A stretch of DNA of 43,476 nt from a virus, in the IMG/VR virus record IMGVR_UViG_3300017752_000033, positions 1-43,476 of that record; one strand, given 5' to 3'. Shown here in pieces: positions 1 through 43,476 of the stretch. The notes beneath the pieces are model-generated. The model ran no database searches, was not told the DNA's origin, and saw only the letters and a list, made by a program, of their open reading frames with translations. Made by a program: the position numbers and the translations under genes. Each line of letters opens with the position of its first letter. Position 1 is the stretch's first letter.

Positions 1-217
1 ACTCAACTGTAGCTAAGCTACCGATGTCGGCATCAAGAGCACTTTTATTAGTAGCATCTTGAGTGTTAAGGCTAGCGACATCACCTTCAATTGTAGCACG
101 ACTAATTAGTACATTGTCATTAGCGTCTGTAATTTCAAACGCTCCAGCTGTACTCGACTTAATGCGGATACTGTCCTCATTAATTGATAATTTCTCGGTT
201 GAGAATATCTTTGCCAT
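1..217 (-). CDS. Fibre-like virion protein, N-terminal part (cut by window edge)
   Basis: Reading leftward from ATG at 217, an open frame runs off the window end, giving 72 residues that begin MAKIFSTEKLSINEDSIRIK. The later part is a low-complexity Ala/Ser/Asp/Leu series (ASLNTQDATNKSALDADIGS) of the kind that forms coiled coils or triple-stranded shafts in phage tail fibres and other elongated virion proteins. AAAGG lies just upstream of the start. It is the last gene seen of the leftward tail operon, behind the glycosyltransferases. A tail fibre or structural protein is an inference from composition and position. No enzymatic motif is visible, and most of the gene is missing. Confidence 0.6.
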   Translation of the reverse strand, partial: MAKIFSTEKLSINEDSIRIKSSTAGAFEITDANDNVLISRATIEGDVASLNTQDATNKSALDADIGSLATVE

Positions 218-264
218 ACCTTTATGTACAGCTAATTATCTATTTTGTGAAATTTTTTTTTTGA

Positions 265-3231
265 CTATTTTGAGCCCCAGTACCGCATAAACACTGACTT
301 TAAGGTGTTTCCGTAAGCCATAAAGTGCATGATAAAAGTTTCATTATCGACAAGCCTTGGGTCGGTATTAAATTTGCTCATCGGGAATATTTTTCTATTA
401 TTTCCATAAGTATCGGACTGCTTAACAATATCGCAAAAAACCTCCTGATCTCCTCCACTAGAATACAGTTCACTTTTATTTCCATGAAAATCTCTCCATC
501 TTTTTATTAGGTTTTTTGTATACTTGTGATTTCTAAAAATTATAACTCCACTATTTAACATAGAATTAGCTCCAATATCCTCACAAGCAATTATTTTTTT
601 AATTGGAACACACTCACTTAAAATATTTTCAAACTTTTGATTTGGGTTAAAAATGATAGTATCAGAATCCATCCATACAATTGTTTCGTGGTTATCGAAA
701 TGATTGAGGATAGCATGTGATTTAGACCAGTTTGGGTGAGATTCTTTATCTAGCCTGTCTCTATAAACGTGAAATGTATATCCTTGCTTGAAAGCATAAT
801 CGCGGATACTAATTTCGGATTCAATTGCGTATTCTGATATTTCAGGAGTATATAATGAAACGATACCTATTTTTTGTCCAGGGTTATAGCAAGTGTATTT
901 CTCTTGAGGCACTTCTCTCTTTGGTAAATTTTTAGCTACAAAATCAAGAAAATTATATTTTTGAAATTTTTGCCATTCATTTTTTAATTTAATGAATTCA
1001 TTTTGCTTTGTTTTTAAATCTGTATTAGATTCGATTGGTTTGTATGACCTAAATTCACCTCTTTCGGTATCTAGATACATCTGGAAATTAATTTCAGTAA
1101 AAAACTTATTGCAGTATTCTTTCTCTAAATCCCTACGGCAATCGTCAATAAATATAGTTGTTTTATATTTTTGAGCGATATGACTTGACCAATATATCGG
1201 TAAGGCTCTGCCTTGAGATAGCGGCTTGTCTCCTGGGGGGCCATCAATAAGCACAATATCCCATTGTGTTTTGGTAATAAAATCGGGGATCTCAAATTGA
1301 TTTAAGAAGCGTTTATTTATAGGGAGACTATCTTGAACATTTGTAGGAAAAGTATATAAAATTTTATTTTTTATTTTTTGATTTAAATCTATCCATGCTT
1401 GATTTGTTTCTACGAATAATGTATATCCTTTGTTAACTGTGTCATATATAATACTATCTTTACCTAGTCCGAAAACGAGCATATTGCAATTACATTTTTT
1501 ATCTTGAATTTCTTTAACGATATTACATAAGTTATTTTTTGTCAATTGACAATCTATATCGAAATAATCTATTATTTCTATCGGGGGCTGTTTGTGTAAA
1601 TTTGTATTTTCATTTACAATACTAAACTTCCTCCAAAATTCAGAACCCAAACAATCACTATTCCAGGGTTTATCTTTTCCGATAAAATGTAATACTCCTT
1701 GAGTATGTTCCACTACACCATCCCTTTTTAATAAATGAACCCCATTTTCTTGGAGTGTAATGCAGTGCTCTAATTTAAAAAGGTTATTGGAGACACCCTT
1801 CAGTTGGTCAGAAACGAGTATATTTAATTCGTCGGGCAGTACATCGAAATTACATTTACAAAATATGTTAATTAAATCTTGATCGCCGCCAGTGAGTGGA
1901 ATGTTGTAATTGTTTTCACTCTTTTCTTTTAAGCAAAACTGAGTAAAATTATTCTGCCTTAATTTAATTAAATCTAAAACCATTACTCCTGAGTTGCCTA
2001 TAACTCTGTCGCCAAAAGGAATTGGGCTTTTATTTTCTGTTACGGTACCTTTAGATCCATTGAAAGTTCTCCATCCATTTTTAATTTCTTGACACATTGC
2101 AATTCCGCAAGATTGAGTAGAAACTTTATCAAAACAACTCAAATTAACATAAGGAATAGTATCTATGTCAAAATAAATCACACTACTTATATCTTTTAAT
2201 ATTTCTGGAATTTGTAATTTTAAATTTGTTGCATTAGATAAATGACCTATAGATCTCCATGTTTCATTTGTGGGTATATTTAACTCGTTAACTATATACT
2301 TATTGAGAGATATATTGGGTTTATTTGATATGAATGCTTCTATATATTTTAAATCAGATTCTTTTCCAGAGTAAATAAAATGAATATTAATGTTATTGTT
2401 TTTATTTTGTTGACATAATGCATTAATTGGATTTATTGCATACTCTATTAAATTAGAATCACAACAAAAGCAAACATCGTAACTAGAATTAGCTTCTTTA
2501 GTAAATCTATCTTCATCAAACCTAATATCGGAATTTTTATCTAATTCTATGTTATCATTCTCTTCATGTAATTGTCTGGCCATTAGTGGATTAAGGTGAA
2601 ATAATTTATTTGACGCGGAGAATAATTTATTTTTATTTACAAAATTAATCATAAAGAAATCTAAGGCACCATTAAATCCTTTTTGTTCGACCCATTGACA
2701 CATTAAAGAGGCACATTGTTTGGATATAACATAAGAAGAAGCATTCATGTGCCAATAATGATCATCTTTAGTAAAGAAGTCTTGCTTTTTTACATTATTA
2801 AAATAATTATTGTATGGCTGTAACGCTTTGTGATAACTAGGCTTATTATATGGTTGACAGCCGCCGAGATATATCAAGGAGTAATCGCTAGGCATAGAGT
2901 GCGACCATACACTATTCCAGAATTTAGTAAAACCTTCCTCAAATACTACATCATCTTCTAATATTAAATAATTATCTGCATTTTGATCTTCTACTAACTG
3001 CTTCCATAATCTATAATGACTAATTGCACATGCTATTTCTGATTTTTTCTTTTTTAAATATAAATCATCAGGAAATAGTTTTTTAATTTCCTCCGTGAGC
3101 TCTAGGGATTTAGAGTCAACAGCAGGAAACTTTTCTGTGAAAAATGGAGTGTTTTTATATATATGATCTAACCTATCCTTTCGACGATCAAGATTAATAA
3201 AAAACGATTTAGATATTTTATTTAATTTCAC
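265..3231 (-). CDS. Four-domain glycosyltransferase / methyltransferase-like fusion (GT25-GT8-DUF579-like-GT34-like)
   Basis: 988 residues with a GTG start overlapping the upstream stop (GTGA), so translation is probably coupled. Four catalytic-type modules are visible. Residues ~8-200 resemble GT25 (LPS glycosyltransferase) enzymes: INLDRRKDR near residue 12, a CAISHYRLW segment, and EDD at 92-94. Residues ~250-560 resemble GT8: VCFCCDSN opening, DID at 355-357 as the metal-binding DxD, and GVMVLDL. Residues ~600-720 resemble the PF04669/DUF579 polysaccharide methyltransferase fold: VFGLGKDS, IVLIDGPPGD near 660, FIDDC near 695. Residues ~785-988 resemble GT34 (GMA12/MNN10): VWMDSDTIIFNP with DSD at 855-857, then SSGGDQEVF. 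Family assignments rest on motifs alone. Substrates are unknown; phage virion or host glycan are both possible. Such a fusion is much longer than any single member family. Confidence 0.8.
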   Translation of the reverse strand: MKLNKISKSFFINLDRRKDRLDHIYKNTPFFTEKFPAVDSKSLELTEEIKKLFPDDLYLKKKKSEIACAISHYRLWKQLVEDQNADNYLILEDDVVFEEGFTKFWNSVWSHSMPSDYSLIYLGGCQPYNKPSYHKALQPYNNYFNNVKKQDFFTKDDHYWHMNASSYVISKQCASLMCQWVEQKGFNGALDFFMINFVNKNKLFSASNKLFHLNPLMARQLHEENDNIELDKNSDIRFDEDRFTKEANSSYDVCFCCDSNLIEYAINPINALCQQNKNNNINIHFIYSGKESDLKYIEAFISNKPNISLNKYIVNELNIPTNETWRSIGHLSNATNLKLQIPEILKDISSVIYFDIDTIPYVNLSCFDKVSTQSCGIAMCQEIKNGWRTFNGSKGTVTENKSPIPFGDRVIGNSGVMVLDLIKLRQNNFTQFCLKEKSENNYNIPLTGGDQDLINIFCKCNFDVLPDELNILVSDQLKGVSNNLFKLEHCITLQENGVHLLKRDGVVEHTQGVLHFIGKDKPWNSDCLGSEFWRKFSIVNENTNLHKQPPIEIIDYFDIDCQLTKNNLCNIVKEIQDKKCNCNMLVFGLGKDSIIYDTVNKGYTLFVETNQAWIDLNQKIKNKILYTFPTNVQDSLPINKRFLNQFEIPDFITKTQWDIVLIDGPPGDKPLSQGRALPIYWSSHIAQKYKTTIFIDDCRRDLEKEYCNKFFTEINFQMYLDTERGEFRSYKPIESNTDLKTKQNEFIKLKNEWQKFQKYNFLDFVAKNLPKREVPQEKYTCYNPGQKIGIVSLYTPEISEYAIESEISIRDYAFKQGYTFHVYRDRLDKESHPNWSKSHAILNHFDNHETIVWMDSDTIIFNPNQKFENILSECVPIKKIIACEDIGANSMLNSGVIIFRNHKYTKNLIKRWRDFHGNKSELYSSGGDQEVFCDIVKQSDTYGNNRKIFPMSKFNTDPRLVDNETFIMHFMAYGNTLKSVFMRYWGSK

Positions 3232-4331
3232 TTATTCTCAAGCAACAATTGATATTGATTTAATATAGAAGTTTGATAGGGGCTATATTTGGCTACAAAC
3301 TCTCTACCTCTTTGCATGTATTCATTGTGAATATCTTTATGGTTAAGTATAGCATTATATAATTGTTTAGCTCCCATGCCCACATCGAAATCAGGATAAT
3401 AATAACCTTCATCCATTAAAGTTTTAGAGTTGTGTACTAGTGGTAACCCCATATGAAGAGCCTCAAAATGAGCATAATTCAAATCATTATCATATTGATG
3501 AGAAACAATTACTCCTCCAAATTTAGATAAAGCATCAAGGGTACACCACCGGTTATTGAAAAAGGTTAAACCTTGTTTTTTAACGATGTCAAATTTTGAC
3601 ATATGAACTGCAAAAAAAGCATTATCCCTAAATCTTTGGGTAGAATATATATTTACTTTAGATAATTTATTAGGAAATAAAGTTTCAAATTTTTGAGTAA
3701 TACAGAAAGGAATTAAGAAATGTTTGTTAATTAATTGGTTTGATTCAAATATTTGAACAACATTAACTGTTTCAGGTTTAAAAAATGGGTTGAACCCTTT
3801 TTTCTTTAATTCATCAATTTTATTTTCAATGAAGTGCGAGTCCCAAACATAAGGAGCCACTTTTACATTTTCATTGTTATATTCAACCTTGATATATTCT
3901 GCACCAAATTCATGATGAGGAGAAATCCAAATAGAATCTAATAACTTACCGAATTCAATTGTCTTAGTTGATACTTGATCACCCTCTGGCGGATGAAGTA
4001 GATCCCTCAAGTCGAACATAATTTTATTTCCTAACTGCAATAAAAATACTTTGCAATTTTTTCTTCTTTGTTTTATCTTATGAATCATTTTATGATGAAT
4101 TTCAAATCCAGCTAAAATAAAAACATCAAAACTTTCAGATTCATCGTTAATTACATCAGAAAAAAACATATATTTGTGATTAAAACTTAGGTTATTATTA
4201 GGTTTTTCTTTAGTGATAAAATAAACTTCATGACCTAGTCTACGAAAAATATCGTAAATGAATTTTATGTTTTGATTTAGACCGTTCGCCCAAAAATTTT
4301 GGCTCAATTTAATAGTAATTCCAATTTTCAT
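3228..4331 (-). CDS. DUF2827-type GT-B glycosyltransferase, copy 1
   Basis: 367 residues. The opening (MKIGITIKLSQNFWANGLNQ) and the C-terminal half (GGVIVSHQYDNDLNYAHFEA, GLPLVHNS, then EGYYYPDFDVGMGAKQL) match my recollection of the DUF2827 family, a GT-B-like group of putative glycosyltransferases. The invariant-looking segments are NGLNQN, VSHQ..N.LNY, PLVHNS and GYYYP..D. The start overlaps the preceding gene by ATGA and the stop overlaps the next gene's GTG, so the three sugar genes form a coupled cassette. It is a paralogue of the gene immediately upstream. Donor and acceptor are unknown. Glycosyltransferase activity is a family-level inference. Confidence 0.8.
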   Translation of the reverse strand: MKIGITIKLSQNFWANGLNQNIKFIYDIFRRLGHEVYFITKEKPNNNLSFNHKYMFFSDVINDESESFDVFILAGFEIHHKMIHKIKQRRKNCKVFLLQLGNKIMFDLRDLLHPPEGDQVSTKTIEFGKLLDSIWISPHHEFGAEYIKVEYNNENVKVAPYVWDSHFIENKIDELKKKGFNPFFKPETVNVVQIFESNQLINKHFLIPFCITQKFETLFPNKLSKVNIYSTQRFRDNAFFAVHMSKFDIVKKQGLTFFNNRWCTLDALSKFGGVIVSHQYDNDLNYAHFEALHMGLPLVHNSKTLMDEGYYYPDFDVGMGAKQLYNAILNHKDIHNEYMQRGREFVAKYSPYQTSILNQYQLLLENK

Positions 4332-5371
4332 GAAAGCAACTTTCTATATTGCTCTCGAACACGGTCATTTTCAGGAGAAAATTTATGCAATACGTTTTTA
4401 GCTGCCGACCTATATGTATCTATATTTTCGTCGTGAAATTTTAAAGCTCTAATTAATTGTTGAGCCCCAATATTGATATCATAACCAGGGTAAAAATAAC
4501 CAACCTCTTTAATGTCAAAAGAATTATGTATGAGAGGTATATCTAAATATAAAGCCTCAAGGTATACATAATTTAAAGAATTTAAAATTTGATGGGAAAC
4601 GATAACATTAGATGTATCAAATATATCTTTCATTGAAATTCTATCGCCAAAAAATGATTTATTGTGCTTGACTATATCTAGTTTTGACATCAAACTTCTA
4701 AAGTATAACTTTTCTCTAAATTTAGCAGAACAATGAACTTGTAGATTATGTATTAAGTGGGGTTCTTGTTTGTAGGTCGCCTCGACTAGATAGATAGGAA
4801 TTAAACAATTTTTAGTCATGTTAAGATTGGGCTCCATGATGCCAATGTTTTTGTCTTGACCGGGTTGATATCTTTGCGACGAATCCATGTATTTAGGGCT
4901 CCATATATAAGGAATAGTGAAGACTTTTTGTGTATTGTAAAAAGTTTGTAAATACGGTATAGAAAAAGAATAATGAGGAGACACCCAAACCTCGTCAACC
5001 TTATGTGTATATAGAGCCACATGTTCAGTTGAACTACACAACTCTACATCTGTCATTAACCTATTGCCATAATGTACATGAACATGTTTACATCTTGGAT
5101 TTTTACTTTTTGCGATATCAATCGTTTCTTTTTTTAATAACGATCCAGTTTGTAATACATAATCAAATTCATAGTCACCAATTTCATGTTCCTCCATGAT
5201 TAAAATATCCAAAGGAGGGTCAACACATTCTTCTACATCATGATTAACGCAAATAGAAACATTATAACCCATATCCTTGAGCATCTCCGCCAAGAATACT
5301 ATATTTTGATTTAATCCATTTACGAACAAACTTCTATTAAAAGTTGCAGTTAATAATATATTCATTAGCAT
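4328..5371 (-). CDS. DUF2827-type GT-B glycosyltransferase, copy 2
   Basis: 347 residues, a clear paralogue of the neighbour downstream: NGLNQNIVFLAEML near the N-terminus, VIVSHQILNSLNYVYLEALY, PLIHNS, and GYFYPGYDINIGAQQL. This is the DUF2827 pattern of a GT-B-type glycosyltransferase. An ATG two codons inside the frame (at 5365) aligns better with the paralogue's first residue and may be the true start; GGTG lies upstream of both and no strong ribosome site decides between them. The gene ends in an ATGA overlap with copy 1. Two adjacent diverged copies suggest two different linkages or acceptors, which is inference. Confidence 0.8.
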   Translation of the reverse strand: MLMNILLTATFNRSLFVNGLNQNIVFLAEMLKDMGYNVSICVNHDVEECVDPPLDILIMEEHEIGDYEFDYVLQTGSLLKKETIDIAKSKNPRCKHVHVHYGNRLMTDVELCSSTEHVALYTHKVDEVWVSPHYSFSIPYLQTFYNTQKVFTIPYIWSPKYMDSSQRYQPGQDKNIGIMEPNLNMTKNCLIPIYLVEATYKQEPHLIHNLQVHCSAKFREKLYFRSLMSKLDIVKHNKSFFGDRISMKDIFDTSNVIVSHQILNSLNYVYLEALYLDIPLIHNSFDIKEVGYFYPGYDINIGAQQLIRALKFHDENIDTYRSAAKNVLHKFSPENDRVREQYRKLLS

Positions 5372-5406
5372 ATATTACACCAATGAATGATGAGAGGAAA
5401 GATATT

Positions 5407-5793
5407 TTAGAAATTATTTATGTCTTCTGAATCTTGATATGCGTCGTATTTAGACTTTAACTTATGATATTTATTATAGATATCGGTTGGATTAAATGTA
5501 TAACCTTTGTGGTGCATGGGGTCTTGGTCACTAATGTTGTCAATTAAGGTTTCAAAAAAACTTACGAATTGATCTTGATCTTCTGGGGACATCTTATCAA
5601 ACATTTTAACATAATCTTCATCTTTAACCTGAGTATTATGAATTTCATCTTTAATTTCTTTAGGTAAATTTTCAGCAAAACCCTCAATGATATTAGATTG
5701 AAATTCTACTGACTGCTGTTCTTCTTTAGAGTGTTGATTATTAAACTTATGCGGAAGAGATAATAACTCTCGGATGAAATGTTTTTTATTCAT
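5407..5793 (-). CDS. Small acidic helical protein of unknown function
   Basis: 128 residues, rich in Asp, Glu, Lys and Asn, with no signal peptide, membrane segment or recognisable motif. Predicted by eye to be mostly helical (for example EDYVKMFDKMSPEDQDQFVS), with a hydrophobic-aromatic middle (FVSFFETLIDNI). It sits between the beta-rich protein behind the giant tip gene and the glycosyltransferase cassette, with an AT-rich 30-base gap upstream holding a TATA-type sequence. Compact acidic proteins in this position are often assembly chaperones or virion components, but nothing in the sequence shows that. Not recognised. Confidence 0.65.
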   Translation of the reverse strand: MNKKHFIRELLSLPHKFNNQHSKEEQQSVEFQSNIIEGFAENLPKEIKDEIHNTQVKDEDYVKMFDKMSPEDQDQFVSFFETLIDNISDQDPMHHKGYTFNPTDIYNKYHKLKSKYDAYQDSEDINNF

Positions 5794-5807
5794 ATATATA
5801 TAATATA

Positions 5808-5815
5808 TATTTATC
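5808..5815 (-). promoter_or_regulatory. GATAAATA, possible late-type promoter core before the small acidic gene
   Basis: One mismatch from TATAAATA, about 15 bases upstream of the ATG of the 128-residue protein and embedded in a long AT alternation. It could give the glycosyltransferase cassette its own transcript. Weak evidence because the gap is almost pure A and T. Confidence 0.2.
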
Positions 5816-5823
5816 GAATAAAT

Positions 5824-6645
5824 TCAAGAAGGAATTAAAATATAGTTATAATCTATAGAATCACTTATACCAAAATTATCATATAAATCACAAGAAATAT
5901 AACCACTTTTTTTAGTAAAGTTATTTAAAGTTAAATTGTTTTGGTATTGAGAGAATGTAGAAAATATCTCATTTGTTCGAGATTTATCTGAGAATATTTT
6001 AACTTCAATTTTGGCCGGAGAATTCGATGAGTCGAAGCTTAGCATTAACTTTTTGTCTTTCAAACCAACATAGGAATGATTCATAAATTCAAACTTAGAT
6101 CTGCAAAAAGAAAGATTAATATCCAGTCTGAGGTCAATATTTGATATAGTAAATATATAAACCTTAATGAGTAAATGATTTAAATTAATATTATTGTCGA
6201 TTGAAAATTTTAACCTCGAGTCGAGATTGTGTTTTGCTATTAATTTATCTCCATCAAAAACTTCATAAAAGCCAGATTCAAAAGTTTTACTTAAATCTAA
6301 TGTATGTAAATTAATTTTATTGCAAGAAGAGGCAGTATTTACATTTACAGTATTATTATTTATTTTGAAGCGATTACTATTTACATATATAGAAGATAAA
6401 TTAAAACTTGTATCTAAAGGTATTCGATAGGAGCTCGATTGATGGGTGGGGTCATAGGGGGAACCTTCATTGATTGGCACAACCTTAATAAAAACAAGCT
6501 CACCAGGCTTCAAATTATTTAATTCAACTAGGTCATTAGTGTTGGAATGGTAAAAGCTATATGAAAATTGATTGTTTACGAAAACATCTATCCTTATTTC
6601 AGTGTATTCACAATAAATGTGGGGAATTTTGATTTTTAAGGGCAT
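5824..6645 (-). CDS. Beta-rich protein of unknown function behind the tip gene
   Basis: 273 residues. Alternating hydrophobic/polar strands throughout (IKIPHIYCEYTEIRIDVFVN at the start; INLHTLDLSKTFESGFYEVF in the middle) suggest two or three immunoglobulin/FnIII-like beta domains. There is no signal peptide or membrane helix. It begins 15 bases after the stop of the giant tip protein. The only purine-rich ribosome-like site (GGGGGATAG) is about 18 bases from the ATG, so translation may depend on ribosomes finishing the tip gene. Position suggests a tip-associated or fibre-attachment protein. The sequence itself gives no function. Confidence 0.65.
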   Translation of the reverse strand: MPLKIKIPHIYCEYTEIRIDVFVNNQFSYSFYHSNTNDLVELNNLKPGELVFIKVVPINEGSPYDPTHQSSSYRIPLDTSFNLSSIYVNSNRFKINNNTVNVNTASSCNKINLHTLDLSKTFESGFYEVFDGDKLIAKHNLDSRLKFSIDNNINLNHLLIKVYIFTISNIDLRLDINLSFCRSKFEFMNHSYVGLKDKKLMLSFDSSNSPAKIEVKIFSDKSRTNEIFSTFSQYQNNLTLNNFTKKSGYISCDLYDNFGISDSIDYNYILIPS

Positions 6646-6660
6646 GAGGTTTTCTAAATA

Positions 6661-9600
6661 CTATCCCCCAGTAAAGGCTGTTCTTGCATCTATGCCTCGA
6701 ATTTCAAATTTTTGGTATACTGTATCGTATCCTGCTGGAGGGTTATTTGCGTTTGGGTTGTATGGACCAACAGTTTCCCCTGTGTCTCCAATTATGAATT
6801 CAATTTTTTCTCCATCGCCTAACGTAATATTAAATTGAATGGCATCTACTGACTTCCCAATATCACGAGCAACTTTGGCTGAAGTTGCATCGATTGGTAA
6901 ATCTTCGATATCAAACTTTGACATATTACTACTAGGTAAATCTATATTTTTGCATTTAACTACAAAAGTAGTCTTAACAGTTCGACTCACAAGATCATAG
7001 TATTTTACGATAAATGAATCATCGTTTTTACTTAGCAAGGCAAAACCTGTATAAGGATCCGAGTGCACATCTATATTATGAGAATCAATCCGAAATACTT
7101 GATCAGGGAAAATGTATGGGGTATTATCTCTCACATTTTCTTGAAAGTCCATAGTCGATGAATACCTATTATTTAATTTAAATAAAGGTGGGTCAATCAA
7201 ATTGCATTGAACTTGACTAGGGTCATCTAGATTAATGGCGTCTGGGTTTGTTCCATCATAACTATCACTCTGATAAAAGAAAAGTTTAATTTGTTTTTCC
7301 TTAAATGGATTCAAGTAAATTGAAGGAGCTAAATCGGAGAAGCTTGGTTGGTTTTCAATATTTTCATTGGACGTATTATTATTATCATGCTCGTCGCACA
7401 AAACTATGTTTTCATATTTTAATTTTACTGTTACAGTTTCTCCTTTGGGTAAGGGCAAAATATGCTCTGAAGGGCTACTATCATCATCGTCACAGTCAGG
7501 AGCAAGTATGGTATACTCACCTGTTTCTGTGTCGGTAATTGGATCATATATATATATCTCGGAATCTCTCATAGGGAAATTTTTCCTGACTCCAGACACT
7601 CCCACAACATTGGTAGCTATTTGACCTTTAGCTAAATAAAAATCAAAACTAGCGTTGTTGGAAGAGGGGTCTCTTTGAGGGTTTTGATCTTGATGAGTAA
7701 TAAAAGAGTATGAGTTTTGTCCAGGTGGACTAAAATCGTCCGCAGAGTCACGTTGTGATCTTAATCGATATTGTTTAGATGTTGGTGATCTCCACCCTTG
7801 TTTTATAGGGTTGAGTGGTAGAGCGTCTTTTGAGTTATTGTATTTATCTAATTCTAATGGTTGCTCAAAATAGTCAATTAATTCGCCATCTTTTGTATAT
7901 GTGTATGGGCTTCCTATATCGATATCAATATTATCAAATGTCATTTCGAAGTTAATTGTGCCGCTGATTGCACCATCATATAAGCGATCATTAATTTTAG
8001 GCCTATATACAATTAACTCTCTAGCTAAAGAAGCTCCAAGATCATTAAAAGAAAAGTCAAACGTCTGTTTTTGTTGTCCGCCAGCAACAATGAATGCGAC
8101 CTCGGGATAATCTGAATCATTATAATTGTTTCCTTTATCGTACCAAGAATGAGCTAAATGATGACTCCAGTCTTTACCAATTAAATCTTCAGTGTTGTAA
8201 AAATATATATCGCTACCAACTTTTTCTTTCCCAAAAGTGCTAGTAGTTAAATCTAGAGAAACAAATTTATCATAAAAGTATTGATAAGCTAAAGATGGGG
8301 TAACTGTGGGTGTGAGTGTTGGCGTTACTGTTAAAGTGGGTGTGAGTGTTGATGTTGGTGTTACTGTTGAAGTTAAGGTAGGAGTAATGGTTGGAGTGGG
8401 TGTTGGTTCTAATATCAAACCAAAACCCGTAACTGTTTTATCTTTATTAATGTAAACTGCATCCCCAGGATGTGAAGATAATTTATCATAAGGCAAAGAA
8501 ATCGAAAAGACTTCATTAAGTTCTTCTGGATACCATTGATCGTCTTTTATTGTCACAATAGCTTGGTCCGTCAAAGTTTTAGTTTCGTTCGATTCAAAGC
8601 TAAAATCAATTTCACCAACATGAATGTCATCTGGACCGGCAAACCCTAAACTACCAGAACTTTGTACATACACTGAATCTATCTGTCTAGATCCTACACC
8701 CTCAGAGGAAAAACCTAATGAGAATGAATCATATACATTCCCCATAAGAGCCCCTACCCTAATTTCATGGTTAGCGGAAAATATAAAATCACCCTGTTGT
8801 TCGGTTGATGCAATTTTTTTTCCATCAATAAACATATCAGTCGAGCCACCATTTGCATTAGTAATGAATGCTCTAATATTAATGATTTCTGTAGGTTTGT
8901 TTACAATATCATCATTGAAAGATATTGTTTGATGAATTTTAGGGAGGCTTTTGGGTGCTGATATGTTAAGCGAATGTATAACTGATTTTCCAGGGTCTTG
9001 CTGGAATGCCATCAAGGTTATTGATTTAGCTGCATTAAGATATTCGCCATCAGTATCATCTAAAACGTTAAACCGTAAACGATTTAATTTAGAATAATAA
9101 AAACCTTCTTTAATTTTAATATCACTAATGACAAGGCTATTAGTTTCATTATTGCCAATGGTAGGCATAGAAATTTTAAGGTTATTATTATTTAACAGAC
9201 TAGATTTAATTGAAATTTCGGCACTTCTAAGTAAGATAGCCCCATGAACATTGTCTGTAGTAAAAGAAATTTTTGTAGAATCAGAATTAGCTTTAAATGT
9301 AACCGGTGTGATAAAATTAACAGTGCCAGCAGCAGGATTCAGTCGTTCGTGAGAATTAAATACAACTACATCATTAACTAACATCACTAATGCTATAGTT
9401 GAAGCGGGTGTTATTTTTTTAAAATCTAATAATATTGAATATTCTTGACCAATCGATGTGCCAAGTGTTTGAGATACTTTAGCCGTATCAGATAGGTTGG
9501 TCGAATCAATAGAAGAAGTTTCAAGTAAAACCCCATCCTCAGATGTATCTATAACAGTAGAATCATCTATAGTAGAGTTGTTTTGATCCGTAACTTCCCA

Positions 9601-12600
9601 ATCATTCAACGAAGTTGATGCACCGTCCGAAAAATCACCGTTTAAAAAACTAATATTTGATACAGTGTCAGATTGAGCTTGAAAAATATGTGAAATAATA
9701 TGTCGACCGTTGTTGCTTAAATCAATATCAGAACTCGTTATTTCTTTAATAGGCTGATCATTTAAAAATAACTCAAAGACAGTTGGTGGATTAGTGATAT
9801 CAAAGCTAGTTTCGCTATGCTCTACAGAAACTTCAATCGAGTAACCTCTACCAGGAATTGTAGGAAATGTTATAATTGCTGGATCGAAATTATTTACAGA
9901 ACTATCTCCAGATAAGTTATTACCGTTTAAAGTAAAACTGCCCAGAGTAAGATCAGGCCAAGAGTCTTGAGTTTCTTCCCAATCAACTGGATACTCTTTA
10001 GAGTAAATTAAAGGTTCAAAAAGAATTGCGTTAAGGACCGGGCCGGAATCATCATCTATAACTTCTCCCTCATAACTCGTATTATATATAGCTCCAGGAG
10101 TCAAACCATCAAATGACTTATAAGCTCCAACAATAAAAGGTCTATCCGCAGTCAGCTCTTTAGGTACGTTAGAAGGAAATTCATTACGATTTTCAAAGAT
10201 TAAACTATAAGGAAAAGGAAAGCTCAGTCTTTCATCAAATATCACCAAATTTTCAGTTGGATCATAAAATGAATCACTCTCATCTACGATTCCAGAAAGT
10301 GCAAGAATATGAGTGTTTTTGTTTGGGTCGTCATAAAGTAAGCGATTATGAAAACCGTCACCAGTAATGTAAAAGCCCGACCAAGATTTAGAAATACTTG
10401 GGTCACTTACGTGACCCGGGTCACGTATTCCATCAACAATGCTAGGTCTAGTAGACGATAATGTTTCGGAACTTAACTTGATAAGTTTGTTGTTTTGATT
10501 TGTGTTATTTACGACTTCTAAATCTACATCTACAGAATCATTTATAGACCAATTATTCAAGCCATCCGTAAATTCATTATTTAAAAAGGAAGTAAACTCT
10601 AACGGCGGAGTAAATTCTTCCGACAAACTAACATCCACAACACCACTCACAGGGCCAGCGTAAAAACCTGGACCTAATGTTCTTCGAACGGTAAGATGGG
10701 CTGTAGACCCCTCATTTAACACCGCAACATCTGGATCAAGGTAAACCTGTATGCCTCCATCATGGTATGGTAAAGGTGTTCTTGGGGGAGTTGCAGTAGG
10801 ATCGGGAGTACTTGTAGGAGTATCTGTTGGAAAGGGGGTTTGAGTTGGTGTTTGAGTCGGTGAAATGCTTGGTATTGGAGTATCAGTCGGAGGGGGAGTA
10901 GTAGAAACTGTTAAAGTTGGAGTATGAGTTGGAGTATGAGTTGGAGTAACAGTATTTGTTGGAGTGATACTTGGGGTGACGGAGTATGTTGGGGTGGGGG
11001 TTGTAGAGGGTAAATTGATTAATATAAGCTTTGGGTTGTCAAAGTTTTCGAAAACAGTATGTGTTTGATGAAAAACTGTATCCACTATATCAACATGCGA
11101 GTCTATCATAATTTGAAAAAACTCAGGGTAATCATCGACATCGTCTAGTAACGCACTAATTTCAACTGTTGTAGAATCTTCACCATCTTCAAAAGTAATC
11201 TCTCCTTGTTTTTCTAAAAAATCTTCATCTTTTTTAGCCACTAAATCTTTATTAACGGTATTAGAATCAACAGAAGAAAGCCAATACTTAACAGTAGCGC
11301 GACCCTTCCAGCATCTGTCATCCATTTTTCTATATATGGTAGATTCTACACTTTGACCCTCGGCTGTCTGTAATACAGTAACATTTGCTCCATAGTGCAA
11401 AAATAATGGATGAGCAACTTGAGTAGGTGTTACGGTCTCTGTAGGAGTAATAGTTTGTGTGAGAGTAGGTGTTGGGGTATTTGTATTAGTAGGGGTAACT
11501 GTTAGGGTGGGGGTAATTGTTGGGGTGTAAGTTGGTGTTAATGTATTGCTAGGTGTTACCGTAGGTGTTAAGGTATTACTTGGTGTTACCGTGGGTGTTA
11601 ATGTATTACTTAGTGTTACTGTGGGAGTAATCGTAGGAGTAAGGGTAGGAGTCATGGAGCTACCAAAACTAGGAGTTATGGAAAATGTAGGTACAGGTGT
11701 ATGAGTGATTGTGGCGGTAATTGTATTACTCGGAGTGGTTGTTGTAGTTGGGGTAATCGTTGGAGTGATTGTAGGTGTTGCTGTTAATGATGGTGTTACT
11801 GTAGGTGTTACCGTGGTAGTGTTGGTAGGAGTGATAGTCTGTGTAGGAGTATGTGTTGGTGTTAATGTTGGTGTTGCTGTTAATGTTGGTGTTAATGTTG
11901 GTGTTGCTGTTAATGATGGTGTTACTGTAGGTGTTGCTGTTAATGATGGTGTTACTGTAGGTGTTACCGTGGTAGTGTTGGTAGGAGTGATAGTCTGTGT
12001 AGCAGTGTACGTTGGGGTGATTGTGTTGGTAGGGGTATACGTCGGAGTAATGCTGCTTGTAGGGGTGTAGCTGGGAGTAACACTATTAGAGGGTGTAATG
12101 GTAGGTGTGGGTGTGCGTGTAGCAGGAGGACTTAATTTTATCTCATGACCGTAGTATTCAGTGGGGTTAAAATCAATTCCCCCAACGGAATCTGAACTGC
12201 TAGACAATTTATCAATTTGTATGTATTTATCAATATAATATTCTGAAGCTAGTATTTCATACTCTAGTGTAGATTTTTGTTTAATTTGTTGAACTCTATA
12301 CTCTTTAGATTTTATTTTATTGTCAGTGTTATGATAAACAGTCCAAGTGTAACCGGTTTTAATATTTTTAAAGAGGTTTTCTGCAAAAGTAACAGAAAAA
12401 TTAGATTTGCTTATTATAGTATACTTTGAGAACTTTTTACCTTTAAAATCTATTAGGGGTCTCCAGTTTGTTGGGTCTACATTTGGAGAATTTAATCCAT
12501 TTTGACCAATCAACGCATAAAACAAGTTTTTGTGCTCGACAACAGTAGGAAATGTGTATTCTTTTTCAGCTTCCCAATTTTCATAATTGTGATCATTTAT

Positions 12601-15600
12601 TTCTACATACAAGAAATCCGTATCACCAATAGCCTCAATGGGTACGTCTAATTCTATTGTGTTGTTATCAACAATCTTTGTTACTCGACCTCCTGAATGA
12701 TGAGAGATTTTGTTATTATCAACCACTTCAATAATATCTCCTATACTAAGAAACGATCCTTTGAGGCCTGTTGAAAAAGAAATCACTTCTCTTTCGACCT
12801 CTCTAGACAACATTTTTTGCCAAGCCAACCTAAATGCTTCGCCTGTACGAGTTATTCCGTTTCCTGGAATACGTATATGTGAGTAGCCATGTATTCTTAT
12901 TCCTCTAGAATTCTCCACATATTCACTTTTTGGAGTGTAGTTATCTCGCTCATCTAAATAATCAACGGTAACAGCCGTAATTTGGGAAGTAGCCGGAGTG
13001 CTTGAGTAGGCAAAACCCCCTTCGGATATATTCGAGTTGTTAAATAACATAACAGGACCAACCTCAGAAGGTGCATCTTGCACTATAGTAATTTTGCCAT
13101 GTGTAAAGTTTAATGAGGCATTATATATTTGCATTAAGCCTTTAATATATTCAAAAGCTTCTTTTTCTGAATCGATGTAAAGGTTGCACATATGCCTTCT
13201 TTCATTCGTTTCTTGACCATCAACAATTGTATCAACCCGATCATCGCATCGTTGAGCAAATCTGTAAAAAGACCACTTATCAATATCTTCAGCAGTCACT
13301 CCATATTTACCCATCCCATATTTTTCGTTGGTTAGCAAATCATAAATAACCCAAGCTGGGTTGCTGGTCCATAAAAATTCATCACGAAAATAGCCGTTCC
13401 AACTACCAATATATAATCCGTTGATTGCATCGTAATTACTGGGTATCTTTATTAATTTACCTTTAATTAAAAACTCTCTTTTAGGGAGAGAAGGAAAGTC
13501 TTTTGAGTTGAGGCGTGTACCTACTAGAGCTGTAGTTGGATAAGAAAAATAACCTCCCACATATTCAGTGATAGATGCTACTTCTGCATCGATCTTAAAT
13601 CTGGCCTCAGCTAAACCCCCAACCATAGGATCGATTTCTCTTGTAGAGCGATATATTCGAATAGTTCGATTTCGATTTATATATTCATCTTCTCGGTTGG
13701 GCAATGGTAAGGCATCTAAGTATACGTCTTTAACATAAGGAGATGTAGCGCAACCACTAAATGTTAGTAGTTGCTTAGTTAAGTTTTTACCTTCTAAGCC
13801 ATACTCTACAATTAAGTTAATTTTAGCTGGCCAGATTTCACCACTATTTTTAATTAATTCTCCAACCTTGAAACAAAGCCAAGGTAATTTATCACAACCA
13901 AAATATTTTTTTGCAATGTCAATTCCAGCTAAAGCTCCCAATATTCCACCAGTCATCACAAATGCCTCAGCGATAGCATTAGCAGCCATCTTAATCGGCG
14001 CACTCAATAGCTTAGGGAAAGTAAAACCTATACTAGCACCAATACCAAAAGTTTTAGCTAGGTCTGGTATAAACTCCTTCAACTGTTCTGCTAAATATTT
14101 GCCAATCATCCAACCAAATACCATGCCTAATATGGGTATTAAATTCAAATATACAACAGATTCGTCCCCTTCGTAAATGTAATGTAATTTGTTAATTTTA
14201 ATAGAAATAGATACATTAGTCACTTGTGGGTTTTTAATTGTGTGAGTAATGAAATAATCTTTATCGCCCTCATTTCTTGGTCCATATAGTGGAGAATTTA
14301 AAAATTTAGTATATGCAGGGATTTTAAATTCATCAGAAATTAAAGACGACCTCACATCATCATCTAATATTCTTGGGATATTATATTCTGTGTCGTAATT
14401 CTTAAAGTTACCCACTCTTAAGTCAAAATGAAACTTTGAGAAATTAAACCTATGGGTATGGTCCCTAATAGGAATGTCGTCGAGATAAATAGACCTAAAC
14501 TTCGCATAAGGATCTGATCCAGGATTATTCGAAGACATATCTTCAACTAACAGTTTGGGGTTAGATATAGTGATTGAAACTTCAGTATCTTCAGGAGAAA
14601 AAGATGTTAGATTATTATCAAAATCTAAAAAAGCTGAAACCAAAGATCCATTATTAAAAGTAAGATTAAAAGCAGGTAAAAATTCAGATAAATTCTCAAA
14701 AGGATCAGGTATTCTATCAAAAGGAAGAAATCCTTTGCCTGATTGCTTTTGCTCAATAAATCTAATCGATCCATTTTCAGGAATAGCATTTAAAATAAGA
14801 GGTTGTTTTTGAAGATCATGATCGGGGTTTAGTGATATAGATTGATCGGATGCAAATATCTTAGGTTTTTGTGAACTTAATAAACTTCTGAGGTGGGCCA
14901 TCCTAAGTCTCATTGTGGTATTAAACTCTTTTTCATCGTCACTCATATCATCATTTATTGGGTAATGATAATCTGCGTTTAGGAAAATAATTCGATCAGG
15001 CACCGAAAAGCCTATGCCTGGGTTTAAAATTGCATATCCATTTGGCAATGCTGAGTTAAAGTTTGATCGGTCATTCTCTATTTTACCTGTACTAGCAACT
15101 TGGAATTGAATCTTAACTTTAACATAAGAAACCAACTGTTGTGGAGTAAGATTAACATTTTCAAATTTACTGGCAGGCAAACCATATGCTAATGCAAGTA
15201 ATCCAGGTTTATAACCTCTTTCGAGAGAGTCGGTTTGTAGGCTTTTTAGTACATTAACTAATGGCAATACATATCCGTTAACAAACACGGAGTTGTACCC
15301 AGACCCACTATCAATAATGTCAAACTCTTTTACTCTACCTGTATGAATCATTCGGGAGTTCTTGTTGCTAGCTAGATACCTACCTTTGTCTATGAATGTA
15401 ATATTATTACTATCTAAAACCTCTCCGACAGCTTTCACTTTACCATTGCGAGAGCTATTTAAAACAGTTAGTGAAAGTATCGAACCGTCGTTATACAAAC
15501 CTAAAGGAGTGCGAAAATCAGGACTATCATTTTCCACATGTGATTCCCAGCCATACTTTAAACCTGTATCACCGCTTTCAGGAGCATTATAGAAACCGTT

Positions 15601-18600
15601 TACAACAATAGAAGTAACTTCACCATCTGAAACTTCACATTTTATGGGGTAATTACCAATCGTAGAATCTATGGAAACGAAAAAGCCTATATCTTGATAC
15701 AGGTCGCCACCCATAACAACACTAGGCTTTAGCGAGTCTTTAGATGTGGGAGATATATATGTCCAGCCAAAAGCAAATGGATCATATACACATCTTGTTG
15801 GAGTTTTTAACAAAAAAATGTCCTGAATAATGCCATGAGAATTATCAGTTTGAGCGAATGCTTCAATGCTAGTGGGCAGTATGGATACTGTATTATCCTC
15901 ACGTTTACGTAAGACATAAATTGTAGCTCGTGGACTAAAGGTTGATTCATAAAACCCGGTACGGTCATCCGAAAAATCGCCAGGAGCATACCCTAAGTTA
16001 AGAAATTGTATATTCTTGAAAGTTTTTAACGAGCGACCAAAATACCCATTCCTACTACCATCAAATTCATGAGATTGTAGCATGTATGAAGGAAAACCTG
16101 ATTTCTCAGATCCATACAAATAGTCTTGCACGAATTCTTGTTCTGGATTCGATGGATCAAAGGGCATATTTCGCCCTCCAACACCTATATTAAAAAGCAA
16201 AAAACGAGTACGTAAAGTTTGGTAACCTCTAGATTGCAATGCAGCTACTTGAGAAGAGCTAGATACTGTATGAGATGTAATTCTAGAATTAGCAACTCTA
16301 GCTTCTTTACTGGCCATTGCTTTATCAATAATAAATGTATCACCATTGGCCTCTATGGCTTTTTTAAATTGATTTAAAATATATTCATTAAATTTTTCTC
16401 CAGTACTAGCATAACAGGGTATACTGTTAAAGGTTTGGTACTCATATCCAGGCTTTTTTCTTCCAAAGGACTTGTAATACGTTACTGATTGTTCATATAC
16501 TACGGCTCGAGATAGATATACTTCTCTAATTAATTTAGAAATTGAAACGTTTTTTGAGACACCGTTAGCTAACCTTGTCCATTCCGGTTCGGTGTACTTA
16601 ACGAAGTGTTTAGGAGACTGGTATATGTCATTCACTTTTTTTCCTCCACCAAACAATCTACCAACAAAGCCAGGATTTTCTCCACCTGGGGGAGGGTCAG
16701 GCATTAACGCTGTGACATTTGTATCTACAGCAAAACCTTGAAAATCAAAATCTATATTGTAATCTCCTGGTTTGAAGCTGTCTTCTTCTTCCTCAATTTC
16801 AGCTTGTTTCCATGAAATATTTGATTCCCAATTATCTGGATCTCGATCAGGAGTTAAGCTTAATGGAATTTCGATCCATTTTGAGTTCAATGATCCATTA
16901 CTATCTATCGGGGGATCAAAAGTGCGTCGAGTAACAGAAATGTCAGTTGAGAAAGTAGTGGTTTTTGAGAGTGAGGTAATTAATTCGTTATCACTAATAT
17001 TAGAAGTTTGGGTAACTTGACCACCACCTTCAGTTTCAAATGTTACATCATCCAGCAGACTTCGTGCTACCGCTGATAATCCCGGACTTAAAGTGATATT
17101 TGCCACTTCATCTCCGTTAGCAATACGAGTAGGCTTGGTGCCTATTTTTTGAAATTCAAAAGTTTCACCCCCATTATAGAAAGCATCATTGCATGCAGTG
17201 GGACATTTAAGACGTATACCTTTGATGGTTTTATCTCCACTAAATAATGTTACCTCTTGATTTCCATTGTAGCCATTGTCTTTGTAAAAAGTTTTTCTGT
17301 ATTCAGTGGGTTGATCTGTATCAAGGTCGTATAGAAAATTGTTTTCTTCTGGATCTACTGATTCTCCATCTTTTAATTTAAATAATCTACCATTATAACG
17401 AACCACAACATGAGATTTGTTGATTTGAACATTAGTATAATTTCTGCAGTAAGGTCGGTTACTACCTTGCCTTTGCCATGCGTTTTTTGAAGCAACTCTT
17501 TGTTGGTGTGCAAAATCCCATTGTGAATGTTCTCGCTTAACAACAACTAAACCATCATTTAAATATTGACCTTTCCATGTGGTACTATTAAATTGATTAA
17601 AGTAATTTAGGTTTATACTCTCAGCAATCCACCTTAAGTTTGCCAACCGGGGAGCATCGTCAAATTTACCTCGCTGATAGTCTATTAAATTTTTATCTGT
17701 ATAATAATAATCTTCCATACCATCCCAAGCAGGTTGACCCCAGTCATCAGAATATGTTTGAGTAAAATAAGTTGAAATTTCTAAATTAACATCATCTTTT
17801 TCTTCTGGTGTAGTATCGCGTTGATACTGGAAGTAATCTGAGTTTTGCTTGGTTCTTCTGTGTAACCCATAAACATCTTCTCCGTCCTCCTCGTATACAA
17901 CATCAAATAACCAATGATCTTCAAATTGAATAGCACTACTAGCTACAATTGCGGTAGTTTTGGTTTCGTGATAAGTAAAAAAATCTTGAAAATAGTAAAA
18001 CCCTTGGTAAGCTATATTGTCTCGCCATTCTGGGTATGACTCTGCAGCTTTAAACGTAAAAGTATCAAGCATTGCAAGCTTTGCATGGCCTTGACTAAAA
18101 TACTTATAGAATTGATCATTTGAAATATCTGAGGGATCGGATCGATCAAATGGTGAAAACCAGTGAGGTAATGATTCAGCTTCTTCAATGTTAAAATCTG
18201 AGCCTAATAAATCTGCAATCTCTTGTTGGGTTGGTTCATTTTGCTTATTAAGATAGTCGGATGAATAACCCAAAGCTTTATGCATGAGGTGATCTGGTAG
18301 TATGTGAGGTAATGAGGTGGCATATTCGGGTTTTTGCCATGGATTTTTAACATCATTTTTAGCTCGATAAAATTTACCACCATAAAGAACATATTCTCTT
18401 TTTTGATAACTCTCAGTTTTACTCCATTCGCTATATTGTTGAGGTGGAGCAACATTTTTCATGGGTAAAATTTTCCAAACTCCTGTATTAGTAACCTCTA
18501 CTGCTTCAATAAGATAAGGTTCGAACTCGTCGGGCACTATCCATTCACCACGTCCATTTACTTGTCTATACTCGGAGGGATAAAAATCAAATTTGTTGGT

Positions 18601-21600
18601 ATCCAGGAAGTCTATAGTATCACATTCATATGGCTGCCATGGTGAATTAGCATCTCCAGTGGTCGGATCATCCCCTATAAAGGTTTGTTTTGTTAATATA
18701 TATATATTACAATTAGTATTAGAATTAGAGTCCTTGACGTAATTTGGTATAAATGGATTATAATTAAATTGAATATTAGGATTCCATTGTATTACTTGTT
18801 CACATCCCCAGCAAATATTTTCATATTTCGACTCAAAGAGCCAGCCAGCATAATCGTCATCATTATACATTCCTTGACCATTCAAACCATCTAATATCTT
18901 AAAGCTTTGACCGATGGCAAAAGTATAATTTCCAGTCCAGTCTCTCATGCTACCAGTAGGTACAACTGCACCAATCGTTCCTTCATCGAATGGTAAACCA
19001 ACCTTGTTTCCTATAACTTTATAAAAGTCCAGACCCCTTTTCACTATGTCTCCTGGGAAGTAATCAGAGTATGAACTATAGTTAGTATAATAACTTGGAT
19101 CTTTTATTGGTGAATTGTATCCAGATATACATTCAAATACCCAGGGGTAGGTTTTGAAACCAAGAGCACCATCATCCAATTCTTGCTGAAAGAATTTATA
19201 ACCAGAAGGGCTACCCTCAATTATTAATTGATCATTTGGACCCCAGAAAACCTCTTCATATATATTGTTGTCTTCAGGAAATTCGCTAGAAATTTCTAGA
19301 TTAGTTCCGAATTGTTTGAATGACCTAAGTGTAGATAAATCAAAAGTAACTATATCCCCCTCTTCGTAGGGAGCATCGAAATATTGATATTCGGGATAAT
19401 TGTCTGGGTTTATATCAGGCAATTGGTCAACCAATGGATTGTAAATAGCAGAAGCTTCAACAATTTTTGCTCCGTTACTAACAACATCTTCATCAGAATT
19501 ACCTTCACCATAATGCACGTATGATATAGGTAAAGAGTCTGGGCTTCCAGAGAAATAATTACCAAAACGACTCCACTCTTGCTTTTGCACACTGTCAGGC
19601 GCTGGATACTTTCTAACATGTCTATACTCTAAGGAGTTACCTTGATTATCTGTGCCTGCACCTATTGATTGGTAAATCCATTCTCCGTCTACTTTTTTTC
19701 TCACCTGCCAATTTGTCCAACCGTTCCATTTTTCGTCTATGTTTGCGCAGGAAATGTATTCATCTAAAGTTATATCCAAGAAAAGGGGAACTTCTTTCGT
19801 AAGATAATCGTAACCAATTGCGGTGAATTGACTGGCACCAGGCCTAGAGTTTACAGCTGGTTGGAAAAAATTGCCATCTTTTCTTGTTAGATTTGCTACA
19901 TGCAGAGAAACATTTAAATTTTGATACTTGTAAAGTTGATCAGTGACGCCTTTTTTACTGGTGTCCAGGTATATCCTGGCCATTTTATTAAACTCCAAAG
20001 GGTTACCAAATGCATCAACTTTGTTGGTTGGTCTAAACGAATCTACGAATTCAGAATTTTCAATAACAACAGGTAGATCCTCATATGTTCGGGTATCGCC
20101 ATTTTGCCTTAAATCTGAACCATAAGAATCAATAGAAGAGTCTACTTGAGATTGAGGGTTGCCAATATCAAGAATTGACGCTAAATCAGAAACGGTAGCT
20201 TTACATTGACCTATTTCATCAGTCGGCAAAATAGGTGAGGTATTAGCTGAGAAATTAACGGGTCTGGAATAAGGGTTGATTTGCAACTCCAAGATTTTAT
20301 TGTTATAACCTTCGCCGTCAAAATATTCTGATTCATCTCTATTTCTAAAGCCATCAAAAGCCCTTAGGTTCATATCTAGGGTAACGTTATCAGTTAATAG
20401 AGATAAATCAATTTTACCTACATCTCTATAGTCAGAACTAATACCTCCTTGGCTTGGATCTGTGTTTGTATTTAAAAATAACTCATATTTATGATAAGCA
20501 TCCAGAGTAAACATTCGGTTGGTTGATGTGTATTCAGGGTATACTCCGTCTACACCATCTTCTCTAGCGCGATGTAGTGGGTCGGCGTCAAAAGTACTGG
20601 AACCTAATGCTGCTCTATAAGACACAGTCGGTTGGTCGACGATTATAGATAATCCATGGTCATTAATTTCTTCTGAGTTAGCTTGAATATTAAAAATTCC
20701 ATTTAATAAAACATTATTTAGGTCCCTGTATTTTTGGCCTGGACTAATAATAGTGAGCTCTCCATTTTCTTGAGGATCGGTTTTGTCGTTTAAGGTATAC
20801 TTTCGGCCATCAAGGTAATCATAATAAGATAACGGACCCAGTGCAGCCTTAAAGCCTTGCAACAAGCTACTCGTAGCTCGTTCAGGAAAAGTAACTTGAC
20901 CATTATCCTTAGAATCTTCTCCTATGGGTAACGCAAGTCCAGCAATAGGACCTTCTGATAAAATTTCTAAGCTTTTATATAAACCAATAGATTCTAATTT
21001 TTGATAATTGCCTCTATTACCGACTTTTAAAGGCGAGCTACCTTTAAAAGCTATAGGTTCTCCGTTCAAGGTAACACAGTTAACCCTGCTAGAGTTGGGA
21101 CGCATCGAGCCATCCATTCCTCCTCGAGGAAAAACAAAGGGCCTAACTGTATTGCTTTCTGGCACTGTGGATCCACTATTGTGTCTACGTAAGGCTTTTT
21201 TAGCAGAAGGTCCATAAACTTTACGTCCTCCAGACCAGTAACCTTGATTTTCGTAACCCTCGCTATAAGACTCGTTATTTATGTCTGGGTTAAAGCTTTT
21301 TGATCCGTTTTCCCCGCCAAAGCTCAGTATACGTTTATCAGTTAAATTGTACGAATTAACTTGATCTTCTACACTAAAATTTCTTAAATCATCATTAGAT
21401 GGTGTGCTGTTAATAACTAGGTCGGCACTAACAATGTTATCAGAATTGTATATAACCATGTTTTTGTAATCAAAATCATAATTTTCAACACTAGAATGAA
21501 TCACTTTAGTTCCTACTCTAAGCTGTCCATATACTATTGGGACTGGCGTACCTTGCTCTGCTCGATTTTCGTTATCTGTATACAAGAATGAATTTGTTTG

Positions 21601-21990
21601 TATGATTTCATACTCTGGTACATTTTCTTCTTCTGTGAAATTTAATTTATCAGCTAATTTTTGCAAACCATACGACATGCCAAAATTCATAGCAAAATTT
21701 CCCAAAAATCCCGCCGCTCCAGCCGCTCCAGCTTTTCCTTGGGGTGAGGGTATGATGTGGTATTCTTTTTCTTTTAATAAAATGTTTCCGCAAAAGCGCT
21801 CGTAAGTTTTATCTTTTGAATCAACGAATTGAAAATCTACACCAATTTCAGATTTTTGAATAAAATATTGTTTAAACTTAGGGAAGTTTACACACAACCC
21901 CATAATTGCATCATTGGGAGTTAACGCATCTAAATAAATGTTTTCGGCAAATAAATCACTTAACTCACCATGCAATATAAATTTCTTCAT
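6661..21990 (-). CDS. Giant gpI-gpJ fusion: central tail tip / host-specificity protein
   Basis: 5109 residues; lambda gpI is ~220 and gpJ ~1130. Residues ~1-175 resemble gpI: LFAENIYLDALTPNDAIMGL, a Gly/Ala segment (GKAGAAGAAGFLG), then QGTPVPIVYGQLRVGTKVI. The gpJ core begins at LSEGPIAGL (~345) but resumes with IYLDDIPIRD only at ~2500. It continues with TNVSISIKINKL, a hydrophobic stretch (~2610-2708), IRIYRSTREID, YPTTALVGTRL, IPSNYD, NPAWVIYDLLTNEKYGMG (~2870) and FSTGLKGSFLSIGDIIEVVD. Beyond ~3290 come Thr-Pro linkers (~3287-3523, 3660-3740, 4527-4565), Calx-beta-like domains and carbohydrate-binding-like folds. The protein should close the tail tube, meet the host receptor and open for DNA release. 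ATGA overlap with the gpK-like gene and AAGGA upstream fix the start. The gpJ assignment is firm; the insert's function is unknown. Confidence 0.9.
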   Translation of the reverse strand: MKKFILHGELSDLFAENIYLDALTPNDAIMGLCVNFPKFKQYFIQKSEIGVDFQFVDSKDKTYERFCGNILLKEKEYHIIPSPQGKAGAAGAAGFLGNFAMNFGMSYGLQKLADKLNFTEEENVPEYEIIQTNSFLYTDNENRAEQGTPVPIVYGQLRVGTKVIHSSVENYDFDYKNMVIYNSDNIVSADLVINSTPSNDDLRNFSVEDQVNSYNLTDKRILSFGGENGSKSFNPDINNESYSEGYENQGYWSGGRKVYGPSAKKALRRHNSGSTVPESNTVRPFVFPRGGMDGSMRPNSSRVNCVTLNGEPIAFKGSSPLKVGNRGNYQKLESIGLYKSLEILSEGPIAGLALPIGEDSKDNGQVTFPERATSSLLQGFKAALGPLSYYDYLDGRKYTLNDKTDPQENGELTIISPGQKYRDLNNVLLNGIFNIQANSEEINDHGLSIIVDQPTVSYRAALGSSTFDADPLHRAREDGVDGVYPEYTSTNRMFTLDAYHKYELFLNTNTDPSQGGISSDYRDVGKIDLSLLTDNVTLDMNLRAFDGFRNRDESEYFDGEGYNNKILELQINPYSRPVNFSANTSPILPTDEIGQCKATVSDLASILDIGNPQSQVDSSIDSYGSDLRQNGDTRTYEDLPVVIENSEFVDSFRPTNKVDAFGNPLEFNKMARIYLDTSKKGVTDQLYKYQNLNVSLHVANLTRKDGNFFQPAVNSRPGASQFTAIGYDYLTKEVPLFLDITLDEYISCANIDEKWNGWTNWQVRKKVDGEWIYQSIGAGTDNQGNSLEYRHVRKYPAPDSVQKQEWSRFGNYFSGSPDSLPISYVHYGEGNSDEDVVSNGAKIVEASAIYNPLVDQLPDINPDNYPEYQYFDAPYEEGDIVTFDLSTLRSFKQFGTNLEISSEFPEDNNIYEEVFWGPNDQLIIEGSPSGYKFFQQELDDGALGFKTYPWVFECISGYNSPIKDPSYYTNYSSYSDYFPGDIVKRGLDFYKVIGNKVGLPFDEGTIGAVVPTGSMRDWTGNYTFAIGQSFKILDGLNGQGMYNDDDYAGWLFESKYENICWGCEQVIQWNPNIQFNYNPFIPNYVKDSNSNTNCNIYILTKQTFIGDDPTTGDANSPWQPYECDTIDFLDTNKFDFYPSEYRQVNGRGEWIVPDEFEPYLIEAVEVTNTGVWKILPMKNVAPPQQYSEWSKTESYQKREYVLYGGKFYRAKNDVKNPWQKPEYATSLPHILPDHLMHKALGYSSDYLNKQNEPTQQEIADLLGSDFNIEEAESLPHWFSPFDRSDPSDISNDQFYKYFSQGHAKLAMLDTFTFKAAESYPEWRDNIAYQGFYYFQDFFTYHETKTTAIVASSAIQFEDHWLFDVVYEEDGEDVYGLHRRTKQNSDYFQYQRDTTPEEKDDVNLEISTYFTQTYSDDWGQPAWDGMEDYYYTDKNLIDYQRGKFDDAPRLANLRWIAESINLNYFNQFNSTTWKGQYLNDGLVVVKREHSQWDFAHQQRVASKNAWQRQGSNRPYCRNYTNVQINKSHVVVRYNGRLFKLKDGESVDPEENNFLYDLDTDQPTEYRKTFYKDNGYNGNQEVTLFSGDKTIKGIRLKCPTACNDAFYNGGETFEFQKIGTKPTRIANGDEVANITLSPGLSAVARSLLDDVTFETEGGGQVTQTSNISDNELITSLSKTTTFSTDISVTRRTFDPPIDSNGSLNSKWIEIPLSLTPDRDPDNWESNISWKQAEIEEEEDSFKPGDYNIDFDFQGFAVDTNVTALMPDPPPGGENPGFVGRLFGGGKKVNDIYQSPKHFVKYTEPEWTRLANGVSKNVSISKLIREVYLSRAVVYEQSVTYYKSFGRKKPGYEYQTFNSIPCYASTGEKFNEYILNQFKKAIEANGDTFIIDKAMASKEARVANSRITSHTVSSSSQVAALQSRGYQTLRTRFLLFNIGVGGRNMPFDPSNPEQEFVQDYLYGSEKSGFPSYMLQSHEFDGSRNGYFGRSLKTFKNIQFLNLGYAPGDFSDDRTGFYESTFSPRATIYVLRKREDNTVSILPTSIEAFAQTDNSHGIIQDIFLLKTPTRCVYDPFAFGWTYISPTSKDSLKPSVVMGGDLYQDIGFFVSIDSTIGNYPIKCEVSDGEVTSIVVNGFYNAPESGDTGLKYGWESHVENDSPDFRTPLGLYNDGSILSLTVLNSSRNGKVKAVGEVLDSNNITFIDKGRYLASNKNSRMIHTGRVKEFDIIDSGSGYNSVFVNGYVLPLVNVLKSLQTDSLERGYKPGLLALAYGLPASKFENVNLTPQQLVSYVKVKIQFQVASTGKIENDRSNFNSALPNGYAILNPGIGFSVPDRIIFLNADYHYPINDDMSDDEKEFNTTMRLRMAHLRSLLSSQKPKIFASDQSISLNPDHDLQKQPLILNAIPENGSIRFIEQKQSGKGFLPFDRIPDPFENLSEFLPAFNLTFNNGSLVSAFLDFDNNLTSFSPEDTEVSITISNPKLLVEDMSSNNPGSDPYAKFRSIYLDDIPIRDHTHRFNFSKFHFDLRVGNFKNYDTEYNIPRILDDDVRSSLISDEFKIPAYTKFLNSPLYGPRNEGDKDYFITHTIKNPQVTNVSISIKINKLHYIYEGDESVVYLNLIPILGMVFGWMIGKYLAEQLKEFIPDLAKTFGIGASIGFTFPKLLSAPIKMAANAIAEAFVMTGGILGALAGIDIAKKYFGCDKLPWLCFKVGELIKNSGEIWPAKINLIVEYGLEGKNLTKQLLTFSGCATSPYVKDVYLDALPLPNREDEYINRNRTIRIYRSTREIDPMVGGLAEARFKIDAEVASITEYVGGYFSYPTTALVGTRLNSKDFPSLPKREFLIKGKLIKIPSNYDAINGLYIGSWNGYFRDEFLWTSNPAWVIYDLLTNEKYGMGKYGVTAEDIDKWSFYRFAQRCDDRVDTIVDGQETNERRHMCNLYIDSEKEAFEYIKGLMQIYNASLNFTHGKITIVQDAPSEVGPVMLFNNSNISEGGFAYSSTPATSQITAVTVDYLDERDNYTPKSEYVENSRGIRIHGYSHIRIPGNGITRTGEAFRLAWQKMLSREVEREVISFSTGLKGSFLSIGDIIEVVDNNKISHHSGGRVTKIVDNNTIELDVPIEAIGDTDFLYVEINDHNYENWEAEKEYTFPTVVEHKNLFYALIGQNGLNSPNVDPTNWRPLIDFKGKKFSKYTIISKSNFSVTFAENLFKNIKTGYTWTVYHNTDNKIKSKEYRVQQIKQKSTLEYEILASEYYIDKYIQIDKLSSSSDSVGGIDFNPTEYYGHEIKLSPPATRTPTPTITPSNSVTPSYTPTSSITPTYTPTNTITPTYTATQTITPTNTTTVTPTVTPSLTATPTVTPSLTATPTLTPTLTATPTLTPTHTPTQTITPTNTTTVTPTVTPSLTATPTITPTITPTTTTTPSNTITATITHTPVPTFSITPSFGSSMTPTLTPTITPTVTLSNTLTPTVTPSNTLTPTVTPSNTLTPTYTPTITPTLTVTPTNTNTPTPTLTQTITPTETVTPTQVAHPLFLHYGANVTVLQTAEGQSVESTIYRKMDDRCWKGRATVKYWLSSVDSNTVNKDLVAKKDEDFLEKQGEITFEDGEDSTTVEISALLDDVDDYPEFFQIMIDSHVDIVDTVFHQTHTVFENFDNPKLILINLPSTTPTPTYSVTPSITPTNTVTPTHTPTHTPTLTVSTTPPPTDTPIPSISPTQTPTQTPFPTDTPTSTPDPTATPPRTPLPYHDGGIQVYLDPDVAVLNEGSTAHLTVRRTLGPGFYAGPVSGVVDVSLSEEFTPPLEFTSFLNNEFTDGLNNWSINDSVDVDLEVVNNTNQNNKLIKLSSETLSSTRPSIVDGIRDPGHVSDPSISKSWSGFYITGDGFHNRLLYDDPNKNTHILALSGIVDESDSFYDPTENLVIFDERLSFPFPYSLIFENRNEFPSNVPKELTADRPFIVGAYKSFDGLTPGAIYNTSYEGEVIDDDSGPVLNAILFEPLIYSKEYPVDWEETQDSWPDLTLGSFTLNGNNLSGDSSVNNFDPAIITFPTIPGRGYSIEVSVEHSETSFDITNPPTVFELFLNDQPIKEITSSDIDLSNNGRHIISHIFQAQSDTVSNISFLNGDFSDGASTSLNDWEVTDQNNSTIDDSTVIDTSEDGVLLETSSIDSTNLSDTAKVSQTLGTSIGQEYSILLDFKKITPASTIALVMLVNDVVVFNSHERLNPAAGTVNFITPVTFKANSDSTKISFTTDNVHGAILLRSAEISIKSSLLNNNNLKISMPTIGNNETNSLVISDIKIKEGFYYSKLNRLRFNVLDDTDGEYLNAAKSITLMAFQQDPGKSVIHSLNISAPKSLPKIHQTISFNDDIVNKPTEIINIRAFITNANGGSTDMFIDGKKIASTEQQGDFIFSANHEIRVGALMGNVYDSFSLGFSSEGVGSRQIDSVYVQSSGSLGFAGPDDIHVGEIDFSFESNETKTLTDQAIVTIKDDQWYPEELNEVFSISLPYDKLSSHPGDAVYINKDKTVTGFGLILEPTPTPTITPTLTSTVTPTSTLTPTLTVTPTLTPTVTPSLAYQYFYDKFVSLDLTTSTFGKEKVGSDIYFYNTEDLIGKDWSHHLAHSWYDKGNNYNDSDYPEVAFIVAGGQQKQTFDFSFNDLGASLARELIVYRPKINDRLYDGAISGTINFEMTFDNIDIDIGSPYTYTKDGELIDYFEQPLELDKYNNSKDALPLNPIKQGWRSPTSKQYRLRSQRDSADDFSPPGQNSYSFITHQDQNPQRDPSSNNASFDFYLAKGQIATNVVGVSGVRKNFPMRDSEIYIYDPITDTETGEYTILAPDCDDDDSSPSEHILPLPKGETVTVKLKYENIVLCDEHDNNNTSNENIENQPSFSDLAPSIYLNPFKEKQIKLFFYQSDSYDGTNPDAINLDDPSQVQCNLIDPPLFKLNNRYSSTMDFQENVRDNTPYIFPDQVFRIDSHNIDVHSDPYTGFALLSKNDDSFIVKYYDLVSRTVKTTFVVKCKNIDLPSSNMSKFDIEDLPIDATSAKVARDIGKSVDAIQFNITLGDGEKIEFIIGDTGETVGPYNPNANNPPAGYDTVYQKFEIRGIDARTAFTGG
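8293..8411 (-). repeat. Thr-Pro repeat linker 3 of the giant tip protein
   Basis: About 40 residues of (T/S)-x-T-P-type repeats between the second Calx-beta-like half and the last, unrecognised domain. An extended, stiff, mucin-like spacer is the likely structure. The many Thr and Ser residues could accept O-linked sugars. Confidence 0.8.
10769..11010 (-). repeat. Thr-Pro repeat linker 2 of the giant tip protein
   Basis: About 80 residues of TPT/TPS/PTxT repeats joining two Calx-beta-like domains. Composition is Thr, Pro and Ser with few charged or bulky residues, as in extended linkers of surface and fibre proteins. Confidence 0.85.
11770..11846. repeat. 77-bp perfect direct repeat, copy A
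   Basis: Identical to the copy beginning 156 bases further right, and lying inside Thr-Pro linker 1. The offset is a multiple of three, so gain or loss of one period keeps the frame. Confidence 0.9.
11926..12002. repeat. 77-bp perfect direct repeat, copy B
   Basis: Second copy of the 77-bp repeat, offset 156 bases (52 codons) from copy A. The DNA between them is built of related shorter GTT/GGTGTT units. Confidence 0.9.
13866..14160 (-). other. Hydrophobic, possibly membrane-inserting segment within the tip protein
   Basis: Codes for residues ~2610-2708 of the giant tip protein. It holds at least two strongly hydrophobic helices with small-residue spacing (LIPILGMVFGWMIG; then AFVMTGGILGALAGIDIA), separated by an amphipathic stretch (FGIGASIGFTFPKLLSAPIK). 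The flanks are recognisable gpJ core sequence, so the block reads as an insertion. Membrane insertion is an inference from hydrophobicity. Confidence 0.6.
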
Positions 21991-22736
21991 AAATCCTTAT
22001 ACCTATATACTTTATACACTTTATTCAAGTGTTCAGGTAGAAATAATTCTTTCTTAGGGTAGCCGTAAATAGGGTGGTGGTACATAGTATTATCGCCCAG
22101 GTATATCCCCAAATGAAATACTCTATCTAAAGTAGGCTTAAACACAATGATATCATAATCTTTTATGCATGAAAAATCAATATTTATAAAGTTATTTTCT
22201 ATGTTTTTTATTAAAAATTTATTAGAGTCTTTTCCTTGTCTCGCCCAATTTTTAATTGAGTTAGTAAATTTAATATTAAGTTCTAGTTGAAAAAAATCTT
22301 TCACGAATGTAATACAATCTTGAAAGTAAGGTATGAAAATTCTTTTTTGTAGAGGTTTGGGTTTGTATGAGTTGGGGTAGTATAAGTACTGACTCTTATC
22401 TTGTATCGAAAAAATAAATGAAGGTAAAGATAAAGATTCTGAAACATTTAAATCTAGTGAACTTGGATTGGAGTTGTACTCTATATGGCTATGATACAGA
22501 GATAAAATGTTTTTTTGTAAATAATATTTATAAAATCGTTTATCGTGAGAGATAAAATGGTTCACATCATAACTATCCTCATTCACAAAAGGTAGAAATT
22601 TAATAGTGCATCCATCTGACTCTAGAATAAAAACTCCACAAGTCTCCCTATTTTTGTGCTTTAGGGAATACTGTAAAGCCTCATGTACTACATTAGTATT
22701 TCCAAGATCCAGGGAAGCCTCCAAACGGTAATCCAT
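21987..22736 (-). CDS. gpK-like tail tip protein: JAB/MPN metalloprotease plus NlpC/P60
   Basis: 249 residues with the lambda gpK layout. The N-terminal JAB/MPN domain has E31 in ETCG, the zinc motif HSH at 82-84, and Ser92/93 with Asp95 completing H-x-H...S-x-x-D. The C-terminal NlpC/P60 domain has Cys141 (QDCITFVKDFF) as the presumed nucleophile and His208 (FHLGIYLG) as its partner. Known relatives are tail-tip proteins with peptidoglycan peptidase and metalloprotease domains, used in tail assembly or cell-wall penetration. The ATG lies inside the end of the gpL-like gene (44-base overlap) with no clear ribosome site, so coupling is likely. The stop overlaps the tip gene start by ATGA. All key residues I looked for are present. 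Confidence 0.88.
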   Translation of the reverse strand: MDYRLEASLDLGNTNVVHEALQYSLKHKNRETCGVFILESDGCTIKFLPFVNEDSYDVNHFISHDKRFYKYYLQKNILSLYHSHIEYNSNPSSLDLNVSESLSLPSFIFSIQDKSQYLYYPNSYKPKPLQKRIFIPYFQDCITFVKDFFQLELNIKFTNSIKNWARQGKDSNKFLIKNIENNFINIDFSCIKDYDIIVFKPTLDRVFHLGIYLGDNTMYHHPIYGYPKKELFLPEHLNKVYKVYRYKDL

Positions 22737-23595
22737 TATCTAATTCACTATCTCCAAACCGAGCACGACAACCTTTTAAGTTTTTACTACATGCATCCTC
22801 AACCCAGTTACTCTTATTGGTCTCGGGGTCAATACCAACTGTTCCGTCTTTTAGGCAGACGTAAAGTTTGGGAGCTAGGTTGGGTTGAGTTTCATCTAAA
22901 ATTAAAACATATTCGCCTTTTTTATATGTTGCTTCTGGATCAAAAATAAAAGGGTCGCCCCTTACGATAGGTGTACTATCTGAAAAATGGATAGGGTTGC
23001 CCTTGCTGTCTGTTTTGGGCGGACCATCGTAACCGCAACCGATATGATGCCGGTAACGCCATTGACATGTATTGTAAACAATTTTACGATTAGGTAAAAA
23101 AGAATTTTCTTTTTCAAGGGGTGAGGATAATTCGAATGCTATGGAGCTTGCATTTTCATGAGTTTTTTTATTAATAATATACTTTTCAACGGGAAAAGAG
23201 TCTTCATTACCTGTACCAAATGGATTAAGATTATTGGGGAAATTATTATTGCTTAAAAATTTTACAAAAGTACGAATGCGAAAAATTTCATAACCCATAA
23301 AATCATCAAAAAACCTTGTTTTTAAACCGAAAAATCCATCACTATTATCAAACACTAATGTTGGACGAGGAAATTCATTGTCAGCATAATCAAACCCATT
23401 GACAGAAAAGGGTATATAAAAATATTCATTCCTGCCTCCCCCTTCGCCATAAAAAATACTTTGCTTGTATCCGTTTTCGCCGTTATGAAAGTAATAGTTA
23501 TTACCTCGAACTTTTTTAGTCAAAGACAATCGAAACAAAGTAATTAAAGTGGAAGGTTCAAAATCTAAAATTTCATCAATAATGGACTGCTTCAT
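22693..23595 (-). CDS. gpL-like tail tip protein with four-cysteine iron-sulfur-type motif
   Basis: 300 residues. The C-terminal part holds the gpL signature: NTCQWRYRHHIGCGYDGPP with Cys177 and Cys187, then CSKNLKGCRARFG with Cys269 and Cys276, ending in LPFGGFPG. In lambda gpL the equivalent four cysteines bind an iron-sulfur cluster; the same is expected here. Between Cys187 and Cys269 lies an ~80-residue insert with a chitin-binding-like pattern (ATYKKGEYVLI ... LYVCLKDG ... SNW) and an extra Cys247. The N-terminal 160 residues are the usual beta domain that docks on the gpM ring. It starts 19 bases after the gpM-like gene and overlaps the gpK-like gene, as expected for a tip cassette. 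Confidence 0.88.
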   Translation of the reverse strand: MKQSIIDEILDFEPSTLITLFRLSLTKKVRGNNYYFHNGENGYKQSIFYGEGGGRNEYFYIPFSVNGFDYADNEFPRPTLVFDNSDGFFGLKTRFFDDFMGYEIFRIRTFVKFLSNNNFPNNLNPFGTGNEDSFPVEKYIINKKTHENASSIAFELSSPLEKENSFLPNRKIVYNTCQWRYRHHIGCGYDGPPKTDSKGNPIHFSDSTPIVRGDPFIFDPEATYKKGEYVLILDETQPNLAPKLYVCLKDGTVGIDPETNKSNWVEDACSKNLKGCRARFGDSELDNGLPFGGFPGSWKY

Positions 23596-23614
23596 GGTAT
23601 ATATAATAACCTAT

Positions 23615-24775
23615 TTACCTCGGACTTTCAATAAAAGTAGCAGTAATAGTATGATTGTTAAAGTAAATAAAATTATGTGTCCATTCGGGGCAGTAAAAAT
23701 AACTCATATTACGTCGGTGTGGGGTAGTATTATTGTCGTTTGAAATTTCAACACCATAATCTTTTTGAATATGGAAGCCAAACCTTTTATAACCTAAGTG
23801 GCTCTCTAGAAACAATAATATTCTTTTTGCCTCGAGGTTGCTTCTAGCAGAAAATGTAACATTTAAATTAGTTAAGTTTGGATTAAATCCATACTTATTG
23901 TATTTAGAGTAAGCTTCCGATAGATTTGATTTTTTATATTTAGGAGCATGATCAATACTAATAATGTCATCCGCCCTAAAGTCAAACATGCGTACATCAA
24001 GATAGCCCGCATTAGTTAAGGGAGGGTAGGGGTAATAGGAACACTCGTGAGGTTTATTTATGAAAATAGAATTCCTATATAGGGTATTCGAATTGCGACC
24101 ATTATCGTAAGGCTCAAACACATTAAGGGGATCAAGTAAGGATATAAAATTTGTTGAATTATTACTGAATTCTAAAATACTTGAGTTAACAGGAAAACTT
24201 TTATAACTATCGGGTTTATAGAGAACATTTTTATCGCTAAGGTTTACATCTTTGTTTGAATTGTTAGCGAATTGAGCAGAGAAGTTTCCAGCATATCCCA
24301 CTTCAGATAAAGCATATTTTGTTTCAATGTTGTCGTTAAAATGAACATTAGGTTCAACACTTTTCAGTATAGATGCAGCTGTAGAAGTTAAGGTTGCCTT
24401 AATTGAATTAACATCATAATAAGATTTTTCATGAGTATAATTTAAACAATTAAAAGCATTAACTTTGTAAGGGTAAAAAGGTTGGTAATCAAAAGCTGGT
24501 ATTCTCTTGTTATCAAAATGACCTTCTATATTGTATTGTTGAGGCTCGTAATAAAACTGTTTTTGAAAAAAAGAAATTAAGTCATGTGACTGTGTGTCTA
24601 TTAATTCTTCAAAATTTAAATTTAATGTCATTGTTAGAGAATTAATACCTTGAGGTAAAACTTGAGAATAATTATCTCCATAACGAACGGAATGATTTAA
24701 AGAAGTGAAAGATGCAGACGAGCCAAAAGCTGGCTGCATATCTAAATTGTTATACTCTGTATTCTTGAGGTCCAT
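23615..24775 (-). CDS. gpM-like minor tail protein (distal tail ring)
   Basis: 386 residues. The N-terminal part has the Phage_min_tail signature: HSVRYGDNYSQVLPQGIN at ~29-46, followed by LNLNFEELIDTQSHDLISFF. The end repeats the fold pattern with LTNLNVTFSARSNLEAKRIL and a closing CPEWTHNFIYFNNHTITATF. Lambda gpM is about 109 residues, so this protein is more than three times longer and looks like two related halves: the first ~110 residues and the last ~110. It should form the ring joining the tube to the tip. The start overlaps the preceding stop (TAATG). Confidence 0.8.
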   Translation of the reverse strand: MDLKNTEYNNLDMQPAFGSSASFTSLNHSVRYGDNYSQVLPQGINSLTMTLNLNFEELIDTQSHDLISFFQKQFYYEPQQYNIEGHFDNKRIPAFDYQPFYPYKVNAFNCLNYTHEKSYYDVNSIKATLTSTAASILKSVEPNVHFNDNIETKYALSEVGYAGNFSAQFANNSNKDVNLSDKNVLYKPDSYKSFPVNSSILEFSNNSTNFISLLDPLNVFEPYDNGRNSNTLYRNSIFINKPHECSYYPYPPLTNAGYLDVRMFDFRADDIISIDHAPKYKKSNLSEAYSKYNKYGFNPNLTNLNVTFSARSNLEAKRILLFLESHLGYKRFGFHIQKDYGVEISNDNNTTPHRRNMSYFYCPEWTHNFIYFNNHTITATFIESPR

Positions 24776-25950
24776 TATTGTAAAACTTGAGAAATAGTTA
24801 CAGAGCCATTCAAATAACCTCTAGAATTGACACTTAAAGACTCGCTTTGGACAGCTCCATTACAATGAAATGAAGACAGTAAGCCAGCAGAGTTATTGCG
24901 ATAATTATCGTAAGATAAATCTCTTAACTCACATACAACTTCAACGTTTTCTTGATTCATAACTTTATGTAAAACAGAGGGATCTAGATTATCGCCTTCT
25001 ACGGTGACACTTACATTTGTTTGACGTTTGGATGCTCGAGTGGGTAGAAATCCAATTTCTGGAACATAGTCTCCAGTGGGAACTTCATATTTAGGGTATC
25101 GAGAGATCGAGGCTGAATAAGAAAAACCAAGACCATAATTAAAACCAATAGAACTCAAGCCTACAAGTTTACTAGTTTCTCCATGAGGTATTGATTGCTG
25201 TTGGTATAAATCAGAAGAGTAATAGTTTAAACTTAAGCTTTCATCTTTAGTTAGGTTTCCATAAATATCAAAAGAAGCCTTAGCTTGAGAAATAGAGTTT
25301 GGGGAAATACTAAATTCAAACTGAGTTAAGTAGGCACCGTAAAATGCAAAATCTCCTAAAAAACCAGTTACTCTGTCGTTATTAATAGGAGGAAATTCAG
25401 TTGGATCTACTAAACCTGTAATGCTAAAAAAATGAGGTAAATTACCTTCGTTAACATAAAAATCTACATCTAAAGTTCCTTTGATTGGTGAGTCTGCGAC
25501 ATAATTAAAAGAAGGTTCGAAGTAACCATTTTGAGCTTCCTCTTCAGTTAATGACCAACCTCCACTTTTTGCATAAACTTTAGTCAAAAAATCATGACCA
25601 CCAGGGTTTACTTCTTCTGAGAAAAATAAATTTTTACCGTTTGGAAAAGTTATTTTAGAGTCTTTTTTTATCTTATTAATTGAAGATGATATTGGTCTAG
25701 GTGGCCCACCGATAGGACCCATGACAACTAACTCATTAGAACCTTCTTCGAAAACAAACATATCATCAAAAATCATATTAGATCCATCTCCGAATGCACA
25801 TATTTGTAAAATATTATCGTCTAGCTGGCGACTAGCTTTAATATCTTGACTCAATGTTAAGGATGCACTTTCTGCAAATATGTATTCCCCCGTGTTACTA
25901 CCTTCAACAGATAAAAACAGCGGGACATCATCGTAAGGTTTAAGTTTCAT
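24775..25950 (-). CDS. Tail-tube-like structural protein B
   Basis: 391 residues, beta-rich, with no enzymatic motif. It is a paralogue of the gene just upstream: YLTQFEFSISPNSISQAKAS here matches YLTEYSLSAGIGQIPQANAS there, both continuing into a (D/V)xYGxL turn. Later, FSYSASISRYPKYEVPTGDY aligns with FQYTMRIDREPVYAIGEPFP. The C-terminal half adds a domain with a GLLSSFHCNGAVQSESLSV segment. Position between tape measure and gpM suggests part of the distal tube or a tube-to-tip adaptor. The start overlaps the previous stop by ATGA. The structural role is inferred from context; I do not recognise a named family. Confidence 0.7.
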   Translation of the reverse strand: MKLKPYDDVPLFLSVEGSNTGEYIFAESASLTLSQDIKASRQLDDNILQICAFGDGSNMIFDDMFVFEEGSNELVVMGPIGGPPRPISSSINKIKKDSKITFPNGKNLFFSEEVNPGGHDFLTKVYAKSGGWSLTEEEAQNGYFEPSFNYVADSPIKGTLDVDFYVNEGNLPHFFSITGLVDPTEFPPINNDRVTGFLGDFAFYGAYLTQFEFSISPNSISQAKASFDIYGNLTKDESLSLNYYSSDLYQQQSIPHGETSKLVGLSSIGFNYGLGFSYSASISRYPKYEVPTGDYVPEIGFLPTRASKRQTNVSVTVEGDNLDPSVLHKVMNQENVEVVCELRDLSYDNYRNNSAGLLSSFHCNGAVQSESLSVNSRGYLNGSVTISQVLQ

Positions 25951-26759
25951 GCTTTAGAACTATCGTTAATATATGCGTTGTACGTCAAGTTTACAACTAA
26001 AACATCATCAACTGAGGATTTAATTGATTGCGATACAACAGTAGCATCGTCAAGAGTAAATTTTTCGATCAAGTTATCATTAATAGGGTTATTGAAACTA
26101 ATAGATAGATCTTGATGTTTAGGTTTAATTAGAAAATCACTAATCTTGTCAATTTCATAATCAAAAACTTCTAAATTGAAAGTTACCTCTTTCATGATAG
26201 GCATAACCCTATGAATGTGAATAGGGAAGGGTTCGCCAATCGCATAAACAGGCTCCCTGTCGATTCTCATGGTATATTGAAAGTCTGAAATTCTATTGCT
26301 CGAATAACCATCTACATCAATTTTAATTGATCCTTGGTTGGGTATTTGTATTGGTGGATGAGTTTCATCTCCAGACACACTAATGCCACCACCTAAATCA
26401 CCATATACAACTACACTAGCATTAGCTTGGGGTATCTGCCCGATGCCTGCAGATAAAGAATATTCCGTTAAATAACCATCTATAAAACCAAAGCTTTGAT
26501 CACCATAATTTATGCTACCACTCATCGGTTCTACACCAGTGTATCGCAAAAAAACATCTTCACCTATATAATACTTTGATATATTAAAATTACCAACAAT
26601 AGGCCCTTGCCTAACAGAATATGTGTACCCTTTTCCTAATATATCAATAGGTGTGTCTGGTATACTAAATCCTCCATCAATATCTGTAACACCAGAAACT
26701 CGTATGCCTGACAAATAGAACTGTTGCTCATAATTTAGAATGCCGCCTTTATTTGCCAC
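25947..26759 (-). CDS. Tail-tube-like structural protein A
   Basis: 270 residues, beta-rich, beginning MANKGGILNYEQQFYLSGIR. It shares with its downstream neighbour the motif IPQANASVVVYGDL and the segment FQYTMRIDREPVYAIGEPFP, so the pair arose by duplication. The start is GTG, fixed by a perfect AGGAGG eight bases upstream inside the end of the tape-measure gene (11-base overlap). This is the strongest ribosome site I found in the operon and suggests a high-copy product. A tube or distal-tube subunit is the simplest reading. No enzymatic residues are visible. Confidence 0.72.
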   Translation of the reverse strand: MANKGGILNYEQQFYLSGIRVSGVTDIDGGFSIPDTPIDILGKGYTYSVRQGPIVGNFNISKYYIGEDVFLRYTGVEPMSGSINYGDQSFGFIDGYLTEYSLSAGIGQIPQANASVVVYGDLGGGISVSGDETHPPIQIPNQGSIKIDVDGYSSNRISDFQYTMRIDREPVYAIGEPFPIHIHRVMPIMKEVTFNLEVFDYEIDKISDFLIKPKHQDLSISFNNPINDNLIEKFTLDDATVVSQSIKSSVDDVLVVNLTYNAYINDSSKA

Positions 26760-29700
26760 GTAAGCTACCTCCTACTCTTTGCTCCTGAGATATAACATGA
26801 GTAACTGCTTCTTTGATTTTGCCAGCTAAAACTTCTTGATTTACCGACCCCGAAGTGTCTCCAGAAGAGTTATTTGGTGGCACAGTAACATTAACACTAA
26901 TGTTATTTGATTGGCTGGATGTATTAGTAGCATTAGAAACATTTGATGACATATTGGGAGTATTAGTTACTGGGCCACCTTGATTCATCTTCATGGAGTT
27001 TAATCTATTAAAGAAGCCTGGGTATTTTTTTTCAACATTTTTAACACTGGAAGCTTTGATTACATACTCACCTTTATCGAGCATAATAGGTCCAACCTTA
27101 TCAATTCCTCCGGGACCATGAACCCTTCCGCCAGCACTCATTTGGAGTGGCTTTTCGTCTCTCGTTCTACTAAAGATTTCATTTGGAGTTTCTGTGTTAT
27201 TGCTTGAGGTGCCAGTATATAGATATTTATTATTAATAGTAGTATTTTTACCAGGCTGACTCAAGCGTGTCGCCGATTTACTATATGAATTAGTGTGGTT
27301 TGATGAAGGTGAACCTTGAGCGATTGAGGAGCCTGGGGACATGTTAGTATTTGATTCATTGGCTTTTTGTAATCCAAGATCGATACGTCCTGATTCACTT
27401 TTTGGTTTCATTTCTACCTTTTTAAACCCTGAACTATCAGCTTCAACTTTTTCTTCCAAAGACTTTAAGTTTTTAGCGTCTTTTTTGTCAGCTCGAGCAT
27501 TTTTAATATTTTTAAATTCGTTGTTAAGACCATGAGCGGCAATTGCACCAGTTATATTGCCTGCAATTGCTTGGAGTTGATTAGCGTTATTCATTACATG
27601 TTCATTTTGTTTTTGAACTTCGTATTCATATTTATCCAAAAGGTATTGAGCATAATCTTTGCGATAACTGTCGTTTGCTTTGTATCTAGCGCTCATCATG
27701 GGACTAGTGGAATCAATATCTAATGCTGAAGAACTATTTAATCTTTGAGGTTTCGATGGAGGTTTTGGAGAAGTGTCTTCATTTTGTCCTGACTCTTTTT
27801 CTCTGGAGGCTACTACATTACCTACTAATGTACCTGAGCCTTTAGCAATTTTACTCATAGCACTATCATCAGCATTACTAGTTAACGCTTTCTTACCTTT
27901 ATCCCATGTAGATTCAAGCCAATTTTTCTTATCTCCTGGATCTCCACCTTCATCAAAACCTGGAACTTCAAAGTTTGCAGATTCAAGCTGTTTCTCTAGA
28001 GATTTCCTGGTAGCAGGAATGCTTGAGGTATTCATTAAAGATTGTTGTATGTTGCTTGGGCTATCTGAACCAATAGACATTGTTTGGTCATAAAATTTAG
28101 AGGCAGCTGTGGATTCATTAGCGGGAACATGAGAATATTTAGCGTTTTCATCACCCACCCTAAATTTTTCAATTGGAGCCCTAGAGTTTACACTCTCCAT
28201 ATTTAAAGCTGCAGATTTTATATTAGCAGCTTTTTCGTGCAAGGAACGATTGAATAAGTTAGGTTCAGGACTTTCTACACTAGCAGGCTTACTGGAAGAC
28301 CTAGCAGTTAATTCACCTTTTAAATTCTTTTGACTCATAGCCACTCCAGTTTGGGCGCTCGGATTAAAACCAAAGCTTGACCAATCACTATGATCGCTCA
28401 TGCCGCCACGGTTTAATTTTTGAACAGGAAGTAAAGTTTTAGATAAATTAGCTAATCCACCCTGAAACAAGCCAACGATACCACCATGAAATTTATTTAG
28501 GGCATCAGATAATGCATTCATTCTAATCATTTCGCTATCTTCATCACTTAAGCTTCCGACCGATGGTTTTTCTTCGGATATCATTGGGCGTTGATTGAGT
28601 AAATTTTTCTCCATCATTGATCGATCTGCACTTTGAACAACTGAAGGTAATGGCGCTGCACCCTCTGTAGAGATATCAAATAAATCTTCATTATTTTTAT
28701 TGTATAAGTCATCCAGGGAGCCAGATTCATTAATTGACTCAAGAGATTTAGACCCTAACTTATCTACTATTTTTTTGCGAACGACATATTCGCCAGAAGT
28801 TAACATAGCTGGAACCTTGTCGGGAGAGCCAACACTACCCCCAGAGGCAAAACCTTGAATTAAACCACCTCTGTTTTTAGCTTCAATACCAGTGTCGCCC
28901 ATACCAAACAACTCAAATATACCACTCGTTAATTGTTTTGTTGCTCGCTGTTTAAATGCATCAGATATTGATTGAGCAATACCTCCCGCAAAACTCTTAA
29001 GTGAGTCGCTCATTGATTTTGTGCTATCGCCCATGTTTGTCACTAAATCATTAAGACCATTTTCGACGGCATCAAAACTAGTATTGGCAAGAGTTTCACC
29101 AAATCGCTCTAGAGCTACATTATTTTGTGCAATCCTCTCAGTGATTGTATCTCTAAAAAGAGCTTCCTTACCAAGCTCTAAATTCATTTCTTTTCGAGCT
29201 TGAGCTACGGCTAGGTCGGATTCTGCAGCTCTAACGGTAGCTCCTTTTTCGGAGTAAGCATCTCGGGTTCCTTCAGCTTTTTGAACTTTATATTGAGATC
29301 GCTTTTCATCCAGTTCAACCTCTCTAGCTCCATCTCTAAAACCCTCACCATTGGCAATTTTTTCCTTGAGTTTAATTAACTCTTTAGTGAAGTCTCTTTG
29401 GGCTTGATTCATTTCTTCATGAGCATCAAAAGTGAATTGTCCTGCTTTTAATTGAGCAGTGAACTGTTCTTCAGCCTCTTTAGCTTTTATTTTTGCTTGC
29501 TTTAAACTTTCTTCGGCTTCGATAGAAAAATATCCAGATTTAACTCTTTGATTAAAAACATCAGTTAGCCTGTTTGTTTCTGTAGTTAATTTTGTTGTGC
29601 TAGTGTCGACATCAATTTCGTTTCCAGTTTTACCAAAAAAATCAGATGTAGGGTCAGTCACTTTATTTCTTTTTCCTGAAACTGATTGAGCTTCACCCCT

Positions 29701-32700
29701 TGCCGAAAGAGCATTAGTTTGAGATTGCTCTAAAGCTTTCTTGCCAAAATCATTACTGTCCAACCTACTTCGAGCCTCAATTAAACTTGAGGAAAAACTA
29801 ATAGACTCTTCTGTCATTTTTCTTGAAGCCTCAGCTTCATATCTTTTAAATTCAATATTAGCTTTGTGTTGATCGGTCAAATTATTAGTTTCAGTAATTA
29901 AATCTTTGGTAGCTGTTTTTGATTTTGCTTGAAAACCGGTTAGTCCAACAAGTTCGTTTTGTATATCTGGCGAACTGGTACCAGAGAAATCTTTTCTGGT
30001 GATTTTGTTAAGCATGCCTTCTCTAGCTTGAGATTTACCTACAACATTACCATATTCCGTGATTGTGGATTGCTTGGCTTTTGTTGCAAAATCATTATCA
30101 TTCAGTCTTTGCTGGAAATCGTTTACAGACTTAACCCAAGATCTACCTTCTTCGGCCATTGTATTTAAAGTTTCCTGCAAATGAACTCCAGCTGTTTTAT
30201 CAGCTGCAAATTGTGCGGCAAGCTCTTTGCCGGCATTGGTAACCTCTGTAAGATTTAAATCTGCTTTACCTTCAAAAAATGTTTTTCCGGTATCTGGGTC
30301 GACTTCAAGTTTTGCATTAGTCTCTGTGTTTGAATCTCGCATTTTTTTACCAAAGCCAGATCGCTCGTTGCGTATCCTTTCTTGTATTGTTTGTGCGGCA
30401 AGCTCTTGTAATTTTGTATTTTTTTCTTCCGCTGCAATTCGAGCTCTTTGCTTTGCGAGAGCTTCAAGTTCGTTTGTGTATTCTTCGTCGAGAGTTACGG
30501 CTAAAGATTCTGTAAGTTTAGAGATGTAATCTGAGTTTTGTAAGTAACTTCTTTTAAACCCATTAACTTCTTTTGAAATTTGCCCATTAATTATAACAGC
30601 ATCAACTTCTTCTAACATAGCTTTATTTACTTCTTGTTGCATGCCTCCTTGAATAGCAAGAAATTTTTTCAATTCATTATATCTATCTACTCGCTGCCTA
30701 GCTGCACCTACCCCATTTTTATTAAGCTGAAATTCTTTACGTAATTGACCAAGATTGTTTTCTGCCATGGATTTTTCTTCATTCGCTACCCTTAATTGTT
30801 CATCTTTAGATTGGTTAATGGATTCAAGTTTGCTATTTAAGCCTTCACTAGAAACAACATTCATTTCTTGAAGTTTAGATAACTGCTTGGATTTCTCTGC
30901 TGAGTCGTTTAAATTTTTAAGGTAATCTAAAGATCTAGCGTTAGCTTCTTCTGCAGATCTAACACCTTTAAGCTTAGCGGATAGCTCTGACATGCCCGCA
31001 TCTGTGAGTTGTTTTTGTAATTTTTTGAGATTACCCTGAAATGCTTCTTCGGGATTTTCGCTAGCTTTAATCGTTTCAGTTGCAGTAGATGGATTGCTCT
31101 GTGATAAGCTGCCAGGGCCAGAGGGTTTTAATACTTTTTTTTCGTAATCTCCCTTTAAAATAGAGAAGTTCATTCCGGTTTTATCTTTACTTCCGGCAAA
31201 AAGATCTGCAGCTAATTTGTTTTGAGCAGCAATAGCATCGTCATTTGCTTTTTGTTTTTTATTTAAATATTCGTTATCTATTTTTTTCTGTTCTATTGCA
31301 ATTTTTTCGTTATTCTCTGTTTCTTCCGAAAGAAAACCTAGGGACTCTGTGAGTTTGGCTTGGTGGTTCATTCTTTGCGTGGCATAATTTTGCTCGTCTT
31401 TAAGTAACTTGAGGTTGTTGTTTGCCATGGTAGCCTGTAGAGATATAGCGTTTAATAGCTTTCTTTTTTGAGCATTAACTTCTTTAGATATGGAGGCTTG
31501 TATTTCATTCTCTTTAGAAATCTTTTCTCCTTCATTGGCTATTTTCTGATATATGGGATTGATTAAAGATAAAGTAGTTCTAATATGTTCAGCACTTTTT
31601 CCTGATGCCATTAATTGTAAAACAAACTCAGATAATGGTTGATTGATATCAGCTATTTCTTTCGCATAAGATTCCATCAAATCAAGATCTTTTCCATTAT
31701 CTCCATTGTTCATTCTTTGAAATTTACTCATTTGACCGAGAGCATCTTGCTTTTCTACCCCAGCAATATTCATAGTGTTAGATAGGTTCAATGCTCCGCT
31801 TTCGAAGGTTAACCTTTTTTCTCTATCATCCCCAAATATTCTTTGAGATAAATTTTGGTTTCGGTAAGCTGGCGCAACCTGGCCACTGGAAGTTTGTGAC
31901 TTCATGAGTACATGTTTAAAATCTATATCCTGCCCAAGAGCTCCTTCATACCCCATGTTTTGAGCTGAAGATGTCACCGATTGACGTATTGTAAGTTTAG
32001 TCATAGCTTCTTGCAGCTTACTCATTCCTTGAGCTGTACCCGAAGTCATAGCTTGCAACTCGTCTCCAGATAGATTTAGTTCTTTAGCTAAAGATAAAGC
32101 TGATTGTTGAAGTGCATTTTGATTTTTTATTAATGTGCTATTGAGAGACATTAATTTCATTTGCCCTTGATATGTATTAGCTTGACCAGAGTTGGTTAAG
32201 TCTGTTATTTGTTTTTGTGTTTCCTGAACAGATGTTGTAGCTTCCATTGCACTTCCAACGGCCTCAATACTTTTTGCTGTCTTTTTTGCGGATTTATTGA
32301 GTGTATCTAAACCACTATCAAAAAGGCCTGTATTTTCTTTTAAAGCTGAAAATATGGGAATAACTCCAGCTACAACGCTACCAATTAAAGGTAAACTCTT
32401 TGCCGCTCCACCTAAACTCTTTACAAAAGTACCCATTACACCTTTACTTTTCCCAAGAAACCCAGAGGTTCCTTGCAAGCTGCTTCCCCATTTTGTAAGC
32501 TTATCAGATAAACCTGAAGCCATTGGACTTAAAGCCTCAAAAGTTAAAGCTGCTTGGCTAGCGCCTTGAGCAACACCAGTAAAGGTTTTTAATACTTGGC
32601 CGGTAGTGCCTTCCACCTCAGAAAATGCTCCTTCTAGCATATATGTAACGGTGGTCAAACCAAACAAACGGCCTGTTAGATCAGTAGTTGCGTCACTTGC

Positions 32701-35700
32701 TTTTTGATTAGAGTCGGCAAGATCTTTAGATGTCGCATTAATTCTCTTCAAATATCCCTCATCAATTGCACCACGTCCAGCCTCCGTTGTGAAATTAGGA
32801 ATCAACCCATTACTAGCACCATGAGTTTTAGGATCTATGCCCATTTCCCTAGCTCTCTGGATGCCTTGCTTTACTCCAGCAGGCTCATCACGAGTATTGG
32901 TAACAGCCAATCCCATAGGGTTTAACCGAGACTTTAAACTATCGTCTTGATCGACACGAATCATTGATTCAGATATACCAGCAGATTTTTCACGAGCAAT
33001 CGATTCAGCTAAAGGATTAGCGAAATTAGGAATTAACCCTCTATTCAAAAACATTAAGTCGGACCTAACTTCGGGGCTATTTTTCCATTCATTTATCAGA
33101 GCCTCCATTTTATCTTTTTTGATAAAAAGTTTTGTGTTGGGGTCTGTAATGTTTAAGTTCATTTTCTGTTCACCAGGTAAAGATCTGCCGCTGGTGGCTT
33201 TAGTACCATAAAAACCTCTACGAGACGATGATGAACTGTTGCCTGATTTTACTGATTTGTATTGATCTCGATAACTTTTTTCGTAAGAATCTTTATCTTT
33301 AGTAAATTGACCCTTAAGTTTTTGCATCTGTTGTGGTGGCAGTTTTTTATTGGTCTCTAACCACTTTACAAATTGATTCATATGTTTACCAGTGCCTCCA
33401 AGGCTGGTATACCAGTCTTTTCCTCCATCGCGTCGATAAGCGAAACTTCTTTTAGCGAAAACGTTTGGGGCAAAGTTAGGAATTAATCCCCTGTTAAAAA
33501 TTTGCATAACCTCCGCTTCGCGAGGACTAATTTGATTTGTTCCATTAGGATTACGTCCAATATCTGATTGAGGCACCATTGAGTTCATTGATTTATCATA
33601 GAAATCATATTCTTTTCTACCATATTCTGTTTTATAATGTTTTAATAATGAAGGGTCATTTCTTCTGCCAGCAACATTAAGGTAGACACCGCCATTTTTT
33701 TTGGCCCACTCTTGTATGGCTCCGCTAGCCATAGCTTTTTTAAATTCTTCTACTTTAGGATAGTATCCTTTTTTAGGGTCAGCTCCCTTACTTAGTATTC
33801 TCAATAACTTCTTTTTATTGAATACATTTTTTTCTGGAACAGTTTTAGACAGCACCTGGCCATCAGTCACTGGTTGTCCAGGAGTAATACTACCAGCAAA
33901 ATCTTTAGCTACTGTTTTCGAAGTGCTAAAAGATGTAGCCCCAGAAGGCATTACATTGTCAGATTCACCTATATCCCTATAACCAGACATAGGCCCACTC
34001 ACATGAGACTTAGTAAAATTTTGTATAATTTTAACAACATCTTCAGGAGTCTTAACTCCAGAAAAAGATGGCATATTTTTGCCAATCGTAGGCTTATCAA
34101 TTGTTGACCTTGATTTGCTTTGGCCTCTATATAAATTTAAGTTCGCAAAGTTAGGAATTAATCCTCCAGAAGCATTTAATTCTTTAAGTTTTTCTTTAAT
34201 ATTTGTCTCAGCTCCTCCATCTTTAATTTGATCAAGAATCGAAGCAGCTTGGTCACCCACATTAACATAATCTCTAGCGTAGGTGAAAGCAATTTTAGAA
34301 CCGTCGGGAATTTGCTCCCCAAGTGCGGACTTAATTTTAGCTGAGGAGCCTTCTCGACTATCTGAGGTGAGCTTATTTTTGTTTTCCGTAACAACATGAC
34401 TTTTAATCGATTTACCCTTTCTTTGGTCTGGCATCCCTATCATATCGGCTACCTTGGCCCCAAAATTAAACCGGTAAGTCTTAACTGAATTAGATGCGGA
34501 TTTACCTTTCATTGCAACTGGACGTGCCTTGCTCTTGGGCTGTTTGAATCTAGAAAAGTTAAATAAACCTTGATTCATTATTTTCTTTAGTATTTTGGCG
34601 GGCCCATGACCATAATCATTTTGAGACCATATAGTATCTCCGTATGTATATGGACCCTGTATGTCAAACAATTTGCGAAGTTTTGGGTCAGAAGATTGAC
34701 TAGATATACCCTCTAAATCAAAAGGCTTGCTATCTTTACTGTATGATTTATTAAAAGCTTCCTCAACAATATACTTTTCAAAAGCATTTCCCTTGATAAA
34801 TTGTTTACCTTGACCTGAACCTAGATTATTAAGTTCATTAATTTTCTTTTGGAAATTTTTTATTTCTTTTTCGTTTAAATGATACGTTAGACCTGGATGA
34901 AGAGGTGCATTTTTATTAAATAATTTAGTTTCATTTAAATAATTCTTTGGAATATTTACATCCTTGGCATATTCATCAATAGACTTGTATTGTTTAGATT
35001 GAAGTTTTGAGTATGCATTTTTATAATTGTAACTAGTAGTAAGTGGTTTATATTTTTGCTTTAATTTTTCATGCTCAGACTTACCTGCATCAAGAGCTAT
35101 TTTATCTAAGTCTTTCCTGAAGGGGGTAATTAATTGTTTTTCTTTTGGGTTTGTTTTTTGCTTTTGAATTTGATTAAAAAATTTAGTAGCACTACTTAAG
35201 GATGGATCGATTGTATATTTACCTGATTCCTTCATGGAATCAAATGCTAAATTTCGAATAAATGAATTTGACTCTTTAGAGCCTGATAAAAATATATGAG
35301 AAGCTTGCGCCTTAGTTAGCCCACTACCCTTGAGAAAATCATCAATAGTACTCGCCTTATTTAATGAAGATTTAATTTTTCGATAATCTTTAACAAAGTT
35401 AGGAATCAAGCCTGAAGATAAATTATATTGTTTTATTAGTTTAGCTTGCTCTTTTAAAGATAAAGATTCTGTATCGATACCAGATTGAGATAAAACATTT
35501 AAGGAGTCAGAAAAGTTTTCCTGTTGAAAAGATTGACCTTCTTTGGTTAAACCTCTTCTACGTAGAAAATCAGAAATGCTTTTATCGCTATATAACCTAA
35601 TACTCTTTGCGATTAAATTAGCTTGTTCAATTTTATTGTATTTAGATTCAATTGGAGTTAAACCTTTGCCTATTTGATCAACCTTAGCTTGATCGTGGGT

Positions 35701-38331
35701 CATTTTGTAACCCAGGGCTCCTGTGTATTTTTTATTAATTGCTTTGTCGTACTTATCACCCACAGCTTTAGTGCTAGGAGCTCGCCTACCTTTTTTTCCT
35801 TTAGAGAAATTTTCAGTTTCTCCAATTGCACTAACCTTCCTATCTTTTCTGTTTTGTGGATTATCATAGCTAGAGAAAAATACATCTCTAGATAAAACAT
35901 TGACTCCTGATTGCTGTAATGCAAGAAGCTCTTTTTGTTGGGACTTGATATGACCAGCTACAGTACTAACTGGAGCTTCTAATTTATGCAAGCCAGTTTT
36001 CTTGTTGCCTCTATAATCAGCGACACTAGTTTCTACTTGCATTTTAGCTTTTGGCAATTGAAGAATGTTGGTGCCAGGTATAATAGTAGCTTCATTGGCA
36101 AAGTTGGGAATGTAACCGCCATAATATACTGGAGTTCCATTTAGAGAAACAGAATGGCCTGATTGATACTTTGATCTTAAGGTTCTTAATTTGTCTAGCT
36201 GATCTTGACTGTAACCGTTTACCTTGCTAAGTCGATCTAAATATAAACTTCCACTACCTAGCTTTTGTTTTAAAAATGTTTCAACAAACCTTCTTTCGTT
36301 AGAATTATTAAGTTGAAAGTTTATGTTTTGTCCTGATTTTTTGTTTTTAAATTTAATACCTTTATTGGCTGGATCGTTTAATGTGTCATTAATTTTTTGA
36401 GATCGAGTCCTGGGATCAATAAAATTCGGAATTAAGCCATCGAATTTATATGGGTCGAAGCCATGTTTATCTTGAAAAGTTGATTGGTATTGCTTGCCAG
36501 CTTGACTTTTTTGTGGAGGCAAAATAGCTTCTTGAGAAAACCCATCGAATTTTTTAACTGTTTCTGCATCGTTATACACGACATCGCCAACTCCTTTTAT
36601 TTTAGTTTTCTTAATCTTACCAGGTTTATAACCTGCCTGTTTGGCTCCACCGGACTCAACTACAGCTTCCATATTAGAGACTGAGGAATCTTTAGGGATA
36701 AGTCCAGAAGATGCAGTTTTAGGTTTACCTTGAGTTAGGCCAGGTGTAACTCCAGACCTTAATAATCCAGGAGCTAATGAAGCAGCTAATTGAGATTGCC
36801 TTTCTAGGAATTTAGTTTGATCTGCAATTACTCCAAGCATAATTTGCTCTTGTTTAAGTTTGTCACCAGCATACTTATTTAATTCTAGAGCTAATTGTTT
36901 ATTGTTACCTAAAGCCATAACAATAGATTCTTGAATTTTCCGTTCTTTGTCTTTAGCTGAAACTATTCCAAGAATATCTTTAAGAGAACTTTTAGCGAAT
37001 TTTAAGGCATTAAAAAACAACTTACCAAATATACCGAATGCAACAACTAAACCTGGACCAGTTAAAACACTTCCTATTCCTCGAACCAAACCTTTAGCGA
37101 AATCCGAGCCCAAGGATTCTGAATCTGAGCCAAATAAATCATTTAAAGCTCCACCAGCCGAATTAATAGCATCCAATATATTTGAAATGCCTGGAGCTAA
37201 AGCTAACTCTCCTATGTTGGCAGATAATTCTTGAATGGTGAGTGAGGTTTGTTTCGCTAAAGAGGATATTGTTTGCTGGAGCTGAGCGTTTTTTTGCTGT
37301 GCTTGGTCGGTAGCACTAGCTGATATATCAGTCGCTTGCGCATACAGAGAATTCTCTCTGTTTAAATCTTTCAAAGCAGCCTTTAAGACATTAATTTGAA
37401 AAACACCACCGACTTGCTCTGCAACTGCAGCTTTCGTTGAAGATCCTAAAGTATCATAAGTTTTAGATAAACTAGTCAAGACTGTTAAGGCTGGTAGAGT
37501 GTTGCCTCTAATATCTCGAACGGCCACCCCGAGTTCTTCTAATCTATCCAAAGTACTACTTCGTTGTATACGAGTAAATATTGTTTTAAAACTATTACCA
37601 ATAACAGCACCACCACGAGCTGTAATTTGTTGCGCAGAAGTTACTGCTCCTACCAACTGATCAAAGCTTACCCCGGCATCTTGAGCTACAGCTCCAGATC
37701 GAGCTAGAGCATTAATTAAATCGTCCGCACTAACAGCAAACTTAACGTCTACTGCAGCCAATTTATTAATTATAGAGGTAGTAGTTAGGCCAGCATCAGC
37801 AAAACCATTGACGGCAGCAGTCAAACCAGAAACTGCAGCCGCTGCATCGATTCCAGTTAGTCGAGTTAATATCAATGCATCATTGGTTCGACGTAATGTT
37901 TCCTCCATGGATAGACCTTGACGAGAGAATTCTAAAGCTGCTTCCGCAGCTATTTCTAAGCCTTGAGATGTGTTGCGAGCTACATCAAATAAGTCTCGAC
38001 CAAATTTTTCTAAATTAGGCAAACTCGTACCTAATACAACATTAATGTCTGTTAAAAGTTTTTCAACTTTAACCGCTTGTATTACGACTTGAGAGAATGC
38101 TGTTGCTACACTACCTATAATGGCCGCTGATGCTCCAAATGCAATCACACGAGCGTTAGATGCTTCTAAAGATTTAGAGAACTCATCAGCTTTTTGAGTT
38201 ATTCTACCCAAAGGTTGTGTGTAATCTGATGCACGAATTTTAACGCTTAATCCTCTGCGGTTCACTCGATTGACGATATCTTGAATAGATTCATCTAATC
38301 CTACTACTCTTCCTTTAATGTTTAATGCCAT
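26749..38331 (-). CDS. Giant tape measure protein with embedded cargo-like modules
   Basis: 3860 residues; lambda gpH is 853. Residues ~50-400 are the conserved tape-measure domain (PhageMin_Tail type): ALEFSRQGLSMEETLRRTND, LARSGAVAQDAGVSFDQLVG, GNSFKTIFTRIQ, EQVGGVFQINVLKAAL. A hydrophobic stretch follows near 415-445. From 543 to 1842 eight copies of GLIPNF-type motif (543 GLIPKD, 632, 739 GYIPNF, 974, 1390, 1615, 1765, 1842) separate unrelated segments, including an ADP-ribosyltransferase-like one and a GNAFE nuclease-like one. Residues ~2000-3100 are Lys/Glu/Gln-rich coiled coil. Two copies of a GG.V..P.KV..ML..GEYV(I/V) motif lie near 3160 and 3735. It sets tail length and occupies the tube lumen. 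GAGAGG 11 bases before the ATG supports the start. Confidence 0.92.
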   Translation of the reverse strand: MALNIKGRVVGLDESIQDIVNRVNRRGLSVKIRASDYTQPLGRITQKADEFSKSLEASNARVIAFGASAAIIGSVATAFSQVVIQAVKVEKLLTDINVVLGTSLPNLEKFGRDLFDVARNTSQGLEIAAEAALEFSRQGLSMEETLRRTNDALILTRLTGIDAAAAVSGLTAAVNGFADAGLTTTSIINKLAAVDVKFAVSADDLINALARSGAVAQDAGVSFDQLVGAVTSAQQITARGGAVIGNSFKTIFTRIQRSSTLDRLEELGVAVRDIRGNTLPALTVLTSLSKTYDTLGSSTKAAVAEQVGGVFQINVLKAALKDLNRENSLYAQATDISASATDQAQQKNAQLQQTISSLAKQTSLTIQELSANIGELALAPGISNILDAINSAGGALNDLFGSDSESLGSDFAKGLVRGIGSVLTGPGLVVAFGIFGKLFFNALKFAKSSLKDILGIVSAKDKERKIQESIVMALGNNKQLALELNKYAGDKLKQEQIMLGVIADQTKFLERQSQLAASLAPGLLRSGVTPGLTQGKPKTASSGLIPKDSSVSNMEAVVESGGAKQAGYKPGKIKKTKIKGVGDVVYNDAETVKKFDGFSQEAILPPQKSQAGKQYQSTFQDKHGFDPYKFDGLIPNFIDPRTRSQKINDTLNDPANKGIKFKNKKSGQNINFQLNNSNERRFVETFLKQKLGSGSLYLDRLSKVNGYSQDQLDKLRTLRSKYQSGHSVSLNGTPVYYGGYIPNFANEATIIPGTNILQLPKAKMQVETSVADYRGNKKTGLHKLEAPVSTVAGHIKSQQKELLALQQSGVNVLSRDVFFSSYDNPQNRKDRKVSAIGETENFSKGKKGRRAPSTKAVGDKYDKAINKKYTGALGYKMTHDQAKVDQIGKGLTPIESKYNKIEQANLIAKSIRLYSDKSISDFLRRRGLTKEGQSFQQENFSDSLNVLSQSGIDTESLSLKEQAKLIKQYNLSSGLIPNFVKDYRKIKSSLNKASTIDDFLKGSGLTKAQASHIFLSGSKESNSFIRNLAFDSMKESGKYTIDPSLSSATKFFNQIQKQKTNPKEKQLITPFRKDLDKIALDAGKSEHEKLKQKYKPLTTSYNYKNAYSKLQSKQYKSIDEYAKDVNIPKNYLNETKLFNKNAPLHPGLTYHLNEKEIKNFQKKINELNNLGSGQGKQFIKGNAFEKYIVEEAFNKSYSKDSKPFDLEGISSQSSDPKLRKLFDIQGPYTYGDTIWSQNDYGHGPAKILKKIMNQGLFNFSRFKQPKSKARPVAMKGKSASNSVKTYRFNFGAKVADMIGMPDQRKGKSIKSHVVTENKNKLTSDSREGSSAKIKSALGEQIPDGSKIAFTYARDYVNVGDQAASILDQIKDGGAETNIKEKLKELNASGGLIPNFANLNLYRGQSKSRSTIDKPTIGKNMPSFSGVKTPEDVVKIIQNFTKSHVSGPMSGYRDIGESDNVMPSGATSFSTSKTVAKDFAGSITPGQPVTDGQVLSKTVPEKNVFNKKKLLRILSKGADPKKGYYPKVEEFKKAMASGAIQEWAKKNGGVYLNVAGRRNDPSLLKHYKTEYGRKEYDFYDKSMNSMVPQSDIGRNPNGTNQISPREAEVMQIFNRGLIPNFAPNVFAKRSFAYRRDGGKDWYTSLGGTGKHMNQFVKWLETNKKLPPQQMQKLKGQFTKDKDSYEKSYRDQYKSVKSGNSSSSSRRGFYGTKATSGRSLPGEQKMNLNITDPNTKLFIKKDKMEALINEWKNSPEVRSDLMFLNRGLIPNFANPLAESIAREKSAGISESMIRVDQDDSLKSRLNPMGLAVTNTRDEPAGVKQGIQRAREMGIDPKTHGASNGLIPNFTTEAGRGAIDEGYLKRINATSKDLADSNQKASDATTDLTGRLFGLTTVTYMLEGAFSEVEGTTGQVLKTFTGVAQGASQAALTFEALSPMASGLSDKLTKWGSSLQGTSGFLGKSKGVMGTFVKSLGGAAKSLPLIGSVVAGVIPIFSALKENTGLFDSGLDTLNKSAKKTAKSIEAVGSAMEATTSVQETQKQITDLTNSGQANTYQGQMKLMSLNSTLIKNQNALQQSALSLAKELNLSGDELQAMTSGTAQGMSKLQEAMTKLTIRQSVTSSAQNMGYEGALGQDIDFKHVLMKSQTSSGQVAPAYRNQNLSQRIFGDDREKRLTFESGALNLSNTMNIAGVEKQDALGQMSKFQRMNNGDNGKDLDLMESYAKEIADINQPLSEFVLQLMASGKSAEHIRTTLSLINPIYQKIANEGEKISKENEIQASISKEVNAQKRKLLNAISLQATMANNNLKLLKDEQNYATQRMNHQAKLTESLGFLSEETENNEKIAIEQKKIDNEYLNKKQKANDDAIAAQNKLAADLFAGSKDKTGMNFSILKGDYEKKVLKPSGPGSLSQSNPSTATETIKASENPEEAFQGNLKKLQKQLTDAGMSELSAKLKGVRSAEEANARSLDYLKNLNDSAEKSKQLSKLQEMNVVSSEGLNSKLESINQSKDEQLRVANEEKSMAENNLGQLRKEFQLNKNGVGAARQRVDRYNELKKFLAIQGGMQQEVNKAMLEEVDAVIINGQISKEVNGFKRSYLQNSDYISKLTESLAVTLDEEYTNELEALAKQRARIAAEEKNTKLQELAAQTIQERIRNERSGFGKKMRDSNTETNAKLEVDPDTGKTFFEGKADLNLTEVTNAGKELAAQFAADKTAGVHLQETLNTMAEEGRSWVKSVNDFQQRLNDNDFATKAKQSTITEYGNVVGKSQAREGMLNKITRKDFSGTSSPDIQNELVGLTGFQAKSKTATKDLITETNNLTDQHKANIEFKRYEAEASRKMTEESISFSSSLIEARSRLDSNDFGKKALEQSQTNALSARGEAQSVSGKRNKVTDPTSDFFGKTGNEIDVDTSTTKLTTETNRLTDVFNQRVKSGYFSIEAEESLKQAKIKAKEAEEQFTAQLKAGQFTFDAHEEMNQAQRDFTKELIKLKEKIANGEGFRDGAREVELDEKRSQYKVQKAEGTRDAYSEKGATVRAAESDLAVAQARKEMNLELGKEALFRDTITERIAQNNVALERFGETLANTSFDAVENGLNDLVTNMGDSTKSMSDSLKSFAGGIAQSISDAFKQRATKQLTSGIFELFGMGDTGIEAKNRGGLIQGFASGGSVGSPDKVPAMLTSGEYVVRKKIVDKLGSKSLESINESGSLDDLYNKNNEDLFDISTEGAAPLPSVVQSADRSMMEKNLLNQRPMISEEKPSVGSLSDEDSEMIRMNALSDALNKFHGGIVGLFQGGLANLSKTLLPVQKLNRGGMSDHSDWSSFGFNPSAQTGVAMSQKNLKGELTARSSSKPASVESPEPNLFNRSLHEKAANIKSAALNMESVNSRAPIEKFRVGDENAKYSHVPANESTAASKFYDQTMSIGSDSPSNIQQSLMNTSSIPATRKSLEKQLESANFEVPGFDEGGDPGDKKNWLESTWDKGKKALTSNADDSAMSKIAKGSGTLVGNVVASREKESGQNEDTSPKPPSKPQRLNSSSALDIDSTSPMMSARYKANDSYRKDYAQYLLDKYEYEVQKQNEHVMNNANQLQAIAGNITGAIAAHGLNNEFKNIKNARADKKDAKNLKSLEEKVEADSSGFKKVEMKPKSESGRIDLGLQKANESNTNMSPGSSIAQGSPSSNHTNSYSKSATRLSQPGKNTTINNKYLYTGTSSNNTETPNEIFSRTRDEKPLQMSAGGRVHGPGGIDKVGPIMLDKGEYVIKASSVKNVEKKYPGFFNRLNSMKMNQGGPVTNTPNMSSNVSNATNTSSQSNNISVNVTVPPNNSSGDTSGSVNQEVLAGKIKEAVTHVISQEQRVGGSLRGK
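26768..26773 (-). promoter_or_regulatory. Strong ribosome binding site (AGGAGG) deciding a GTG start
   Basis: AGGAGG on the minus strand, eight bases before GTG of tail-tube-like protein A and inside the last codons of the tape-measure gene. It supports GTG over later starts. Confidence 0.85.
32791..36705 (-). repeat. Eight dispersed GLIPNF-type motifs in the tape measure gene
   Basis: Six-codon motifs at 36688-36705 (GLIPKD), 36421-36438, 36100-36117 (GYIPNF), 35395-35412, 34147-34164, 33472-33489, 33022-33039 and 32791-32808. Most are preceded by Ser/Asn-Gly, Ser-Ser or Asn-Arg and several are followed by Ala-Asn. Spacing is irregular (77 to 416 residues) and the intervening sequences are not alike, so these are conserved joints between modules and not a tandem repeat. 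Confidence 0.9.
33560..34146 (-). other. ADP-ribosyltransferase-like segment within the tape measure
   Basis: Residues ~1396-1590, between two GLIPNF motifs. Visible are LYRGQ with Arg1402, SFSTSKTVAKDFAG (Ser-Thr-Ser motif near 1469) and GRKEYDFY with Glu1574. The order and spacing fit the R-S-E class of ADP-ribosyltransferases (R...STS...E). The usual second acidic residue of an ExE pair is not obvious, so activity is uncertain. Confidence 0.5.
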
Positions 38332-38342
38332 ACCTTATAATT

Positions 38343-38348
38343 CCTCTC
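38343..38348 (-). promoter_or_regulatory. Ribosome binding site (GAGAGG) of the tape measure gene
   Basis: GAGAGG eleven bases upstream of the tape-measure ATG, in the 31-base gap after the second chaperone-like gene. An AAGG closer to the ATG is too near to act alone. Confidence 0.6.
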
Positions 38349-38362
38349 GATATAAGTACACA

Positions 38363-39367
38363 TTATTTTGTTTTATATCCACTTAATTCCATTAGGTCTT
38401 CCATGGAAAGAGATCCTCCTTTCTTTTCTGCAGCTTCGTGAAGAGAAACTTGAGATCCAGAACTCGATTCATTTAAGCCAGCATATTCATAATCTTCTTT
38501 AGTTGCACCCATGAGGGTTGTGCCAGCACTATCACTAGAAAGCTTTTGCTTCATTTTATCTTTTGCCTCGGTTGATATACTACCATAATCAAGTAAAGCT
38601 TTTGGGTCTTTTTTAATTTTTTCTGGAATATGTTGATTCTGCTCAAATATATTTTTAAAAATTTTAGTATAAACAATTAACTTCAATTGATTATATGTTA
38701 AGTGACAAACTGGATTACCAAAAAAACCAACTGTATCATCACTAAATGGAAAGTAAATATAATAAAAATCTTGGAGAATCATTTCTTGTATTTTTAATTC
38801 TTCAAACATAGCAAACGTTTTATTGTATGCTTGAATAAATTTTGCTACATCATCTGAGTATAAATCATTAAATTTATCTTCATCAGGAAAGACAAGCTTG
38901 GTTAAATTAGAATCCTCATAAAAACTTTTAATTACATAATGATCATTTGATCTTTTGTCAGCATAATCTTCAGCATTTAATCCAATTAAGTCATTTTTTT
39001 TGTTTAATAACTCAATTAATTCAGATTCAGCAGCTTCAATGTTTTTGTTTTGATTATCAATTTGAGATTTTAGCAACAACTGAGGTTTTGCTAGTCTTAA
39101 TTGCTCAATGTATAACTCTTGTTTTGTGATAGCTTCTTCGTCGGAATCTGACCAAACACCATCTTCTCGAAGAATAGATAATAAATCTTCTTTTAAAGGG
39201 ATACCTCTTTGTTTTGCTTTCTCGACGTATTCCAGGCGAATATCATCTATATCTACTTGATCTAAAGAACTGAGGTGTTTAACATAAAATGTAGTCCCAT
39301 CAATTTTAACTTCAGATCGACCAGTTACAATATCTCTGAATATTTTTCTGTATGAAGTTGCATCCAA
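38363..39367 (-). CDS. Tail assembly chaperone-like protein 2 (abuts protein 1 in the same frame)
   Basis: 334 residues from TTG, which directly follows the TAA of the upstream gene in the same frame. No later in-frame ATG would preserve the conserved N-terminal part. GAGGG about 11 bases before TTG could start it independently. It is a paralogue of protein 1: VDIDDIRLEYVEKAKQRGIP here matches EEADMEYSIEMSKCVKQGVL there, followed by a similar long helix, then MILQDFYYIYFPF against AFISFWYFSAA. It lies just before the tape measure, the position of lambda gpG/gpGT, so a role in wrapping the tape measure during tube polymerisation is likely. The chaperone role is inferred from position and pairing. 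Confidence 0.7.
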   Translation of the reverse strand: MDATSYRKIFRDIVTGRSEVKIDGTTFYVKHLSSLDQVDIDDIRLEYVEKAKQRGIPLKEDLLSILREDGVWSDSDEEAITKQELYIEQLRLAKPQLLLKSQIDNQNKNIEAAESELIELLNKKNDLIGLNAEDYADKRSNDHYVIKSFYEDSNLTKLVFPDEDKFNDLYSDDVAKFIQAYNKTFAMFEELKIQEMILQDFYYIYFPFSDDTVGFFGNPVCHLTYNQLKLIVYTKIFKNIFEQNQHIPEKIKKDPKALLDYGSISTEAKDKMKQKLSSDSAGTTLMGATKEDYEYAGLNESSSGSQVSLHEAAEKKGGSLSMEDLMELSGYKTK

Positions 39368-40219
39368 TTATAAACTACCCTCATCAATATCTTTTTCAAG
39401 ATCTTTAAAGTCATCATGGGATGCAGCAGCACTAAAATACCAAAAGCTGATAAACGCAGTAAGCTTGTCGTAAACAATGGAAAGTAATTCATCTTCATTT
39501 TCTTCCATAGTGTACAAAGACATTTGTTTATCCGCAAAAGAATTACCTGAGAAAAACGGTTCTAACTCTCCATCTTTTTCTTGGTTAGTGAGATTTAATA
39601 AATACCAAGCAATTACTTTGTTTTGAGCTTTACTGTCTGCGGTATGATTGAGTAATGCACTGAAATTAGTTTCTGCTACAGCAATAGCTTTTCTTAAAGT
39701 GGCCATATTTTCACCAATAGATTTTCGCTTTGCTTCGTTAGCTTCATTATTCGCTGATTGCATGGTGAGTTGAGTAACTTCTGTTTGAAGTTCGCCAAGC
39801 TCTCCATACATAGCTGAAAGCTTGTTGGCGTCAGACTCGCTCAACATACCGCCAGTATCAGAATACTTATTCATTAACATAGCTTTAGTGAGAACTCCTT
39901 GCTTCACACATTTACTCATCTCGATGCTGTATTCCATGTCAGCCTCTTCCATTTGGCGACGAGTGGGCTGTTTAATTACAAAAGTATGTTCTAACTTTTT
40001 AGTTTCGGTACGCTTTTCCTTTACTATTTGTTTCTCTTTTACTTTTCGTTTCTCTTTATCTTTATACTTTTCTTCAGTACCATCTTCTTTTTTGCGAGTT
40101 TTTTCTACCTCGATTTCTTTTTCGACATCTACTTCTTTTTCAACATCTACTTCTTTTTCTTCTTCAATTTCTTGAAAAACTTTAAAACGATATATTTCTT
40201 TATTTGATTTTGTATACAT
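39368..40219 (-). CDS. Tail assembly chaperone-like protein 1 with charged N-terminal repeat
   Basis: 283 residues from ATG at 40219, which has AAAGGA and AAGG upstream; an earlier in-frame ATG overlaps the previous gene and is less likely. Residues ~16-73 are extremely charged, with a repeated VEKEVD unit (18-base period near 40124-40160) and then Lys/Glu-rich sequence. The folded part begins near TRRQMEEADMEYSIEMSKCV, continues with a long helical stretch, and ends in an aromatic segment (AFISFWYF) and acidic tail. It is the paralogue of the next gene and occupies the gpG position upstream of the tape measure. No slippery site is needed, since both genes share a frame. Function inferred from context. 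Confidence 0.7.
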   Translation of the reverse strand: MYTKSNKEIYRFKVFQEIEEEKEVDVEKEVDVEKEIEVEKTRKKEDGTEEKYKDKEKRKVKEKQIVKEKRTETKKLEHTFVIKQPTRRQMEEADMEYSIEMSKCVKQGVLTKAMLMNKYSDTGGMLSESDANKLSAMYGELGELQTEVTQLTMQSANNEANEAKRKSIGENMATLRKAIAVAETNFSALLNHTADSKAQNKVIAWYLLNLTNQEKDGELEPFFSGNSFADKQMSLYTMEENEDELLSIVYDKLTAFISFWYFSAAASHDDFKDLEKDIDEGSL

Positions 40220-40253
40220 TACCTTGTTCCTTTGGTTGTTAAATATTATAAAT

Positions 40254-40538
40254 TTATTTGAAATTAAATTCAACAATAAATTTTTCTAAATCATTTTCAG
40301 ACCCTCTGATTGATTCGTTTCCCATATCTAGTATTTTTTTGCGAAGATATTGCATTTTGTCTTCATCAAAATAATTAGCTTGATCTAATAAGCTAGCATG
40401 TTCTGGGAGATGTTTTTTTAATTTATGAAAACAGATTTGGTTTTCAGTATATAGATCCTCCATTAGGACCAAGAAGTTTTTAAATAAACTTTTAGTACTA
40501 CCGTTAAACCTTTCAGAGAGAAAATCTTTTGCTTCCAT
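40254..40538 (-). CDS. Small protein of unknown function, first gene of the leftward tail operon
   Basis: 94 residues from ATG at 40538, preceded by AAAGG at good distance; a frame opening 27 bases earlier lacks a comparable ribosome site. Helical, mixed-charge sequence (MEAKDFLSERFNGSTKSLFK, then YLRKKILDMGNESIRGSEND) with no recognisable motif. Being first in the operon before the chaperone pair, it may assist tail assembly, but nothing in the sequence shows it. Confidence 0.6.
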   Translation of the reverse strand: MEAKDFLSERFNGSTKSLFKNFLVLMEDLYTENQICFHKLKKHLPEHASLLDQANYFDEDKMQYLRKKILDMGNESIRGSENDLEKFIVEFNFK

Positions 40539-40561
40539 AAAACCTTTTACCAACAAATAGT

Positions 40562-40582
40562 ACACAAATTATTGGTTTGTGT
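40562..40582. promoter_or_regulatory. Inverted repeat in the divergent intergenic gap
   Basis: Arms ACACAAA and TTTGTGT are a perfect 7-bp match separated by 7 bases, followed rightward by a run of A. The repeat is central in the only divergent gap of the window, where both transcription units should begin. It could be an operator or the base of a 5' leader hairpin. No convincing -35/-10 pair is visible. Confidence 0.35.
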
Positions 40583-40594
40583 GTAAAAAAAAGC

Positions 40595-41053
40595 ATGGGT
40601 TCGTTAATTAATGATAGTGAGAAGGGAAGGTTTCAGTCTGTATTTCAAGACATTCATGATACTTTCGCAAGAGATATTAAGTTTATACAGGATGCTAAAA
40701 GAGTTATTTTAAGTACAGATCCAAATTACAATTATTTGTATAATAATGTAAGAGGTCAAGTAGCATCTGTTAAATACAAAATTGTAGAAAAAACATTTAA
40801 AGCTAGAATATTATATATAGGCAGGCAAAATGAAGATATATTTGATGGAGAAGCTGGCGCTCAAATTAAAGTAGATAAACATGTGGGTGAAGTAAGAATA
40901 AAAGTAGACTCAGAAGGTTACTCTTATTTAAAAGGAACCAAAAGATGTGAATTTGATGGCAGGAAATTTTCTGTAATTAGTGATGAAATGCCACACGGAT
41001 TATTTACCCCACACTTTTACACATTTTATTTAAAAGCGGTAGACGAAGGCTAA
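40595..41053 (+). CDS. Probable neck / head-tail connection protein
   Basis: 152 residues from ATG at 40595. A TTG six codons earlier is in frame but inside the inverted repeat, and neither start has a strong ribosome site. Opening MGSLINDSEKGRFQSVFQDI is helical; the second half is beta-rich (YKIVEKTFKARILYIGRQNE; GYSYLKGTKRCEFDGRKFSV). The helix-then-beta build and its position ahead of two other small genes, divergent from the tail operon, fit a neck or head-completion protein. The family is not recognised. Confidence 0.6.
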   Translation: MGSLINDSEKGRFQSVFQDIHDTFARDIKFIQDAKRVILSTDPNYNYLYNNVRGQVASVKYKIVEKTFKARILYIGRQNEDIFDGEAGAQIKVDKHVGEVRIKVDSEGYSYLKGTKRCEFDGRKFSVISDEMPHGLFTPHFYTFYLKAVDEG

Positions 41054-41057
41054 TACA

Positions 41058-41660
41058 ATGATCCCAAAATTAACAAAAAATAAATTATCCAAGTTAATAG
41101 ATTTAAGGAAATCGCCAGAATATATAGCTGGAGTAAAAAAGATAGTGTATCAAGAATTTGAAAAAGCAAGATTGAAATTAATAGCAGAATTTAATAGACA
41201 TCCAGTAACTAGAGAAATTGAAGGTGGGCCTAATGCTAGTAACCTTTCAGACACTTTGGGTGGATATGGAAATCTTTTTTCTTTCATTGGCTTTGAAGTC
41301 AACTCTAAACCTACGAATGCTATTAGGTCAAAATTAAATGATGTAAGATTAGCTAATGTCAATTTCGATAGACGTGGATTATTTAATGTAGTAGCTTTAT
41401 ATCCACAACCAGAAGAAATATTTCGAGTCACCCCTTTACCTTGGGCAGAAGGTAGGAGTTGGGCAGAAGGTATTGAGAAAGGGTTGTCTGGGTTTGGTAT
41501 GTATTTAAATAAATCATATGATGGAAGTAAATCTGGAAAAGGGCTACAGTCAGACTCTAAAGTGAGGTCGGGTAAATTTAGAAATACTAGCTATATATCT
41601 AAATTGATCAGAGATTTTGAGAGAGATTTAAATTTAATTAATAGCACAAAACTATTATGA
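41058..41660 (+). CDS. Probable neck / tail-completion protein
   Basis: 200 residues, preceded by GAAGG eight bases before ATG. The sequence has a basic helical start (IPKLTKNKLSKLIDLRKSPE), a middle segment with HPVTREIEGGPNASNLSDTL and GNLFSFIGFEV, and an aromatic/Pro block (VTPLPWAEGRSWAEGIEKG). The last segment is basic and Ser-rich. The size and place between two likely connector genes resemble tail-completion proteins of the HK97 gp10 type, but I see no diagnostic motif. It overlaps the next gene by ATGA. Confidence 0.55.
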   Translation: MIPKLTKNKLSKLIDLRKSPEYIAGVKKIVYQEFEKARLKLIAEFNRHPVTREIEGGPNASNLSDTLGGYGNLFSFIGFEVNSKPTNAIRSKLNDVRLANVNFDRRGLFNVVALYPQPEEIFRVTPLPWAEGRSWAEGIEKGLSGFGMYLNKSYDGSKSGKGLQSDSKVRSGKFRNTSYISKLIRDFERDLNLINSTKLL

Positions 41661-42727
41661 AACCCCAATTTCAACATCAAATTATAACTAGCTTTGCTTT
41701 ATGGCTGGATTACGTTATATTAAGTAAGGGAGAGGCTTTTCAAAATATAGAAGCTACATTTTATCATCAAGATGATGATCGACTAGATCCTGATTTTATA
41801 GCTTTCGCATCTCCACACAAGCAATGGGTGACCGATTCATCAATTAAAAACGCTAAAATTATAGAGAGTATTATTTTAGACGGTAGAGAAATTGCAAACA
41901 ATACAAATGGCATTAGATACGATTATAATAATGGCAGAGTTATTGTACCAAGATTAATAGCTAATGAAAATTCAATCGTAGAAGGCACATATGCGGTTAA
42001 GGATTTCAATATTTACATTACTGACCAAACAGAAGAAGAGTTATTAATTGAAACTAAATTTGATAAAAATAGCAGGTTTGATCAGGAGGTTTTAGGGGGA
42101 GTTAAGCCATACGACCAAGTAGTTCCGGCTATTTTTTGTTCTTACGAGCAAGGTTTCAATGTTCCATTTGCTTTTGGGGGAGAAGATATCACTCAATCGA
42201 ATATTAGGTGTGTTGTGTTTGCGGAAAATTCATACCAATTGGATGGAGCATTTTCTATATTAAAAGATTTAAATTCAACCACTGTGGCGAATGTCGGATT
42301 TAATGAACATCCTCTTAATGAGTTTGGGGGTTTGAAATACGGACATTACGACTATCAAGACTTGAGTGAAAGATATTATAATATCAAAAACAGTTCAAGT
42401 GTTTTCTATATAGATAGAGTTACTGTTTCTAAACTTAACGACAAAGTAGCAAAAAAATCTCATCCAGGATTATATATAGGATTTATTGATGTAGAAGTTA
42501 GAGCTCACAGATTTCCTCGAGCAGAATTAGTTGAGCCAGTAGCCATTAGGCCTCCAAAGACTGGGTTGGAACCTTTACCTCCATATCAATTAACAATCGG
42601 ACCATTACTGCCAATGGCACCATATAGTTTGGAGTTGCAAACGATAGAAAAACCCAATAGCCCATACAATTTATTATTGAACCCGAATAATTCACCTCAC
42701 GCTCCAGAAAATTTAACTTTAAAATAA
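41657..42727 (+). CDS. Virion structural protein with Pro-Tyr C-terminal repeats
   Basis: 356 residues, coupled to the preceding gene by ATGA. Residues 1-280 are a mixed alpha/beta domain starting with a helix (HQIITSFALWLDYVILSKGE) and containing IFCSYEQGFNVPFAFGGED and FYIDRVTVSKLNDKVAKKSH. The last ~60 residues hold four spaced short units, PPYQLTI, APYSLEL, SPYNLLL and APENLTL, separated by Pro-rich linkers. These look like short peptide docking motifs or an extended strand series. Operon context suggests a neck or tail-terminator region protein. The family is not recognised. Confidence 0.6.
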   Translation: MKPQFQHQIITSFALWLDYVILSKGEAFQNIEATFYHQDDDRLDPDFIAFASPHKQWVTDSSIKNAKIIESIILDGREIANNTNGIRYDYNNGRVIVPRLIANENSIVEGTYAVKDFNIYITDQTEEELLIETKFDKNSRFDQEVLGGVKPYDQVVPAIFCSYEQGFNVPFAFGGEDITQSNIRCVVFAENSYQLDGAFSILKDLNSTTVANVGFNEHPLNEFGGLKYGHYDYQDLSERYYNIKNSSSVFYIDRVTVSKLNDKVAKKSHPGLYIGFIDVEVRAHRFPRAELVEPVAIRPPKTGLEPLPPYQLTIGPLLPMAPYSLELQTIEKPNSPYNLLLNPNNSPHAPENLTLK

Positions 42728-42742
42728 GAATTTTGTATTTAT

Positions 42743-42750
42743 TATAAATA
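42743..42750 (+). promoter_or_regulatory. TATAAATA, T4-late-like promoter core
   Basis: An exact TATAAATA lies 24 bases before the ATG of the FnIII/Thr-Pro protein, in a 47-base intergenic gap. It matches the -10-like element of T4-type late promoters. In AT-rich DNA it may be chance, and no late sigma factor is visible in this window. Confidence 0.3.
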
Positions 42751-42774
42751 ATAAGTGTAATGAAATAGATTGTT

Positions 42775-43476
42775 ATGTCGGAAAATCAGGAATATAAAGT
42801 ATACTATAGCTTTTTGCATAGAAATGAAGATCCATATAGAGCTGAAGGGTACAAAGTATATCGGCAAGATGGAATTAATGCTGAGTATAATTTAATAAAA
42901 AGCTTAGATCCAATAGAAGGCATAGATGGAGAGCCAATAAAAATTACTGGGGTAGATACAGTTTTGGATTGTGGAATAGTTTACAACTATAGAGTGTCAG
43001 CTTATAATTCTAGGGGTGAAGTAGACTGTATTAACCCTACTTTTTCAGGAATTAATTTTCCATGTCCTACAGCATCACCTACTCCCACGATGTCAATTAC
43101 TCCGACAATATCAATTAGCCCTACGATTACCCCTCAAACAACCGTTACTACTACTCCTTTACCGACACCTTCAGTTACAAAAACTCCAGTAGCTACCGTA
43201 TCATTAACACCCACATTAACACCATCAATCACTTTAAGCTCTAGTCCACCACCTAGTCCATCGGTAAGTAAAACTCCAGTAGCTACACCTTTGGCAACTC
43301 CATCAGTTACTCCATCAATTACTTTGAGTGCTAGTCCACCACCTAGTCCATCGGTAAGTAAAACTCCAGTAGCTACACCTTCGGTAACTCCATCGATTAC
43401 TCCATCAATTACTTTGAGTGCTAGTCCACCACCTAGTCCATCGGTGAGTAAAACTCCAGTAGCTACACCTTCGGTA
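42775..43476 (+). CDS. FnIII-like domain plus Ser/Thr-Pro repeat protein, N-terminal part (cut by window edge)
   Basis: 234 residues are visible and the frame is open at the right edge. Residues ~5-85 look like one fibronectin type III domain: YKVYYSFLHRNEDPYRAEGY, then YNLIKSLDP and CGIVYNYRVSAYNSRGEV, the usual WxVxA-type strands. From ~98 on, the protein is Thr/Ser/Pro repeat (for example SPPPSPSVSKTPVATP), with an exact 30-residue period near the end. A surface-exposed adhesion or decoration protein of the neck or tail is likely. No ribosome site is evident; a TATAAATA lies upstream. The composition matches the linkers of the giant tip protein on the opposite strand. Confidence 0.8.
   Translation, partial: MSENQEYKVYYSFLHRNEDPYRAEGYKVYRQDGINAEYNLIKSLDPIEGIDGEPIKITGVDTVLDCGIVYNYRVSAYNSRGEVDCINPTFSGINFPCPTASPTPTMSITPTISISPTITPQTTVTTTPLPTPSVTKTPVATVSLTPTLTPSITLSSSPPPSPSVSKTPVATPLATPSVTPSITLSASPPPSPSVSKTPVATPSVTPSITPSITLSASPPPSPSVSKTPVATPSV
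43243..43476 (+). repeat. 90-bp tandem repeat in the Ser/Thr-Pro protein
   Basis: Units begin at 43243, 43333 and 43423 (the last is cut by the window). The first two differ at only a few positions. Each codes for 30 residues of SPPPSPSVSKTPVATP-type sequence, so unit gain or loss keeps the frame. Confidence 0.9.

Follow-up and report, generated by a model that had tools for sequence, protein, structure and literature searches.

Exchangeable, joint-bounded cassettes in the tape measure proteins of an uncultured phage and its relatives: a probable payload bay in a tail ruler

The window analysed here, that is, the whole stretch of DNA under study, comprises 43,476 nt of the IMG/VR record IMGVR_UViG_3300017752_000033 (positions 1-43,476), from an uncultured phage. 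One long ORF was recognized as the gene for a tape measure protein (TMP) by its profile matches to PF10145 (Pfam, E=2e-20, residues 125-309) and to the PHROG tape-measure families (best 2e-40), and by its position upstream of the minor tail genes. Three of these resemble lambda M, L and K (Table 1), and the place of lambda J is taken by a giant tail protein of 5109 aa (6661-21990, minus strand) with a PF13550 match (8e-16), a weak Calx-beta match and a net charge of -242. Since the TMP is followed by lambda-like M, L and K genes and a J-like giant, a Gram-negative host and a lambda-like route of entry are likely. Further along the same strand (265-5371), two tandem DUF2827 genes lie beside the gene for a 988-aa protein that matches glycosyltransferases of the GT25, GT8 and GT34 types; this region is possibly a glycosylation cluster near the tail genes.

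Table 1. Features of the TMP gene and the adjoining minor tail genes in the window
Feature	Position (nt)	Strand	Remarks
TMP, 3860 aa, no cysteine	26749..38331	-	ORF and profile matches
N-terminal TMP core, residues 1-542	36706..38331	-	PF10145 at 125-309; membrane-like segment at 418-436
Joint 1, GLIPKD, degenerate	36688..36705	-	Most relatives have GxIPNF/Y at the same place
WIN_1, constant N-side anchor, 83 aa, family c0 (VVYN..E.VK.FPG...PAI.PP)	36439..36687	-	
Joint 2, GLIPNF	36421..36438	-	
WIN_2 cassette, 101 aa, family c3	36118..36420	-	Ordinals 2-6 in other TMPs
Joint 3, GYIPNF	36100..36117	-	
WIN_3 cassette, 229 aa	35413..36099	-	Common in the window's clade
Joint 4, GLIPNF	35395..35412	-	
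WIN_4 cassette, 410 aa (residues 980-1389)	34165..35394	-	C-terminal part of the GxxFE / D / GD..GH family
Joint 5, GLIPNF	34147..34164	-	
WIN_5 cassette, 219 aa (residues 1396-1614), putatively ART-like	33490..34146	-	LYRG, SFST, ExE
Joint 6, GLIPNF	33472..33489	-	
WIN_6 cassette, 144 aa, family c28	33040..33471	-	Ordinal 6 here, 3 in L005
Joint 7, GLIPNF	33022..33039	-	
WIN_7, constant C-side anchor, 71 aa, family c1 (NPxGLAVTNTRDEP)	32809..33021	-	
Joint 8, GLIPNF	32791..32808	-	Homology to the closest relative, L002, stops here
C-terminal TMP core	26749..32790	-	Membrane-like segment at residues 1973-1991
Lambda-like minor tail genes, M-, L- and K-like	21987..26759	-	PF05939, PF05100, NlpC/P60+JAB; directly downstream of TMP

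A short peptide, which we call the joint, recurs in the window TMP with starts at residues 543, 632, 739, 974, 1390, 1615, 1765 and 1842, giving start-to-start spacings of 89, 107, 235, 416, 225, 150 and 77 residues. Seven of these joints are exact GxIPNF copies (GYIPNF at residue 739); the remaining one, GLIPKD at residue 543, is degenerate, its homologue in most relatives being a proper GxIPN(F/Y) joint. The seven exact copies compare with a chance expectation of about 0.001, and with a mean of 0.0005 and a maximum of 1 in 2000 shuffles of the window TMP, and no GxIPNF was found in the other reading frames of the window. This recount bore out the original prediction, made from the window alone, as to the copies of GLIPNF, their variants and coordinates, and their spacing of 77 to 416 residues.

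Relatives were collected as 31 loci from a scan of viral contigs with the N-terminal core of the window TMP, the best 80 of 465 matching stretches from a scan with an alignment of cores, and five bacterial MAG contigs. After removal of duplicates and truncated copies, 81 TMPs reached the zone that holds the joints, and in this set, which includes the best 80 of 465, joints were present in 81/81, with 2-12 copies each and 476 in total. The motif had been predicted to recur in related phages, and it does so in every TMP that reaches the zone. All of the six-frame motif matches in the fetched loci (546/546) fell in ORFs of at least 600 aa on the TMP strand. The joint consensus, derived from an earlier set of 161 copies, is G, mostly L or F, I or V, P, N (99%) and F or Y, where the G and P at 100% are a product of the search pattern, which accepted either N or K at position five; A-S-x often stands before the joint and A after it. 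Among the relatives the N-terminal TMP core is 38-74% identical.

No isolated phage with a cassette zone was found in the collection searched, the relatives with the motif all being metagenomic contigs, and the motif is absent from seven more distant TMPs of isolated phages. Five relatives (L100, L101, L102, L103 and L104) are on contigs binned into MAGs, namely of Halobacteriovorax, Neomarinimicrobiota and Flavobacteriaceae/Flavobacteriales; these contigs may be mis-binned phage DNA, so that the host is uncertain. Judging from the MAG names of these few relatives, the phage family is probably marine. In the TMP of L083, four extra joint motifs with an exact 18-residue spacing occur at residues 1853-1907, in the C-terminal core and away from the cassettes.

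The 419 between-joint segments fall into 43 families of at least two members and 51 singletons of at least 30 residues. Two families serve as anchors, with the variable cassettes located between them. Family c0 (74-92 residues, VVYNxAExVKxFPGMxQPAIMPP) usually comes directly after the first joint, the clustered family also holding longer, more variable segments, so that "constant" applies to the short form only; family c1 (57-83 residues, NPxGLAVTNTRDEP) often comes directly before the last joint. The original prediction could have failed if the segments were co-linear or conserved as one fold; neither is the case, the families being different and changing their order between TMPs. The ordinal position of c3, for example, shifts from second to sixth, and a c18-c4 pair is repeated in L015. 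Several putative activities can occur in one TMP (HAD-like and ART-like in L066; GNAT and several others in L015), so the disparate domains in one polypeptide that define polyvalent proteins are found in the TMP family, while the window's own assigned cassette is ART-like only, at moderate confidence. In L010 (7144-8171), a 521-bp tandem duplication lies within one c0-type segment, its copies being 99.6% identical, which shows recent segment growth inside the array.

The joints are the borders of the cassettes. In all-against-all protein alignments of the TMPs, 95.6% of the high-identity homology ends in the zone (n=1350, which are not independent because the TMPs share ancestry) lay no more than 15 residues from a joint, as against 17.6% of random zone positions (maximum over 200 trials, 20.2%). 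When the ends were collapsed to 366 distinct query positions, 91% were near a joint. The match between the window and its closest relative, L002, likewise ends at joint 8.

Near-identical phages have exchanged whole cassettes from joint to joint. Between L010 and L011, identity is 99.7% over 4344 nt to the left and 99.9% over 6992 nt to the right, and only one cassette differs, of 272 versus 342 residues, with both homology ends within joint codons. L063 and L066 differ by the gain or loss of one HAD-like cassette, and an ART-like cassette together with c22 is present in L066 and missing from L062. Further swaps or insertions were seen in L053/L059, L067/L069 and L052/L058. Assembly artefacts are an unlikely source of these exchanges, since separate metagenome records supplied the contigs and the frames stay open. 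Cassettes also move between lineages, to judge from their identities. The ART-like cassettes of the window and L019 are 76.7% identical, with TMP cores at 52.7%, and L026 and L053 share 81% identity in their SNase cassettes as against 53.6% in their cores; for L019 compared with L063 and L049, the core is 65% and the ART-like cassette 54-57% identical.

Searches of Pfam (243 segments), PHROGs (100) and NCBIfam (143) gave few significant matches, and most cassettes had none. Two families could be assigned by a significant profile match together with characteristic residues. The SNase cassettes (L005, L020, L023, L026 and L053) match PF00565 above the cut-off and, across the domain, a PDB profile of thermonuclease structures (6e-8); D18, R34, D39, E42 and R82 (alignment A10, L026 numbering) are invariant in 5/5 and align to the SNase active site. 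Family c6 is predicted to be a GNAT acetyltransferase, with a match to PF00583 in L040 above the cut-off (5.1e-5) and RGxGYG in 9/9 members, corresponding to the acetyl-CoA motif (R/Q)xxGx(G/A); its PDB profile match is weak (0.41). The HAD-like assignment is made by motif, DFDETL ... TAR ... DD being present in four members. A P-loop cassette in L004 resembles AAA_33 below the cut-off (E 0.01).

The ART-like family has ExE in 9/9 members, LYRG in 8/9 and an invariant S in an STS-like motif, in the catalytic order R / STS / ExE; the member in L007 is without the N-terminal LYRG. In the window cassette, WIN_5, the LYRG arginine is at residue 7 after the joint and ExE is 7 residues before the next joint. 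Cassettes of this type had no Pfam match. The AF2 model of WIN_5 (pLDDT 75.6) gave ART-type hits in 14/18 Foldseek rows, with a best E of 0.45 and a TM of about 0.25, an E-value at which the structural support is suggestive only. WIN_5 is thus called ART-like at moderate confidence, from its residues and their order and not from a significant fold match. Families c10 (hhalign E 7e-6), c17 and others have GxxFE, D, GD..GH and Y..D in common with WIN_4, whose family is possibly nuclease-like; the motifs that hint at a PD-(D/E)xK nuclease are GxxFE and D only. The AF2 model of WIN_4 is of low confidence (pLDDT 55), no Foldseek or Pfam match was obtained and the Foldseek rows are meaningless; we therefore do not call it a nuclease. 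A PDB profile search with the ART-like, WIN_4-like (c10) and HAD-like families found nothing significant.

Median dN/dS values of the families range from 0.09 to 0.67, which indicates that the cassette families are mostly under purifying selection, weakest in c10. Cassette queries retrieved 23 loci, some on known contigs, among which there were no stand-alone ART-like, GNAT or HAD-like copies; all were within motif-bearing ORFs of TMP size. The cassette system that had been proposed from the window is strongly supported by these results, in that all 81 relatives have joints, segments are shuffled and exchanged at joints and several families are identifiable enzymes (SNase, GNAT) or keep catalytic residues (ART-like, HAD-like). 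For the ART-like and nuclease cassettes "toxin-like" is a reasonable description, but killing and host takeover or anti-defence are equally likely as roles.

The cassettes are nearly devoid of cysteine. Only 3 cysteines were counted in 77,209 residues (408 cassette and anchor segments of at least 30 residues), against 6.5 per 1000 in the other ORFs of the same loci, while Trp is alike in the two (6.5 vs 6.8 per 1000). The TMPs of seven isolated phages (L106, L107 and L135-L139), lambda H included, have 1 cysteine in about 15,200 residues, and near-absence of cysteine is general to these and to all the fetched TMPs. The cassettes thus follow what looks like a general TMP rule, of which we found no statement in the open literature searched. 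Exclusion of cysteine fits domains that travel with the TMP. Membrane-like segments precede the first joint by about 120-220 residues in most TMPs, and TMPs of the window's clade have them about 120-180 residues after the last joint as well; their frequency is 0.13 per 1000 residues in the zone versus 2.6 in the N core. The zone is hydrophilic and basic, with a net charge of +5.2 per 100 residues.

Peptidoglycan-hydrolase domains are embedded in some TMPs, for example those of SPbeta (YomI) and mycobacteriophage TM4. Those are cell-wall enzymes for entry, whereas the present TMPs carry a shuffled array of SNase, GNAT, HAD and ART-type domains. A mixture of this kind recalls the polyvalent proteins, although these, to our knowledge, have neither a conserved joint nor cassettes swapped from motif to motif among near-identical phages. 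Polyvalent proteins combine ART, GNAT, nuclease, ParB-like and other domains in one injected chain (Iyer et al. 2017, PMC5512222). They share the multi-enzyme mix but are described as head-packaged or conjugation-linked, and the text of that paper makes no mention of the tape measure (PMC5512222). TMPs reside in the tail tube and at infection pass by injection into the cell envelope, as discussed in PMC10770324. In Thermus phage P23-45, gp96 is a giant TMP of 5002 aa with a fused virion RNA polymerase (PMC10770324); this enzyme acts in the host at entry, so that TMP-borne enzymes can work after ejection. P23-45 differs in having one fixed N-terminal enzyme, with no joint motif, array or exchange described (PMC10770324).

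Tme and Sle1 are TMP-related effectors of contractile injection systems and have been called reconfigurable (PMC11126660, PMC13277306). The likeness lies in a TMP-like protein with a toxin or enzyme domain that varies between bacteria, an endonuclease in Tme; the difference is that Tme and Sle1 have one C-terminal domain in a bacterial nanomachine, whereas here there are internal, motif-bounded arrays of up to about nine cassettes in a phage ruler. Identity with a Tme-type effector was rejected, the TMP having no DUF4157 (Pfam) and the surrounding genes being those of a lambda-like phage tail. A survey of phage-protein mosaicism flagged TMPs by sequence and confirmed no genuine recent case (PMC10684548); L010/L011 and the other pairs above, by contrast, are recent TMP mosaicism. 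In the open literature searched, we found no account of TMPs with cassette arrays bounded by joints.

We consider it probable that this ruler protein has a payload bay of swappable cassettes built into it, which is ejected into the host. Carriage in the tail and entry into the host are what we infer from TMP biology, the cysteine exclusion, the flanking membrane-like segments and the P23-45 precedent. The zone between the N- and C-terminal cores, bounded by two constant anchors, holds as many as about nine exchangeable globular cassettes, of which several have enzyme active sites. The joint peptide, A-S-x-G-(L/F)-(I/V)-P-N-(F/Y)-A, may act as a generic linker or docking element beside which any cassette folds. 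It would be the only site at which exchange spares both neighbours, so that cassettes could be swapped by ordinary recombination and the products cut at joints are those found. As part of the packed TMP, the cassettes would lie in the tail tube cysteine-free and probably unfolded or compact; the tail lumen may not admit enzymes of 20-40 kDa in folded form, and they would then have to travel unfolded. On ejection, the flanking hydrophobic segments may insert in the host inner membrane, leaving the zone as a hydrophilic loop between them that would refold in the periplasm or cytoplasm, where the enzymes could modify host targets, for takeover or anti-defence, ahead of phage gene expression.

The joints might instead be protease sites, with cleavage of the TMP at GxIPNF, either in the virion or during entry, setting the delivered cassettes free as enzymes; the original prediction had named processing sites and docking linkers side by side. 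A short, nearly invariant motif flanking every domain does resemble a processing site, and the catalytic strands start and stop a few residues from the joint. However, no peptidase was identified in the window TMP or among the Pfam matches of the cassettes, the joint also borders the constant anchors, where release lacks an obvious use, and the proline of the motif suits a linker or turn equally well. Because the joint borders constant segments and no peptidase was found, we rank a linker or docking role above cleavage, which we regard as unlikely. At the DNA level, the joints could be recombination signals, site-specific or homing, with the peptide motif as a by-product, and exchange ends do fall about 10-30 nt from the motif. 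Yet the G, P and N codons of joints in the same gene agree at 0.417 versus 0.406 expected from codon usage (n=4176), and Pfam revealed no recombinase or homing gene inside the arrays. With codon agreement at chance level, selection maintains the joint as a peptide, and where breakpoints fall reflects either the products that survive or the sites where short similarity permits joining. The codon test leads us to reject a DNA-level signal, which we hold to be extremely improbable.

Two other explanations dispense with enzymatic action in the host. Being parts of a ruler, with many families lacking an assigned function, the segments might be structural spacers or tail-lumen domains that tune length or the DNA channel, their likeness to enzymes being ancestral and inactive. 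But in the SNase, GNAT, HAD-like and ART-like families the catalytic residues are invariant within an otherwise diverging sequence, and the zone is aromatic- and Trp-rich, unlike the N-terminal core. Cassette changes alone make the TMPs of near-identical phages tens to hundreds of residues longer or shorter, and the length of the zone shows no correlation with that of the remaining TMP (r=0.16 over 51 complete TMPs). This possibility we judge quite improbable. Cassette turnover could also be a means of evading defences that recognize TMPs, with no function in the host. SNIPE binds diverse siphovirus TMPs and phages escape it by TMP mutations (PMC13190303), but the escape regions reported there are N-terminal, the part that is conserved here, and evasion needs no conserved active sites, enzyme folds or purifying selection within families; we give it only a slim chance.

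Returning to the payload bay, we lean towards its fullest form, in which the tail ruler is a modular, multi-warhead system of effector delivery, with an open-ended pool of cysteine-free enzyme cassettes shared horizontally, one universal joint, membrane-inserting flanks and reshuffling on the scale of strains. Recent mosaicism of TMPs, unconfirmed in the large survey (PMC10684548), is confirmed here. The near-total exclusion of cysteine from TMPs and cassettes alike offers a clue to the passage of protein through the tail tube. The joint is also a sequence handle: any segment between motifs is a predicted delivered domain, and the pool can therefore be mined for effectors. If delivery takes place as we propose, such a phage would carry several early takeover or anti-defence enzymes without separate packaging signals, and could change them rapidly.
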